Assembly (NCBI GenBank): GCA_021604105.1
Contig: BQIW01000017.1
Coordinates: 1 to 60,051, forward strand
Direction of reading: 5' to 3'
From: Nitrospirales bacterium
GTDB taxonomy: Bacteria; Nitrospirota; Nitrospiria; Nitrospirales; UBA8639
DNA length: 60,051 nucleotides
Part shown: one piece after another, positions 1 through 60,051 of the stretch
Layout: each line of letters opens with the position of its first letter
How positions within the stretch are numbered: position 1 is the first letter of the stretch
Translations under genes and position numbers: made by a program
The notes under the pieces: generated by a model
What the model was told of the DNA's origin: nothing
The model's database searches: none
The model's input: the letters and a program-made list of their open reading frames with translations, nothing else

Positions 1-290
1 CGGAAAAATGAGTGAAAATGAAATTTGTGGAATGACGGAACATATAAAAAAAGAAAAACCCGCCCAAACACAATGGTGGACCGGAACCTCCGCGCCGACC
101 TCCGGAACTCCGGCTTCATCTGATTGAAGATGGCTCATGTCGGTGAGATCCACATCCGCATTCGGTAGCATTCCTCCTTTGCTGAATGACCTGATAAGAT
201 GAAAAAGTATCTCGTTTGTGTCATGGACAGAGATCAGGTTGGCGTTATGTTTCAAAGTTTGGAGGTTAGGATCACGAAAGGGAGACAACT
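1..290. other. Left-edge intergenic stretch
   Basis: I see no gene in this stretch. Short open frames lack a usable start or any recognisable sequence. It ends with the GGGAG ribosome-binding site of the gene at 291. Confidence 0.5.
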
Positions 291-533
291 ATGATGAATT
301 TTTTAACTATCGAGCAATTAGAACAGGAAATTTTATATCTTCAGGAACAAAATCTAAAACTGATCAAGGAACTTTCTCAAGTGGTGAAGGAAAACCACCG
401 CCTTCGCGAAGAAATTTATCATGAAAAACATCCGTCCCATGGCCATCGGGGCGGGAAGGAAAAGGAGGGGCGGACCGTATCTAGAAAGGTCGGACAAGAA
501 AACCGGGAAGACGATGGGTTGTGCCTAAATTGA
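291..533 (+). CDS. Small coiled-coil hypothetical protein
   Basis: An 80-residue protein that I do not recognise. Residues 1-45 are rich in Glu, Leu, Gln and Lys with heptad-like spacing of Leu and Ile, which predicts a coiled coil. The tail after residue 45 is charged and rich in His, Gly and Lys and looks disordered. GGGAG lies about 8 bases before the ATG and supports this start. A soluble cytoplasmic protein is likely because there is no signal peptide or membrane segment. A role as a small structural or SlyX-like protein is possible but cannot be shown. Confidence 0.55.
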   Translation: MMNFLTIEQLEQEILYLQEQNLKLIKELSQVVKENHRLREEIYHEKHPSHGHRGGKEKEGRTVSRKVGQENREDDGLCLN

Positions 534-834
534 TAAGACATTACGAGTGACATTCCTGGAGATTATGGTGCTGTCTATGCCATAAATTTTCACTACTCCC
601 GCCCTCTTCCCATTCACGCCTCCCGTCACGGAATCTTCAATTCTTTCCGGGTATTTACCTTATTTACCAGGGTCTTTTGTCCATGTAAGCCATATGAATA
701 CCATGTCATAATATGCAAAACATGAGTCATCAATCATAGACAGCTTAAAAACACGCTCCCCCAAAATACACCAAGATGATGATTAGCGAGGATAGAGTTC
801 ACAATCGGTCTTAAAGAAATCAGAAATTCGAATC
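534..834. other. Intergenic stretch with a degenerate copy of the recurrent motif
   Basis: No gene is visible. At 667-686 the plus strand reads CCAGGGTCTTTTGTCCATGT. This resembles the recurrent RGGGTTTTNNCYAGT element but carries an extra base and a poor right half. It lies about 150 bases before the lipoprotein start at 835. Confidence 0.4.
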
Positions 835-1353
835 ATGATAAAGACTTTGGAAACGGTCCATTTTCGCAAATGGAAAATGGTAGCAATTTTTCTTTTCCTA
901 CAGTTTGTATTTTTTGGTTGTCGATCGACCCCTCCGGAACCGCAAGTGCATACGCCGGGGCACAATGTCCATACGTCTTCAATCAAGAAATCGGATCTGG
1001 CCGGGACATGGGAATACCGTGATGAAAACGGTGCGTACTGCTTAACCTTAAATCCGAAAGGTCACGGCGAGTATGCATGGCAGGGGGGACGTTTGTTGAC
1101 AACCAAACTCGACAATGGCCGGTGGGAAGGAAAATGGCATCAGACTAAAAACGATCGCGAAGGAGAGTTTGGCCTTCTCTTGTCATCGTCCGGCAATCAT
1201 GCAGAAGGCCGATGGTGGTACACACGAATAGAAAACGACCATTCTCCCACTCAACCGGGGGGCCGATTTACATTGCTCCAAATGCCCTGTTCCCCTCAGG
1301 TCGAACACAGCCTCTTTTCACCCCCTCGGTATAGAATTAGAAGTGAGTCTTGA
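835..1353 (+). CDS. Putative lipoprotein, function unknown
   Basis: A 172-residue protein with a lipoprotein-type leader: a basic start, a hydrophobic stretch at about residues 16-27 and a Phe-Phe-Gly-Cys lipobox with Cys29. It is therefore probably anchored to the inner or outer membrane after lipidation. The mature part has repeated Gly-Trp-rich beta-strand-like segments (GTWEYRDENG, GRWEGKWHQ, GRWWYTR) that suggest a small beta-barrel or lipocalin-like fold. I cannot name a family. Neither the ATG at 835 nor the in-frame ATG at 877 has a strong ribosome-binding site. The later start would still leave a usable leader. Confidence 0.65.
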   Translation: MIKTLETVHFRKWKMVAIFLFLQFVFFGCRSTPPEPQVHTPGHNVHTSSIKKSDLAGTWEYRDENGAYCLTLNPKGHGEYAWQGGRLLTTKLDNGRWEGKWHQTKNDREGEFGLLLSSSGNHAEGRWWYTRIENDHSPTQPGGRFTLLQMPCSPQVEHSLFSPPRYRIRSES

Positions 1354-1494
1354 CATATCCAAATTGTCTCCTCACGTTCTCTCAGCGTTCTTCCTCTTTG
1401 TGTGACCTCGTCCTTTTGTCCTAAACCACTCTAATCGTGCAGGCCATGGTTGTGGTCAATCCCTTCTCTCCCTTTTCGAAACTTTTCGATTTCG

Positions 1495-1712
1495 GGGAGT
1501 GTTGAATAATAAGGATGGTCAAGGGCAAATTTGCCCAGGATGAGATTACTCCTCAAAGGCTCCGGGTCGGTTCAAAAAAGCATGCCCTGAGTCTTCCCGA
1601 AGGGGCCGTCCAGCAAGGCCGCAGCCGTTTGTACGCGCGGACTGTACGCTTCGTACGTGAGCACGGGAAAATGGGGAGAACGCCGCTGGCGGCTTTTTTC
1701 AATAGACCCATT
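1495..1712 (+). repeat. Dispersed ~215-bp intergenic repeat, copy 1
   Basis: Full-length copy of an element found again at 11067-11286 and 55071-55264, as an inverted 5' fragment at 37821-37890, and as a diverged inverted copy at 5703-5815. The left end reads GAGTGTTGAATAATAAGGAT and contains stop codons. The middle contains CCAGCAAGGCCGCAGCCGTT. The right end is a GC-rich dyad (CGCCGCTGGCGGC) followed by TTTTTT, which resembles an intrinsic terminator. The 66-residue open frame inside is probably not a protein gene. Confidence 0.85.
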
Positions 1713-2010
1713 TAGGGTTGCATGACAGTGCACGGAGGTTGCCTACAACACACCACACACGGGGTGGGAACTAACCGTTGATCGGCAACCTCTCGCACAG
1801 ATTATTGGGGTGAGTCGGGTGCTATGGGATGACCCGGCAAACCATAGTGAAGAAGAGAAAGCTCTAGAGGGAGTTCATGTATTCCATCGACGATGGCGCT
1901 GAATACTCATGATCTTCTGACCAAGTCCCACCAATCATGTGACTCTTCCGGGTAAACAGAAACCGTTCTTGGCTACCAGCTCTCACCGGCGCGTGGCAAA
2001 CCTGAAAGGC
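1713..2010. other. Intergenic stretch after repeat copy 1
   Basis: No complete gene is visible. An open plus-strand frame ending near 1909 has no plausible start codon, because the frame is closed by a stop just upstream. It may be chance or the tail of a lost gene. Confidence 0.35.
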
Positions 2011-2175
2011 TTATGAAGAGGTTTCTCGATATTTCAAATACCCTTCACAACTATCATGCCCACACCGACACTTTCCTACCGGCGCGGTAATCACATTTGC
2101 GCATTCTTCGGAACAGTATTCCTCCCCCTCGGAATTCCGGCATGAACATGGGGGATGGGCACAAACGGCATTCAT
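2011..2175 (-). CDS. Metallothionein-like small metal-binding protein
   Basis: A 54-residue Cys/His-rich protein that resembles bacterial SmtA-type metallothioneins. It has CAHPPCSC near the N-terminus, then YCSEEC, then CRCGHDSC, in the order known for that family (CxxCxC, YCSxxCA, CGHxxC). Such proteins bind zinc, cadmium or copper through thiolate clusters in the cytoplasm. I chose the ATG at 2175 because a CAAGG site sits about 10 bases upstream and the family begins close to the first Cys cluster. A GTG at 2199 would add eight residues. No metal-responsive regulator is adjacent. Confidence 0.8.
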   Translation of the reverse strand: MNAVCAHPPCSCRNSEGEEYCSEECANVITAPVGKCRCGHDSCEGYLKYRETSS

Positions 2176-2290
2176 AAAGAAAACCTTGCTTTCCTGCACA
2201 GAACGGAGCTTATTGAAAGATCATGATTGACTGTCTCTGCAGCCTTCCTCCGACATTCCTAATCTCGCAATATTTCCTTCATTATGACGG

Positions 2291-2626
2291 TCAGTTCTTC
2301 GTTTGAGCAACCTTTCTGACAGAGGTCGTAATTCCCTCCGGGGATATCGCTACCTCGATATAATCTCCTTTTTCAAATTCGGATGAAGATTCCCCGCTTT
2401 TTCCCGGCATAGGAACGCGAACAACTTCTCCATTGGCTTTTTCGATCACAAGAGTCAATTGTTCTGCTTCAATCACCCGGCCTTCCACCACCCCGGACGC
2501 GACAGGCGCTATTTCTGTTTGGTCCGGTTCAGAGGCATGAATATGATTAGGAATCATACCGGATGCCGCCACGAACACCATCGTCGCAACACACACACAT
2601 GAATTGACCCATTTCTGTCTTTGCAT
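2291..2626 (-). CDS. Secreted hypothetical protein
   Basis: A 111-residue protein with a signal peptide (about residues 1-31, ending near HIHASEP), so it is probably periplasmic. The mature domain of about 75 residues alternates Val, Ile, Glu and Lys in a beta-rich pattern (GVVEGRVIEAEQLTLVIEK, then YIEVAISPEG). This resembles small OB-fold or DUF5666-like domains, but I cannot assign it with confidence. A perfect GAAAGGAGG ribosome-binding site precedes the ATG. A weak relative of the recurrent motif (AGTTTATCCAGT, minus strand, near 2709-2729) lies about 85 bases upstream. Confidence 0.65.
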   Translation of the reverse strand: MQRQKWVNSCVCVATMVFVAASGMIPNHIHASEPDQTEIAPVASGVVEGRVIEAEQLTLVIEKANGEVVRVPMPGKSGESSSEFEKGDYIEVAISPEGITTSVRKVAQTKN

Positions 2627-3126
2627 AGGTTCCTCCTTTCAGTTATGACCAATCAACCAACCATTGCAATTGAACCTCTATTCAATTATGAATGGATTTC
2701 TGATCTTCCTCACTGGATAAACTTTCCATCGGGAATGGGTATATATCCATGCCGAGCAATGGGGTGAACTGTGGTTTTTTACCCGTATGGGAACCACTAA
2801 AAAGTAGGCAGCAATGTGAGGCCGGATTTTCAGTTTGAGATTCTAAAGCTTACTTGCTTAATCTGACCGACCATCCCCACCTCACTTCTCATCCCAATTC
2901 TCCAACCAACTTATCTGGTCAGTTCGAAACAATCCTCAAGTTTTAATGATCACCCCACTCCTGGTTGAACATGTTGTCCGGCGGAGCTAAACTGATGAAG
3001 TTGCATCAATTATTCTGACATGGCTCGTAAACCTGCACCCCCGACTCTTTCAAACTTTCTTGCATTTGCATTAATTTCGTAAAGTACTGAGACTTTTACC
3101 CTTTCCATGGTCTTTCTCCCATATTT
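2627..3126. other. Intergenic stretch of about 500 bases
   Basis: No gene or RNA is recognisable. It separates the secreted protein (minus strand) from the B12-sensor gene (plus strand), so it must hold divergent promoters. Apart from the weak motif near 2709-2729 I see no clear element. Confidence 0.4.
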
Positions 3127-4179
3127 ATGAAAGAGGTCACCAGTAAAGACCGACACCGGCTTGCAGAAAAATTGAAGTTCCTTGAAGGGGATGTGATTGA
3201 AGTCATTACGACACAGTTCTTTCAACAACATCCCGAGACGGATGCCTATGGAGAATCAGGGAAGGCACACTGCGCCACCGACGCCCGTTACCACCTGACC
3301 TTTCTCAGAACGGCCATTGAATTTGGAACGGAGGAAACGTTTAGACAATATGTACGTTGGACAACCAATGTGCTTGAGGCAAGGAATATTTCCCGAAGTG
3401 TACTCCGGAAGTTTTTGAATCAAATCTCGCAGGCATTGGAGCCGCATCTTACCGATTTGGAACAAAAGGTCGTGCGGACCCATTTAATAGATGGCCCTCA
3501 TGAGTCCCCGCTACCGGAAGCTCCCACGGTTTCCCACCCCCGCTCTTCACTAACACTGCATCAGGAAGTCTTTCTTCAAGCTCTTTTGGCCGGAGATCGC
3601 CATGCGGCCAGAACGATTGCGATCGAGGCGTTTTCAATGACCGATTCTCTCTCCGATGTGTATGTAGAACTTTTTCAAGAATCGTTATATGAAATCGGCA
3701 GACTCTGGGAATCCAATCGGATTTCGGTCGCCCAAGAACACGTGGCTACTGCCATCACCCAATATGTGATGGCCAACCTCTATTCCTGCGTTAAACCTGG
3801 AAAACCTTTTCAGGGGAAAGGAATCATCACCGGTGTGGAAGGTGAACTCCATCAGGTGGGGTCCCACATGGTGGCAGACCTGCTCGAAACGAAGGGATGG
3901 GATATCCGGTTTTTAGGTGTCAATATTCCCCATCAGGCGATCCTTCAAATGATCAAGGAATTCCGACCCACCCTTGTCGGTATTTCCGCGACGATGGTTC
4001 TCAAAGTTCCGACTGTGCGAGATTTGATCACAGACATCAGAAACATGTTTCTCCCAGTGGATACCCCTCGCATCCTGGTTGGCGGATCGGCATTCCGGTC
4101 ACTACCCGATGTCTTTCGGGAAATCGGGGCGGATGGGTTTGCGCACGATTTACGCTCCTTAACGACCCTTTTGACGTGA
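3127..4179 (+). CDS. CarH-like B12-binding sensor without a DNA-binding domain
   Basis: A 350-residue protein. Residues 1-110 form a helical domain that I cannot name. Residues 140-215 match the B12-binding cap (methionine-synthase type), and 228-345 the Rossmann-like cobalamin-binding domain. The cap holds the Wx9EH signature of CarH/LitR photoreceptors: Trp194, then Glu204-His205. The cobalamin motif is Glu240-Leu-His242-Gln-Val-Gly, with His242 as predicted lower ligand of cobalt. The MerR-type DNA-binding domain of CarH is absent. In that family adenosylcobalamin caps the protein and light breaks the Co-C bond. The kinase gene begins 13 bases downstream, so the natural inference is that this sensor feeds a phosphorelay instead of binding DNA. 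No strong ribosome-binding site is seen. Alternatively it senses only cobalamin. Confidence 0.85.
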   Translation: MKEVTSKDRHRLAEKLKFLEGDVIEVITTQFFQQHPETDAYGESGKAHCATDARYHLTFLRTAIEFGTEETFRQYVRWTTNVLEARNISRSVLRKFLNQISQALEPHLTDLEQKVVRTHLIDGPHESPLPEAPTVSHPRSSLTLHQEVFLQALLAGDRHAARTIAIEAFSMTDSLSDVYVELFQESLYEIGRLWESNRISVAQEHVATAITQYVMANLYSCVKPGKPFQGKGIITGVEGELHQVGSHMVADLLETKGWDIRFLGVNIPHQAILQMIKEFRPTLVGISATMVLKVPTVRDLITDIRNMFLPVDTPRILVGGSAFRSLPDVFREIGADGFAHDLRSLTTLLT

Positions 4180-4192
4180 TGGACCCACAATA

Positions 4193-5671
4193 ATGGTGCT
4201 TGTCATATCACGATTTAAGGTCGCAAACGGGTTGGAGCAGGACGTGGCCAAAGCTTTTCAAGAACGACCCAGGTTGGTAGAGGCCGTCCCGGGATTTTTA
4301 GGGATGGAAGTGTATACCCCTCCCACAGATCCAAGTATTTTTCACCTGGTGACGCGCTGGACCGATCGTGAAACCTTTCGCGCCTGGCATAAAAGTCCCG
4401 AACATCGCCTTTCCCACGACATGCTTCCAAAGGGCCTCAAGCTGGATCCGACCGTCACTCAGATTCTTGAACTGGAACGTCTTCCTCACCGGGAAGAACA
4501 AGGTGAACTTCAAGATTTTCTAGGTGATTCAGTCTTACTGCTTGAAGCGTTTCTTAATCAAACGGATACCATCGTGTATTGTGTCATCAGTCCTGACGGA
4601 CGGATTCAGGTCTATAACGACGTACTGCTGGGAAAACTCAATTTATCCAAAACAGAATTTGATACCAAAACCATCTGGGATTTTCTCACCACAACGGACC
4701 AACAACGTCTTCAGGAAGTTCTTGAAATCGAAAACGGCAATTCCCGCGAACGGATCCAGCTCAATTTCATCGATTCGTCTCACAATCCTCACACATTCGA
4801 CTGCTTAGTCCAGAAAACCTCTTCCCGTATGATCATTTTAATCGGAGAAGAACCGGAAAAGTTCAACCAGCGGGCGTTCGTGGAATTCATGCAGATTCAA
4901 AATGAAATGACGGTTAAGATGCGGGAGGAAGTAAAAAGCGGGAATCGGTTGTCTGAAAATAATTCATATTTAAATCAGCTGGTTACCGAACGGACACAAG
5001 ATCTGGTGTTCCATCAGGAACAATTGCGGGCCATGTTGGTGGAATTGGCTCTTGTCGAACAACGTGAACGCCAACATTTGGCAAATGAATTACATGATTA
5101 TCTTGCCCAAATGCTCATCGCCTGTAGGCTCAAGCTCGCCCAAATTGCCCAAAACACCATCACTCCGGCAAATTCAAGGCTCATTCAGGAGGTTGACGGA
5201 ATAATCGATCAATCACTGACATTTACCCGAACGCTGATCTCGGATTTACACCCCGCCATATTGCACCAGCAGGGATTACTGGCCGCACTCCAATACCTCA
5301 TTGCGGATATGCGACGATTTGGTTTAGCTGTGTCAAGTCCTGAAGTCGTCCCATCGGTGAAGGTTGCAGAGAATATTAGCGTGGTGGTGTATAAGACGGT
5401 GAGAGAATTGCTGTTCAACGTCATAAAACATGCAGGGGTGGCAAACGCATCGATTTCTTGGGAATGTCCTTCGGAACAAGACCTTCTTATACGGGTGACT
5501 GATGCCGGAGTCGGGTTTAATCCGGAAGTCAAACAACACGAACAGGAACCGGGGCATCTGGGCCTCTTTTTTTATCGCGAACGCATTAAGGCCTTAAAGG
5601 GACACTTAGATATCATCTCCTCTCCTCAGAAGGGCACAACCATCACCATCACGATACCAATGTGCGCCTAG
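4193..5671 (+). CDS. Histidine kinase with N-terminal IsdG/ABM-type domain
   Basis: A 492-residue cytoplasmic kinase. Residues 1-95 match the ABM/IsdG-like alpha-beta fold. Trp65 and His75 have the spacing of the catalytic Trp and haem-ligand His of IsdG (AWHKSPEHRLSH), while the third IsdG residue, Asn, is Ser6 here. Residues about 110-220 form a PAS-like domain and 225-285 a coiled coil. The NarL/DegS-type H-box (HisKA_3) has His301 in ELHDYLAQ. The ATPase has its N-box at Asn409 (LLFNVIKHAG), a DAGVGF box and a GLFFYRERI box. It lies 13 bases after the CarH-like gene, so the two are probably co-transcribed. No membrane segment is present. The partner regulator is likely one of the NarL-type proteins at 6901 or 7588. 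The domain could bind haem or another tetrapyrrole, or may be only structural. Confidence 0.85.
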   Translation: MVLVISRFKVANGLEQDVAKAFQERPRLVEAVPGFLGMEVYTPPTDPSIFHLVTRWTDRETFRAWHKSPEHRLSHDMLPKGLKLDPTVTQILELERLPHREEQGELQDFLGDSVLLLEAFLNQTDTIVYCVISPDGRIQVYNDVLLGKLNLSKTEFDTKTIWDFLTTTDQQRLQEVLEIENGNSRERIQLNFIDSSHNPHTFDCLVQKTSSRMIILIGEEPEKFNQRAFVEFMQIQNEMTVKMREEVKSGNRLSENNSYLNQLVTERTQDLVFHQEQLRAMLVELALVEQRERQHLANELHDYLAQMLIACRLKLAQIAQNTITPANSRLIQEVDGIIDQSLTFTRTLISDLHPAILHQQGLLAALQYLIADMRRFGLAVSSPEVVPSVKVAENISVVVYKTVRELLFNVIKHAGVANASISWECPSEQDLLIRVTDAGVGFNPEVKQHEQEPGHLGLFFYRERIKALKGHLDIISSPQKGTTITITIPMCA

Positions 5672-5702
5672 GTAGATTTCATCTCCCTTTCCAAAAATTC
5701 AT

Positions 5703-5815
5703 GGGATGTTAAAAACGTCCGCCAGAGGCGTTCTGGTGGCTTGGTCGTGCACACATCTCCCTCTCTACCCCGGCTCGCCAAACCGGCTACGGCCTTACTG
5801 GACGAGTCCGCTCAA
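5703..5815 (-). repeat. Dispersed repeat, diverged inverted copy
   Basis: Read on the minus strand, this region matches the right two-thirds of the ~215-bp repeat: the CGGCGTTCT-like end, then GTGC(T/A)CAC, then GGCTGCGGCCTTGCTGGAC written here as GGCTACGGCCTTACTGGAC. Many substitutions show that it is an old copy. It follows the kinase stop codon by about 30 bases. Confidence 0.6.
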
Positions 5816-6103
5816 CTCACCCAACACCTGCCCCGCTCTCTGGTACACACTTGCTGAGAAAAAGAGAAATGATTTGAATATTCCAAAGCTCCGGTTAGGA
5901 TGTCGCTTAACATTCAGTGCGGAGTCACGACTTCTGTAATCATGGGCTGAATGTCTCGTACCACCCCAGGCGGCTTGGTCAGACAGGATCATGGTGAATC
6001 GCCCCCTTTTGTCTAATGCGCCAGGGGTGTGGATCGGCCATACTCGACCTGTAAAGGCAGCGAGAACAAACGATCGTCCAATTTCACAACAAAGGAGTTC
6101 ACT

Positions 6104-6400
6104 ATGAACAGTCGACTACTTCTCAGTCTCATGATGGCCACGTGTATCCTCCCGGTGAGTTCGGCTTTGGCCTTGTTTGATGATGATAAAGCCGAATTAT
6201 TGAAAGGTACACAAATCACACTCGTTGAGGCTGTGGAAACAGCCATGAAAACGGTCAAGGGCAAGGCTGTAGATGCTGAATTAGAACAAGAAGAGGGCAA
6301 GACCGTTTTTGAAGTGAAAATAGTTGACGAAAATGAAACCACCAGAGAAGTCTATGTGGATGCTCAATCAGGAAATGTCGTAAAGATTGAAAAGGATTAG
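6104..6400 (+). CDS. Secreted PepSY-domain protein
   Basis: A 98-residue protein with a signal peptide (residues 1 to about 22, ending at ALA). The remainder is a single PepSY-type domain: an amphipathic helix (ITLVEAVETAMK), then beta strands (GKAVDAELEQEEGKTVFEV) and the usual end (REVYVDAQSGNVVKIE). PepSY domains are periplasmic and often accompany two-component systems or inhibit proteases. I placed the start at 6104 because AAAGGAG lies seven bases upstream. A longer frame from 6029 would add a non-signal sequence. It sits between a kinase and a response regulator on the same strand. Confidence 0.85.
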   Translation: MNSRLLLSLMMATCILPVSSALALFDDDKAELLKGTQITLVEAVETAMKTVKGKAVDAELEQEEGKTVFEVKIVDENETTREVYVDAQSGNVVKIEKD

Positions 6401-6900
6401 CTCTGACCAGTGTGGGATTACCGGCGCTACTTGCAAGCATGTTATCCTCATGAAGCACATCGTGGAGGGAAACTTCCCTCCATGATTGTTTCATGGCCAC
6501 CGATCGAGAACGACTATTCATAAATTTCTCCCACTTCGAATTGGACCAATGACGACTCTGGCATGTCAGACGAGCATTGGGAAAGTCCTCAGGGAGGTAA
6601 CGATACCGAACATTCCGACGATTTTTTCATCCGAAAATTTACACCCATCACCTATCCTCCAGCCCCATCCCACAATCATTAATTTTAAAAAACCAGGCAA
6701 TTTCCCAAGGGTTTTGTCCAGTTGGCGATTAGTGCAATACTGGCTACAGTGAAGGGACTTTGCTTAACGGAAAAACGGTATGGAGAAGAGACGATCGGGA
6801 CGTGTTAAAGTAGAACTTTCTTTCAGCAAAGCCATTCGGGTTCATCAGTTTATCTGAAATCTAACTGGGAGAAATGTCACTTACCTGACTTTTTTACGGT
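6401..6900. other. Intergenic stretch of 500 bases with one motif site
   Basis: I see no supported gene. The open frames have no ribosome-binding site or family resemblance. The one clear element is the recurrent motif at 6705-6722. Confidence 0.5.
6705..6722 (+). promoter_or_regulatory. Recurrent motif site (CCAAGGGTTTTGTCCAGT)
   Basis: Full match to RGGGTTTTNNCYAGT, pointing toward the response regulator at 6901. At 179 bases it lies farther from the start codon than the other sites, so the transcript would have a long leader. Confidence 0.6.
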
Positions 6901-7560
6901 ATGAACACAACCAAGCGAGCACGATTATTCCTTGTTGACGATCATATTCTGGTCTTGGAAAGTTGCCAAAGATTGCTTGAGCCTCATCATGACATTGTCG
7001 GCGTGGCCCATAGCACCAGCGAGTTGAGTAGTCAAATCCGGCAAACGAAACCCGACATTCTCCTCATGGACATTACCATGCCGGACCAGAACGGATATGA
7101 CGTGGCTCGAATGTTAAAAACCATATGTCCATCGGTAAAAATTATTTTTGTTTCCATGCATTTAGAACCTACGTTCATCATGGAGGCCTTTCGTAGCGGG
7201 GGTGAAGGGTATGTCCCGAAGCAAACAGCAGGAAACGAATTATTATCAGCCATTCAGCAAGTTCAGGAAAAACAGAAGTACCTCTCTCCCCTCATTCCTG
7301 AGGAGGTACAGAATGCGGTGTTCGCCCAAATGGATGGGATGCCGGGCACCGAACTTTCGGGAAAATTGACTCCCAGGCAGCAGGAGGTGTTAAGGCTTGT
7401 GGCTCAAGGTTTTTCTGCGAAGGACATAGCCAACGTGTTGACGATATCTCAAAGCACGGTTGCGTTCCATAAAATGCAAATAGTCCAGGCCCTGGGTCTT
7501 CACTCCAAGGCCGATCTGACGAAATACGCGATCAAGTTAGGAATTTCTCCCCTTGAATAA
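6901..7560 (+). CDS. NarL/FixJ-type response regulator
   Basis: A 219-residue regulator. Residues 5-120 form a receiver with the acidic pair Asp13-Asp14, phosphoacceptor Asp57 (LLMDITMP) and conserved Lys107. Residues about 153-212 form a LuxR-type helix-turn-helix (LTPRQQEVLRLVAQGFSAKDIA). Such proteins bind DNA as phosphorylated dimers and pair with HisKA_3 kinases of the kind found at 4193. The ribosome-binding site is weak. It converges with a second NarL-type regulator, with only 27 bases between the stops. The two share the HTH style and the C-terminal AxLTKYAI-like end, so they look like paralogues. Confidence 0.9.
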   Translation: MNTTKRARLFLVDDHILVLESCQRLLEPHHDIVGVAHSTSELSSQIRQTKPDILLMDITMPDQNGYDVARMLKTICPSVKIIFVSMHLEPTFIMEAFRSGGEGYVPKQTAGNELLSAIQQVQEKQKYLSPLIPEEVQNAVFAQMDGMPGTELSGKLTPRQQEVLRLVAQGFSAKDIANVLTISQSTVAFHKMQIVQALGLHSKADLTKYAIKLGISPLE

Positions 7561-7587
7561 GGTGAGAAGTGCAGCGCTGAGAACCCA

Positions 7588-8241
7588 TTAAATGGAAATA
7601 ATTCCATTTGCGATGGCATATTTCGTAAGTTCTGAGGCCGTTTTAAGTCCCAAGACTTGCATAACCCGCGTCTTGTGAAATTCCACGGTCTTGACGGCAA
7701 GATTTAAAATGACGGCAATTTCTTTATTGGATTTTCCTTCAGCAACCAATTGAAGGATTTCCACCTGTCGTTGGGTCAATGCCTGAGAATCCGCCTGAGG
7801 AGTTTTTTTCACATTTGAAGACGGGTTCAGTGCTTGACTGACGAGGCCTTGTGCAATTGATGGAGAGACATAGGTGCGTCCCTGATACACTTCATTAATG
7901 GCAAACACTAATTCTGCCGTGGCAGATTGTTTGAGAATATACCCCACTCCACCGGCCTTGAAGGCTTCATGGACAAAATGTTCCTCGGCATGCATCGTGA
8001 GAAAGATTAATTTTGTTTGAGGTTCGCATTTTTTTATTTGTCGGGCAGCTTCCAACCCATTCAATAGCGGCAATGAAATATCAATGATCGCAATATCGGG
8101 TGTATGTTTCTTGACGGCTTGAACTAATGCATGACCGTCAACAACGGTCCCAACGAGGGTGAAATCCGTTTCCAGTAGTTTGGTCAGTCCCTCGCTAACC
8201 AGGACGTGATCCTCAGCTAAGAGTACCCGAGCTTTGCTCAT
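7588..8241 (-). CDS. NarL/FixJ-type response regulator
   Basis: A 217-residue regulator. The receiver has Asp10-Asp11, phosphoacceptor Asp54 (AIIDISLP) and Lys104. A Gln/Asn/Lys-rich linker near residues 138-152 leads to a LuxR-type HTH (LTQRQVEILQLVAEGKSNKEIA). It is a probable paralogue of the regulator at 6901, on the opposite strand. Its own promoter must lie right of 8241. There is no kinase beside it on the same strand, so its partner is probably one of the HisKA_3 kinases elsewhere in the window. Confidence 0.9.
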   Translation of the reverse strand: MSKARVLLAEDHVLVSEGLTKLLETDFTLVGTVVDGHALVQAVKKHTPDIAIIDISLPLLNGLEAARQIKKCEPQTKLIFLTMHAEEHFVHEAFKAGGVGYILKQSATAELVFAINEVYQGRTYVSPSIAQGLVSQALNPSSNVKKTPQADSQALTQRQVEILQLVAEGKSNKEIAVILNLAVKTVEFHKTRVMQVLGLKTASELTKYAIANGIISI

Positions 8242-8444
8242 GCCAAAAGAAGAATGAAAGATAAATAGTTAAAATGGATAAACCTAGGAGGGGTATTATG
8301 AAAGAATCATGTAAATAAGTCTACAATGATTAATTTACTTGCTCCCACCTTCGCAATATCCTCAAGATGCCTCACAGAGCCTTGACATCTCAGCCCTGGG
8401 TCACCTGTGAATGAACACATTCAGGCCACCATAAAATTGCCATC

Positions 8445-8648
8445 TCAATGAGGAAAGGAAAATGATGGAATTTTGGGTATAGGTGGACGTGTCGGAGGAG
8501 GAGAGGGGGGCTCCGGAGGAGGCGTCGGAAGCGGTTCAGGATTAGGAAAAGGGTCTGGGTTAGGATTTGGCGTGGGTTGCGGAGCGGGAGAGAGGCATCG
8601 AAAATCAAGAATGGGCAGATACCAGTCATTATTAAAGGAATGGTTCAT
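8445..8648 (-). CDS. Small proline-rich hypothetical protein
   Basis: A 67-residue protein whose last two-thirds consist of Pro-Xaa-Pro repeats (PTPNPNPDPFPNPEPLPTP and so on). No signal peptide is evident, so its location is unclear. The ATG at 8648 has GAGGGG seven bases upstream, and the gene follows the superoxide dismutase stop by two bases, which suggests co-transcription. A similar proline-rich protein is encoded at 37874. The Gly-rich frame on the opposite strand is only the mirror of this repeat. Confidence 0.55.
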   Translation of the reverse strand: MNHSFNNDWYLPILDFRCLSPAPQPTPNPNPDPFPNPEPLPTPPPEPPSPPPTRPPIPKIPSFSFPH

Positions 8649-8650
8649 GA

Positions 8651-9265
8651 TTACCCCTCGAGGCGTTTGGTTACAACATCCCAATTCACATGGGAAAGGA
8701 AACATTCAATATATTCGCCCCGTTCTGACGGTGGAAAATCCAGCAAATATGCATGTTCCCACACATCCATCACTAATACAGGACGAAATCCGGCTATATT
8801 GCCAAATTCATGAAGGCTGATCCAATGGTTGGAGAGCCTGCCGTTTTCCGGATTGAGATTGCAGACAGCCCAGCCGACCCCGCGCATTTTCCCCACGCTT
8901 GAGAAGTCGGTTTTCCAGATCTCAAAACTTCCAAAACTGCCTTCAAGAGACCTCAGCAGGGAATCCTGACCCTGGGGTGATTTGGACGATTGTGAGGTCA
9001 TATTTCCAAAATATAATTCATGGAGAACCATGCCATTATATTCGAAACCCAGCCGTCGGGTCAGTTCAGAATACGCCGGCATTTCCTCCTGATCCACCTG
9101 TCCATCAATCAAAAACTCCCCGATTTGCCTGGTGAGGGAATTGGTAGCCTTCACATAGCCTTCATACAGCTTCAAATGCATCTCCAACGTCTTATCTGAT
9201 ATACCGTTCAATCCCTTGAGCTTGAAATCTTTAACCGGATAATCTTGGCTGGTCTTCATACGCAT
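8651..9265 (-). CDS. Iron/manganese superoxide dismutase family protein
   Basis: A 204-residue protein of the Fe/Mn superoxide dismutase family, converting superoxide to oxygen and hydrogen peroxide. The four expected metal ligands are visible: His30 (EMHLKLYEGYV), His82 (VLHELYFGNM) and the Asp167/His171 pair (MDVWEHAYLLD). The N-terminal helix has HxKLYEGYV instead of the usual HxxKHHxxYV, a variant I associate with some environmental homologues. No export signal is seen, so it is probably cytoplasmic. I placed the start at 9265, eight bases after GGGGGA. The frame continues to 9292. A site of the recurrent motif lies about 96 bases upstream on the same strand. Confidence 0.88.
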   Translation of the reverse strand: MRMKTSQDYPVKDFKLKGLNGISDKTLEMHLKLYEGYVKATNSLTRQIGEFLIDGQVDQEEMPAYSELTRRLGFEYNGMVLHELYFGNMTSQSSKSPQGQDSLLRSLEGSFGSFEIWKTDFSSVGKMRGVGWAVCNLNPENGRLSNHWISLHEFGNIAGFRPVLVMDVWEHAYLLDFPPSERGEYIECFLSHVNWDVVTKRLEG

Positions 9266-9360
9266 AGATTCCCCCACCATAATACCAAACAATGTTGCAC
9301 CAGGTTTTGACTCGCATCATCTTGTTGAGGCTCAATATAAGAGGGAATGAAAAACGGCGT

Positions 9361-9380
9361 AACTAGTAAAAACCCTTGAA
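9361..9380 (-). promoter_or_regulatory. Recurrent motif site upstream of superoxide dismutase
   Basis: The minus strand reads TTCAAGGGTTTTTACTAGTT, a full match to RGGGTTTTNNCYAGT, about 96 bases before the dismutase start. It is paired back-to-back with the plus-strand site at 9418. Confidence 0.7.
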
Positions 9381-9417
9381 CCGACAATTTTAGAATGGAG
9401 CAAAAAAAGTGCTGAGT

Positions 9418-9434
9418 CCAGGGTTTTTCCCAGT
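9418..9434 (+). promoter_or_regulatory. Recurrent motif site upstream of the gene at 9498
   Basis: The plus strand reads CCAGGGTTTTTCCCAGT, 64 bases before the ATG at 9498. With the site at 9361-9380 it forms a divergent pair in a 230-base intergenic region. Confidence 0.7.
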
Positions 9435-9497
9435 CACTTCCTGCTAGATCTTGAAGTAGATTCATCGAGAAGGAGAAAGAAACGTGGCAGGTGATCC

Positions 9498-9983
9498 ATG
9501 AATATCCAATTCACCATATCCGATGAAATGAGAAAAGAGGTCACGGCCCTTCAATCCACACTCGGGATGAAAAGGGTGAAAGACCTGACCATTCATGCGT
9601 GGGATGTGTTGCGTTTTCTTCTGGAAACCATTCGCAATGATCGTTGCACGCTCTCTCCTGAGGCGATTCACTGGATTTCCCAATCGACAAAGACCCCGTC
9701 TTCCACTGAAACGAAAAAGGAACTCTCCCATACGGAAATTGACACACGCATTCTTCAGGAAATCCATCGGTTGCTTGACGACGATCAACTTGATCAGGCG
9801 GTAAAAGCCACCCATATTCTCAAACTCCTCAAATCTCACACAAACCAGGATTCGAACCGTCAAATGGTCAAATCCGAAATGCTCCTGACTGCCGCGGAAA
9901 CATTTGCGGCGGAATCTGATCCCGAAAAAGCTGTTCAGCTTATTCATGCCACCCAGGAAACCACTGAAAAACCTGCTGATTAA
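9498..9983 (+). CDS. Hypothetical helical protein
   Basis: A 161-residue protein with no signal peptide that I do not recognise. Residues 1-45 begin with a beta strand followed by two helices (FTISDEMRKEVTALQ, then VKDLTIHAWDVLRFLLE), a pattern seen in ribbon-helix-helix proteins, although the sequence match is too weak to claim one. Residues 70-150 are helical and rich in Ala, Glu, Lys and Gln (ILQEIHRLLDDDQLDQAVKA). AGGTGA precedes the ATG. Its promoter region carries the recurrent motif facing it. Confidence 0.65.
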   Translation: MNIQFTISDEMRKEVTALQSTLGMKRVKDLTIHAWDVLRFLLETIRNDRCTLSPEAIHWISQSTKTPSSTETKKELSHTEIDTRILQEIHRLLDDDQLDQAVKATHILKLLKSHTNQDSNRQMVKSEMLLTAAETFAAESDPEKAVQLIHATQETTEKPAD

Positions 9984-10347
9984 TCCAATGATCGGAAACA
10001 TCGCTAGCGAATACGGTCGTCGTTCTCTCCGGCTCTGCAGGAATATTTGTTATCCGGTTTTCGTGGGGCAATGATCGCGCTTCAGGGCACGATTTCCCCT
10101 GGACTTTTTCCACGGCCGGAGGACATGGATCTCCCTCACGAGCCCATGTCTCCCCTCCCTGATCTTGAATCAACCGCATCAAGGGTTTCGCACAGTTTTC
10201 TTTCTCCCGCATTGTGATAGGTTTTTTATGGGCGAAGTTGTTCTATCCGCATACGGATATCCGACCCTACCGGAATGAATGAGATGAGCTCATTTCTCCT
10301 CAAATCTCCCAACATGGCAAACACCTCGAAATCTACTGGAGGTGCCT
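9984..10347. other. Intergenic stretch of about 360 bases
   Basis: No supported gene. A minus-strand open frame (9940-10212) overlaps the end of the previous gene, has Pro/Arg-rich composition and no family resemblance. I treat it as chance. Confidence 0.4.
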
Positions 10348-10962
10348 ATGCATTTCTTATTCAAACGTTGTTTCATAGGTATGATATGTCCATTTTTCAT
10401 CGCAGTCATGGTGATGCAGACGAATGGCCAAATTCTGTCTGTCCCGGCAGTGGGATTTGACGAAGCCATTACTCCTGGAGCAAATGATTCGCTATCCGAC
10501 GACAGGACGAATGTGCATTCAGAGGACGAGATACAAAACCGCATTCAAAGGCGTTTAACGGTCAGTCCATACGGGAATGGTGCGATCAGGGTTCATGTGG
10601 AACAGGGCGAAACGACACTCTCAGGATATGTCGAAGACAGAGATGTCATCGTTGAAATCATTAAAATCGCTTATGATTCGGGTGCCACGAACGTCAACAA
10701 TCAACTCCGCCTCAGCGACCCAACCGACCATCCATGGAGAACGATGACCGACCAGGAACTGAAAGAGGCGGTTGAGGACGAACTCTACTGGAGCCCTTTT
10801 GTGAATACAGTTCCCATTCGTGTTGAAACTCAAAATGGAAGCGTCACGCTCTCCGGAAGAGTCGAAAATCGGGGGGAGATTGCTGATGCGGTGGAAAACG
10901 CCTACGAAGCGGGAGCTAAACAAGTCCGCATTCATTTATGGATCGATCCCACATTGGATTAG
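10348..10962 (+). CDS. Secreted protein with two BON domains
   Basis: A 204-residue periplasmic protein. The hydrophobic leader is residues 1 to about 28. BON domain 1 spans about residues 62-124 (VHVEQGETTLSGYVEDRDVIVEI) and BON domain 2 about 136-200 (IRVETQNGSVTLSGRVENRGEIA). BON domains bind phospholipid and occur in osmotic-stress proteins such as OsmY. I chose the ATG at 10348 because GGAGG is six bases upstream. The GTG at 10342 overlaps that site. The second domain is close in sequence to the BON protein at 36220 (SWSPYVDNDPIRV there, YWSPFVNTVPIRV here), so the two are paralogues. Confidence 0.88.
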   Translation: MHFLFKRCFIGMICPFFIAVMVMQTNGQILSVPAVGFDEAITPGANDSLSDDRTNVHSEDEIQNRIQRRLTVSPYGNGAIRVHVEQGETTLSGYVEDRDVIVEIIKIAYDSGATNVNNQLRLSDPTDHPWRTMTDQELKEAVEDELYWSPFVNTVPIRVETQNGSVTLSGRVENRGEIADAVENAYEAGAKQVRIHLWIDPTLD

Positions 10963-11066
10963 AATGAGGGGAATGACCATCCCTCCATACAAGAAGGTAG
11001 GCACGTGGACCGAAGCCCACTCATCGTTTCTCAAACCAAAGCATTTCTTCCTGGAAAATGTTTCAT

Positions 11067-11286
11067 GGGAGTGCTGAATAATAAGGATGTTCAAGGGCAA
11101 ATTTGCGCAGGATGAGATTACTCATCAAAGGCCTTGGGGACGGTTCAAAAAAGCATGTCCTGAGTCTTCCCGAAGGGTCCGTCCAGCAAGGCCGCAGCCG
11201 TTTGTACGCGCGGAGCGTACGCTGACTACGGGAGCACGGGAAAATGGCGAGAACGCCGCTGGCGGCTTTTTTCAACAAACCCTTCA
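11067..11286 (+). repeat. Dispersed ~215-bp repeat, copy 2
   Basis: Full-length copy, closely similar to 1495-1712. The left end reads GGGAGTGCTGAATAATAAGG. The right end is the GC-rich dyad plus TTTTTTCAA. The stop codon of the minus-strand gene at 11284 lies exactly at its right edge. The internal 72-residue frame is likely not translated. Confidence 0.88.
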
Positions 11287-11682
11287 TGGTTCAGGCGTCT
11301 TTTGAAGGTGATGTGGTTGGCCCAACGGCGCACTTTCCTTGACCGGAGCCCTTTCCGGAACCGACGGATGCGTGGGAACAGGGGAGACATCGGGAAGAAC
11401 CTGGGGTTCGTCGGTGGGTGATTCGGTTCGAACCGGAGGAGTGGAAGAGGAGGTACCTGAAGCTCCAATGTCGGATGGCGTCCGGACACCTCCCCCAATG
11501 AGAGGGGAATCTGCAGCGGACGGCTGTTGTGAGTGGCCATTGGATTGAATTTCATCAGAAGATGTGTCCTGAACATTCTTTCCCAAGACCGGCTTAGCGA
11601 GTAAAAACACTCTAACAAGCATGACGCCCACGCAACATAACGACACGCTCAAATCTAAATCGGCAAGGGCCGGTTTATTCAT
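11284..11682 (-). CDS. Membrane-anchored Pro/Ser-rich hypothetical protein
   Basis: A 132-residue protein with one hydrophobic segment near the N-terminus (about residues 12-31) followed by about 95 residues rich in Pro, Ser, Thr and Gly that should be disordered, as in a cell-envelope spacer. GGAGAGGAG precedes the ATG. The C-terminus runs to the edge of repeat copy 2, so the present stop may have been set by that insertion. I cannot name a family. Confidence 0.6.
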   Translation of the reverse strand: MNKPALADLDLSVSLCCVGVMLVRVFLLAKPVLGKNVQDTSSDEIQSNGHSQQPSAADSPLIGGGVRTPSDIGASGTSSSTPPVRTESPTDEPQVLPDVSPVPTHPSVPERAPVKESAPLGQPHHLQKTPEP

Positions 11683-11748
11683 GGTGCTTTCTCCTCTCCT
11701 GGGAATCCGCCACCAGGCTCATCAACGCTTCACGTGAAAACCATGTTT

Positions 11749-13341
11749 TCACAAGGTCCGAAGGTAAGTAGAAAGGGCAGCCTTTTCTTCTTGCGTTAAC
11801 TGCACTCCGGTGACTAAGGCAAAAAACTCCACCGTGTCTTCGAGAGTCAAGAGGCGACCGTCATGCAGATAGGGTGGGGAATCTTTTATTCCCCGAAGAG
11901 GGAACGTTTTGATAGATCCCTCCGCACGGCCATGATAAAACCGTTCCACCCGCAAGTCATGCATCAGGTTATCAGTAAAATACGGAGCCGTATGACAGGC
12001 CACACATTTGGCCTTACCAAAAAATAGCGCTTCACCGCGCAATTCCTCTTCGCTGGCTTTTTGAGGATCCAATCGTCCAAAGAGGTCCAATTTCGGCGCG
12101 GGGGGAAAATCCACGAGTTTCTGGAATTGGGCCATTTTCATGACTTCGGTTCGGGTCAAATCACGACGACCTTTTTTTTCGGCGGTTGCCAAATCATGAT
12201 CGAAATAGGCAGACCGGTTTTCAAATTCAGTAAAATCCTCAACGGACGTCAGGGCTCGTTTGGACCCGAAGACATTCTGAATATTGACACCACGTAAGGT
12301 TGGCGTTTCAATCCGGAACCTTGAGAATTGAGGCCGGGTATCCGGATTCAAATGAATGGCGCCATTGGTATGCCCATTCACATGGCAATCAAAGCACGAA
12401 ACCCCGCGGCTAGGTGAAAGGGTTTTCCGATCGTCCGTTGCATTAAATTGCTGTTGGGGGATCTTTTCGACCAATAATCGAACCCCGTCAAATTGCACCG
12501 GCGAGAGAATGCCATCGAGCAACGCGTAAAAATTTTCGTTGGTGATTTCCTGACCTTGGGAGACATCTCCTAAATCCGGCCGGCTCGTTAAAAAAAGAGG
12601 AGGGGGAAATTCCGGCAAAAAATGATCCGGCACATCATGAAGGACATCAAACCGTTCACGCTCAGGATGAATGTCTGTCATCATCGAAGGAAACACCATG
12701 CCGCCGGTTGAATGAAGCGGATGCGGTAACGGCAGGTAGGGGAAGAGATCTTTGGCTTTGATGTCTTCCGGCGACATTTGCGCCATTTGATCAAAGGTGA
12801 GACCCTGCTGTAATCGGGCGGTGGGTCCTTTGGGGACAGGCTTCCCCCGGGTCATCGTCACCCCTTCAACAAATTGGGGAGACAAATCATACCGCTCCTC
12901 GAGTAATTGTCGCTGTTGTGTCTTGATTTTCGATCGTTGTTCGCTTTCCCCCTCAATGACCTTCTCAAGCGGGTCCTTGGGGCTCAGATCAAAGACAAAC
13001 GAACTAGGGGTCCGGCCGCCAAATGTATGAATAGCCCGAGGGTTGGGTGTCCCCGGCTTCGCGTCCGGAGCCTCTTCGATGTCGCCTTTTCCCACGGGTT
13101 GATACTGTGGATAGGCCCGTTGCCAGTCCTTGACCACAGCAGGGGGACCAATCGGCGGAACCAACAGTTCCGGGCCGGGCTCCGCTTTCCAATTTTTGAA
13201 CTTGTCCTTATTGCCTGGTATTTCCTGATCCGCAGCAAATGCCATCCCAAAACCGCTGCCGGCGATCAACAATATTCCCGTGATAAACACTCGCCTCATT
13301 CTCGAGGTCATGGTGATGAATGTGGTGGAATTGGTGGACAT
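11749..13341 (-). CDS. Di-haem cytochrome c peroxidase/MauG-family protein
   Basis: A 530-residue exported protein. The leader occupies residues 1 to about 37 (ends FGMAFA). Two covalent haem sites are present: CFDCH (about 316-320) and CVACH (about 446-450). The C-terminal FPLRGIKDSPPYLHDGRLLTLEDT is typical of the bacterial di-haem peroxidase family, which reduces hydrogen peroxide with electrons from periplasmic cytochromes or oxidises protein side chains. It is much longer than the classic enzyme (about 320-350 residues) because of about 250 Pro-rich residues before haem 1. I chose the ATG at 13341 because AAGGAG lies eight bases upstream. It follows the gene at 13398 on the same strand by 57 bases. 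Confidence 0.87.
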   Translation of the reverse strand: MSTNSTTFITMTSRMRRVFITGILLIAGSGFGMAFAADQEIPGNKDKFKNWKAEPGPELLVPPIGPPAVVKDWQRAYPQYQPVGKGDIEEAPDAKPGTPNPRAIHTFGGRTPSSFVFDLSPKDPLEKVIEGESEQRSKIKTQQRQLLEERYDLSPQFVEGVTMTRGKPVPKGPTARLQQGLTFDQMAQMSPEDIKAKDLFPYLPLPHPLHSTGGMVFPSMMTDIHPERERFDVLHDVPDHFLPEFPPPLFLTSRPDLGDVSQGQEITNENFYALLDGILSPVQFDGVRLLVEKIPQQQFNATDDRKTLSPSRGVSCFDCHVNGHTNGAIHLNPDTRPQFSRFRIETPTLRGVNIQNVFGSKRALTSVEDFTEFENRSAYFDHDLATAEKKGRRDLTRTEVMKMAQFQKLVDFPPAPKLDLFGRLDPQKASEEELRGEALFFGKAKCVACHTAPYFTDNLMHDLRVERFYHGRAEGSIKTFPLRGIKDSPPYLHDGRLLTLEDTVEFFALVTGVQLTQEEKAALSTYLRTL

Positions 13342-13397
13342 TGGTCTCCTTCTTTCATGGCCTACATCGTGACAGTACGGTCTCACATTCATAATCG

Positions 13398-13880
13398 TTA
13401 TCTCAGTCTGTTGGGCTTTTCCCACAGAGGTTTCCCCTTTCCATCATACAACCGAATCAGTGGACTTCCGTCCTTATTTAACAGGACCTGAACCCTTGGA
13501 GTATCCAGGTGATCTCGCAAAACGAACACAGGGAGGTCATCACCCTGAACTTCCAATGCTACCCGCCGCTTACAATCCTCCCCATAGAGCGTGAGTCCGG
13601 TTCGCTCCTTTCCATACACCGCAAGAAAAGCTCGACGGTCACAGTGCTCATCTCCCATGAGGAGGGCCGGATGATCACCGTCCCACAGGCCCAGCATGGC
13701 GCGAACCTGGCCCTCTTCATTGACGATATGTAATGCCGAAGTCGATATCGGCTTATCTGAATTTGTCGCTGACAATTCCCTGTCAGTGGAATTGGTAGAA
13801 GCCAATAGCATTCCTACCATCGAACCCAACACCAATGATCCGAATACGAGGGCCAACCATGTGGTTTTTTTATAGGGCAT
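13398..13880 (-). CDS. Membrane-anchored beta-repeat hypothetical protein
   Basis: A 160-residue protein with an N-terminal membrane anchor or signal (residues 7-28). The mature part shows several short repeated strands of the type 'G(E/Q)VRAMLGLWDG-P-LLMGDE...RRAFLAVYGKE...GLTLYGED...RRVALEV', ending LIRLYDGKGKPLWEKP. This is a beta-helix or beta-solenoid-like pattern of phrases such as 'R-L-L-D'. An AGGAG site precedes the ATG. It is probably the first gene of a pair with the di-haem peroxidase, which suggests an envelope or redox role, but no function can be claimed. Confidence 0.7.
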   Translation of the reverse strand: MPYKKTTWLALVFGSLVLGSMVGMLLASTNSTDRELSATNSDKPISTSALHIVNEEGQVRAMLGLWDGDHPALLMGDEHCDRRAFLAVYGKERTGLTLYGEDCKRRVALEVQGDDLPVFVLRDHLDTPRVQVLLNKDGSPLIRLYDGKGKPLWEKPNRLR

Positions 13881-13935
13881 AACAGACTCCTAGTCTTTCC
13901 TATGACATGACAAACAAAAATGATTGCGGAGCGTG

Positions 13936-14088
13936 TTATAGTCTTCCTGTCAGTGCCAGGATCAGTACGATCACCAGCACCAGACCAAGCCCACCACTGG
14001 GGTATGGGCCCCACGATGAACTGTACGGCCAGACCGGCAAGGCCCCGACTAGCAGAAGAATGAGTATGACTAAAACAATCGTAGACAT
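13936..14088 (-). CDS. DUF3309-type small membrane protein
   Basis: A 50-residue protein read directly from the minus strand: start MSTIVLVILILLLVGALPVW, middle PYSSSWGPYPSGGLG, end LVLVIVLILALTGRL. Two hydrophobic helices flank a Tyr/Ser/Gly/Pro-rich loop, the pattern of DUF3309 proteins, which are tiny inner-membrane proteins found in many stress-related loci. GAAGGAA lies about 7 bases before the ATG. It has no known enzymatic role. Confidence 0.85.
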   Translation of the reverse strand: MSTIVLVILILLLVGALPVWPYSSSWGPYPSGGLGLVLVIVLILALTGRL

Positions 14089-14110
14089 GAATTGAGTTCC
14101 TTCTCCCCGG

Positions 14111-14296
14111 CTAACGGGCCTTCATATCGGTACACATACTTTCCTTAGAGTCCTGCAAGGACACCGGCCGGTCTATGACAGGCCGGGACAACTTGAGCAT
14201 TTCTCGACGCGGCCAATCACCAAACAAACAATGGGACATTCGACTCTGCATCGATCCCTTTGTATGGACCGTTCCCTGTTCAAGACTGGTGTTCAT
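14111..14296 (-). CDS. Small hypothetical protein
   Basis: A 61-residue soluble protein rich in Ser, Met and Arg, with no recognised family. AAAGGAG lies nine bases before the ATG at 14296, and the recurrent motif lies 109 bases farther upstream on the same strand. Both make it more likely to be a real gene than its composition alone would suggest. The longer frame starting at 14326 would put that ribosome-binding site inside the gene. Confidence 0.5.
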   Translation of the reverse strand: MNTSLEQGTVHTKGSMQSRMSHCLFGDWPRREMLKLSRPVIDRPVSLQDSKESMCTDMKAR

Positions 14297-14675
14297 GGGT
14301 TGTGTTCTCCTTTTGGTTGAATTCATTTGGTTATCGGTCTATCGGGTTCAAGAGCCTCTCTTCCCTGATTGTCTTAGGTATACAAAATAGTCTGGGCGGG
14401 AAGACCTGAGAAAAACCCTGGCTTGAGTGAGCAACCACCCTGGATGACTCGGTGGGCGAACATCTTCGGGCCTTCACGCTTAGACAAGATGGATTCGTTG
14501 AAGCTATACTTTTCTCAGTTTCGTTTTTCAAAGCATGTCCCAAACGTCGTCTGCGTAATCGCATCCGAGAGCGCAGCATCATTCAAGATTAGACTGGGAG
14601 TCCACGGTCTTCCTATCCATACAGAAGCGGGAAGGCGCATGCTGTTCTTCAGTTGAGAAAGAAAAATGTAAAGGT
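14297..14675. other. Intergenic stretch of about 380 bases
   Basis: No gene is visible. It holds the promoter motif at 14405-14421 for the minus strand and must contain the promoter of the kinase operon on the plus strand, for which I see no clear consensus. Confidence 0.45.
14405..14421 (-). promoter_or_regulatory. Recurrent motif site upstream of the small gene at 14111
   Basis: The minus strand reads CCAGGGTTTTTCTCAGG. It matches the left half fully and the right half as YCAGG instead of CYAGT. Distance to the start codon is 109 bases. Confidence 0.6.
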
Positions 14676-16139
14676 ATGATGACGATTCAAGAACGACTCA
14701 AATCCGGTTCTCACGCAAAAAATTTGGATATGATCCTGCTGGTCGTCATCAGCACGCTCATTGGCGGAATTTTTGTGTTGGACCTTTTCATCAAAACAGG
14801 AGTCGCGATTGGCATGTTATATGTGAGCGCCATTATGCTGACGCCATATTTACCCCATGCAAAATCCTCATTCATCGTTGCCGGGGTCTGCACGGTCTTC
14901 GCCATCATTGGAATAATCTATTCACCCGGCGTGAACGTGGTGTATTCGGGCAGCACCATTGCGGGCAATGCCGTAACCAATCGTCTCTTATCGCTTTTTA
15001 TGATTTGGGCCACCGCCCTGCTCACCTATCAATATCGTCAGGGGATGGAGGTCAGGCTCCGGTTAGCCTCTATCGTGGAATCCACCCATGACGCCATTAT
15101 CGGACAGACTCTCAAAGGGCAGGTTACCAGTTGGAACAACGGCGCCGAACAGATGTTCGGATATTCGTCACAGGAGAGCATCGGTCAGTTCATGACATTT
15201 CTTTTTCCACCAGACCGGATGGCCGAAGAAAAGGATATTCTGGAAAAACTCCAGAGTGGGAAGCAGATTCAAAATTTCGAAACGGTTCGACGCCGGAAGG
15301 ACGGACAGGACATACCGGTGTCGGTGACCATTTCTCCCATTATCGATCGATGGGGAAACCCAATTGGCGCCTCAAAAATTGCCAGGAATATTTCCCGGCA
15401 AAAAGAGATGGAAAATCTCCTGGCTGTACAAAATCTGACCTTAGCCCATCATGCAGCCTCGTTGAAGCAATCAAACGAAGATCTCGAACAATTTGCCTAT
15501 ATTGCCTCCCATGATCTCCAAGAACCCCTCCGCACGATTCATGGCTTTACGCAGTTGCTGGCGGAACGCTATAAGGACCAATTAGACGACCGGGGTAAAG
15601 AATTTATCGGATTCGTGACCGATGGAGCGAATCGCATGCAAACCCTTATTCAAGACCTCCTGAAATATTCAAGAATTCAGGCCCGGGAACTGAACCCCGT
15701 TCCGGTCAACGCCGAGGAGGTGCTCAATGAAATCCTCGAACATCTCCGCATGGCCCTTGAGGACCAACAGGCTTCGATCACACATGACCCTCTGCCGATC
15801 ATCCTGACCGATCGGTCGCATTTTCAACACCTCCTCCAAAATCTGATTACCAATGCCATGAAATTCCATGGCCCCAACCGGCCACACATCCATCTCACGG
15901 CCAAGGAAGGAGGCAACGAATGGATCTTTTCCGTCCAGGATAACGGGATCGGCGTCGGCCCGGAATATTTCGAGCGGATCTTTCTTCCGTTTAAAAGATT
16001 GCACACGAGGGAAGAATACGTGGGAACCGGCATCGGTCTGGCCATATGTAAAAAAATCGTGGAACGCCGTGGAGGCCGTATCTGGGTCGAATCCGAATCG
16101 GGAGCAGGAGCCAAATTTTCTTTTACCTTACCTAAATAA
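14676..16139 (+). CDS. Membrane PAS histidine kinase
   Basis: A 487-residue kinase. Residues about 18-118 hold four membrane helices, 128-240 a PAS domain (NNGAEQMFGYSSQE), and 245-275 a coiled linker. The H-box YIASHDLQEPLRTIHGF has phosphoacceptor His279 and is of the type found in phytochrome-related kinases. The ATPase has the NLITNAMKFH N-box, DNGIGV and GTGIGLAI boxes. The next gene, 14 bases downstream, is an Rcp1-like receiver, the usual partner of this kinase class. A short AAAGG site precedes the ATG. The signal sensed is not apparent, since the N-terminus has no photoreceptor domain. Confidence 0.92.
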   Translation: MMTIQERLKSGSHAKNLDMILLVVISTLIGGIFVLDLFIKTGVAIGMLYVSAIMLTPYLPHAKSSFIVAGVCTVFAIIGIIYSPGVNVVYSGSTIAGNAVTNRLLSLFMIWATALLTYQYRQGMEVRLRLASIVESTHDAIIGQTLKGQVTSWNNGAEQMFGYSSQESIGQFMTFLFPPDRMAEEKDILEKLQSGKQIQNFETVRRRKDGQDIPVSVTISPIIDRWGNPIGASKIARNISRQKEMENLLAVQNLTLAHHAASLKQSNEDLEQFAYIASHDLQEPLRTIHGFTQLLAERYKDQLDDRGKEFIGFVTDGANRMQTLIQDLLKYSRIQARELNPVPVNAEEVLNEILEHLRMALEDQQASITHDPLPIILTDRSHFQHLLQNLITNAMKFHGPNRPHIHLTAKEGGNEWIFSVQDNGIGVGPEYFERIFLPFKRLHTREEYVGTGIGLAICKKIVERRGGRIWVESESGAGAKFSFTLPK

Positions 16140-16153
16140 ACCGGAGATGTTTC

Positions 16154-16597
16154 ATGCAGAATCCTGTTGAAATTTTATTAATCGAAGACAATCCGGCTGA
16201 TATCCGTCTCACCCAGGAAGCCTTTCGGGAAGCTCGTCTCCGGAATACCCTTCACGTGGTTCAAGACGGGGTCAACGCCATGGCCTTCATCCGGCAGACA
16301 GCACCTTATCAACAGTCTCCCCGACCGGACCTGATTCTGTTAGACTTAAATCTTCCCAAAAAGGACGGGAGAGAGATTTTGAAGGAAATCAAATCCGATC
16401 CGCTCACTCGCACCATTCCCGTGGTGGTGTTGACCACCTCAGATGACGAAGCCGATGTCTTGCGTAGTTACGAACTTCATGCCAATGCGTATTTGGTGAA
16501 ACCCATTGATATTTTACGATTCATCAAAATGATTCACTCACTCGAAAATTTCTGGCTTGCCGTGGTGAAACTCCCTCCAAAAGTGTCGGAGTCATGA
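16154..16597 (+). CDS. Rcp1-like single-domain response regulator
   Basis: A 147-residue receiver with no output domain. It has Glu11-Asp12, phosphoacceptor Asp64 (LILLDLNLPKKDG), a VLTTS switch Thr and Lys116. The LNLPKKDGxEVL-like segment and length resemble Rcp1 partners of cyanobacterial phytochrome kinases. It lies between the membrane kinase and the hybrid kinase and overlaps the latter by four bases (ATGA), which indicates translational coupling. It probably relays phosphate between the two kinases. Confidence 0.92.
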   Translation: MQNPVEILLIEDNPADIRLTQEAFREARLRNTLHVVQDGVNAMAFIRQTAPYQQSPRPDLILLDLNLPKKDGREILKEIKSDPLTRTIPVVVLTTSDDEADVLRSYELHANAYLVKPIDILRFIKMIHSLENFWLAVVKLPPKVSES

Positions 16598-18576
16598 GCG
16601 ATCTTCATTCCCCTACGCATTCCATCCTGTTGGTGGAGGATAATCCTGCCGACGCAGAATTAGTGCGAGAGCGGCTGAGAGATGTATCCGGCATGTCCTC
16701 CTTTCATATTACCCGCGCCTCGACTCTGAAAGAGGCTCTGACCAATCTTCAGAGCACACCGTATGACGTCATCCTCCTTGATTTGAATCTGCCGGAAACC
16801 AATGGCCTTGAAACATTGGAACGAATCCGGGCAGCGAGCTCAACCATTCCCCTTGTCGTGTTAACGGTGAATGAGGATGAACCGTTGGCGCTCGAGGCCA
16901 TCAAACTGGGGGCACAGGATTATATCCCTAAATCTTCGATGAATGCCGTGTTACTTTCCCGAATATTGCACTATGCCATTGAACGGGAAAAAATCGACCG
17001 AATTCGACGGGACAGCGAAAGAAAGTACCGGTTATTTGTTGATGGAGCCACCGGGCTGGCTTTTATCCTGCTTGACCTGGATGGGAACATTACTCATTGG
17101 AATTCCGGAGCGGAGAGACTTCTGGGCTACACGGAAGACGCGGCATTACATAAACATTTTTCCCTGCTCTTTACCCCTGAAGATCAACGTAATGGTCGTC
17201 CGGAAACCGAATTGCGGAGGGCGGAAACCTTAGAAAAAGGGGATGATGACAATTGGCTGGTTCGAGCTGACGGCTCACGATTTTGGGCCAGCGGGGCGGT
17301 GACGGCCATACGCGACCCCGGGGACAACCTTATCGGATTTGCCAAGGTGGTTCGAGACAAAAGCGCCCAAAAAGAAACCAGTGACAAATTAGCCGAATTG
17401 AATCGAACCTTGGAAGAGCGCGTGATCCAACGAACGCTTGAACTCACTCGCAACCAGGAGCGCCTACGGGCCATGGCCTCCGACCTCACACTGACCGAAC
17501 AACGCGAACGGCGCCGGTTGGCTTCGGATCTTCATGATTATCTGGCACAACTCCTTGTGGTCTGCCGACTCAAATTAAATCAAGGTCAATCACTCACCGA
17601 TACGGAAAGCCGTCAACACGTGCTTCAAGAGGCGGATAGTATCCTGGACCAATCCTTAACGTATACACGCACATTGGTGACCCAACTCAGTCCAACCTGT
17701 CTCTATGAATTCGGACTCCATGCCGCACTCGTCTGGTTGGGATCTGAAATGGGGAAACAGGGCCTCACCGTCAAACTCACCGGTATAGAGCAGCCTCCGA
17801 AGCTGCCGGAGGATCAGGCCGTTCTCGTGTTTCAATCGGTCCGGGAACTGTTGTTTAACGTTCTCAAACACTCGGGCGTGCAGGAAGCCACCGTCACCCT
17901 TTCCCTTCAAGCCGACAACCTTATGCATATTGAGGTGGAAGATTTCGGCCGAGGTTTTCCGGAGGGGTATGAAGACAGAAATGAAGAATCCTCGAGCAAA
18001 TTTGGGCTCTTCAGTATCCGTGAACGATTGGAAGCCATCGGGGGAGAGATGGTTCTCACCTCCGCTCTCCAAAAAGGGACACACGTGCTCCTTCGCATTC
18101 CCCTACCAACAACCGCGGAGGAAATCGCTCCGACTCTAAAAAACCGGACTTTGGTCCATTCGCACATACAAAAACCAATTGCCGGTTCCCGCTCTGAACG
18201 GATTCGGATCCTGGTCGCAGATGATCATAAAATGGTCCGGGAGGGATTTTGCCATATCCTGAATTCTCAATTAAATTTTGAAGTCGTGGGAGAGGCAGAA
18301 GACGGAGAGCATGCGATGACCCTCTGTGAATCCCTCCGCCCTGACGTCGTGGTAATGGATCTCCATATGCCAAAAATGGACGGACTGGAGGCCATCAAAA
18401 GAATAAAACCACTCCTTTCCGATACGGTATTTATCGGATTATCCGTTTACGATACGCCGGAGGTGGCCCGATGGTTCCAAGAGGCAGGAGCGGCGGCATT
18501 TGTCACAAAGGGCGGTCCGGCTGAAAACTTAGTCACGATCGTCAGAAAATTTTGTCAACAACAATCATCCGCCTAG
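16594..18576 (+). CDS. Hybrid kinase: receiver-PAS-HisKA_3-ATPase-receiver
   Basis: A 660-residue soluble protein. An N-terminal receiver has Asp63 (ILLDLNLPETNG) at residues about 10-125. A PAS domain follows at about 140-260 and a coiled coil at 263-300. The NarL-family H-box has His314 in SDLHDYLAQ, and the ATPase has N-box Asn422 and a KFGLFSIRERL box. The C-terminal receiver (about 536-655) has Asp589 and ends without an HTH. The arrangement suggests input from the upstream receiver protein and output by internal transfer. Its H-box and catalytic segment closely resemble those at 4193, 22132 and 29089, so these four are paralogues and crosstalk is possible. Confidence 0.92.
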   Translation: MSDLHSPTHSILLVEDNPADAELVRERLRDVSGMSSFHITRASTLKEALTNLQSTPYDVILLDLNLPETNGLETLERIRAASSTIPLVVLTVNEDEPLALEAIKLGAQDYIPKSSMNAVLLSRILHYAIEREKIDRIRRDSERKYRLFVDGATGLAFILLDLDGNITHWNSGAERLLGYTEDAALHKHFSLLFTPEDQRNGRPETELRRAETLEKGDDDNWLVRADGSRFWASGAVTAIRDPGDNLIGFAKVVRDKSAQKETSDKLAELNRTLEERVIQRTLELTRNQERLRAMASDLTLTEQRERRRLASDLHDYLAQLLVVCRLKLNQGQSLTDTESRQHVLQEADSILDQSLTYTRTLVTQLSPTCLYEFGLHAALVWLGSEMGKQGLTVKLTGIEQPPKLPEDQAVLVFQSVRELLFNVLKHSGVQEATVTLSLQADNLMHIEVEDFGRGFPEGYEDRNEESSSKFGLFSIRERLEAIGGEMVLTSALQKGTHVLLRIPLPTTAEEIAPTLKNRTLVHSHIQKPIAGSRSERIRILVADDHKMVREGFCHILNSQLNFEVVGEAEDGEHAMTLCESLRPDVVVMDLHMPKMDGLEAIKRIKPLLSDTVFIGLSVYDTPEVARWFQEAGAAAFVTKGGPAENLVTIVRKFCQQQSSA

Positions 18577-18585
18577 ATCTCTTCC

Positions 18586-19308
18586 TTATTTCCTGTTGAA
18601 ATTCTGCACTACCAATCCCGTGGCGTTTTCGGCGCTCGGAAGGGACGTTCCCGTCAGCATTTGATAGGCCTGCAACACGGTATTGACAGGTGAAATCTGC
18701 ATAAGAAATGGCGTCTGCCACTCGCTGTCTTCAGGGAACCGGTCGTCAGGAATAATCACTCTTGAGATATGTTCCGCATAAGCGGCCTGGATTTTTAACG
18801 GAATTCCGCCCACCGCCCCGATATGACCATCACGAGTCACTTTGCCGGTCATGACCCGGTTCAGGAGAATGGAGTTATCGTTAGCCATAGCCAGAGTCAC
18901 GACACTCACCATTGCGGTCAAACTATCTCCATAGATGGTCACACCGGGACTCGGAAATTTGAGAAAGACATTCCAGGTCTTTGGATCCAGACCAGCCATA
19001 CGAGCCGCGGAGACGATTCCGGATTGAATAGCCACTTGAGTAAACGGTGAAAACTTTCCCGGTCCGCTTGAAAATGTCACATTCAGGGCTTCCTGACCTT
19101 CCTGTTCCCGGAATGCAATATCCAGTTCAGCCACAATGCCTATGGGTTCACTATTCAGGTCAAGAGTCGTTCCCAAAAAGGTCACGGATTGCTTCTGCCA
19201 GTGCGTCTGTTCGGCTAGAGCCGGCTGTAGGAAGGAGAAGGTCCATCCCCCGGAAATACACCATGCCACCATGCTGAAGATACAGGCCGTTTTTTTTAAC
19301 TGATACAT
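18586..19308 (-). CDS. Exported Lon-type (S16) peptidase domain protein
   Basis: A 240-residue protein with a signal peptide (1 to about 32). The rest matches the proteolytic domain of Lon (family S16): catalytic Ser129 in IYGDSLTAMV and catalytic Lys172 in GHIGAVGGIPLKIQAAY, followed by the IIP segment. The AAA+ ATPase and N-terminal domains of Lon are absent, so it cannot unfold substrates and would act in the periplasm on flexible proteins. The gene lies three bases after the stop of the secreted protein at 19312, which suggests that the two work together. GGAG precedes the start. Confidence 0.85.
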   Translation of the reverse strand: MYQLKKTACIFSMVAWCISGGWTFSFLQPALAEQTHWQKQSVTFLGTTLDLNSEPIGIVAELDIAFREQEGQEALNVTFSSGPGKFSPFTQVAIQSGIVSAARMAGLDPKTWNVFLKFPSPGVTIYGDSLTAMVSVVTLAMANDNSILLNRVMTGKVTRDGHIGAVGGIPLKIQAAYAEHISRVIIPDDRFPEDSEWQTPFLMQISPVNTVLQAYQMLTGTSLPSAENATGLVVQNFNRK

Positions 19309-19311
19309 TGA

Positions 19312-19692
19312 CTACTTCTCCGAAACCGGCAAATACGGGATGATATAGGCCCCATTTCCTTCCACACGCTGGTCGACAAACTGATCGAAGACGCCATCCC
19401 GATTGTCATCCAGCCAATAGAACAAGGGCCATTCAACAGTTTCAACGACCGTATTCCAGAATTTGTTATTTTCATAAAAAATTATTTGGCGGGCCGTTTT
19501 ATAATCGACGACGCCGTCTCCCTCTAAGGAATATTCCCGGATATACAATCCCGTGATGATATTCACATCTTCATGGACGAGTTTCGCCTCACCGGGCTCC
19601 TTCGGCATCTCCGCAGTGAGGCCATGTCCCTCCATGACGAAACTCAAGAGAATCCCGCACATCCAGAACAACTTGTATTTTTTGCCATTCAT
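19312..19692 (-). CDS. Secreted hypothetical protein next to S16 peptidase
   Basis: A 126-residue protein with a signal peptide (1 to about 27). The mature part includes ITGLYIREYSLEGDGVVDY and FYWLDDNRDGVFDQFVDQRVEG, acidic turns of EF-hand-like or thrombospondin-type calcium loops (DDNRDGVFD, EGDGVVDY). Calcium binding is therefore plausible but unproven. It precedes the exported S16 peptidase by three bases in the same orientation. AAGGAA precedes the ATG. I cannot name a family. Confidence 0.7.
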   Translation of the reverse strand: MNGKKYKLFWMCGILLSFVMEGHGLTAEMPKEPGEAKLVHEDVNIITGLYIREYSLEGDGVVDYKTARQIIFYENNKFWNTVVETVEWPLFYWLDDNRDGVFDQFVDQRVEGNGAYIIPYLPVSEK

Positions 19693-19747
19693 CGGATTAG
19701 TTCCTTATGGTGTCATGATTGTGGTCGAATCCACGGAGCAGGCATGA

Positions 19748-20059
19748 TCATGGTTCCCCGGTCATCACCAATCCATTTTCACGATGACGCGGCTGAGTCA
19801 AGGTGTTCACAGCAGGAATCCCGCCCTGATGTCCTCGCAACCGGTTCAGCAAAATAAAAGGATCGATGACGTCACCACATTGAATACAGTGCTTGGCTTG
19901 AAACTTAAAATCCTCATAATCGGAAAAAATATCCATATACGTTTCCTCGATCATGGTTCCTCCACATCGCGAACAGTGGGATTGGTGCATTTGATTCATC
20001 AATTGAGGAAAAACATCGGGGTGCTCGGTTCTCATGGCATCCAGTGTAAATGTTTGCAT
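19748..20059 (-). CDS. Zinc-ribbon small protein
   Basis: A 103-residue soluble protein with two Cys pairs, CSRCGG and CIQCGDVID, separated by about 33 residues, that probably bind one zinc ion. The pattern CxRCGGxM...E...CxxCG...D..I..NR is typical of small hypothetical proteins in this kind of genome, and I know of no function. AAGGAGG lies directly upstream of the ATG at 20059, which fixes the start. The longer frame up to 20329 has no site. The recurrent motif lies about 72 bases upstream on the same strand. Confidence 0.75.
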   Translation of the reverse strand: MQTFTLDAMRTEHPDVFPQLMNQMHQSHCSRCGGTMIEETYMDIFSDYEDFKFQAKHCIQCGDVIDPFILLNRLRGHQGGIPAVNTLTQPRHRENGLVMTGEP

Positions 20060-20591
20060 AACGCCTCCTTCGTTCTTGGGTGAGAATTTATGTTGATAGT
20101 CCGACTGTAGTTTCTCATTCGAATTGCGAGTACTACCCAAAACCCTTGGTCTCAACGGGAAGATCCCTTGAAAATTGTCGAATGGGAAATGCGGGTTCTG
20201 AATAAGGGAATATAGGAGGGCATCAAGACAATGGAATGACTTCAGGGCCATGAATAAGAAGACATGCCAGGGCCGCGCTTCAAGATTGACGGCATTGAAC
20301 GCCATTCTCTCGCTCCGGCATGAGACCAATCGACTGAGACTTATGAATCATGACGACCTCGAGTTGAACACGCCACAGCCGTGAACGTCGCTCTGGCAGA
20401 TGGTGAACAAGTCGGCCGGCGTTCCCTGCCTTCGCCGAAGCGGCTTCACGTCAATGCGCTCGATGGTTTCAACCCGCAAACGCGTCAATCTTGGAATCCG
20501 AAAAGCTTTCAATTGGATTGTGAGGTTTCTAACGCCCGGTGAGGGACTGATCCGAAACCATCAGAAGAATTCCCTTGAATGAAGGCATCTC
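20060..20591. other. Intergenic stretch of about 530 bases
   Basis: No gene is visible apart from chance open frames. The only element I can point to is the motif at 20131-20150. Confidence 0.45.
20131..20150 (-). promoter_or_regulatory. Recurrent motif site upstream of the zinc-ribbon gene
   Basis: The minus strand reads ACCAAGGGTTTTGGGTAGTA: full left half, right half GTAGT instead of CYAGT. Distance to the start codon is 72 bases. Confidence 0.6.
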
Positions 20592-21662
20592 TTATTCAGA
20601 TTTGTTAACCGGCCATGAGAGCTCAAACGGGAGAGAGGATTTCTGATTCAACATTTCCCGAAATTGTTGCAATTGAGGCAGAAGGGATTTCAGCTCTTGT
20701 TGATAGACGCTCAGAGTGTGACGAAGACCCGTGTGTTCGGCTCTGGCAATACATTTCTGCAGGAGAGCCACACGCTCCTCCATGAGCCGAAAGGCTGTCC
20801 ATAATGCCTGGTCAAGGGTATTCGATTTTCCCGCCAACAAAGACTGCTCGGTAAATCCATGTCCGACGTGGCAGTGATAGCGGGTCAAGGAGCCCTGGGT
20901 CTGTTGCCAAAGGGTGCCTCCGCATTCGGGGCAACTGAGGCCGGCCACCTGCCCCTTGCGTCGCCGGGAGGGAAGATGACTCATATAGGCATCGACAGAT
21001 TCGTTTTCCTCAATCAAATCTTCAGGAGGAGGGAATTCCCGGCCGAGCCGGGACTTGACCTGATGAATCAGTTGACTGGCGAGATCTGCCACCGGCAAAC
21101 AAAAATCAACGTGCATATGACCCAGCACATTATTCGGCAGATCTGGAAACAGAGCCTCAGCAAGATCCTGAACCATAATCATTCCCCTGCACCGCTGGAT
21201 GGCCAGAAGCCCGGCAACACCATCGTCCAGATATCCTGATAAAATGATACCCACCACACGCACGCCATAGGACACCGCCGCCGAACGAAATAACGTGTCA
21301 ATTGAAGGCCGCCAAAGATTTTCATTCGGTCCCTTAGAAAGCACCATCACATCCTTATCAATCAGCAGATGAAAGTCCGGCGGAGCAATATACATTCTCC
21401 CATGGGAAATAAACTCTCCATTCTTGGCAAATGTGGCCGGCACAGATCCGGCCGCAGATAAGATCGAATCAAGCGTGGAAGCCGAATAGGATCCGAGATG
21501 GAGCACGACAAATATTGAAGCTTGCAATTCCTGGGGGAGAGAGGAGACCAGCTTTTTAAGCGCGGTGATTCCTCCCGCCGATGCGCCAATGACAATAATG
21601 TCGGGATGTGATGACTGGATCATAGGAATACGTTGGGAGGCGTTGCCAATGAGAGTGAGCAT
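20592..21662 (-). CDS. CheB-type methylesterase with C-terminal zinc domain
   Basis: A 356-residue protein. Residues about 18-205 form a CheB esterase domain with the catalytic triad Ser28 (GASAGG), His55 (VVLHLG) and Asp147 (GYLDDGVAG). The usual N-terminal receiver is absent. Residues about 243-275 carry CPECGG and YHCHVGHGF, a probable zinc site, followed by a helical tail. Receiver-less CheB proteins with this tail are common beside large sensory kinases, as here, where a CheB-CheR kinase lies just downstream. A role in adaptation of a signalling complex is likely, but no chemoreceptor, CheA or CheW is present. AGGGGTGA precedes the start. Confidence 0.88.
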   Translation of the reverse strand: MLTLIGNASQRIPMIQSSHPDIIVIGASAGGITALKKLVSSLPQELQASIFVVLHLGSYSASTLDSILSAAGSVPATFAKNGEFISHGRMYIAPPDFHLLIDKDVMVLSKGPNENLWRPSIDTLFRSAAVSYGVRVVGIILSGYLDDGVAGLLAIQRCRGMIMVQDLAEALFPDLPNNVLGHMHVDFCLPVADLASQLIHQVKSRLGREFPPPEDLIEENESVDAYMSHLPSRRRKGQVAGLSCPECGGTLWQQTQGSLTRYHCHVGHGFTEQSLLAGKSNTLDQALWTAFRLMEERVALLQKCIARAEHTGLRHTLSVYQQELKSLLPQLQQFREMLNQKSSLPFELSWPVNKSE

Positions 21663-21833
21663 TCACCCCTGTGAGACCATCTACCCCCCATTTTACCATC
21701 GGTGAATCAAAACGCGAACGCAAACAACATGGACAAAATTCCGTAAGCCTCAAATAAAAAATCAAGTTGAACTTCGATGCCCAAGTGAATAGCAGTCTGC
21801 CACGGAAAAGATTATCCTGAGAAGGAAAGGAAC

Positions 21834-22022
21834 TGTGCCCGGCCCAACCGGGCCGTGCCTTGGCGAGATGCTTCGCCTTCAGCTCAGCATGACACCGATA
21901 GTGTGGGTCGATCAGTATCCAATCCCTCGGCCTTGTCATCCTGAGTCCGACGAAGGATCTGTGCCCAGCTCAACCGGGCCGTGGCTTCGCGAGATGCTTC
22001 GCTTTCAGCTCAGCATGACAAC
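21834..22022. repeat. Two tandem copies of a REP-like intergenic repeat
   Basis: Two 63-base units (21834-21895 and 21960-22022) of the form TGTGCCC(G/A)..CAACCGGGCCGTG..T..CGAGATGCTTCGC.TTCAGCTCAGCATGACA lie 126 bases apart. TCATCCTGAGTCCGACGAAG stands between them. Segments of this style (GAGATGCTTCGC, CAGCATGAC) are familiar as short dispersed repeats in many bacterial genomes. They have inverted-repeat potential (CCGGCCCAACCGGGCC). Confidence 0.7.
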
Positions 22023-22131
22023 CGGAGAACTGGGAGACGGAGGATGACCTTGAAAGATGAGGATGGTGGTGGGAGATGACCTCTCCTTACTTCGTCCTTC
22101 GCCCGGAGACTCTACGCCTTAAAAGAGGCGT

Positions 22132-25100
22132 TCAGGAGACATCATGGTTTTTTTGACTGGATCGAATGACTTCGGCGAAGGAACCGAAGGAATCCCCTTT
22201 TGACACATATTTGTCTCCTCCAGCCTCCGCAAAGCGCCTGGTCACGATCTGATCCCCATGCATGGACAACCCGATGATATAGATTGACGGGTGGCTGGCT
22301 TTGATGAGACGGGTGGCTTCTATTCCGTTCATCACCGGCATATTGATATCCATCACAACCACATCCGGGTAGAGTGTCTGAACAAGCTCAATCGCCTGTT
22401 CGCCGTTTTCGGCTTCTCCGACTACCTGAATATCGGGACAGGCATTCAACATGGTGCCCAATCCTTCACGGAAAATGGGGTGGTCATCCGCAAGAACGAC
22501 CCGAATGCTCGCCTCCTTTTTCCTTGGAATCTGAGCCGGCATCTCCATGGGAGGAGAGGGGGCCTGAATGGGCTCAAAGTCTGCGTCTTGAGGGGAAACG
22601 GGCACCTTGATCCGCACTCGTGTACCCTCTCCCCTCGTCGAAAAAATTTCACATTCTCCTCCAAGGCTTTCCACGCGTTCCTGAACGTTCAACAGGCCGA
22701 ATTTTTCACACTGGAAAAGCGTGTAACCAGCCAAAGACTGATCAAAACCAGATCCGGTATCCGACACCTCTATTTCAATGAAACCCGAGGAGCCTTGACT
22801 GATCACAACGGAGGCTTCCTGGGTTTGGGCATGTTTCACCACATTCAGCAATAATTCCCTGATGACCTGATACAGGATAATTGAGACCGATTCGGAAAGG
22901 TTCATTTCCTGATTCTCAAGATGAGAGGTCACCGTGACGTGCAATTCATACCGGACCATTTTTTCGGCCAACCATCGGATGGCTGCCATAAATCCGAATT
23001 CATATAAGATGGGCGGACTGATTTGAGGAATGAGGTCCCGCGTGTAATCCAGGGCATCATCCAGAGATTCTTCCAATTCCTTGACGAGAGGTCCCTGCTG
23101 ATAGGAAAGATCGGCTTGTTGCAATTGACCGATCTTTATCTTCGCGACCACCAGCAACTGACCCAAATAATCATGCAATTCAGTGGCAATGCGACGCCGT
23201 TCACGATGTTCGGTGAGAATGAGGTCTAATGACAATTGACGACATCGTTGTTGATGCTGAAGGAGTTCCTGCGTCCGTTCTTCCACCCGACATTCCAGCG
23301 TTTTGGTCAGAGATTGCAATTGGGTTTCAATATGATTCCGGTGTATGGCAGAAGCCAGAATATCGGCCATGGTCTGTAGGAACTCCACCTCCTTCTCCTG
23401 GAATTCCCTCCTTGATGACGTATGCACACCAAGGACTCCATGCGGCTTGCCTTCCTGATCCCGGATAATGCAACTCATGCCACTGACCACATGATGATCA
23501 AACAATAAGGAGGGACCGGAAAACCTGTTTTCCCGGGAGAGATCATTGACAATCACCGGCTTATCGCTTAGGAGCGTATAACCCGCCTGGGAATTGAGAT
23601 CGGCACTCACGACGGCATGTCCGACCAGGCCTTCTTTCCACCCTATTCCGGCGCGAAGACGGAGAGAGTGTTCGCCGGGCAATAATTCCAGGACCTTGGC
23701 CATTTCGATCGACAAGGTCCGACTCAGATGTCTCACACATTCGTCCATAACTCTGAGAATCTCTCTTTCCTGAAGCGCCAACTGTGCAAACTCCGCCATC
23801 ACCTTCAGTTGTTGAGAGAAATGAAACACTTGATCTTCCACCTTGCGAAGCGGGGTGATGTCCACAAAGCTCAGCACGACTCCCTGGATCTGCCCGTCAC
23901 TGGTGTGGTAGGGCGTTATGCGTGAAAAGTAGGTCTGAGGATTCTGGGAAAACCGGCGGCTGTGTTCTTTGGGTTTTGCGGTGCGCAACACGTCCTGAAT
24001 ATCCGCCAAAAGGGTGGGATCTTCACAAAATGCGGACAATTGGGTAATCGGCCGCCCGAGATCGGTACTCAAAAACTGAAATATTTTTTGCGCAGCCGGA
24101 GTATATTTCTGAATACATAAATTGGCACTGAGAAATAAGGTGGCAATGTCCGTCGTCCGAAAAAGGTTTTCCATGTCAGTATTGGCGTGATCCAGTTCCT
24201 CCACCTTCCCCGACAGTTGAGCATTGACCGTTTCCAATTCTTCATTAATCGACTGCAATTCCTCGGTGGATGTTTGCAGTTCTTCATTGGCGGATTGCAG
24301 CTCCTCGTTCACCGACATCAATTCCTGATTGGAGGATTTCAATTCCTGATTGGAGAATTCCAGGTCCTCCATGGCGGTCTGCAAATGCTCTCTGGTGGTC
24401 TGAATTTCCTGCTCCAATTCCTGAATTGTCTGTCGCTCGCCCGTCGAGGATTTCTTCGGGACTTTGGAAGATTTTCGGGATATGCCGTTCTCACGGAACA
24501 CCACCATCAGCAGATCGGACGATTGCTTGACATGAAAAAGAGGACGAACAATGATATCCACAGTTTGAATGCCATGATTCACAGGCATTTGAACATTGGA
24601 TTGGACGACTTCCTGCCCGGTTTTCACGGCCTTGGAAATGCCGGATCGCAATGGTATACGCAAAACCGGTTTCACCATTTTGATCAGATTCACGTTGATG
24701 GAACCGGAGGGTAGCTGCAGATAGGTCCCGGTCCGTCCGGAGACATATTGCACATGGCACTCTTTGTCGATGACCACTGCGGGGGGGCCATACTCCTCTC
24801 TGACCAATTGCTCGAAGGTCTGGGTGAAGTGGTCGTGCATTTTGGGAAAAAGAGCAGTTTTTGGCGCGGGGATGCTCCCGCGCGGTCCCCGTATCGGAAA
24901 GTTGGGAAACGTAGGGCGCAAGATCTCTTTTGGTTGAAACACCCGAAAGCGTTTATTCACGGAGCGAAAATACCGGGATTGGTCTTCCCCATGCTCCGAC
25001 GCGCCGAGAAACAGATAGCCCTCCGGGTTGAGGGAGTAATGAAACACGGAAAACATCTGATTCTGAAGATTGGGTTCCATGTAGATCAACAGGTTCCGGC

Positions 25101-26505
25101 AGGAAATGACATCCATTCGAGAAAACGGAGGATTGCCGACGAGATTATGAAAGGAAAAAATACATACGTCGCGAATCACCTTGGCGACCCGATAGAAGGA
25201 ACCGTCCTGTTCAAAAAACAAGATGAGTCGATCGGGCGGCATACCTTCCCGAATGCTCTCCGGATATTGTCCACGGCGGGCAACTTCCAATGCCGGTTCA
25301 TCGATATCCGTCCCGAAGATTTGAATAGGGATGTTGAGATGTTCCCGATGGAGGTATTCATAAAAAATGATCGCGAGCGAATAGGCTTCTTCTCCCGTCG
25401 AACAACCCGGGACCCAGATCCGGATCGCTTCCTCGTTTTGTTTGGATTTCACGATCTTGGGAACGATCGTGGCGGAGAAAAACGCAAACGCTTCCGGATC
25501 TCGAAAAAATTGCGTGACACCGATTAAGAGTTCCTTAAACAGCCCATCGACTTCCTCAGGGTCCTCTTGCAATCGTTCGACATATTTCGCGGGAGAGACA
25601 ATGTGCAGAAGCTGCATGCGCCGTTGAATTCGTCGACACATGGTATTCTGTTTGTACCCACGAAAATCGTGTCCGGTCCGACGGTGCAGATATGCACAAA
25701 TCACGTCTAAATGATTCAGCGCTTCTGCACGAAGGGTTTCCAGTCCCTTCCCGTCCCGTAAACCGTGAAAATATTTCGCATGCCGGACCAGCACCTCCGC
25801 GATGGCTTCAACCGGTAAAATATGATCGATCAATCCGGTCAAAATAGCACTCTTCGGCATCCCGGGAAATTGCGCCGTTTCCGCCGATTGGGCAATCGTT
25901 AACCCGCCATGCTCCTTCACCGATCGAAGGCCGAAGGCTCCGTCCGATCCTGCGCCGGACAGAATCATCCCGATGGCAAATGGCCCCTGATCTTCGGCCA
26001 GGGATTGGAAAAATTTATCGATAGGCGTTCGTAACCCATGAACTTGTGACGGCCGGTTTACTCGCAAATATCCACCATCGATGCCCAATTGCGTGTTGGG
26101 TGGAATGATATAAATATGGTTGGGTTCGACTAGCGTTTCATCTACCGCGACATGAACCGGCAACGAGGTCTTCCGTGCCAGCAATTCGGACATGAGGCTT
26201 TCGCGATCTGGAGCCAGGTGCTGGATCACCACAAAGCCCATTCCACTATCGGCGGGAAGCGATGAAAAGAACCGGGACAAGACCTCGAGCCCTCCGGCCG
26301 AGGCGCCGATCCCGACGATGGGAAACGCATTCGATGAGGTGTCGGTAGCCACCCCCTGGAAACCTCGAGAAGGCGCAGACGATGAAGAAGGAGCCTTGGG
26401 ACTGTTTGAGGACTTTCGTGATTGTTTGACGGTTGAAGATTTTTTCGGTGAGGCGGAAGAGGAGGATTCCGATCCAGCCTTGGGAGTAGATGTTTTTTTA
26501 GCCAC
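22132..26505 (-). CDS. CheB-CheR-PAS-GAF histidine kinase with receiver
   Basis: A 1457-residue protein. Residues 1-50 form a Ser/Lys/Pro-rich basic tail and 62-245 a CheB domain (Ser69, His96, Asp188). Residues 255-525 form a CheR methyltransferase with the SAM motif VPGCSTGEEAYS. A coiled coil of repeated 'NEELQSxNEEL' phrases lies at about 690-775, a PAS domain at 780-890 and a GAF domain at 905-1060. HisKA_3 has His1111 (ELHDYLGQ) and the ATPase Asn1221. The C-terminal receiver (1335-1455) has Asp1386. Start is GTG at 26505 with a weak site. Known CheBR-kinases of this order link methylation-type enzymes to phosphorelay. The basic N-terminal tail is unusual. Together with the CheB at 20592 it forms a module without receptor genes. 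Confidence 0.92.
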   Translation of the reverse strand: MAKKTSTPKAGSESSSSASPKKSSTVKQSRKSSNSPKAPSSSSAPSRGFQGVATDTSSNAFPIVGIGASAGGLEVLSRFFSSLPADSGMGFVVIQHLAPDRESLMSELLARKTSLPVHVAVDETLVEPNHIYIIPPNTQLGIDGGYLRVNRPSQVHGLRTPIDKFFQSLAEDQGPFAIGMILSGAGSDGAFGLRSVKEHGGLTIAQSAETAQFPGMPKSAILTGLIDHILPVEAIAEVLVRHAKYFHGLRDGKGLETLRAEALNHLDVICAYLHRRTGHDFRGYKQNTMCRRIQRRMQLLHIVSPAKYVERLQEDPEEVDGLFKELLIGVTQFFRDPEAFAFFSATIVPKIVKSKQNEEAIRIWVPGCSTGEEAYSLAIIFYEYLHREHLNIPIQIFGTDIDEPALEVARRGQYPESIREGMPPDRLILFFEQDGSFYRVAKVIRDVCIFSFHNLVGNPPFSRMDVISCRNLLIYMEPNLQNQMFSVFHYSLNPEGYLFLGASEHGEDQSRYFRSVNKRFRVFQPKEILRPTFPNFPIRGPRGSIPAPKTALFPKMHDHFTQTFEQLVREEYGPPAVVIDKECHVQYVSGRTGTYLQLPSGSINVNLIKMVKPVLRIPLRSGISKAVKTGQEVVQSNVQMPVNHGIQTVDIIVRPLFHVKQSSDLLMVVFRENGISRKSSKVPKKSSTGERQTIQELEQEIQTTREHLQTAMEDLEFSNQELKSSNQELMSVNEELQSANEELQTSTEELQSINEELETVNAQLSGKVEELDHANTDMENLFRTTDIATLFLSANLCIQKYTPAAQKIFQFLSTDLGRPITQLSAFCEDPTLLADIQDVLRTAKPKEHSRRFSQNPQTYFSRITPYHTSDGQIQGVVLSFVDITPLRKVEDQVFHFSQQLKVMAEFAQLALQEREILRVMDECVRHLSRTLSIEMAKVLELLPGEHSLRLRAGIGWKEGLVGHAVVSADLNSQAGYTLLSDKPVIVNDLSRENRFSGPSLLFDHHVVSGMSCIIRDQEGKPHGVLGVHTSSRREFQEKEVEFLQTMADILASAIHRNHIETQLQSLTKTLECRVEERTQELLQHQQRCRQLSLDLILTEHRERRRIATELHDYLGQLLVVAKIKIGQLQQADLSYQQGPLVKELEESLDDALDYTRDLIPQISPPILYEFGFMAAIRWLAEKMVRYELHVTVTSHLENQEMNLSESVSIILYQVIRELLLNVVKHAQTQEASVVISQGSSGFIEIEVSDTGSGFDQSLAGYTLFQCEKFGLLNVQERVESLGGECEIFSTRGEGTRVRIKVPVSPQDADFEPIQAPSPPMEMPAQIPRKKEASIRVVLADDHPIFREGLGTMLNACPDIQVVGEAENGEQAIELVQTLYPDVVVMDINMPVMNGIEATRLIKASHPSIYIIGLSMHGDQIVTRRFAEAGGDKYVSKGDSFGSFAEVIRSSQKNHDVS

Positions 26506-26792
26506 TAGAAGGTGTTGTCTTTCATCTCATGGAAATGGCACTTGGATTTTACTCTACCCCACGGTTTCAATGAAAGCGTTTGGGCCGGACCTCATCCTCT
26601 CTCATGCTGAAACTCGGAGGTCGGAAATACACGGGGTCAACATCACCATTGTGTCGATATTCAATCCTGCGTCTCCTAACACCGGCACGGGTGATGATGA
26701 ATCAGGGAGGCATTCCGCGACATACGTTCCCAACCGGACCCGTATGATCAATTGATCTCCCAGGCAATCCATCCTGAATCTGGATGGTCTTT

Positions 26793-27227
26793 CTACACCG
26801 ATGATCGTCCGGCAGAAGCAACGCGTCCTTCCGGAGGACTCATCCTGTGTGTCGCGTTCACACCCGATCCTGACAGTCGGTCATTCCCTGTGAGAACATG
26901 TCCTAATTCGCTGGTAGTGGTAATTTCGGTGGCCATATCAAAGATTCCGGCTTCTTTTAACAATGGGCGGACGGCGGGTTGCACATTGAAAAGATAGACA
27001 CCCTTCGCTTGCTCCCTGGCTTTAAACACAATCTGGAAGATGGTCCAGGTCCCAATAGAATTGACGAACGACAAGGATCCTAAATCTAAAATGAGTAAGG
27101 AAATCGGTGAGGGGACGATGCGATCCAATAATAAATCTGTTCGACTCAAATTAGGGGTATTCACACTGAGATCCACGGTGAGCGTCAGGACCACATGTTG
27201 GCCGGGAGTGCTAATGGTGCATTTCAT
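26793..27227 (-). CDS. STAS-domain (anti-sigma-factor antagonist-like) protein
   Basis: A 144-residue protein with a STAS domain over residues 5-105. The strand-loop LLILDLGSLSFVNSIGTWTI holds the Ser of the family's phosphorylation site, and LFNVQPAVRPLLKEAGIFD the usual C-terminal helix. It is probably a partner-switch protein whose phosphorylation releases it from an anti-sigma kinase. The last 30 residues (from about 114) are unstructured and Gly/Ser/Arg-rich. The ATG at 27227 has AAGGAG nine bases upstream, which decides against the GTG at 27230. No anti-sigma kinase is adjacent. Confidence 0.78.
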   Translation of the reverse strand: MKCTISTPGQHVVLTLTVDLSVNTPNLSRTDLLLDRIVPSPISLLILDLGSLSFVNSIGTWTIFQIVFKAREQAKGVYLFNVQPAVRPLLKEAGIFDMATEITTTSELGHVLTGNDRLSGSGVNATHRMSPPEGRVASAGRSSV

Positions 27228-27457
27228 CACAATGATCTCCTTTTAGCTGATACACACAATAAAGTATGAAAAATTTTTGTCATTTTACGCGTCCCGGTTT
27301 TTCGCGCCACTCTATGTAACCCTTGAGGTGGATTACGTAAACTGCCGTGGAGAGAAATTCATGTCTTCTCTTTGGCGTTCAACACGTGAAACGATGTGGG
27401 ATGTGGGTCAGAGTAAAATGGGATTTGTCATGTTCCTGACACACCCTGCTTTCACTG

Positions 27458-28954
27458 TCAGGCATGAATGCGTTGGCTTGAAATTTCAGAAGAAGCGAGA
27501 GATTTTCCTACCTGCAACCGGTTGAGGACGCTCGAAGCTCCCGCCTCAAACGCCTGCTGTTCGGCTATAAGCCGTTGGTGCATATGCTGAACTGATCCGG
27601 ACAACGTCGCTGTCCCGTCTTCCACCGTGGCCACAATATCCTGGCTCGATAAGAATGGGCTCCACCAGACTTGATTTTCGAAATCCAATTGAATTTCCCA
27701 ATCCGATTTTTCGATTTCAGACAGGGAGAAGCTGATATGATTGGTCAGAGTCTTCACGCCTCGAATCCGTGAAGCCACGTTCTCGGCATGATTTCGTTCA
27801 TAAATCGAATCAACGGTCCCCGTCAACTGGGCCGCTCCCTTTTTCACCAATGCCCCAAGGGTGAAGGGCTTCAGAACTGGATCCCGGGAAAACGCCGCCG
27901 ATAACCGGGCCTGAATATCGGCATCCTTGGGAGAAACCCCCGACTGGACGGTAATAAGATTGTTGACGTATCGCACCCCCACGGTGTGGTTGGCATTACG
28001 CTCAGCCTCACGTCGGATGGAGAGAAAGGGGACACTGCCTTTCAGGGTCACCGTCCCATTTTTTACCGTCACAGCGATTCCGAAGGGAGCGACCCGGCGA
28101 TCATAAGCCAGCATTCGTTGAATCGCTGCGGAAACTTCCTGATCCGTAAATGTGGGACGCTGAGTACGCATCATCGGATCCGGCGACATCCAATTGACGA
28201 TAATGCCACGAATATCCACCTCATGGACACCTTCAACCCACGCCAGTTCGGCAACCCGCCCTTTTTCGTAGACACTTCCTACCTGTCCTGTCAGAATGAC
28301 ATGACCTTTTTCCACCCGGACATTCAAAAGAGAGGGGTTGCCCACCCAGACATCAAATGTCAGACGATGCGTGATTTCCTCCTTCAGGATTGAATCCGGC
28401 CTTTCTCGAACATCAGCCACCTTCAGAAAGTCTTGAACCTTCCGAATACCGTTGACCATTTTTGCCAAATTGAGCGCCGTCTGTTTTTCTTGTCGGGACT
28501 GCACCTGCCCCTTCAAGGTCGCGACTCCCCTGAGAACCTCAACCTGAATGTCGTCGCGTTCCACCACAGGAGCTTCGAGGAACAGGTATTCAAGTTGTTT
28601 CAAAAGGATGGAATCGTTGGTTGTACCGACTGGTCCCACTGAAATGCGATCAATGACCCCTCGAACCCCCCGAATTGTCTGTGGAATTTCCACGGCCCGC
28701 TGTTGCGTCCATAGACTATCGGCTGTCCCGGTCAGCGTGGCGATGCCATCGTTCACCGACACTTCGATTGAGGAAAATGATTTTCGATCGACCCGGGACA
28801 ATCGGTTTTTAATGGCCACAGCCATACCGATATCATGAACCTCTTTAACTTCATCTCCAGTCACCTCGGCGGTATTTTCCACCTCCTCAGCGGCGATTCC
28901 AAAACCGCCCATGAGGCAGATCGACAACACCACTATGGCAAGGGGAAAAAGCAA
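27458..28954 (-). CDS. Exported protein with about six BON domains
   Basis: A 498-residue protein. The signal peptide begins with the TTG at 28954, which has AAGGAGG nine bases upstream, and ends near GGFGIAA. The ATG at 29005 adds 17 residues with no ribosome-binding site. Six BON-like units follow, each with the phrase 'V.VxxGxATLxGxVxSxxxRxxAExxA' (for example VEVLRGVATLKGQVQSRQE, VRVEKGHVILTGQVGSVYE, VTVKNGTVTLKGSVPFLSI). BON units bind phospholipid surfaces and appear in osmotic and envelope stress proteins. Most such proteins have one to three units, so six is notable. It is located in the periplasm or outer membrane. Confidence 0.85.
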   Translation of the reverse strand: MLFPLAIVVLSICLMGGFGIAAEEVENTAEVTGDEVKEVHDIGMAVAIKNRLSRVDRKSFSSIEVSVNDGIATLTGTADSLWTQQRAVEIPQTIRGVRGVIDRISVGPVGTTNDSILLKQLEYLFLEAPVVERDDIQVEVLRGVATLKGQVQSRQEKQTALNLAKMVNGIRKVQDFLKVADVRERPDSILKEEITHRLTFDVWVGNPSLLNVRVEKGHVILTGQVGSVYEKGRVAELAWVEGVHEVDIRGIIVNWMSPDPMMRTQRPTFTDQEVSAAIQRMLAYDRRVAPFGIAVTVKNGTVTLKGSVPFLSIRREAERNANHTVGVRYVNNLITVQSGVSPKDADIQARLSAAFSRDPVLKPFTLGALVKKGAAQLTGTVDSIYERNHAENVASRIRGVKTLTNHISFSLSEIEKSDWEIQLDFENQVWWSPFLSSQDIVATVEDGTATLSGSVQHMHQRLIAEQQAFEAGASSVLNRLQVGKSLASSEISSQRIHA

Positions 28955-29088
28955 ATGCGTGGCCTCCTTAACTGGACCCTGTGTAGGAACAGTCTTGAAT
29001 ACCATGGGGGATAAACCCCGAAGATGTCAGTTGACAAATTTGGCGGGTATGAAGAAAAAATATCCGGGATTCAGATCGACGTTGGGAC

Positions 29089-32000
29089 TTAGCTGAATTT
29101 TGGATGCACCCGGACGATAGTGGTAATCATGCGATAAAGATCCTGGCCGGCCGATTCTTTGGACAAATATCCTGCCGCACCGGCTTCACGCATAACGTGT
29201 TCCGTTTCCTTATCCTGACGAACCGATAATCCGATCACCTGAATAGTGGGGTTGTTGTGACGAATCTGTCTGGTGGCTTCAATTCCATTCATGTGTGGCA
29301 TATTAATATCCATGACCACCACATCCGGTTGCAGCGATTCTGCCAGACGGATGGCCTCTATTCCGTCCTCGGCTTCTCCGACAACCTCGATGCCGGACCA
29401 GGCATCCAGCAGGCTTCGCAATCCCTGTCGAACCACGGCATGATCATCCACCAAAAGGACTCGATAACCCGAGGACATTCCCGGACTTGGCCTCTGACCG
29501 GATCCCTTATCTTTCAAAGGTGCACCATCTGAAACCGGTATGGGCACACTCGGATGGTCCTGCTCGGATAGCGCCATATACAAGCGGATGCGTGTCCCGG
29601 AACCGGAACTCGAGTCTATGACCATCCGTCCACCTAATAAGGACATGCGTTCCCGAATACTGAATAATCCGAATTGGTTGGACGCCTGGCTGTGTCTTTC
29701 GATGAGAGTGGGATCGAAGCCAACGCCCCGATCGGAAATTTCGATACAGACCTCATCCGATGAGGAAAGAGTCACGGCCAGATAGACTCTGTCCACGCCG
29801 GCATGTTTGACCACGTTCATCATGAGTTCACGAACGGATTGAAACAGAAGCACGGCTTCACTCTCCGTGAGGGTCAGATGGTCCCGCTCCATATTGACTT
29901 CCACAGAGAGTCCATATTGAGTCATATCCTCAGCCAGCCACCGCAATGCCTTGAGTAAGCCGAACTGGTACAACACCGACGGGACCAGTTGGGCCACCAG
30001 AGAGCGGGTATACCTCAACGATTGATCGAGAATACGATCAATTTCTCCAAGAACCGGAATCACACTTCCCTCGACACTCACCTGTTCAAGCCGGTTGACT
30101 CGCAACCGGCAGGCCACGAGGAGTTGCGCCAGAAAATCATGAAGTTCTTCGGCAATCCTGCGTCGTTCCCGCTGTTCCGTCAGAATCAGTTCGCCGACGA
30201 GCGCCTGCAGGCGCGTTTGATTATGACGCAGTTCCTGGGTGCGTTTGGCAACTTGGCTTTCTAATTGAGAGGTCAGGTGTTGGAGTTGCTCCTGTATGGT
30301 TTTTAATTCGGTAATATCCGTATTGGTACCGATCCATCGCACCACCTCTCCCAGGTGATTCCGAATGGGCACGGCCCTTGAGAGAAACCACCGGTATTCC
30401 CCGTCCTTGCCCTTGAGAGGAAAAGTATCTTCCCATATCTGCCCGGTTTGAAAACACCGGCGTATTTTCTCAACCACCCGATCGACATGATCGGGGTGAT
30501 GAACCTTCTTCCAGCCCCACCCTTCCATGTCCCTGAGGGTGGTCCCGGTATACTCGTACCAGCGTGCGTTGTACCAAAATATCCTCCCCATGGCATCTGC
30601 CATCCAGGCAAATTGGGAAATCGTATTGGCAAGCGTACGAAATCGCTCTTCACTTTCCCGGTGTTGTTCCTCGATTTCCTTCTGATAGGAAAGATCCAGA
30701 ACCAAACCGACATACCCCAGATAGCTGCCGTCCGGGGTAAACCGTGGCGAAGCTGAATCCAGCACATGGTGATACGCACCCTGCCCACTACGAAGGCGGT
30801 ATTCCAGTCGAACCGGATGTCGTTTTCTGTTCGCTTCGTAAAATGCCTGTTGAATGGATGGGCGATCGTGAGAATGAATGGCGGACATCCAGCCCTCACC
30901 AAGCCCGTTTGCCTCTGTCTGACCGGTAAAGTCGTACCAGGTTTGACTGAGAAAAACACAGTTCCCGTCCGCCTCCGTAATCCAGATCATGATCTCAGGG
31001 TGGTGGGCCAGATGCTGAAAGCGTGATTCATATTCGATCGCCGCCCGACGCATCGTGGCCAATCCCAGTGTTTTTTTAACTCTGGCCAACACCTCTCTTG
31101 CCGAAAACGGCTTGACGAGGTAATCATCCGCACCCGTCAGGAGCCCATCCACTTCGTCCTCCTGGCCGGCCCTGGCCGACAAAAAAATAAACGGCGTCGA
31201 CAGCAATTCGCGATTGGACCGAATACGTTTCAGCAACTCAAGCCCATCGATGCGAGGCATCATGATATCACTCAGAATGAGGTGGGGACGAACCCTGTGA
31301 ACCCGTTCCAAGGCTTCCTGGCCGTCACAGACAGAAACCACCTCATAGTCGGCACGCAGTATTCGCGCCACATATTCCCGCATGTCCCGATTGTCTTCCA
31401 CCAGGAGAATGCTGGGACGTGAGTGATCTGATTGTTGAAGGGGACCTTCCTCCTCATCATGGAGAATGCCTTGCCGGTGCGATTCATGCTCCCCACCTCC
31501 GGCCCATTGTTCGGTTTCCACAATGAACGACTTCGCTACACGTTCGTCGGTTGGTTGCGTCGGTGTATGGCAAACCTGCGCCGACGGGAGGTGCTGAAAG
31601 CCGAACGGCACCGTCACGGTAAACACACTTCCCTTCCCGAGTTCACTCTCCACATGAATCTTCCCACCATGCATGACTACCAACTCTTTCACGAGGGCCA
31701 GACCGATTCCGGTTCCTTCAAATGTTCGTCCCAAGACTTCCTTGGCCCTAAAGAACCGGTCAAACAGATGAGCAAGCGTCTCCCGGCTCATACCGACCCC
31801 GGAATCCGCAATCCGGACATCCACGCTATCCGCATGAGGCATGACTTCCACGGACACTCGCCCCTCCAGCGTGAATTTCAAGGCATTTGAAAGCAGATTC
31901 AGCATGATTTTTTCCCAGGAACTTCGATCCACATAGACCGGTTGAGACAGCGTGGGACAGGACACGATAAATTCCAGTCCGGCTTTGTTCATGGCAGATT

Positions 32001-33273
32001 CAAATGACGATGCCAGGTCAATGGTCAACTCGCAGAAATCCAGCGGTTCAAACACGGCCTGCATGCGGCCTGCTTCCAGGCTGGAAAAGTCCAGTAGCGT
32101 GTTCACCAGCTTCAACATCCGCATGGCATTTCGGTGGGCCACCTCCACACCCGCAACCGTGGTGGAAGTGGTCCTCTGCATCGCCTCTTCCAGAGAACCG
32201 AGAATAAGTGTGAGAGGTGTCCGGAACTCATGGCTCACATTGCTGAAAAATTCGGTTTTTGCCCGGTTCAGTTCTGCCAACGCTTCCATCCGTTTCCGCT
32301 CTTCTGCCCGGACCTGCGCTCGATTGATGGCTCCTGAAATCCCCCTGGTGAGCAGGTTCAGAAACTCCCGGTACCGGTCATCAATAGCCAGCCTCGAACT
32401 GATTCCCACGATCAAATAGCCGGATGGGCTTTGTGTCTCCCATGACTCCACCGGCAGCACCATCCCTTGTGTGGGTGGCTCCGGCCATGGCCCTTCCGGA
32501 AGATTCGGTTGCTTGTCAATAGGGAATACGGTCTCTTCCCACTTGGGTGAAAGGATAAGTGGCCACCATGGCTGAGGATGGAACGTGCCTCCCTCCATCG
32601 TCAGTCGAAGTGGAGCCAGGAGCGAATCAGACGGAAAACCTGATTGTCCCCTCAGACAGAGGGAGCCTTCTTCCTTATCCCACACATATAGGAGACTGAA
32701 CGGGATATCACAAGGATTGTCTGCGAGAATCTCAGCCGAGAGCCGGCAGACCTCTCCAACAGCATCGGCGGCTTCGGTCACTTCGGACATGCGTCTGAGA
32801 GTGTTGAGCCTCCGTCCTTTTAAGACCCTGCTGGTTTCTTCGGTACAGGCACAAAAGAGTCCTAGGGTCTCTCCTTCTCCATTCTTAATCGGGCTGTAGG
32901 AAAATGTAAAAAATGTTTCCTCCAGGAATCCATGCCTACGCATGAAGAGAGGAAGATCTTCATTCCATGTGGAACGGCCTTCTTGAAAAACGATGTCGGC
33001 CTGGGGACCGATCACATCCCAGATATCAGACCAAATATCCGATGCACAGGCACCCAGCGCCTTCGGATGTCGGCCTCCCAGCACCGGGATATAGGCGTCG
33101 TTATAAATATTGATCAGATGTTCCCCCCACCAGACGAACATGGGATATTTCGAATCAAGGATAATTTGGACGGAGGTTGTGAGCTGAGGGGGCCATGTGG
33201 AGATGTCCCCTAGTGGGGTTTCCATCCAATTGTTATCACGAATTTTTGCTGCCATCTGATTTGAAGACGACAT
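29089..33273 (-). CDS. Tandem two-kinase hybrid with two receivers
   Basis: A 1394-residue protein with two full kinase modules of different families. Residues about 5-150 form a PAS-like sensor and 160-320 a GAF-like domain. A HisKA plus ATPase unit has His348 (VSHEFRTPLTLI). The first receiver has Asp669 (LILSDIMMP). Two PAS domains follow (about 750-990), then a HisKA_3 unit with His1045 (ELHDFLAQLL) and its ATPase. The C-terminal receiver has Asp1322 (VVVMDINMP). The start is the ATG at 33273 with AAAGGA; a GTG at 33315 has no site. The layout suggests two relay steps in one chain. No HTH is present, so output must pass to another protein. Confidence 0.9.
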   Translation of the reverse strand: MSSSNQMAAKIRDNNWMETPLGDISTWPPQLTTSVQIILDSKYPMFVWWGEHLINIYNDAYIPVLGGRHPKALGACASDIWSDIWDVIGPQADIVFQEGRSTWNEDLPLFMRRHGFLEETFFTFSYSPIKNGEGETLGLFCACTEETSRVLKGRRLNTLRRMSEVTEAADAVGEVCRLSAEILADNPCDIPFSLLYVWDKEEGSLCLRGQSGFPSDSLLAPLRLTMEGGTFHPQPWWPLILSPKWEETVFPIDKQPNLPEGPWPEPPTQGMVLPVESWETQSPSGYLIVGISSRLAIDDRYREFLNLLTRGISGAINRAQVRAEERKRMEALAELNRAKTEFFSNVSHEFRTPLTLILGSLEEAMQRTTSTTVAGVEVAHRNAMRMLKLVNTLLDFSSLEAGRMQAVFEPLDFCELTIDLASSFESAMNKAGLEFIVSCPTLSQPVYVDRSSWEKIMLNLLSNALKFTLEGRVSVEVMPHADSVDVRIADSGVGMSRETLAHLFDRFFRAKEVLGRTFEGTGIGLALVKELVVMHGGKIHVESELGKGSVFTVTVPFGFQHLPSAQVCHTPTQPTDERVAKSFIVETEQWAGGGEHESHRQGILHDEEEGPLQQSDHSRPSILLVEDNRDMREYVARILRADYEVVSVCDGQEALERVHRVRPHLILSDIMMPRIDGLELLKRIRSNRELLSTPFIFLSARAGQEDEVDGLLTGADDYLVKPFSAREVLARVKKTLGLATMRRAAIEYESRFQHLAHHPEIMIWITEADGNCVFLSQTWYDFTGQTEANGLGEGWMSAIHSHDRPSIQQAFYEANRKRHPVRLEYRLRSGQGAYHHVLDSASPRFTPDGSYLGYVGLVLDLSYQKEIEEQHRESEERFRTLANTISQFAWMADAMGRIFWYNARWYEYTGTTLRDMEGWGWKKVHHPDHVDRVVEKIRRCFQTGQIWEDTFPLKGKDGEYRWFLSRAVPIRNHLGEVVRWIGTNTDITELKTIQEQLQHLTSQLESQVAKRTQELRHNQTRLQALVGELILTEQRERRRIAEELHDFLAQLLVACRLRVNRLEQVSVEGSVIPVLGEIDRILDQSLRYTRSLVAQLVPSVLYQFGLLKALRWLAEDMTQYGLSVEVNMERDHLTLTESEAVLLFQSVRELMMNVVKHAGVDRVYLAVTLSSSDEVCIEISDRGVGFDPTLIERHSQASNQFGLFSIRERMSLLGGRMVIDSSSGSGTRIRLYMALSEQDHPSVPIPVSDGAPLKDKGSGQRPSPGMSSGYRVLLVDDHAVVRQGLRSLLDAWSGIEVVGEAEDGIEAIRLAESLQPDVVVMDINMPHMNGIEATRQIRHNNPTIQVIGLSVRQDKETEHVMREAGAAGYLSKESAGQDLYRMITTIVRVHPKFS

Positions 33274-33638
33274 GGACACAGTCCTTTCACCTGAATGGGC
33301 CTGGTAGGCCGACACTGAAGAACGTCGAAACCCTATCTAAACCGCACATTCGGCAGGCTCAACCCTATCACATCTCCTCCACCATTTCAGTTGACAAATC
33401 AGAGGTTTCCGTCCTCTTTGAGGAGACAGTTCTCCGATTTTCACGGTTCCTCCTTTGAATCTTGTCAGGTGATTCATGACATCCCTAGGGTCGGTACCGG
33501 AAGAATCAAGGGATTTTAACAGTACAGAACCGGGGGTCACCTCGTTAAATTTGTACAACGTTACAGCCTGATGGACTATGAGGAATGTTTAATTCATTTT
33601 CATTCATTTTTATTTCCCCCAAGTAAAGGAGAACGACC
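33274..33638. other. Divergent intergenic stretch with a weak motif relative
   Basis: No gene is seen. At 33506-33525 the plus strand reads TCAAGGGATTTTAACAGTAC. This resembles the recurrent motif but with one inserted base, and it points toward the gene at 33639 (114 bases away). Confidence 0.4.
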
Positions 33639-34565
33639 TTGAAAACGTTATCCCCATCAATCAACGGTGTGATTCACAGTCCGGAAGAATTCAAACAGTT
33701 CATTCCGGAAAACTTTTCTTATTTCCTCGAACGGTCTTCGGGCCTTATCCGGAGAATTCTTCAAGACATGGGGCAGTGGGCGGATAATTCGGCCCACGAA
33801 AAATTATTGTTGCGTCTTTCGTTTGATCTGGTTGAACGGTTTATCGAATACTGCCCCTCGCAACTTCCCTGTCGGCCTTCACTGCTGTTGGATGGGTTCA
33901 TATCGGATTTTTTTGGAAGACCCCAGGAATCACACGCGTCATCAACCTCCAATCCCGTGTTGTACCGGTTTCTGGATGGCCTGCTCAATCGAGCCGTACT
34001 CAGCCGGGATGCCTTGATCTGTCTGTTCTACCACTTTTATGGCATGAAACCGGTCGAAGTTGGATTCCTTCTTGGTTTGGAGGAAGGCCAAACTCAGCGT
34101 ATCTATAAGAACTTTGCACGATGGCGGCAAAAAGGCTGGTTCCAGGCGGCAGAAGAAGTTGGATTAACCACGCAGGACATCCAATCATTAGTTGAAAATC
34201 AAACGTCCAACCCTGAATTTTTTCACCATCAGGTCCGGGACAATCTGGAAACCTTATTGCCATTTTATCGAAAAAGCGATCCCCCCTACTACCCCTGCCT
34301 TGAGGATACGAAATGGCAGGAGATGTTCAGGGAGGGGTATGGATTTGATTACCGGATGTGGCATTTACCCCTCTGCCTTTCCTGCATGAAGGTCATTACT
34401 GAAGTCGGCGACTCTTTTCTCCTCAATCCCGACGTGACACTGAGTTTTCATGTCTCTCCACATTCGTTGAGGGAGGAAGAGATTTTCTGGCCGACTCCCG
34501 GGCTAAAACCCTTCTGCGCGGATAAAAAACGACATGTTGTCAAACGGGATCTTCAGATGGCATAA
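33639..34565 (+). CDS. Sigma-region-4-like HTH protein with Cys cluster
   Basis: A 308-residue cytoplasmic protein of no known family. Residues about 119-168 (VLSRDALICLFYHFYGMKPVEVGFLLGLEEGQ...RIYKNFARWRQKGW) follow the layout of sigma-70 region 4: helix, turn, recognition helix and basic end, preceded by Leu-rich helices. The C-terminal part has Cys220 and a Cys246-x-x-Cys249 pair (CLSCMK) plus another Cys near 294, possibly a metal or redox site. There is no typical sigma region 2. The start is TTG with AAAGGAG seven bases upstream. It could be an atypical sigma-like or DNA-binding redox regulator. A regulatory role is inference. Confidence 0.55.
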   Translation: MKTLSPSINGVIHSPEEFKQFIPENFSYFLERSSGLIRRILQDMGQWADNSAHEKLLLRLSFDLVERFIEYCPSQLPCRPSLLLDGFISDFFGRPQESHASSTSNPVLYRFLDGLLNRAVLSRDALICLFYHFYGMKPVEVGFLLGLEEGQTQRIYKNFARWRQKGWFQAAEEVGLTTQDIQSLVENQTSNPEFFHHQVRDNLETLLPFYRKSDPPYYPCLEDTKWQEMFREGYGFDYRMWHLPLCLSCMKVITEVGDSFLLNPDVTLSFHVSPHSLREEEIFWPTPGLKPFCADKKRHVVKRDLQMA

Positions 34566-34588
34566 CCCTCCCCTACAAGGCTTATCCT

Positions 34589-34975
34589 CTACCTTGTTTC
34601 GTGGGGAAAATGCGTCACCAGATCCCGACATGCCTGAAGAAATAATCTGGGGTTAAGAGGTTTTTCGAATGTATAGGCCGCTCCCAGTAAATGGGCAAAC
34701 CTTTTGATATTGAACTGTGGTGCTTGATCGGCTGAGAAGGTGGCAATAATTGGAGGATGGTTGTCTTTCGACGTAATTTCCGCAATTAACGAAAACCCGC
34801 TTTTCTGAGGGAGAAACAAGTCGACGACAATAAGGTCCACGGATTGTTGTGTAGAGAGACCGATTCCGTCTGAAAGCGTTCCTGCAACAACAATCTCGAC
34901 CCCGCATGCATCTCCGAGACGTACCCATGATTCTTGTGAATCAGGATCGGAGTCAATAACAAGAACAATACTCAT
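34589..34975 (-). CDS. Stand-alone receiver domain
   Basis: A 128-residue single receiver: acidic residues near the start (IDSDPDS), phosphoacceptor Asp52 (LIVVDLFLPQKSG), a Thr/Ser switch (IIATFSAD) and Lys106 (YTFEKPLNP). No output domain, so it probably acts as a phosphate sink or as a relay for one of the large hybrid kinases on the same strand. It converges with the gene at 33639. The ATG at 34975 is preferred over the GTG just before it. The ribosome-binding site is weak. Confidence 0.8.
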   Translation of the reverse strand: MSIVLVIDSDPDSQESWVRLGDACGVEIVVAGTLSDGIGLSTQQSVDLIVVDLFLPQKSGFSLIAEITSKDNHPPIIATFSADQAPQFNIKRFAHLLGAAYTFEKPLNPRLFLQACRDLVTHFPHETR

Positions 34976-35095
34976 CACAGCCAGTGACGCAAGGGATCTG
35001 TTGACGTTCGTCTTATCGGAACAGACATCATTCTTCTCTCATCATTTCGGGTGACATCAATGGTCGTATGGAAAACACGCACAGGTTGCTCATCA

Positions 35096-35602
35096 TCATG
35101 ATGTCGTGGTCCAATTCAGATTTCGAAATCGAAGAAATTGAACAGAGGACCGACTATTTTCTCGCTTTATTCCCGCTTCGGAGTTTGCAACTCTACTCAT
35201 ATCTGTGGTTGTTAACGGGAGATTGTCTCCTACCATCGAAGGCAGGATAGAGACATCCCATATTGCGAAGAGAGGACCTTCGACATCGTCAACTCGAACT
35301 CCACCCCAGGGTTGCAATGAATAGATAACGGTCGTCCCGGGAGCCTTCACCGAAAAAAATTTCGCTTGACGGTTATTCTGAAGCCAATTGCTTTGAGTGG
35401 GGTTTGTCAACAGACCTGCTTCCGGATGTGTTCCTTGTGAAGCAAAAAGCAGGGTTGCGACCAATACCCCCATCACACCATTTAAAAAAACCCAAACCCC
35501 GGGTCCTTCTCCAAATCCGGCTTGTCGTATTGTCCCTGACATCGGCGCGGCACCCAACTTTCCGGTTATACGTAGAAATCCGCCATCTCCATTATTAGGC
35601 AT
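35096..35602 (-). CDS. Membrane-anchored hypothetical protein
   Basis: A protein of about 168 residues with a membrane helix near residues 36-54 (WVFLNGVMGVLVATLLFA) and a mostly polar, glycine-rich C-terminal domain (LQPWGGVRVDDVEGPLFAIWD). There is no recognised family and no clear ribosome-binding site for any of the possible starts (35650, 35602). It is the only long open frame in the region. Confidence that it is a gene is modest. Confidence 0.4.
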   Translation of the reverse strand: MPNNGDGGFLRITGKLGAAPMSGTIRQAGFGEGPGVWVFLNGVMGVLVATLLFASQGTHPEAGLLTNPTQSNWLQNNRQAKFFSVKAPGTTVIYSLQPWGGVRVDDVEGPLFAIWDVSILPSMVGDNLPLTTTDMSRVANSEAGIKRENSRSSVQFLRFRNLNWTTTS

Positions 35603-35890
35603 AATCTTTATCATAAATGGACACGATAACAAATGGACATTTGGGTCCAATTTTGCGTATGGCCTGTCGCGTCACTGTCCGGCTGAATATCCGGGTTGAT
35701 GCGCGAATCAGGTTAAACAGAAAAGAAAATAAGAGCCAGGGGTCCTGCATAATGGAAACGGGCCCGGACACTTCCTTCCATTGAAATGCTCCGGACCCGT
35801 CGTATCATACCCACTGGAAATGATATGGGTGACTCAAGACATATGGTTCAACAAATCCTCTATTCCATACATGGATGGGATACCGGGTTG

Positions 35891-35971
35891 TTAAAAACCG
35901 ATCACTCCAAACAACCATAATATCAATACAAGACTGAGGGGGACTCCTAATATCCACAATAAGATAGGCAT
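35891..35971 (-). CDS. Tiny 26-residue membrane peptide
   Basis: A 26-residue peptide, MPILLWILGVPLSLVLILWL and then FGVIGF, which forms one or two very hydrophobic helices. AAAGGA lies eight bases before the ATG, and the hairpin at 36000-36028 lies just upstream. It is shorter than usual gene-finding limits. I recall peptides of this style (MP-LLW-GVP-L) in many proteobacterial genomes but know of no function. It could regulate a membrane partner. Confidence 0.65.
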   Translation of the reverse strand: MPILLWILGVPLSLVLILWLFGVIGF

Positions 35972-35999
35972 ACGTGTTATCCTTTCTGTTCCGCAAGAA

Positions 36000-36028
36000 G
36001 CCCCGGTCCGGCTAATCGGAACCGGGGC
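36000..36028. terminator. Strong GC-rich hairpin upstream of the 26-residue peptide gene
   Basis: GCCCCGGT (36000-36007) pairs perfectly with ACCGGGGC (36021-36028), with an extra CCG/CGG pair inside. Read on the minus strand it lies about 28 bases before the tiny gene, so it may be a terminator of upstream transcripts or a 5' leader structure. No long T-run follows. Confidence 0.5.
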
Positions 36029-36219
36029 CTGCATCTCATTTTCAGATAAGGCATTTCCATCTTCCCGGAATAACACTGACAGGGAGTTTTTTCGCAATCC
36101 TCATGATTCGCGATCATGTTCGTCACGTTCGTTCCAACCTGACTGAGCATGTAAAAAGCCGGGATAGAGCATGGCAAATTGCTTATCCTCCATTTAATTG
36201 GTTTATCGGGACTTCGTAA

Positions 36220-36972
36220 TTAATTTGCAATCCTGAGTTGATTATTGACACGTCGGGCTCCGGCTTCATAGGCATTCTCGACCGCAGCGGCCATTTCAGC
36301 TCTATCTTCAACCGCTCCCTGGAGCGTCACCACGCCTCGCCGGGCATTCACCCGAATGGGATCATTATCAACATAGGGACTCCATGATAATTCCTCACGC
36401 ACGGCCTTTGCCAAATTCCTATCACTCATCTCTCCCCACGGTCGCTCATCATGTCGAAATATTTGCAATTCGTTCCGGACTTTTCGAGCGCCGCCCGCAT
36501 ACGCATCCTCTACCGTCTCCAACATGGCTTCCCGATTTAACACCATGCCCGTGAGCGTTGCCACGCCATGTTTCACATGGACTCGAACTCTTTCCGTACC
36601 CTCTCCAAGTTCATTGACAATATTTCGCCGAATGGTTTCGTCCGTCCGTTCGAGTTCATGTCGATACCGGGAATTATTAGTTGAGACATTGGACCGGTAT
36701 CCATCCTGAGTCACATACGCCTCACGCCGATACCTGTTATCGTGTTCCTGATCCTCCCTTGTATCCAGATCACCATATTGATCGGTGTAAAATTGTCGTT
36801 TGTCCGGGCGATCGCGATTGGCCTCATAGATGGAACGAGAATCGGACCATCCGCGTGTATCACGGTTCCCGTAATCATAGGATGAGGCGGCTTGCCCCAT
36901 GAAAGGCATGCCCAAACTCAACGCCAATACGGCCGTGCCCACCTTCATTCGTTGTCTTGTTCCTAATTGCAT
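36220..36972 (-). CDS. Secreted protein with two BON domains and a charged linker
   Basis: A 250-residue periplasmic protein. The leader is residues 1 to about 28 (ends MGQAA). A Tyr/Asp/Arg-rich linker (about 30-110) contains repeated NRD/DTR/RYR phrases. Two BON domains follow (about 112-178 and 185-250) with phrases VHVKHGVATLTGMVLNREAM and VNARRGVVTLQGAVEDRAEM. The start at 36972 has AAAGGAG upstream; 36975 would sit too close to that site. It is a paralogue of the BON protein at 10348. The domain is thought to bind membranes and is associated with osmotic stress. Confidence 0.88.
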   Translation of the reverse strand: MQLGTRQRMKVGTAVLALSLGMPFMGQAASSYDYGNRDTRGWSDSRSIYEANRDRPDKRQFYTDQYGDLDTREDQEHDNRYRREAYVTQDGYRSNVSTNNSRYRHELERTDETIRRNIVNELGEGTERVRVHVKHGVATLTGMVLNREAMLETVEDAYAGGARKVRNELQIFRHDERPWGEMSDRNLAKAVREELSWSPYVDNDPIRVNARRGVVTLQGAVEDRAEMAAAVENAYEAGARRVNNQLRIAN

Positions 36973-37192
36973 CATCCTCTCCTTTCTCATAATAAATTTA
37001 CCATTGAAGACCTTTCCTCTTTCACTTAACAATAGCCGGAGATCCGGCATATTGTGAATGGACAAGTTGTGCAGGCAATAACCGTCCATCGTCTAATTCT
37101 ATCTAATGTCCACGATCAATCCGCTCTCCGTGGAAAACATATCCAATGGATCAATTATGGTTGAGGCACCACAGCATGAAATGTGTGCGATG

Positions 37193-37486
37193 TTATATTC
37201 CTTCCGGTCGTTTTTGATTCACCCGCAGGCGTAATCGCCATTGAAGAGAAGCATCGGGATCCCGGGTATAATGCTCACTATCCTCTTCCATTTGTACCAC
37301 TCTTAACGGAATGGTGACTTGTTCTTTTATATGTGGGAAGGATTCTTGAAATAACAAATGAACCACGTGTTCGGTGCATCCGAACACTTCCGCATTCAAA
37401 CCTGTCACATCGTTAAAGTCCACCGTGATCCGTTCCGCAGGATTTATCCACGGCGCGATTAATTTGGCTTTTTCTTGGTTCGTCAT
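37193..37486 (-). CDS. Small hypothetical protein
   Basis: A 97-residue soluble protein that I do not recognise. It has mixed alpha-beta character (ERITVDFNDVTGLNAEVFG, HVVHLLFQESFPHIKEQVTIPLRVV) and a basic end. AAAGGAA lies about 10 bases before the ATG at 37486. The long frame to 37657 has no site. It is encoded between a BON gene and a DUF1328 gene on the same strand, so it may belong to that stress cluster. Confidence 0.6.
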   Translation of the reverse strand: MTNQEKAKLIAPWINPAERITVDFNDVTGLNAEVFGCTEHVVHLLFQESFPHIKEQVTIPLRVVQMEEDSEHYTRDPDASLQWRLRLRVNQKRPEGI

Positions 37487-37605
37487 ACCATCCGTTTCCT
37501 TTGGGATACCATGTCTCGTGGTAGGGCCTTCCATTGCACCGGATAAGGAAAACAACCTTGTCGACCGGTCCCACCTTTGAAAAACCATTGAACACCGAGC
37601 GTGCA

Positions 37606-37785
37606 TTACGTAATTTTTTTTGCCACAAAAACGCCGATGAGGACCATGACAATGCATAGTATGAGAAAAATATAAAATAATACTTGGGCAATTCCGGCAG
37701 CTCCTTCAGCAATTCCGGAGAAACCTAATCCTCCGGCGATGAGCGCAATGACAAAAAAAATGGCCGCCCATTTCAAAATCGTCAT
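37606..37785 (-). CDS. DUF1328/YtjA-family small membrane protein
   Basis: A 59-residue protein read directly: start [20 protein letters not shown], then [14 protein letters not shown], end with [19 protein letters not shown] and VAKKIT. Two membrane helices with the conserved GF-IA-A-GIA-hinge match DUF1328. AAGGAGG directly precedes the ATG. These proteins sit in the inner membrane of many bacteria, often in stress-induced clusters. No biochemical role is known to me. Confidence 0.88.
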
Positions 37786-37820
37786 AAAGACCTCCTTTCA
37801 CGAGGTTTAAGGGAATCACC

Positions 37821-37890
37821 AAGCCTTTGATGAGGAATCTCATCCTACGCAAATTTGCCCTTGAACATCTTTATTATTCAACACTCCCCC
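37821..37890 (-). repeat. Dispersed repeat, inverted 5' fragment
   Basis: Reverse complement of the first ~70 bases of the ~215-bp repeat (ACTCATCAAAGG and GAATAATAAGGATGTTC parts). It lacks the right end. The stop codon of the proline-rich gene at 37874 lies inside it, so the repeat's TGAATAATAA edge appears to have supplied that stop. Confidence 0.8.
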
Positions 37891-38137
37891 CAACAGGCTG
37901 ATCCGACGGATCAGGCGGATCACCAATTGGAAGCGGTCCATCGTCGGGATCGGTTCCCGGCGATGGAGGCATAGGCGGATCGTGAATTGGTTCCGGTTTC
38001 GGATCCCGTTTCGGAGGACCGATGGGCGGAGATTTTCTTTCAGGTTCGGGCGGAGGTTGAACCGGAGGGTGTTTTTCGGCTCCCTGAAAAGCATGGCAAT
38101 TTGCTTCATTCAGATTGGCCGCCCATGTTTCAACCAT
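37874..38137 (-). CDS. Proline-rich hypothetical protein
   Basis: An 87-residue protein: about 25 residues with a Cys (NEANCHAF), then Pro/Asp/Glu/Lys repeats (PPPEPERKSPPIGPPKR, PPMPPSPGTDPDDGP). GGAGG lies seven bases before the ATG, so it is probably expressed. The C-terminus ends within the inverted repeat fragment, and the original end may have been replaced. It resembles the proline-rich protein at 8445 only in composition. Confidence 0.6.
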   Translation of the reverse strand: MVETWAANLNEANCHAFQGAEKHPPVQPPPEPERKSPPIGPPKRDPKPEPIHDPPMPPSPGTDPDDGPLPIGDPPDPSDQPVGGSVE

Positions 38138-38383
38138 GCCGTCCTCCGTCTGACACTGTTAAATAATCAAAGCCATCTCAGGCCCCCTTCCCCTCCTACA
38201 AGAGAAAGAGGGCGTACCATCAAAAGAATTTTTTTTGAAGAGAAAAATTTCCCAACTCAATTTATCCTGATTCCTCATAATGTCTCTGGAGGTTGCTCAT
38301 TAAAATAGACAAGTTACAAAGGGCTCGGCGAATTTTTATCCATGTTGGATCAGCCTGAACTTTGTTAGAGATGGTAATACACA

Positions 38384-39562
38384 GTGAATCGGACACCCGT
38401 TTATGTCATTTCCACTCTCCCTTCTACCGATATGAAACCTGCCAGAAACATCCACCTCTGGGAAATTGTCGCAATTCGTGAACTGTGTATCCTGGCTATG
38501 GGGGTCTTTTTGCTTTGGTTGTGCTTTCACTTGCAGGCCATATTGGTTCCGATTTTCATAGGCCTGGGACTGGCCTACCTCACTGAACCTGTCCTGGATT
38601 ATGTTGAGCAGACATGGAAACTTCCTCGGTGGCTCGCCGTGACCTTGATGGCGATGATCATCTGCGCATTGGTGAGCGGGTTCTTCCTCTGGGTGGGACC
38701 AAACCTTGTCGAACAATTGCGCCTGTTCATTGAAAAGGTTCCCACCTATCTTTCCCTTTTAGCCGACCGCCACGGCATTGATGTGGATAAGGTATCCCGG
38801 CATTTCAAGGAGGTTTCAACGAACATCCGGGAGAATCCATTGTCTACACTCAAAACCTTCTTAACGGGAACCGGTCAGGTTTTTTATTTCACCAATCTCA
38901 TTATCGGCACGCTGGGGTCCTTCCTATTTTCGTTCTCGTTAATCATCATTTATTTTTTCTTTTTTGCCTGGAGCTTTCCTTCCATTCAACACACGGTATG
39001 GAGTGTCGTTGAATCTCAGGAGGAGGACCGGTGGCCGGAATTACTGACGAAAATGGATCAGGCTATTGGAGAATTCTTCCGAGGCCGGTTACTCATTGCG
39101 TTAATGATGAGTGTGATGTTTGCCATCGGATGGTTTTGGGTGGGGATGCCGTATTGGATTCTCCTGGGACTTGGCGCAGGATTATTGAGTTTGGTCCCTT
39201 ATGCCGCCACCTTGATATGGCCGGTCGCCATTCTTTTGAAATATTTGGATATGTCCATGGGATCCGGCTCAACCGACAATTATTGGATGCAACTCCTCGT
39301 CTGGCCCAGTGCCGTCTATCTAGGAGTTCAATTCCTTGAGGGGTGGGTGTTAACGCCTTGGATTCAAAGCCAGTCAACCGACCTCAGCGCTGCGACCATT
39401 CTGCTGGTGGTGCTGATCGGCGGGGCACTTGGCGGTGTGTTGGGGTTAATTCTTGCCATCCCTTTCGCGGCTTGCCTGAAAATTCTTGCGAAGGAGTTGA
39501 TTATTCCCCGGATTAAACGGGGAAATATCACGGAGGTCCACAATGAAATTCATACACCCTAA
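38384..39562 (+). CDS. AI-2E family (UPF0118/PerM) membrane transporter
   Basis: A 392-residue inner-membrane protein with about seven or eight hydrophobic helices and a cytoplasmic or periplasmic middle region (about 110-165). The LxxxxPYxxxLIxxxPV segment (SLVPYAATLIWPVA) and the closing LxGGALGGVLGLILAIPFAACLK are typical of the family, some members of which export autoinducer-2 or act as Na+/H+ exchangers. Substrate cannot be told from sequence. Start is GTG at 38384 with a weak site; an ATG at 38432 is also possible. It stands upstream of MscS and MgtC genes on the same strand. Confidence 0.87.
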   Translation: MNRTPVYVISTLPSTDMKPARNIHLWEIVAIRELCILAMGVFLLWLCFHLQAILVPIFIGLGLAYLTEPVLDYVEQTWKLPRWLAVTLMAMIICALVSGFFLWVGPNLVEQLRLFIEKVPTYLSLLADRHGIDVDKVSRHFKEVSTNIRENPLSTLKTFLTGTGQVFYFTNLIIGTLGSFLFSFSLIIIYFFFFAWSFPSIQHTVWSVVESQEEDRWPELLTKMDQAIGEFFRGRLLIALMMSVMFAIGWFWVGMPYWILLGLGAGLLSLVPYAATLIWPVAILLKYLDMSMGSGSTDNYWMQLLVWPSAVYLGVQFLEGWVLTPWIQSQSTDLSAATILLVVLIGGALGGVLGLILAIPFAACLKILAKELIIPRIKRGNITEVHNEIHTP

Positions 39563-39598
39563 TACGTTTGAACCGGCTTAACGCCTGTCATATTTTCT

Positions 39599-40489
39599 AT
39601 GGAACCTCTCACCATCACGATGAACAGTCTGCGGGATCTGGGACGTCAAATCCTGGCGAATCTCCCTCATATCATATCGGCCGCGGTTATTCTTGTGGCG
39701 GCCTGGGGGATGACCAGAATTCTGGAGAGGGTCTTAAGCCGGATTTTTTCCCGGTTTGGCATTCGGGAATCTCTTTCTGAACTCCTGAGGAAACTCGTCT
39801 ACATCGGAATCTGGATCGTGGGAATTCTGATCGCGGCCATGATCGTTTTCCCCAGTTTAACCCCTGGAAAAATACTCACGGGATTGGGGTTGGGATCCAT
39901 TGCCATCGGATTTGCCTTCAAAGATATTTTTGAAAACTTCCTTGCCGGAATTTTAATCCTGCTTCGCGAACCCTTCCAATTGGGAGACGTCATTGAATGC
40001 GAGGAGCTGGAGGGATTTGTGGAGGAAATTACCATTCGGGATACCCATATCCGTCAAACGGACGGCCAACGGGTTGTCCTTCCGAATAGCATGCTGTTTA
40101 AAAATCCGGTCACCGTGCGAACGGATCGGGACTTGCGACGGGTCACCATTATCTGCGGCATCGCCTATGGAGAGGATGTCGACCGCGCCCGACAGGTGAT
40201 GCAAGAGGCACTCGACGGCCTGGAATCGATTAACCGGGATAAGGCCGTCCAAATCTTCGCTCAGGGGTTTGGGAGCAGTAGCATCGATTTTGAAGTCACC
40301 TGGTGGACGGGTTCCCTTCCATTGGACATCCGGAAATCAAAGGACAAAGTCGTGGCGGCCGTCAAACGGGCGTTAGATCAGGCCAACATTGAAATTCCTT
40401 TCCCCTATCGCACGTTGACATTTAAAGAACCGTTGCAGACCCTGATGACCCGACATCAACAGAGCCAGAGAGATTCTCATGACACATGA
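39599..40489 (+). CDS. Small-conductance mechanosensitive channel (MscS family)
   Basis: A 296-residue channel with three N-terminal membrane helices (about 18-40, 65-86, 90-125). The pore helix GLGLGSIAIGFAFKDIFENFLAGILIL carries the Gly/Ala pattern of MscS TM3. The beta domain has FQLGDVIECEELEGFVEEITIRDTHIRQTDG and LPNS, and a C-terminal alpha/beta domain follows. It opens when membrane tension rises and releases solutes on osmotic downshift. The gene follows the AI-2E-type gene by 36 bases. Confidence 0.93.
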   Translation: MEPLTITMNSLRDLGRQILANLPHIISAAVILVAAWGMTRILERVLSRIFSRFGIRESLSELLRKLVYIGIWIVGILIAAMIVFPSLTPGKILTGLGLGSIAIGFAFKDIFENFLAGILILLREPFQLGDVIECEELEGFVEEITIRDTHIRQTDGQRVVLPNSMLFKNPVTVRTDRDLRRVTIICGIAYGEDVDRARQVMQEALDGLESINRDKAVQIFAQGFGSSSIDFEVTWWTGSLPLDIRKSKDKVVAAVKRALDQANIEIPFPYRTLTFKEPLQTLMTRHQQSQRDSHDT

Positions 40490-40556
40490 CGCTCTCATAA
40501 TTGTTTTTTTCACAATCCTCCCTGCTCAACAGAGCCTATAATGGAGACACCTCACG

Positions 40557-41027
40557 ATGAATGTGATCACTGAAATGGATTGGTATCAAATTTGGTCGCA
40601 TGCCTATCATCTGATCATTGCCTTTTTATTGGCAGTTCCTCTCGGGTGGGATCGCGAACAAGAATCGCGCGGTGCAGGATTGCGCACATTTCCCTTGGTT
40701 GCGCTCGGGTCATGCGCCTATATGTTAACGGGAATCCACGTGTTGACTTCCACCGATGCCGAAGGACGTGTCATCTATGGCATTTTAACCGGAATCGGTT
40801 TTATCGGCGGGGGCGCCATTCTCAAAGACAGAGGGAATGTGGCCGGGACCGCAACTGCGGCAAGTATTTGGAACACCGGAGCCATCGGAATGGCGGTTGC
40901 CTGGGATCGTTACGAAATCGCCATGGTGTTAAGTGCATTGAATTTTTTAACCTTTCGGTTTATGCCATTGGTGAAAAGACAAGTCACGGTTACACCATCA
41001 AAAACCGATCAAACCATGGGCTCCTAG
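40557..41027 (+). CDS. MgtC/SapB-family membrane protein
   Basis: A 156-residue protein with four or five membrane helices. The family core is seen in RGAGLRTFPLVALGSCAYML, GILTGIGFIGGGAILKD and GTATAASIWNTGAIGMA. MgtC proteins help growth at low magnesium and inhibit F-type ATP synthase in pathogens. Here the family function is unknown. A GGAGAC site lies upstream. It converges with the zwf gene, with 18 bases between the stops. Confidence 0.92.
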   Translation: MNVITEMDWYQIWSHAYHLIIAFLLAVPLGWDREQESRGAGLRTFPLVALGSCAYMLTGIHVLTSTDAEGRVIYGILTGIGFIGGGAILKDRGNVAGTATAASIWNTGAIGMAVAWDRYEIAMVLSALNFLTFRFMPLVKRQVTVTPSKTDQTMGS

Positions 41028-41045
41028 AGAGGATGGGAATGGTTT

Positions 41046-42473
41046 TCACCCAATAGTTTTCGCTGTCGTTCGGGATTGACGGGACTCTGTCAACGCTCCG
41101 GTATCCTCCAGAGGTGGACCGTTTGACCCTGCCGGATAAATCTGTAAGGGCACCACGTTTTCTGCCCAGGCATCGGCAATGGGTTGAATGATTTTCCACA
41201 TCTCCTCGACCTCATCATCCCGCACAAAAAGTCGTGATTGGCCGGACATGGCTTCAAGAAACAAGCGTTCATAGGGAAAAAGATGTTCGGGAGCAATGGG
41301 GTCGTCCACCCTCATCGGTGCCGATGTGATTCCTCCGGCTTCCGGAATGGTGAATATCCCGAAATTGACTTCTTCACTCGCGAGATTCACGCGCAGAATG
41401 TTACCGCCTTCTTCTGAAAAGTGCGATTCTGTAAGTTTGGAACCGCTTTTAAAATGCACCCGAATTTCTTTTCGATCCCGACCTAACGCTTTTCCGGAAC
41501 GGAGCACCATCGGCACGCCTTGCCATCGTTCATTGTCGACCCATAGGATCACCTGCGCAAAGGTTTCAGTGTTTCGTTCGGAATCCACTCCCTTGCTTTT
41601 GGCATAACCGGGAACCCGCACACCATAGATCTCCCCTGACCGGTAACGAGCCCGGACGGTCTGGGCCCGGATTTCCTTCTCTGACAGTTTTTTCACCGAT
41701 TGAAACAATTCTACTCGTTTGTTCCGAAAATCGGGGGACCACATGGTCTCCAGGGGTTCAAGAGCCAGAACAGCTAACAACTGAAGGAGGTGATTTTGAA
41801 TCATATCTTTCAGAGCTCCGGCGCGATCGTAGAAGTCGGCACGCCCTTCCACCGCCAACGTCTCATCCCAGATCACTTCGATTTTTTTGATATACTGCCG
41901 GTTCCAAAGAGGCGTAAATACCGGATTGCCGAATCGGAGACCAAAAATGGTGGACACGATCGGCATGCCTAAAAAATGGTCAATGCGAAAGATGCGCTCT
42001 TCTGGAAATTTTTGATGGACGAGCCCGTTCAATTCCTTTGACTGGGCATAGCTCAACCCGAACGGTTTTTCGATGATGAGACGGGATCCCGTCGGTAACG
42101 TGACATGTTGTAGAGATTTTAAAACCGAAGAAAATATTTGCGGGGGAAGGCCTAAATAGAGCAGCGTGGACCCTGCCTGATTATGAAAGATCGCCTGAAT
42201 CTGTCGGGTATCAGAAAGATCTTCTACACGTGCATATTCTAACGATTCCAGAAACCCTTCCCGGGATCTTGGGAGGGGTGGAGTGTGATGGGTTCCAAGT
42301 ATTTCGGACACATATTCTTGAAGCTGAGGAGTATTCCAATTCCGCCGTCCAACCCCGGTGATTCTATACTCCGCGGGAAGACCTCTGTTGGCGAACACTT
42401 GAGCTAAGGCAGGAAATATGTACCGCTTCGAGACGTCGCCTGTCGCTCCAAAAATGACCAGATGCTCATACAT
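41046..42473 (-). CDS. Glucose-6-phosphate dehydrogenase
   Basis: A 475-residue enzyme that oxidises glucose-6-phosphate to 6-phosphogluconolactone with NAD(P)+, feeding the pentose phosphate pathway. It shows GATGDVSKR (nucleotide binding), EKPFG (Lys136), RIDHFLGM (His166) and MIQNH (catalytic His228). In nearly all homologues the phosphate-binding loop is RIDHYLGKE. Here Lys is replaced by Met170, which may weaken substrate phosphate binding or mark a divergent subfamily. The enzyme's usual partners (lactonase, 6-phosphogluconate dehydrogenase) are not in the window. Confidence 0.88.
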   Translation of the reverse strand: MYEHLVIFGATGDVSKRYIFPALAQVFANRGLPAEYRITGVGRRNWNTPQLQEYVSEILGTHHTPPLPRSREGFLESLEYARVEDLSDTRQIQAIFHNQAGSTLLYLGLPPQIFSSVLKSLQHVTLPTGSRLIIEKPFGLSYAQSKELNGLVHQKFPEERIFRIDHFLGMPIVSTIFGLRFGNPVFTPLWNRQYIKKIEVIWDETLAVEGRADFYDRAGALKDMIQNHLLQLLAVLALEPLETMWSPDFRNKRVELFQSVKKLSEKEIRAQTVRARYRSGEIYGVRVPGYAKSKGVDSERNTETFAQVILWVDNERWQGVPMVLRSGKALGRDRKEIRVHFKSGSKLTESHFSEEGGNILRVNLASEEVNFGIFTIPEAGGITSAPMRVDDPIAPEHLFPYERLFLEAMSGQSRLFVRDDEVEEMWKIIQPIADAWAENVVPLQIYPAGSNGPPLEDTGALTESRQSRTTAKTIG

Positions 42474-42693
42474 ACGGTCTTGGTGTACTCACTTTCAAGT
42501 AATAATTTCAGAGTTCGGCATCTCCTTGCCGGTTCACCCATACGTGCGTTCTAGGAGAACATCGGGAGAAAATTCATTGAACCGGATGACCGGCCTGTCG
42601 CTGCATGGATGAACATGGTGCCCGTTATTTTAAGCATGATGTTCTTCTCCCCAACCTTCCATAATCCTGGTGTGTCTTTTTTCCTCAATTGTT

Positions 42694-43374
42694 CTACCAG
42701 TAATGTGGCTTACCGTAATGTGTATATAGATTAATTTCATAGACCCGTTCAATGGGGGCGGTTGGATCATACTCGGGTGATTTTTCAATTTGGTCCTGAT
42801 TGAGATCCACGACCATGCTTCTCTCTGCCCAGTTAATGGATTTATTCCACATTGGACTGATTAACACTTTTCTCCCAGCCAACCATTTCGAGGTATCCAC
42901 GACCCAATACCGCACAGTCCAATTGGCATCATCAATGAGAAAATTGACAATTTTTCCGATTTCCCCATCGGTCGCCTGGAGAGAATGATCTTTGAGGCCA
43001 TTGGCGCTGGTTAATGTGCCGGGGAACACCGTGAGTTCCCTCTCGTCAATGGGAAAATAGGTGCTCCATTGATAATGGTTGCAGATTTCGCGTTCCTTTT
43101 CCCATGAAATTGGTTTTTCTATATCAAACTCCGGCGCACCCTCGACTTGAGCTTTACTGACGAGGGCCCTGAACGAACCAACTTCCATTTGGGGGTGCAC
43201 AAAACTCTGAGTAGAAATCAACACATGTCGGCCTTGCAACCAATTTCCCGTGTCAGCAGCCAGATAATGGATTTTCCATGTCTGATCATTAGCATAGATA
43301 TCTGCCACGGTCCCGATAATTCCGTCTGTCCCCTGAAGCACGCAATTTACAATTTTATTGAGATCTCTTAACAT
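42694..43374 (-). CDS. Double PRC-barrel protein
   Basis: A 226-residue soluble protein with two PRC-barrel units (about 1-95 and 120-205). Each has the pattern 'DGxIGxVxDxxxDDxxWxVRYxVxDTxxWLxGRxVLIS'. PRC barrels are small beta domains involved in RNA or protein binding, and many double versions occur in stress loci. No signal peptide is present. AGAGGAAATGAC precedes the ATG. It resembles sporulation-type YlmC/YmxH-like proteins. Function unknown. Confidence 0.85.
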   Translation of the reverse strand: MLRDLNKIVNCVLQGTDGIIGTVADIYANDQTWKIHYLAADTGNWLQGRHVLISTQSFVHPQMEVGSFRALVSKAQVEGAPEFDIEKPISWEKEREICNHYQWSTYFPIDERELTVFPGTLTSANGLKDHSLQATDGEIGKIVNFLIDDANWTVRYWVVDTSKWLAGRKVLISPMWNKSINWAERSMVVDLNQDQIEKSPEYDPTAPIERVYEINLYTHYGKPHYW

Positions 43375-43574
43375 GTCATTTCCTCTTCTAATTAAGTCAG
43401 TGGCAGTTCAGCCCTGTCCAGACGACCATGGCTACCAGCTGTACGGACATCCAACCTCCATCCACAAAATGAATGATCACGAAAGTTGTGAACCGAGAAG
43501 TTGGCCGTCAATCCGGCAAACCGAATTGACAGCCAACTCATAACACGCGACACGCTGCCATTCCACTCCGTGCA

Positions 43575-44051
43575 TCAGTGACTTTTTTGTGATGAACTCT
43601 GACTGGAAATTGGAGATTGTTGATCCTTGTTCTTCAGGTCTTTGGCGGCCTGTGCGGCCTTTCCTTCCTTATTAGACATATTGGGATTTTTAGGATCGAC
43701 ATCTTCCATTTCCGTCAATTGATCAGACCGGCTTCCAGGGCCACTCCCCTGGTCGAGTGATTTTTCTCCAGATGGTGTACTGCGTTGAATGTTGTCAGGG
43801 ACTTTTTCTTTTGCCGAAACCGCCTTCATTCCTTGGCCTGTCATATCCTGGGACTCAGTCAGTTGATCCGACCGGCTTCCAGGACCACTTCCCTGGTCGA
43901 GTGAGGGCTCAGCGGACGGCGTACTTCGTTGAATGTTGTCAGGGACATTCTCCTCAGTGGAACCGGCCTTCATTCCCTGACCGGCTATTCCCATGGATGT
44001 CGTACCCAGAATGAACGCGGTTGCCATACAAACAGTTAACAATCGTTTCAT
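43575..44051 (-). CDS. Secreted protein with a duplicated low-complexity segment
   Basis: A 158-residue protein with a signal peptide (1-23, ending GIAGQG). It then carries two near-identical ~47-residue units (GQGMKA-STEENVPDNIQRST, SLDQGSGPGSRSDQLTE) in tandem, followed by a Lys/Asn/Gln-rich tail. It is expected to be disordered and periplasmic. AGGAGGTGTG precedes the ATG at 44051. The long frame to 44285 has no support. The high similarity of the two units at the DNA level suggests recent duplication. Confidence 0.8.
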   Translation of the reverse strand: MKRLLTVCMATAFILGTTSMGIAGQGMKAGSTEENVPDNIQRSTPSAEPSLDQGSGPGSRSDQLTESQDMTGQGMKAVSAKEKVPDNIQRSTPSGEKSLDQGSGPGSRSDQLTEMEDVDPKNPNMSNKEGKAAQAAKDLKNKDQQSPISSQSSSQKSH

Positions 44052-44430
44052 CACACACCTCCTGAAAGAGTGAATAACATTTTCAATTGAAGAACCGTTG
44101 GTCTTCAACCAAAGGTTGAGAACCCCAAACAAATTCTCAATTGCCGTCTGTCCCTTATCACTAGCATGTTCAACGCAATCCGACCAATGGACAAATCGGC
44201 AACCGGGAAAAACCATATGTATAGCTTCTCCCCATACGGCAGCTATGGCGGTCACAAGGGCCTTGATTCCCCTCGGGTTCTTCACTGATCATGACATGAC
44301 CGGACTCTTCCACATATCCAACGATCGCTCACAAAGGAACGGATTGAATCATGTAAGGTTAGGACACTGTCACATTTCCCAACGTATTCCTGGGAAACAT
44401 TTGATCCATCTCCAACAAACTCCGCGGCTA
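44052..44430. other. Intergenic stretch of about 380 bases
   Basis: No gene is seen. It lies between the duplicated-segment gene on the minus strand and the broken receiver gene on the plus strand. Confidence 0.4.
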
Positions 44431-44834
44431 AAATGGAAATTGTCATCATGGAGGACAATACGGACCATCGGGAATATTAAAAGACCAAATGACACTCGTT
44501 GGGATATGTGTGTCAGGAATTGGCTGGTGGGTACCAAGGTCTTTGCCTATTGCGCTCCTCACGGTTTGTTTATGTGATTGATGATTATCGGATGCCGGAA
44601 ATGATTGGCTTTCAATTCATCCATTCCCTGAGACAAACCAGTCACATCTCTACGATCCCCATCATTTCCATGGCGCCGCATTCTGACCGGACTGTGAATG
44701 AACAGGCGTTCTCTCTCGCAGCATCCACCACTCTGGTAAAACCCTATTCCCTGGGAAGGTCTGAAAACAGTCCTCGATTTGATAGGGCACTGAAGCGACA
44801 TCTACAGTCCGGCATACCCTATGGACCCGCGTGA
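44431..44834 (+). pseudogene. Degenerate receiver-domain gene
   Basis: The reading starts as MEIVIMEDNTDHRE, a typical receiver start, and then meets a stop (TAA at 44476). The frame +1 gives ILKDQMTLVG. The next frame gives YVCQEL..., then VYVIDDYRMPEM-GFQFI (the phosphoacceptor region), PIISMA and LVKPYSLG (the conserved Lys region), up to 44834. Two frame changes are needed to join the three pieces into one receiver of about 130 residues. The order and motifs show that this was once a response regulator. It follows no ribosome-binding site of note. Confidence 0.65.
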
Positions 44835-45057
44835 AGCTATTCCTAATCGAACCCGTTTCGCTCTAAAATGGATAGAAGGATTCTCGTCCTCGTTGGTATC
44901 TTCTTTTCTCCTCATTCAATCCCAACCCTGCTTTTATCTGAACCCGGCCTCTCAGAAGGGAAAGTTACTGTGGGCATATAGACATTTTGGCCGCCTTCTA
45001 AGAGTCACTTGTCTTTTGCCTTTCACCATTCGGTTCCATCATGATTTTTAATAGTTT

Positions 45058-45969
45058 ATGTGTTGTGATTTAGCCACTAACGTGAGAGTCAATATTATGC
45101 ATAACCAACCCATGTTTCCCCCTCTTTATCTTGTTAAACCTTTCTGTTCTTTAATTATGTGTATGAGCATGGCGATGGGTTGCGAGACCGTTCCGTACAC
45201 CGATCGCTCCCAACTTGTCGTGATCCCTCAATCTCAGGCAACAGAAATGGGTGAACAGGCCTTTCAACAAATTCTGTCCGATCCTAAGGTCAAGCAATCT
45301 CAATCCCCTGAGGAACAGGAAGCCGTAAAACGGGTGGCGGAAAGGATCATCCACGCCGCAAAAGAATCTAAATTTTCTGAAGACGCCAAGGCCTTCAAGT
45401 GGGAAGTTACTGTAATCAAAGATGACCGGACTAAAAATGCATTTGCCCTGCCGGGCGGGAAGATCGCCGTCTATACAGGAATCTTCCCCGTTGCCAAAAC
45501 CGATTCAGGACTGGCGGCCATTCTTGGGCACGAGGTCGTCCATGCCCTGGCACGCCATGGTTCGGAGCGTATGAGTCAGGAGGTTCTTGCTCAAGCCGGA
45601 CTATCCGCTGCCGCGGTGGGGGTTGGAGCAAGTGGGGCGGGCCCCGTTGTGGGGCAGGCCACGATGGCTGCTCTAGGTCTGGGAACAAAAGTCGGCATCC
45701 TCCTCCCATACAGTCGAACGCATGAGTCCGAAGCCGATTCCATTGGACTGATTCTGGCAGCCCGGGCCGGCTATGACCCTCAGGAAGCGGTGAGGGTCTG
45801 GCAACGCATGCAACAAGGAAGTGAGGGAGCCCCCTCTGAATTTCTTTCCACCCATCCAAGCCATGAAACCAGAATTTCACGTCTGAAAGAAGAAATGCCT
45901 GAGGCCTTAAACATCTTCCGGAAGGTGGAACATGCTCCAGACCATCAACTTCCCGCTGTCAATCCATAA
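45058..45969 (+). CDS. M48-family zinc metalloprotease (lipoprotein)
   Basis: A 303-residue protein with a lipoprotein leader (hydrophobic segment with SMAMGC; Cys42). The protease domain has HEVVHALARH (zinc ligands His158 and His162, catalytic Glu159), then HESEAD with the third ligand Glu. The length and placement resemble the BepA/YcaL/LoiP group of periplasmic M48 proteases, which help in outer-membrane protein quality control. Start at 45058 or at the in-frame ATG at 45097 is uncertain, and no strong ribosome-binding site is visible. Confidence 0.87.
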   Translation: MCCDLATNVRVNIMHNQPMFPPLYLVKPFCSLIMCMSMAMGCETVPYTDRSQLVVIPQSQATEMGEQAFQQILSDPKVKQSQSPEEQEAVKRVAERIIHAAKESKFSEDAKAFKWEVTVIKDDRTKNAFALPGGKIAVYTGIFPVAKTDSGLAAILGHEVVHALARHGSERMSQEVLAQAGLSAAAVGVGASGAGPVVGQATMAALGLGTKVGILLPYSRTHESEADSIGLILAARAGYDPQEAVRVWQRMQQGSEGAPSEFLSTHPSHETRISRLKEEMPEALNIFRKVEHAPDHQLPAVNP

Positions 45970-46010
45970 TAGATCACTGTTCTTTTCCTGAAGCCGGGAC
46001 AGCAGGCCCG

Positions 46011-46361
46011 TCAGGTTGAGGAGATTTCATCGCGACCATGCATATGGGCTGGAGGGTGGGTCGCTTCAACGGCGGTAAATGTTTCAAGAATGGTATAGCT
46101 GTGACTTGCACCTTTGGGAACCACCCAACAATCTCCCGCATTCAGCAAAATTGTTTGCCCTTCCAACTGAAGCTCTGCACGCCCGTGGATCACATATCCG
46201 ATGGTTTCATAATCCCTGGAGGAAGATTCCTGTGTTTGCCCAACAGGCAATTGTTCCCATAACCGCATGGCTAACCCGACCCCGGTGGCTAAATATTTTT
46301 GCCCCATAGAACCTTTAGGAGAATGATCTGCTTGGACTTTTTTAATACTCGTATCAACCAT
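46011..46361 (-). CDS. Cupin-domain protein
   Basis: A 116-residue protein with a small beta-barrel cupin: ETIGYVIHGRAELQLEG, ILLNAGDCWVVPKGASHSYTIL. Metal-ligand His residues are visible in the second motif (SHSY), less clearly in the first. Such small cupins often bind a metal and sense or modify small molecules. The ATG at 46361 has AGGAGG upstream. The longer frame (46424) would begin within the motif spacing. It is preceded by the recurrent motif on the same strand. Confidence 0.75.
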   Translation of the reverse strand: MVDTSIKKVQADHSPKGSMGQKYLATGVGLAMRLWEQLPVGQTQESSSRDYETIGYVIHGRAELQLEGQTILLNAGDCWVVPKGASHSYTILETFTAVEATHPPAHMHGRDEISST

Positions 46362-46430
46362 AGGTGCCCACGCCTCCTGTGTATTGGTTGGTTGTCTGAA
46401 TACACCATAACGGATTACACCCATGCCACA

Positions 46431-46448
46431 TACTCTTCAAAACCCTGG
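46431..46448 (-). promoter_or_regulatory. Recurrent motif site upstream of the cupin gene
   Basis: The minus strand reads CCAGGGTTTTGAAGAGTA: full left half, right half AGAGT instead of CYAGT. Distance to the ATG at 46361 is 70 bases. Confidence 0.55.
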
Positions 46449-46510
46449 CTGATCTTGGCCACCCATGCAGAAAAATAGAAAGTGCGGTCATGTGGAGATG
46501 GAGGTTCGCC

Positions 46511-48082
46511 TTGAAAATTCTCGCCGTTCATCCCGGTCCGTTGATGTATAGCAAAATTTTTTTGTTTGGAGCCCTTGGGGTTGGAACTGGTCGCGGGAGC
46601 AGCCAGACGGGCCGGTCATGACGTGCGGCTTATTGATTTACAGGTGGAGACATCCCGGGACAATTTCAGGTTATTGAAGAATTGGAGACCGGATGTGGTC
46701 GCCCTATCCTGTAATTATTTGCCGAATGTTCCTGAAATCATCGATCTTGCAAAGATGACCAATGCTTCCTTTTCTAAAATTCATATCGTGGCCGGGGGCC
46801 CCAGCCTTTCCTTTGTCGCCAGAGAAGTTCTCGAACATGCAGAGGGAGCCATCGATACCATTGTCAAAGGGGAAGGTGAATCGGTCATCGGACTACTCCT
46901 CAACGCAATTCAACATGATCCCTCGAATGTGCACCGGCTTCCCAGTGTGGTCACACGGGAAGCTGAGGGACCGCCTCCTGAATTCGTCACGTCTCTGGAT
47001 GAGGTGAGGCCGGCCAGGAATGTACTTCGTCACCGGAGGAAGTATTTTCTTGGTGTAATGGATCCCTGCGCATCCATTGAACTCACCCGCGGGTGCCCCT
47101 GGGATTGTTCATTTTGCAGTGCCTGGACATTTTATGGACGAAGTTATCGTCCGGTCAGTCCTGAAGTGATCGTGGAAGAACTGGCGGGTATCCGTGAACC
47201 TGGTGTGTTTTTGGTGGATGATGTGGCCTTCATCCAGGCCGAGCATGGCATGGCCATTGGCGAAGCCATAGCACGCCGGGGTATCAAAAAGTCCTATTAC
47301 CTCGAAACCCGTGGTGATGTCCTGTTGAGAAATCAAGAAGTCTTTCGCCTGTGGAAAAAGCTGGGAATGAAATATATGTTTATCGGGCTGGAGGCCATCG
47401 ATCAGGAAGGATTGATCCAACATCGGAACGCATCTTACTCGGCAAAAATTTTGAAGCACTGGAATTTGTCCACTCCCTGGGCATCACCGTGGCCATTAAC
47501 ATTATTGCCGATCCCAACTGGGATAAGGATCGTTTTGAAACCGTGCGTCAATGGTGTTTGGAGGTCCCGGAGGTGGTCAATATTAGTGCCAACACGCCCT
47601 ATCCCGGCACTGAAACGTGGCACCGGGAATCTCAGAGAATTCAGACGCGGGATTACCGACTATACGATATCCAACATTCGGTGCTCCCCACCCGTTTACC
47701 GTTGCCGGAATTTTATGAAGGGCTGGTCAACACCCAACGAATCCTCAATCATAAACATCTCGGCTGGAGTGCGCTAAAAGGAACAATCCGGATTGCTGCG
47801 GGCCATCTCATTCGCGGGCAGACCAATTTTGTCAAAATGTTGTGGAAATTTAACCGTGTCTATAACCCAAAATTCCAACTTTCGGATCATCAACGCCCTG
47901 TTCCCTATGAGTTGTCTCTCCCTTCATCCAGCCCTCCTTCACAGGAACACAACCTGTTGTTTATCCATAGAGGAAAAGGCCGGGCAGGACGGGCATTGGA
48001 TCACTCAACGGAAGAATTTGTAGACTCAACGAGGAATGGAATTAATGAGTCGATTATCAGTGTAGAAGGAGATGCATCTTGA
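46511..48082 (+). pseudogene. Hopanoid C-3 methylase (B12 radical SAM), frameshifted
   Basis: The full coding region matches the HpnR family, a B12-binding radical-SAM enzyme that adds a methyl group at C-3 of hopanoids. It starts at TTG 46511 with GGAGG six bases upstream: MKILAVHPGPLMYSKIF, then (after a frame change in the T7 run near 46555-46562) EPLGLELVAGAARR. The radical-SAM CxxxCxxC is in CPWDCSFC. A second frame change (one base missing near 47424-47430) separates MFIGLEAIDQEGLIQH from LGKNFEALEF. The tail to 48082 is well conserved. The gene is otherwise intact, so the breaks are either recent decay or sequence errors. Alternatively a related HpnJ-like enzyme is encoded. Confidence 0.75.
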
Positions 48083-48099
48083 AGAGGAGTGGATTCCCT

Positions 48100-48132
48100 A
48101 ACAAAAACCCGCCGGGACGGCGGGTTTTTGTT
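48100..48132. terminator. Perfect bidirectional terminator
   Basis: AACAAAAACCCGCCG pairs with CGGCGGGTTTTTGTT around a GGA loop, giving a 15-bp stem with T-runs on both strands. It separates the convergent genes ending at 48082 (plus) and 48184 (minus). Confidence 0.93.
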
Positions 48133-48183
48133 GGGCAGCCTTCAATCATTGCACGTGTGTTTCAGCGGGTTCACACCATTATA

Positions 48184-48543
48184 TTAATCCCAATAGGGAT
48201 CATAACCATAATAGGCATGAATGCTTTCTCCCCACGTCACATCAGTCATATCCGGCCAATTATCTTTGGCAAAACCGGGGGCTTGTTGTAACTTTTCTTT
48301 TGCCACATTTAATAACAATACCTCCTCTTCTTGTACGACCTGAAATGCCTCCCAGGGAATCGCAAAAAGTTTATCACCCATTCCTAAAAATCCGCCAAAT
48401 GATAACACCGCATAGGCAATGCGTCCTCCTGAGAGATCGATCATGAGATCTTTTATTTCTCCCAGGTCTTCTCTTCCCATATTTTGAACGGTGGTACCGA
48501 CAATCGAGCTTGATGAAAGAACCTGACGAATTTTGGTGGTCAT
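48184..48543 (-). CDS. PRC-barrel domain protein
   Basis: A 119-residue soluble protein. Residues about 15-85 form a PRC barrel (IVGTTVQNMGREDLGEIKDLMIDLSGGRIAYAVLSFGGFLGMGDKLFAIPWEAF). The ending VLLLNVAKEKLQQAPGF and WGESIHAYYGYDPYWD is typical of PRC proteins annotated as stress-related. GGGAGG lies before the ATG at 48543, which is better than the upstream frame start at 48570. The recurrent motif stands 81 bases upstream on the same strand. Confidence 0.85.
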   Translation of the reverse strand: MTTKIRQVLSSSSIVGTTVQNMGREDLGEIKDLMIDLSGGRIAYAVLSFGGFLGMGDKLFAIPWEAFQVVQEEEVLLLNVAKEKLQQAPGFAKDNWPDMTDVTWGESIHAYYGYDPYWD

Positions 48544-48623
48544 AAAACCTCCCTCTGTTGAAAAGGGCATAGTTAATTAAGGAACTCTTCCTGTGCATAT
48601 AGCATGTTCTTCATTTCGGACTT

Positions 48624-48642
48624 AACTAGGATAAACCCTTGG
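48624..48642 (-). promoter_or_regulatory. Recurrent motif site upstream of the PRC gene at 48184
   Basis: The minus strand reads CCAAGGGTTTATCCTAGTT. It is paired with the plus-strand site at 48659. Distance to the start codon is 81 bases. Confidence 0.7.
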
Positions 48643-48658
48643 AAAAAGAAATCCCAAG

Positions 48659-48675
48659 CCAGGGTTTTCTCCAGT
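48659..48675 (+). promoter_or_regulatory. Recurrent motif site upstream of the PRC gene at 48757
   Basis: The plus strand reads CCAGGGTTTTCTCCAGT, 82 bases before the ATG. TAGATC follows a short distance downstream, as it does after the site at 9418. Confidence 0.7.
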
Positions 48676-48756
48676 TGCTCGGGAGCGTAGATCCTTTATC
48701 CTACAAACGAAACCGCTAGACAATTATTCATTCACTACGTTAGGAGGTGACACGTT

Positions 48757-50256
48757 ATGTTCACGAGGAACAAAATGACCCGATCAGTTATTCTTGCAGG
48801 CCTTCCATTGCTGACATTACCGTTAGTGGCCGAAGGCGCCATGTCCCGCGACCGTTCGGATCGCATGGATGAAAAATGGTCCAACTCCATGGAGCGAATC
48901 ATCCAGGGAGAAATCGCCAAAAAGAATGGCGACCAAATCACCCTTCGGGGGAGTAATGGAGAACACATCACGTTTCGCATTAATGAGGAAACCAATCGTT
49001 TGTGTCCGGAAGGGATGAGTTCCAAGACATCCAACCCATCTCAAAGCTCTTCGGGGCAAAGCTCTTCAGGACAAAACCAAATGAACCAAGGCTCGTCGAG
49101 TCAGGATTCGTCCAGCACCGGACAGACGTCGAGTGGGAGCCTGTTCGGAAGTTCAAGCGGGGAAGGATCAAAGCAACCCTCATCCGGCGCACAGACCGGA
49201 TTCTCATTTGGCGATTGCAACTTTGAAAAAGGTGAATTAGTGAAGGCAAAAGTGGATGAGGATGGGAATGCCACGTTTGTTCGATCGATGGGCCAGAATG
49301 ACGATAATTATTTTAAGTCCGGAAGAATGGGAGATGACTATTTTGTTCTTCCAGCCGGACAATTAGGCGGCCTGGATATTTCAGACAAAGATGCCAATTA
49401 CTCCGTAAAATCCTCCGATGGACAGGAAATCGGCAGTGTGTATCGAGTGATGACGAATAATAATGGAGATCTCACCTATGCCATCGTGAGAAAAGCAGAC
49501 GGACAATTGTTTTCCGTCCCATGGCAGGCGATGGAAGGAGCCGGCAATAAGTCTTTCAAGCTGAACGTCACCCAAAATCAATTAGGTAACCTTCCCATTC
49601 TGGAAGAGGGGGAAAATGTAGGGGCACACGTTCAGAAAAATTGGGATTTAACGGAACAAGAGCGGGAGAAGTTAACAAAATGGAATGAAGGATTAGATCA
49701 GTTCTACTCCAAACGCGATCGTTATTACGAGGATACCCCGACCTTTGAAGGGAATCGCGAAGGCTATGACCGTTACGATCAGCGACGGTCTCACATGAGC
49801 CGTTCGGGACATGACCGACAACGTCATTACCAGGATCAAAATGCGGAAGACTTTCAAACAAGGCGTAACAGTTTCAGCCCGACCGAATTTCCTCCACATG
49901 ATCGTGCCTTCCAGTATGAAGGGGCGGATCAGCGTCAGTACAACCGTCAACGCCATTACCAGGATCAAAATGCGGAGGACTTCCGGACAAGGCGTAACAG
50001 TTTCAGCCCAACCGAATTCCCTCCACATGATCGTGCCTTCCAATATGAAGGGGCGGATCGACAACGTTCATTCGATCGGAATCGACAAGGCCGATCTTCA
50101 GATGATTTTAGATATCGTGAAAATCAACGATCCAAATACAACACCACCACCGCGAGAAGGCAGTATGACCCTCAGAGGCGGGGAGCCGATCAATATCAAT
50201 CCCGGCGTTCCGGCGGGAAGGATTATGATTACCGGCCCGATAGATATCGACCATAA
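48757..50256 (+). CDS. Secreted PRC-barrel protein with tandem repeats
   Basis: A 499-residue protein with a signal peptide (1-28), a Ser/Gln/Gly-rich segment (about 88-150), a PRC-barrel part (about 225-290: GQEIGSVYRVMTNNNGDLTYAIVRKADGQLFSVPW) and a charged Tyr/Asp/Arg-rich tail. The tail holds two 43-residue near-identical repeats (RHYQDQNAEDFxTRRNSFSP, then TEFPPHDRAFQYEGAD). AGGAGGTG precedes the ATG. The tail may bind polyanions or surfaces. Expression is probably controlled by the motif at 48659. Confidence 0.85.
   Translation: MFTRNKMTRSVILAGLPLLTLPLVAEGAMSRDRSDRMDEKWSNSMERIIQGEIAKKNGDQITLRGSNGEHITFRINEETNRLCPEGMSSKTSNPSQSSSGQSSSGQNQMNQGSSSQDSSSTGQTSSGSLFGSSSGEGSKQPSSGAQTGFSFGDCNFEKGELVKAKVDEDGNATFVRSMGQNDDNYFKSGRMGDDYFVLPAGQLGGLDISDKDANYSVKSSDGQEIGSVYRVMTNNNGDLTYAIVRKADGQLFSVPWQAMEGAGNKSFKLNVTQNQLGNLPILEEGENVGAHVQKNWDLTEQEREKLTKWNEGLDQFYSKRDRYYEDTPTFEGNREGYDRYDQRRSHMSRSGHDRQRHYQDQNAEDFQTRRNSFSPTEFPPHDRAFQYEGADQRQYNRQRHYQDQNAEDFRTRRNSFSPTEFPPHDRAFQYEGADRQRSFDRNRQGRSSDDFRYRENQRSKYNTTTARRQYDPQRRGADQYQSRRSGGKDYDYRPDRYRP
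49819..50060 (+). repeat. Tandem 129-bp coding repeat
   Basis: Two copies starting at 49819 and 49948 share about 95% of their bases over 112 positions, within the PRC gene. The spacing of 129 bases is exactly 43 codons, so the frame is kept. Confidence 0.85.
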
Positions 50257-50269
50257 CTGATGGGCCAAC

Positions 50270-50294
50270 CCCCTGGGTCTTTGCGGCCCAGGGG
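50270..50294. terminator. Perfect 8-bp hairpin after the PRC gene
   Basis: CCCCTGGG pairs with CCCAGGGG around a 9-base loop, 14 bases after the stop codon of the PRC gene at 48757. No T-run follows, so its function as a terminator is uncertain. Confidence 0.55.
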
Positions 50295-50355
50295 AGAAGG
50301 TCCATATTAAATGTTAACCGTGCAACATTCACATCATCTATGAAAGAGAAATAAA

Positions 50356-50685
50356 ATGAAAAACATTATGACCATGATGGGGCTTTCAGCATTCCTTGTC
50401 CTTTCGAGCGTCGGAGTGTTTGCTGACCAAACGAACATGACCCGACAAGATGACCAATCCAACGATCCGGGTATGGGATCCTCAATAGAATCCAAGAGTC
50501 CCTCCAGCCAAAATACAGAACCCATGGAATCCGAGGAACAAAAGGCCGCTCGCCCGGGAGGAGTGGGCGAAGAAGGATCCAGTTTTGGTAGTCCAAGCTC
50601 CCTGCCACCAGGCGAAACCTCGCCAGGATATACGGGTGAGGATAAAAAGGCAGAAGAAATGGAGAAACGTCGGCAAGGTATGTGA
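50356..50685 (+). CDS. Small secreted low-complexity protein
   Basis: A 109-residue protein with a signal peptide (1-23) and a Ser/Gly/Glu/Pro-rich mature part (GSSIESKSPSSQNTEPMESEE, SSFGSPSSLPPGETSPG), ending in a charged helix. No family is recognised. The site before the ATG is weak (AAAGAG). It resembles in composition the protein at 43575 and may be an envelope stress peptide. Confidence 0.65.
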   Translation: MKNIMTMMGLSAFLVLSSVGVFADQTNMTRQDDQSNDPGMGSSIESKSPSSQNTEPMESEEQKAARPGGVGEEGSSFGSPSSLPPGETSPGYTGEDKKAEEMEKRRQGM

Positions 50686-51056
50686 GGTTGACATCTGAAA
50701 ATACCCACGACATAACAGAATCACTAGAGGACAGGGAATGCCATCTAGTGAGGGGTAGAAGCCGATCGAACGAAGAGGAGATCGGACGATCGGCCAACAC
50801 CCATATTTGAGACTTTTCACTTCCGTTTCACTTGAATCTCCTTCTTTCCTATCTTCTTTCTTTTTCGGCGAAGCTACTTTGACCCCAACGGCAATCAACC
50901 AACCCGACCAAATCCACTCCCATGCGGGGATCCCTTTCCATTCAGGAATGGTAATTTTTCCCAAGCTCTGTAATCGCAAATAAGAGGGCGATCAGGCTTT
51001 TTGAAAGAGAAAATTCAAAAGGAATTCCGGTGCCCTCAATCGTCCGGGATGGCGGT
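50686..51056. other. Intergenic stretch of about 370 bases
   Basis: No gene is seen. Long minus-strand open frames (50366-50979) are mirrors of the gene at 50356 and have no start signal. Confidence 0.45.
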
Positions 51057-52451
51057 TTAAACCTTGATTATCGGAAGATTGGCTTTTTTCCAGGCGCTCA
51101 TTCCTCCCAACACGTTCACGATGTTCCGATAGCCATGATGTTGGAGGAAGCTTGCAGCGACCGACGAGCGGTATCCACTTCCACAGATGACCGCGACCTG
51201 TCGGTCACGCGGGATTTCCTCAAATTGTTGAGGAAGTGCACTTCCCGTCACGAATTGCGCCCTGTCAATATGTCCGGCGGCCCACTCCCCCGGCTGGCGC
51301 ACATCCAGCACGACCAGCTTTTTGTTATCCTGTAGCTGCTGTTCCAGATCGAACACTGTCCATTGTTCCAGAATTTGAAGAGGTTTGGCGGCCGTGCGCC
51401 ATGCAAACATTCCACCTGACAACCACCCGGCAGGCAGCGCATAGCCAATCCGGAGAAGTTGCCAGCAGGCCTCCCACAAGTCATGGTGGTTGTCGAGGAC
51501 GAGCAGAATGGTGGCATCCGCAGGAATAACCGTTCCCGCCCAGGTGGCAAATGATGATCCCAATCCGACATTCAACGCGCCGGGGATATGGGTTGAGAAG
51601 GCTTCAGCCTGGCGGCAATCAACGACAAGGCACCCTTCTTCCTGTTGTCGCAGAAACTGATCCGATGTGAGTGCAGGCGGTTCGCTCAATGTTCCAAGAA
51701 GAGGTGGGCCTTCCGTATTCATTTTTCGCATCCTGGGCCAATAGGGCGGCACACCGGGAAGATGATTCAAATCCAGACATTGTTTGACGAAATGGTCTTT
51801 GTTGTCCATGTTGGCTAGAAGAGGATTCATCCGGCGTTCATATCCGATCGTCGTGGACAACCGGCTCCCGATATTCCCTCCACACAAAGAGCCACTCACA
51901 TGCGTCGGATAGACTTCCACGTAGTCCGGAAGCGGTAGAATTTTTTCCTGGAGCATGGTGCACATGACCTCCGCGTGATGAGCCGCTTCTTCCGTTCCAC
52001 CCAGGAGATCGGGTCGGGCCACATCACCAACCAACAAGGCTCCTCCGGAAAGGAGCAGAACCGGTTCTTTCCCCCGCGAGCGGTCCGTCACCAGGACACT
52101 GATGTGTTCGGGGGTATGTCCAGGCGTATGCAGAATGTGAAAATCAATTTCTCCCATGGTTAACCGCTCTCCATCGGCCATGGGACGCGCTTCATATCCG
52201 AGCTTGGCATGCCGACCCGCTAAACATTGGAGAGGAATCCTTTCGGCTAATTCACGAATTCCCGTCACATAGTCGTTGTGCTGATGGGTCTCGAGAGCAT
52301 ACGCAATCGTCATCCCCCGGGAGCGCGACTCTTTCAGGTATGGCTCCACATCCCGCTGGATATCCAGAACTAAGGCCTCTCCGGTTTCTTCCGAACCGAG
52401 TAGATAGGATGCGTGCCCCAGACTTTCCACATGAAATTGTTGAATGATCAT
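51057..52451 (-). CDS. Metallo-beta-lactamase/persulfide-dioxygenase-like protein with two rhodanese domains
   Basis: A 464-residue protein. Residues 1-250 form a metallo-beta-lactamase fold of the ETHE1/persulfide dioxygenase type: THQHND (His56, His58, Asp60), HTPGHTPEH (His112), GDVARPDL (Asp143) and THVSGS (His184). Two rhodanese-like domains follow (about 265-360 and 370-462). The second has a catalytic Cys423 in CGSGYRSS; the first lacks it. Such fusions handle thiol persulfides, producing sulfite, or transfer sulfane sulfur. The upstream DUF2892 gene is 42 bases away in the same direction. It probably serves sulfide detoxification. Confidence 0.88.
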   Translation of the reverse strand: MIIQQFHVESLGHASYLLGSEETGEALVLDIQRDVEPYLKESRSRGMTIAYALETHQHNDYVTGIRELAERIPLQCLAGRHAKLGYEARPMADGERLTMGEIDFHILHTPGHTPEHISVLVTDRSRGKEPVLLLSGGALLVGDVARPDLLGGTEEAAHHAEVMCTMLQEKILPLPDYVEVYPTHVSGSLCGGNIGSRLSTTIGYERRMNPLLANMDNKDHFVKQCLDLNHLPGVPPYWPRMRKMNTEGPPLLGTLSEPPALTSDQFLRQQEEGCLVVDCRQAEAFSTHIPGALNVGLGSSFATWAGTVIPADATILLVLDNHHDLWEACWQLLRIGYALPAGWLSGGMFAWRTAAKPLQILEQWTVFDLEQQLQDNKKLVVLDVRQPGEWAAGHIDRAQFVTGSALPQQFEEIPRDRQVAVICGSGYRSSVAASFLQHHGYRNIVNVLGGMSAWKKANLPIIKV

Positions 52452-52493
52452 GGGTTGTGACTGTTGAATTTTCGACGTTGCTCTTAGAGGTCT

Positions 52494-52985
52494 TCACGAG
52501 AAGGAGGAGTGATTTCCGGCTGCCTCAAATGCGTGAGTCACTTGGGGAGCATCCGCCCCATTGACTTGACCCGCTATTTCGGCCACGTCCCGATAATCTC
52601 CCCTCAACGCCTTTAACGCATGACGTTCCTGTTGAATCTCAGGTGTGGTCCGTATTCCCATTCGCCGGAATAGGGGAACCGGCGGGCACCAACCTTGTAT
52701 GGCATGTTGCAGGAGAAAACCGGCGACGGCGGCAGGGAATATAAACCACCGGCGATCAAGAAAAGCGCCCAAGGCCAGGCCCATGAGGGAAAAGGAGGCC
52801 GCATTGGCTTCAAGAACCCTTTCGATATCCCATTCCACTTCCAGTTCTCTTAGACGTCGATCGATGGCCGAAGGTCCGGCTGAGGCATACAACAGAACAT
52901 TGTTTTTTGTGCGGTTGTAAATTTCCTCATTGATGTCCACGTCGGTATGGTCCTCAACTCGTGTGGTCGTTGGTGACATGATCAT
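52494..52985 (-). CDS. DUF2892 (YgaP-type membrane domain) protein
   Basis: A 163-residue protein with two membrane helices (about 64-80 and 83-102) and the family's phrases HAIQGWCPPVPLFRRMGIRT and ERHALKALRGDY. This domain is often fused or paired with rhodaneses, as here with the rhodanese-containing gene 42 bases downstream. GGGAGG precedes the ATG at 52985, which fixes the start. The recurrent motif lies 97 bases upstream on the same strand. Confidence 0.85.
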   Translation of the reverse strand: MIMSPTTTRVEDHTDVDINEEIYNRTKNNVLLYASAGPSAIDRRLRELEVEWDIERVLEANAASFSLMGLALGAFLDRRWFIFPAAVAGFLLQHAIQGWCPPVPLFRRMGIRTTPEIQQERHALKALRGDYRDVAEIAGQVNGADAPQVTHAFEAAGNHSSFS

Positions 52986-53081
52986 ACATGGCCTCCCTTC
53001 ATTCCTGTGGACGACGCACTTCCACGCCGTGGGTGATCGCGCTGTTAAATTCAGAAAATAAGGAATGAATAAAATCTCAAC

Positions 53082-53099
53082 AACTGGCAAAAACCCTGG
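53082..53099 (-). promoter_or_regulatory. Recurrent motif site upstream of the DUF2892 gene
   Basis: The minus strand reads CCAGGGTTTTTGCCAGTT, 97 bases before the start at 52985. It is paired with the plus-strand site at 53113. Confidence 0.7.
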
Positions 53100-53112
53100 C
53101 GTACGTTGAAAC

Positions 53113-53130
53113 TTCAGGGTTTCTGCTAGT
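53113..53130 (+). promoter_or_regulatory. Recurrent motif site upstream of the DehI-like gene
   Basis: The plus strand reads TTCAGGGTTTCTGCTAGT, 85 bases before 53215. Confidence 0.65.
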
Positions 53131-53214
53131 AGTCAATTCTTGCCGGGTGGGTCACACTTTGCTCCTTAGGGCAGAATCGGAGGATCCGGGAACAAAATCA
53201 GACACGAACTTCCG

Positions 53215-54132
53215 ATGTTATTTTTTTCGCTTGTTATGAAAAACTATCCCATACCGGAAGAAGAAGCCGAGAGAGAGCTGGACGGCATTTTTCATGAGAT
53301 TAAACAGGTCTTTCGTGTGTCGGGAGTGAATCTCAACTTTCGCACCTGGGCCACTTATCCAAAGTTTTTCCCAGTCTTATGGGTGTCGATACGACCGGTC
53401 GCTGAAACCCGTCTCTTTGAAGAATCATGCAATCACATCCGGGCGCTAGCTGCCCGCCTCGCTGAGAAACTTCCTCGGTTAGATGCCGCCACGTCCGTCG
53501 GATTGGGAGATAGTCAGATTTTTCAGATACAAGCGGCTCTCGACCTCTATCATTACATCAATCCCAAGCTCCTGGTCATTTCGTCCGTGGTGGAGTACGC
53601 CTGCCAACACCCAACCATGTCCGGGTTCCAGTCCCAACGACCGGATCATGAGCTTATTCCACGGGGCATTCCCCTTCGCATGTATCCCATGGAAATGATC
53701 GACGAAACCCCCGACGATGCCACTCTCCGGAGAACCTTCCGGGATATCCAACGAACATTAGGTTTACCCGGCATTAACAGCGATTATCGCACTCTGGCAT
53801 TGTGGCCGGAATATTTATATGCAGTATGGCATCGGTTAAAACCTGTGATCACCCATCCTCTTTACCTGGAAATCGCGCTAACACTACGGGAAGCGGCTCA
53901 ACAGATGGCGAGCCATGTGCTTCCTCGACTGACCATCTCTGAGGATCAGTTGAGGGTTCTGGGTAGGAAACGAACACACTTCCTTGAGACGACCGCTCAT
54001 TTTACCCAACTCTTGCCACCCCTGATTATCAATATCGTGCTGATATCCCTGGATTGGCGATCTCGTCAGGACTTAGAGGGATCTCCCTTTCCCATCGAAT
54101 TCTCCTCAACGGTCCTGGAACCATCGACATGA
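53215..54132 (+). CDS. DehI-family haloacid dehalogenase-like protein
   Basis: A 305-residue protein that matches the DehI family (halocarboxylic acid dehalogenase), which has two sequence-similar halves. Repeat 1 is VFRVSGVNLNFRTWATYPKFF and repeat 2 is LGLPGINSDYRTLALWPEYL. Asp190 in the second half stands where I expect the catalytic Asp of DehI. The known enzyme hydrolyses 2-haloacids to 2-hydroxyacids with inversion. It overlaps the next hydrolase by four bases (ATGA). Start at 53215 or the in-frame ATG at 53236; no strong ribosome-binding site. Whether it dehalogenates anything is unknown, and relatives of unknown function exist. Confidence 0.75.
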   Translation: MLFFSLVMKNYPIPEEEAERELDGIFHEIKQVFRVSGVNLNFRTWATYPKFFPVLWVSIRPVAETRLFEESCNHIRALAARLAEKLPRLDAATSVGLGDSQIFQIQAALDLYHYINPKLLVISSVVEYACQHPTMSGFQSQRPDHELIPRGIPLRMYPMEMIDETPDDATLRRTFRDIQRTLGLPGINSDYRTLALWPEYLYAVWHRLKPVITHPLYLEIALTLREAAQQMASHVLPRLTISEDQLRVLGRKRTHFLETTAHFTQLLPPLIINIVLISLDWRSRQDLEGSPFPIEFSSTVLEPST

Positions 54133-54983
54133 CCTGGCGCGAATTTCAACGCCTCCAAATTGTCAGCCGGGTCAATGCCCGGTTTGTGAGTTATGTAGAG
54201 GCGGGAGAAGGTCCCCCTGTCATTCTGATTCATGGGATTCCGGTCTGGGGTTACCTGTGGCACGGTATCTATTCTGAGTTGGCGCGAACCCGTCGCGTCC
54301 TGATTCCCGATTTACTCGGATTTGGTTTTAGTGATAAGGCGGATGGTTTTGACCGATCCATTGCCTGCCAGGCACACATGATCACCGCCTGGATGACACA
54401 ATTAGGGATTCCTCGGGCCACAATCATCGGACATGATATCGGTGGCGGGGTGGCGTTGAGGATCGCAACCCTGTTTCCCGCACGAGTCGAAGCGCTGATC
54501 GTCATGAACACCGTCTGTTATGACTCCTGGCCGATTGAATTGATGCTCCAGTTCGGACACCCTGAAGCGCATCGGAAAATATCGGCCTCACTTGCCGTGC
54601 GATTGCTTCGACAAGCCTTAAAACGCGGATTTTCGTCATCCCGGAACCGGAACATAATGGAGGGGTTGTTGGCACCCTACACCACTGAAACAGGGAAATT
54701 ATCCCTCATACGAAATGCTGCTGCACTGAATACCAATCTGACGACGGAGATTACTCATCTCCTGTCCGGTATCAAAATTCCCACACTTGTCCTCTGGGGT
54801 GTGAAGGATCGATTTCAGCCGATCCATTACGGGGAACGGCTGGTGAAAGATATCCACGAATCGAGATTGATTCGCGTGAAAGACGCAAGACACTTCCTGA
54901 TGTGGGATCAACCGGAAATCGTGACAAAGCATCTGCTGGACTTTTTCGACCGTACCGTGCCATCCCGGCCTTTAATGGTCTAG
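54129..54983 (+). CDS. Alpha/beta hydrolase with Asp nucleophile
   Basis: A 284-residue alpha/beta hydrolase. HGIPVWGYLW is the oxyanion loop, GHDIGGG holds the nucleophile Asp103, Asp227 (WGVKDRFQP) is a possible triad acid, and His255 (DARHFLMWDQP) is the catalytic base. An Asp nucleophile occurs in haloalkane dehalogenases, fluoroacetate dehalogenases and epoxide hydrolases. The start at 54129 overlaps the previous stop (ATGA), so it is translationally coupled with the DehI-like gene. This supports a shared substrate, perhaps a halogenated compound, but the activity is not established. Confidence 0.85.
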   Translation: MTWREFQRLQIVSRVNARFVSYVEAGEGPPVILIHGIPVWGYLWHGIYSELARTRRVLIPDLLGFGFSDKADGFDRSIACQAHMITAWMTQLGIPRATIIGHDIGGGVALRIATLFPARVEALIVMNTVCYDSWPIELMLQFGHPEAHRKISASLAVRLLRQALKRGFSSSRNRNIMEGLLAPYTTETGKLSLIRNAAALNTNLTTEITHLLSGIKIPTLVLWGVKDRFQPIHYGERLVKDIHESRLIRVKDARHFLMWDQPEIVTKHLLDFFDRTVPSRPLMV

Positions 54984-55300
54984 CTGCTCATCCGTGTTAC
55001 ATGAACGCCACGGCAATCTTACTGATGTATGTCCCCTTGACCAGGGGATAGCGAAAATATCGGAAATCAAGGGAGTGTTGAAAAATAATAATTTCCAAGG
55101 GCATATTGACCCACAGGCACATTGCATATTAGAGGCCTCGGGGCGGTTCAAAAAAGTTCGTCCAGCAAGGCCGCAGCCATTTTTGCGCGCAGAGCGTACT
55201 TTCAGTACGTGAGCACGGAAAAATGGCGAGAACGCCGCTGGCGGCTTTTTTCAACAGCCCCATCAACACGAACAGCGATTCTTCACCCTGCAGGCAGTGC
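54984..55300. other. Intergenic stretch containing repeat copy 3
   Basis: Aside from the repeat at 55071-55264 I see no gene. The open frame running from the repeat into the GH65 gene is not the true start. Confidence 0.5.
55071..55264 (+). repeat. Dispersed ~215-bp repeat, copy 3
   Basis: A slightly shortened copy: it starts GGGAGTGTTGAAAAATAATA, lacks about 25 bases in the middle, and ends with the GC-rich dyad and TTTTTTCAAC. It stands directly before the GH65 gene. Confidence 0.85.
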
Positions 55301-57602
55301 ATGAATGAATGGAAACTGACATTTGACCAGTGGGATATCAAAGACCAGAAAGCCCGTGAAGCCCTGTGCACAATGGGTAACGGATATCGGGCCACACGGG
55401 GAGCGTTTGAAGAGGCCACACACCATGACGATCATTATCCTGGAACCTATATCGCCGGGGCCTATGATCAATGCGAAAGAATAATCGCGGGAGAAACAGT
55501 CTCTCATGAAACAATCGTGAACTGGCCAAATTGGTTGTACCTGACATTTGCCATGGAAAATGGCCAATGGTTTTCGATGGAACAGGTTCAGGTGAACACC
55601 TATCGCCAGGAATTGGACCTGCAACGGGGCGTGCTCAGCCGGTACATACACTTTACGGAACCTCAAGGCCGCGAAACCATTCTCCACGCAATCCGGCTGG
55701 TACACATGAAGCATCCCCATCTTGCGACCCTGCAATGGACCTTGACTCCTCTGAACTGGTCAGGTCGATTGCATGTACGATCTGCTTTGGATTCCGGGAT
55801 CAACAACGAAAATGTTGATCGGTACCGTGAGATGAACACCAAACATTATCGACTGCTCGACTCGGGGTTCCATAAGGAGGGATGGCTCTACGTCGTTACG
55901 GAAACACTTCAATCTCACATTCGATTGGCCCAGGGGCTTCGAACGCACGTCACTGGCGGCCATCTCCTCCTTCAACAGAATCTTCAGGAAATGGATAGGC
56001 TCATCGAAGAATTCGTCCTAGATATTCAGAAGCAGACTCCTCTACAGATTGTCAAAACCGTGGCACTCTACCATTCACGGGATCGTGGCATTTCCGAGCC
56101 GCTTGAGGCCGTGCACCACAGCCTGGTTTCTTCCGGATCGTTCGGACAGTTGCTCCGCTCCCATCACAACGCATGGGAGCGGATCTGGGATATGACCGAT
56201 ATCCGGATTCAGAACCGTCCCGAAGATCAACTGATGCTCCGGCTCCATCTCTTTCATCTCTTGCAAACGGCTTCTCCCCATCTGACAGAACGTGATGCCA
56301 GTCTTCCGGCCCGTGGACTGACCGGTGAAATGTATCAAGGCCACATTTTCTGGGATGATGTGTTTGCCTTTCCCTTTCTGATTATGCGACTGCCGAAGGT
56401 TGCCCGCGCCATGCTTCTATATCGGTCACGACGGCAACAACAGGCCGGAGTTCAGGCACAGCAGCATAGGCATCAGGGAATCCGATTTCCCTGGAGAAGT
56501 GGGAGTGACGGCTCCGAGCAGACTCCCCGATTTCAATGGAATTCCTATTCAGGACATTGGATTGAGGACTACACGCATTTGCAATGTCATCAGAATGCCG
56601 CCATTGTCTATCAAATTTGGAAATACTATCAGGCAACAAGTGACCTGGAATTTCTTCAGTCCCACGGAGGTCGGCTCATACTCCAAATTGCCCGATTCTG
56701 GTCCAGTCTCGCCACATTCGATGAAAAATGCGGGCGATATCATATTCGCGGGGTCATGGGACCGGATCAATTTCATACCGGATATCCGGATAGCCCCACG
56801 CCCGGGCTACACGACAATGCGTATACCAGTATCATGGCTGTTTGGACCCTGCAATGCGCCCGGCATGCCCTCCAGACTCTCCCCGACTATTCGCGCCGAC
56901 AACTGATGGAAATCCTTTCGATTGATCACTCGGACCTGGAACACTGGGAGACCATCACCCGCCATATGTTCATCCCCTTTCATGAAGACGGTCTCATCAG
57001 CCAGTTCGCGGGTTATGAGAATCTTGAAGAATTGGATGTGCACGCGTATCGAGCCCGGTATGGAGATATCCGGCGATATCGATAAAATTCTCGAAGCCAA
57101 GGGAGACACGGTCAATCGATACAAGATTTCCAAACAGCCTGATGTCCTCATGTTGTGTTATCTCCTGACCGTCTATGAACTCGAATCGATTTTCTCGAAT
57201 TTAGGATATCCTTTTTCCCTAAACCTGCTCCAAAAGAACATCGCCTATTATCAACAGCGCACCACTCATGGTTCGACGCTCAGTCGGGTCGTGTTCGGCT
57301 GGATTCACGCACGCTCCAACCGAAGCGGCTCATGGACGTGTCTGGCTGAAGCCTTGGGACAGGATGTTCATGAAATCAAAGGAGGCTCGACGGGCGAAGG
57401 CGTCCATTTAGGAGCCATGGCAGGAACCATTGATCTCATGCAGCGTTGCTATGGTGGAATTGATTGTGACAATAATGTGTTAACGGTGAATCCTCGTCTT
57501 CCGGATACCCTTGATGGGTTAGCGATGAGGATTCAGTATCGACAGCATCAGATCAAGGTGCAGATTTCCCCAGAGAGCCTGAGCCTTGACGTCTCTGCAT
57601 GA
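55301..57602 (+). pseudogene. GH65-family glycoside phosphorylase/hydrolase, frameshifted
   Basis: The gene matches family GH65 (trehalose/kojibiose/maltose phosphorylase relatives) from its start (ALCTMGNGYRATRGAFEE) to its end (IKGGSTGEGVHLGAMAGTID). At about 57077 an extra base breaks the frame: YGDIRR is followed in another frame by IDKILEAKGD. In the conserved GPD(E)FH motif the catalytic Glu is replaced by Gln (CAA at 56768-56770). Both changes suggest the gene is decaying, although a sequence error could explain the frame change. Start at 55301 is chosen from family similarity. It is followed by a PfkB kinase gene, also frameshifted, so the pair may once have processed a disaccharide. 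Confidence 0.82.
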
Positions 57603-57679
57603 CCGAACTTTCCTCTCGTCATCAACGTGCGTGGAACACGCTATGTTTTTGGAACCCCTACACAACAGGATTTTCGCAT

Positions 57680-58623
57680 ATGAACCCTCGAATTCTCTCC
57701 CTCGGAAGCGTAAATGTCGATATTCAACTCCGTGCGGATCGGTGGCCGGAAGCAGGGGAAACACTGTTGGGACAGGATTTTTTATGGCAGGTGGAGGAAA
57801 GGCCGCCCATGTGGCATGGCTGGCCTGTCATCTGGGAATCAAGGCACAATTAATTGGCCATGTCGGCTCCGATTCCCTTCAGGAAATCGCCCTTCACCCA
57901 TTGCGGGCAATGGGTGTCGATGTATCCACCATCCGAAGCATCAAGAACCAAGCCACCGGTGTGTCAGTCATCATTGTTCCACCAAACGGACGAAAAGGGA
58001 TTATGTTGGCTCCGAATGCCAATGGCATCTGGTCCAAAGAGGATGAAGAATCAGTCAGATCCGCCATTCAAACGGCACCACCCGGATCTGTACTGTGTGT
58101 GGATCTTGAAGTCTCCCCTTGTATTGTCAAACAAGCAGTTCGACACTCTGAGGAATGTGGACTGCCCGTTGTCCTGGATCCTTCACCGTCTGAGAGTTTG
58201 GATGAGGAATTATTACAATCCGGCTGCTATTTGATCCCCAACCAATCGGAGGCTCAGCGATTGACGAACATCACCATTGAAAATGAAGACCAGGCTTTGG
58301 AGGCGGCTTCCAGACTTAGAAAACACGGAAATAAAGGAGTCTGCGTCAAATTGGGCACAGGGGGATGCGCACTAGTCACGCCAGACGTCCGTTTTGTCAT
58401 ATCCGCACCCGAGGTCAAAGCGGTGGACACCACCGGGGCGGGCGATGCCTTTGCGGCAGCATTCAGTGTGGCGATTCTTGAGCATCAATCTCCAGAGTAC
58501 GCCGCAGCCTTTGCGGGGGCTGCATCAACACACGCTGTTACCGGCTATGGCTCCCAATCTTCCTATCCCACCCGAGGCCAAATCGAGTCCCTCTTACAAA
58601 GGGTTGTCATGAAAGAAACTTAA
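57680..58623 (+). pseudogene. PfkB-family (ribokinase-like) sugar kinase, frameshifted
   Basis: The gene begins MNPRILSLGSVNVDIQLRAD at 57680, nine bases after an AGGA site, and continues through AGETLLGQDF. In the run of six T (57778-57783) one base is missing, and the frame shifts to MAGGGKAAHVAWLACHLG. The catalytic segment DTTGAGDAFAAAFS is intact near the end (about 58427-58470). The family transfers phosphate from ATP to sugars or nucleosides. The break is in a homopolymer, so it may be a sequence error. A start at 57599 overlapping the GH65 stop is also possible. Confidence 0.8.
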
Positions 58624-58677
58624 ACTCAGCCGAATGGAAATGTCTTCAGCACTCTGCTCATGATAAATCGACTGTTA

Positions 58678-59049
58678 TCATTCATCGGGTCCGTTTTTCT
58701 TTAGTTCCTCCGGAGTTATCTGTTCCAGTTTCTCTTCAGTCATGGGCTCTCGGGTGGAAGGATCCAATACCATTTCCGGATCCACCACCGGAGGAGTCAC
58801 CACTGCCTCGGGATCTGGCGGGATATCCGGCTCCACCACCATCTCCGCATCATTCGGGGGAATGGTCGGCTGTGATTTCCGGGGTTCCTTATTCTCTTCC
58901 GGCTGGTCCTGCCCGACTGCTTCGGCTGAAATTGTCGGTTTTTGGACACCTGCACCGGACACATCCCTAGGAAGATGAGAGGCATTCATCAAAAGAATGG
59001 TAATAATTCCCAATACTACGGGACCGATATCCATATGTTGTCGTTTCAT
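58678..59049 (-). CDS. Membrane-anchored Pro/Glu-rich hypothetical protein
   Basis: A 123-residue protein with a hydrophobic N-terminal segment (about 8-22) and a Pro/Glu/Asp-rich extension (TIPPNDAEMVVEPDIPP, VVDPEMVLDPSTREPMTEEK). It is likely periplasmic and disordered. AAAGGGGCG precedes the ATG. The recurrent motif lies 72 bases upstream on the same strand. No family is recognised. Confidence 0.65.
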   Translation of the reverse strand: MKRQHMDIGPVVLGIITILLMNASHLPRDVSGAGVQKPTISAEAVGQDQPEENKEPRKSQPTIPPNDAEMVVEPDIPPDPEAVVTPPVVDPEMVLDPSTREPMTEEKLEQITPEELKKNGPDE

Positions 59050-59120
59050 AATTTCGCCCCTTTCTTGTAAATTTTCCTTGTATCGTTCTCATTATTATCT
59101 TCCGGTTAAAGATCAAAAGC

Positions 59121-59138
59121 ATCTGATAAGAACCCTGG
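59121..59138 (-). promoter_or_regulatory. Recurrent motif site upstream of the gene at 58678
   Basis: The minus strand reads CCAGGGTTCTTATCAGAT: left half with one T to C change, right half TCAGA. It is paired with the plus-strand site at 59191. Confidence 0.55.
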
Positions 59139-59190
59139 AAAAGGTCTTTCATACAAGTCCGGCGGACTTAAGGGAAGAGAACCTCAGATG

Positions 59191-59208
59191 CAAGGGTTTT
59201 ATCCAGGA
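59191..59208 (+). promoter_or_regulatory. Recurrent motif site upstream of the gene at 59293
   Basis: The plus strand reads CAAGGGTTTTATCCAGGA: full left half, right half CCAGG. Distance to the ATG is 85 bases. Confidence 0.65.
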
Positions 59209-59292
59209 CCGGTTTTTTCCACTTTCCCTACAATCAGACATGAATTTTCAAGGGAAGAATAAAAGTAACTTTTCACTCTTAGGAACACATCC

Positions 59293-59553
59293 ATGAATCC
59301 ATTCCTCACCATCAAAGATATTTTCGGATTGGTATTGGCTTGTAGCCTGGCAGGAGGGGGGCTCATGTTTTTTAATGGTTTTGACGCGACAAGTCAGGCA
59401 AAAAAACCAGTAACGATTAATGAATTATTGAAAGATCAGAATCCAAGCCAAATATCGTATATATCCTTTCCAATTCCTGAGCATTACCAGAAACAATTGG
59501 AATCACACCAACAACACATTCCTTTTTCAGGAGAAAGGTATAACGCTCGTTAG
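59293..59553 (+). CDS. Small membrane-anchored hypothetical protein
   Basis: An 86-residue protein with one hydrophobic segment (about 10-28) and a polar tail rich in Gln, His and Pro. AGGAAC stands about eight bases before the ATG. I do not recognise it. Its promoter region carries the recurrent motif facing it. Confidence 0.6.
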   Translation: MNPFLTIKDIFGLVLACSLAGGGLMFFNGFDATSQAKKPVTINELLKDQNPSQISYISFPIPEHYQKQLESHQQHIPFSGERYNAR

Positions 59554-59790
59554 GTGTGAGGCCTGCCTGTATCGGTTCAATTTTATGGTCCATGGGGATT
59601 TTTCTCATTTGAGCCTAAAGCTGTTCCGGGATCTCTTGAATTCTGAATGACACACTGCAATATTTTGCAAAACCCCAGGAGATAACCACGATGCCATTTT
59701 TGGCTCGTGACCATATACACGTTTATAGATCAGAAAGTGGACTCATCCAATCACTCATCGTTTAACCACTCTCAAAAGAGGAAAGTAATC
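59554..59790. other. Intergenic stretch before the last PRC gene
   Basis: No certain gene. A 24-codon frame at 59691-59765 has AGGAG nine bases before its ATG and could be a leader peptide for the downstream PRC gene, but this is weak. Confidence 0.3.
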
Positions 59791-60051
59791 ATGATGAACA
59801 CAAGACGCAAAAATAGTGGCACGCTCGGAATGGCATTAGCCTTTGCTCTCATTGGAGGAGGCATGTCGTTAGCCCTTAGCGAGTCAGGCCAACCATCCAG
59901 GGAACTTCTTCTCAATGCCAATACGCTTATCGGGAATACGGTCATTGACAAGGCGGGCAAAGAACTCGGAACGGTCAAAGATTTACTGATTGATCAAACC
60001 ACAGGGCAAATATCCTACATAGTTCTCTCGTATGGAGGCACATTCGGCGGC
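59791..60051 (+). CDS. Secreted PRC-barrel protein (cut by window edge)
   Basis: The first 87 residues of a protein that continues beyond the window. Signal peptide (1 to about 30, MALAFALIGGGMSLALSES), then a PRC-barrel start: LIGNTVIDKAGKELGTVKDLLIDQTTGQISYIVLSYGG. AGAGG lies before the ATG at 59791. The barrel resembles the one at 48184, so they are paralogues. Confidence 0.8.
   Translation, partial: MMNTRRKNSGTLGMALAFALIGGGMSLALSESGQPSRELLLNANTLIGNTVIDKAGKELGTVKDLLIDQTTGQISYIVLSYGGTFGG

Follow-up and report, generated by a model that had tools for sequence, protein, structure and literature searches.

Two adjacent genes in a Nitrospirales genome encode a putative light sensor and a soluble histidine kinase, and we propose, with a probability of about 0.62, that this photocobilin-type sensor acts in trans on its dedicated two-component kinase. 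Judged by sequence comparison and structural modelling, the sensor is a photocobilin-type protein with a globin at its N-terminus; the proposed relay additionally draws on analogy with characterized photocobilins. The window, meaning the whole stretch of 60,051 nucleotides that was analysed, is a contig from a 4.9-Mb genome. Within it, an open reading frame for 350 aa (3127–4179, forward strand) is followed on the same strand by one for 492 aa (4193–5671), and the two are separated by 13 bases (4180–4192), as an earlier note on this DNA had stated. A scan for sigma-70 promoters returned no match above chance. The locus is laid out as follows:

3127–4179, + strand: predicted photocobilin-type sensor, 350 aa, N-terminal photoglobin and C-terminal CarH-like B12 domain
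3139–3504, + strand: predicted bilin-type globin domain, residues 5–126, with C48-A-T-D51 and W78 (Foldseek, VIA, SasPcob alignment)
3562–3792, + strand: B12 helical-bundle cap, residues 146–222, with W194 and E204-H205 (PF02607; invariant columns)
3811–4161, + strand: B12 Rossmann domain, residues 229–345, with GELH242 and G264xxxP268 (PF02310; alignment)
4193–5671, + strand: soluble sensor histidine kinase, 492 aa, ABM-PAS-coiled coil-HisKA_3-HATPase_c
4193–4480, + strand: ABM domain like those of heme-degrading IsdG/MhuD/HmoB, with S6-W65-H75 at the NWH triad positions
4544–4852, + strand: PAS-like domain of the kinase, a weak match (PF13426, E 0.0024, below cut-off)
5066–5257, + strand: HisKA_3 dimerisation/phosphoacceptor domain, H301 by motif (PF07730, E 2.4e-9; conserved ELHD/DLHD)
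5387–5662, + strand: HATPase_c catalytic domain (PF02518, E 1.3e-11)
6104–6400, + strand: small PepSY-domain protein between kinase and regulator
6901–7560, + strand: NarL/FixJ-type response regulator with D57 and a GerE HTH, likely the cognate regulator (only in kinase-holding genomes)
7588–8241, − strand: second NarL-type response regulator, convergent, syntenic in relatives, a possible second output
8651–9292, − strand: Mn/Fe superoxide dismutase gene beside the regulator pair

The C-terminal part of the sensor contains B12-binding_2 (residues 147–218, E 8e-16) and B12-binding (231–336, E 4e-16) by Pfam. The earlier note had read from this protein a Wx9EH signature, the B12-ligand His242 and the lack of a MerR domain, and all three readings were borne out: G191xxW194-x9-E204H205 and G239xxH242 are present, the latter aligning with the SasPcob cobalt ligand His108, and Pfam finds no MerR or HTH domain in the sensor, whose N-terminus is instead predicted to be a globin. 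Together with G264xxxP268, the sensor carries the complete GxxW / EH / GxxH / GxxxP light-sensing signature, which was set with experimentally tested proteins (PMC11796333). Furthermore, E240-L-H242 agrees with the photocobilin E/DxH motif and W194-x9-E204H205 with W-x9/10-EH. Profile alignment equates W194 with Trp61 of SasPcob and E204-H205 with its Glu71-His72 (author numbering equals chain index plus 5, checked on Trp61 and His108). This alignment places Trp194 and His205 in the adenosyl pocket, and not outside the adenosyl-binding bundle, the outcome that the earlier note had named as speaking against its claim. An alignment of 15 sequences spanning Nitrospirota, Azospirillaceae and Fusobacteriota has W194, E204, H205, H242, G191, G264 and P268 invariant, but not G239; because the invariance of W194, E204, H205 and H242 reaches into other phyla, the motif in the sensor is not due to chance.

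These features do not make the sensor a CarH. The solved proteins closest to it are SasPcob (E 4.5e-28), CtMerR and AbDPcob, compared to E 3e-8 for CarH, and with a family profile the photocobilin match reaches 7e-49, whereas the score with the NCBIfam CarH model is 57.5 bits, far below its cut-off of 400. More specifically, the CarH residue His132, which directly follows the pocket Trp and is needed for the bis-His light state (PMC11796333), corresponds to Glu195. We therefore rejected the identity as a CarH photosensor minus its DNA-binding domain: the AdoCbl pocket signature is there, but the MerR domain and the His after the Trp are not, and the N-terminus is a globin. What the sensor does combine is a CarH-like B12 domain, a linked photoglobin domain, and the bilin-contact Asp and Trp, all features of photocobilins.

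The globin (residues 1–126) is a second sensor domain that had previously been passed over. Searched alone with phmmer, residues 1–138 weakly match phycocyanin and allophycocyanin alpha chains (YGESGKAHCATDARYHL over YGDSNQAKCARDIGYYL) and, also weakly, the globin of SasPcob. Against the family profile, the SasPcob globin gives a gap-free match (domain E 8e-4) and allophycocyanin an E of 5e-4; the gap-free alignment equates D51 with the biliverdin-contact residue Asp270 of SasPcob and W78 with Trp296. While confidence in the full-length sensor model is modest (pLDDT 64, low TM across the whole chain), the globin modelled alone reaches pLDDT 76, and its best 50 Foldseek matches are all phycobiliproteins or the bilin-binding smURFP (TMq 0.74–0.82). 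VIA alignment gives a Z of about 15 and an rmsd of 2.2 over 122 residues, a high Z being easier to obtain for helical folds. Because the Foldseek matches are all of one kind and the sequence comparisons point the same way, the N-terminal domain is most likely a photoglobin, that is a phycobiliprotein-like globin.

In the kinase, HisKA_3 (PF07730) and HATPase_c (PF02518) exceed the Pfam cut-offs; an ABM domain stands at the N-terminus, and PAS matches weakly. No membrane segment is evident in its sequence, and the H-box His (H301), the N-box and the G-boxes are conserved in full orthologs. The nearest relatives of its ABM domain are TT1380 and the heme degraders MhuD, HmoB and IsdG; NCBIfam models for heme degradation give weak matches to this domain. 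Members of the IsdG family share a defining Asn-Trp-His triad (N41, W100 and H110 in LFO1; PMC5557675). The kinase has S6, W65 and H75 at the same spacing (59 and 10 residues), with Ser6 in place of the Asn; this Ser is fixed in 6/6 kinase orthologs, whereas the stand-alone ABM relatives of the phylum keep the Asn. We consider catalysis by the ABM domain to be probably impaired, and binding of heme or a tetrapyrrole to be possible. Within the phylum sample, matches to both ABM and PAS come from the kinase orthologs only, the others covering the ABM part alone in short ORFs, and the ABM-bearing kinase is restricted to the genus of the window organism. Close relatives of the ABM domain in genomes G000, G015 and G019 amount to the kinase itself, the only match at E 1e-6.

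Sensor and kinase are strictly linked. Within a set of 60 relatives, the sensor is limited to six genomes, that of the window and those of five genus-mates (in one of them as two pieces on two contigs); the kinase occurs in these six and in G004, where the contig ends inside the kinase gene, and the regulator at 6901 is confined, at the cut-off applied, to these seven genomes. The order sensor-kinase-regulator is conserved among the genus-mates. Because the PepSY gene is missing between kinase and regulator in three genomes, we regard sensor, kinase and regulator as the conserved core. All three are under purifying selection, with dN/dS values of 0.13–0.21 for sensor and kinase and 0.05–0.07 for the regulator. 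HisKA_3 kinases usually partner NarL-type regulators.

Several further observations concern the surroundings. In G015 and G003, the PepSY gene (window 6104–6400) precedes the sensor gene. The regulators at 6901 and 7588 are about 42% identical, and the superoxide dismutase gene (8651–9292), syntenic in four relatives, is a possible target of the relay. A dense signalling region (14559–33336) contains a PAS-HisKA kinase, a HisKA_3 hybrid kinase with two receivers, CheB, a 1463-aa CheB-CheR-PAS-GAF-HisKA_3-receiver protein and a 1414-aa double-kinase hybrid.

Outside the genus, full-length sensor relatives at about 30–35% identity are found on plasmids of Azospirillum, Skermanella and Ilyobacter. 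The Azospirillum sensor is directly followed by a HisKA kinase. In a distant Nitrospirota genome (G197; L066, 1207–6429), consecutive genes encode a heme oxygenase, the sensor, a HisKA kinase, a hybrid HisKA_2 kinase and a receiver; this run is a strong candidate for a full light-signalling cluster based on bilin and B12. In Ilyobacter and in Nitrospirota G124, the sensor is followed by a PAS-GGDEF or GGDEF protein; in G258 (L067, 6166–9299), it is followed by a stand-alone PAS-coiled-coil protein and then by a protein of 427 aa whose N-terminal domain is a heme oxygenase. The earlier note had called the coupling to a kinase unusual, and had held that a lack of such pairs elsewhere would count against it. 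Pairs do occur, in Azospirillum and G197, so that the coupling is uncommon but not unique. Elsewhere (L070, 2365–4894; L071, 6198–7957), B12-only family proteins of about 218 aa without a globin stand directly before PAS-HisKA kinases. In Azospirillum thermophilum, the annotation splits the kinase beside the sensor (L074, 8019–9220) into two genes that overlap in different reading frames, which points to a frameshift, either in the gene itself or in its record.

We hypothesize the following mechanism. The B12 domain would bind AdoCbl, the product of the CobO/BtuR enzyme encoded in the genome, and hold it base-off/His-on via H242, and the sensor would dimerise in the dark around W194 and E204-H205. 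Green light, or red light via a bilin bound by the globin near C48, D51 and W78, would break the Co-C bond; loss of adenosine would then rearrange the helical bundle and alter the oligomeric state. Because the bis-His ligand of CarH is absent (Glu195), a CarH-type light state is not expected, and the light state would rather be aquo/hydroxo-cobalamin, as in SasPcob. The rearranged sensor would alter its contact with the PAS/coiled-coil region of the kinase, a contact suggested by adjacency and co-occurrence, and the kinase would either phosphorylate the presumed target, the 6901 regulator, or be shut off. Standalone photocobilins change enzyme activity in trans (PMC10979010), and since the light states of SasPcob and AbDPcob alter enzyme activity, in trans and as a fusion, we propose the same for the sensor-kinase contact. 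A plausible output would be photo-oxidative protection in a light-sensitive organism. The two-component relay of the earlier note is thereby retained, but with a different sensor family: it best accounts for a sensor that has an AdoCbl pocket, lacks a DNA-binding domain and is strictly linked to a kinase.

The partner histidine kinases and cyclases of photocobilins share a PAS domain and an LNNEL-type linker. A docking module common to all photocobilin partners nevertheless found no support: its profile ranks the kinase first in the window, but genome-wide it retrieves other PAS proteins and not the kinase.

Of the alternatives, the strongest, although still rather unlikely, is that the globin is a structural relic and the sensor a green-light switch working by B12 alone, which is largely true of AbDPcob. 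It would fit with the lack of a canonical heme oxygenase (PF01126) in 6/6 sensor-bearing genomes of the genus, the window genome included and two of them being single contigs; the same search finds heme oxygenase in G197 and G258. It would also fit with a globin that evolves faster than the B12 domain (dN/dS 0.22–0.34 vs 0.09–0.15). Against a relic, C48 and D51 are retained in all genus orthologs read, W78 is invariant across the 15-sequence alignment, and AbDPcob has lost the bilin-contact Asp that the sensor here keeps as D51. A bilin-type globin with no heme oxygenase beside it makes the bilin question directly testable. The ABM domain of the kinase might bind heme and make or hand over an open-chain tetrapyrrole for the sensor globin, replacing heme oxygenase; we hold this to be very improbable, but if true, one protein pair would integrate light, B12 and heme.

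That the sensor monitors the supply of cobalamin and not light, with AdoCbl binding setting the kinase state to report B12 status, we consider unlikely. The marine Nitrospira marina, another organism than that of the window, requires exogenous B12 (PMC8115632), the window genome encodes the AdoCbl-making enzyme CobO/BtuR, and AbDPcob enzyme activity is altered by AdoCbl binding alone; yet the complete adenosyl-pocket signature of photoactive domains is retained, the antenna-like globin would be without a role, and no B12 transport genes were found beside the sensor-kinase cassette among the genes checked. Less likely again is a kinase governed by its own ABM domain, which would sense heme, redox state or oxygen, with the B12 protein regulating something else and adjacency reflecting co-expression. 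Such a kinase would suit the resemblance of the ABM domain to heme-degrading enzymes, its retained heme-ligand His, and a protein that is soluble and complete by itself, but it would leave aside the strict co-occurrence and conserved order of the two genes, and the recurrence of sensor-kinase pairs elsewhere with ABM-free kinases. We therefore prefer the photocobilin-type sensor acting in trans on its kinase.

The demonstrated targets of B12 photoreceptors are so far DNA (CarH) and a cyclase (AbDPcob), and none of the searchable papers shows one driving a histidine kinase. The cassette is a compact candidate for this role; it could bring green/red B12 photosensing to two-component optogenetics, and it offers a way to study genetically how Nitrospirales respond to light. 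Light inhibition is documented in Nitrospira inopinata (PMC9797979).

Compared to known systems, the sensor is nearest to SasPcob and AbDPcob (PMC10979010), which likewise join a CarH-type AdoCbl pocket to a phycobiliprotein-like globin and act on a partner enzyme by protein contact, as proposed here. The equivalents of SasPcob Asp270 and Trp296 are present, and the globin-first order already occurs among predicted photocobilin relatives (PMC10979010). The differences are Cys48 at the phycobiliprotein bilin-attachment position, where SasPcob has Thr, and the partner, here a histidine kinase in trans instead of a diguanylate cyclase or a SpoIIE/STAS set. The photoglobin/BBAG-2 globins (PMC10151467 and its reference 60) are likewise associated with B12 proteins and carry a bilin motif with Cys and Asp, given as CXQD or RGMC, compared to CATD here; the sensor also differs in having no heme oxygenase or bilin reductase nearby. 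Similar gene pairs may already be listed in that reference 60, the photoglobin paper in which globin-B12 proteins in signalling were first described. CarH/LitR shares Wx9EH, GxxH and the AdoCbl pocket residues by alignment, but has a MerR domain and His132 where the sensor has no MerR domain and Glu195. IsdG, MhuD and HmoB share with the kinase the ABM fold, by sequence, and the Trp/His spacing (W65, H75), but in the kinase the catalytic Asn is Ser6 and the domain is fused to a kinase. The G197 cluster and the Azospirillum pair also have the sensor directly before a histidine kinase; those kinases are of HisKA type without ABM, in contrast to HisKA_3 with ABM here, and the G197 cluster includes a heme oxygenase, which the set here does not. 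Taken together, the sensor type is already known, and its pairing with a kinase bearing a heme-enzyme-like domain is new.
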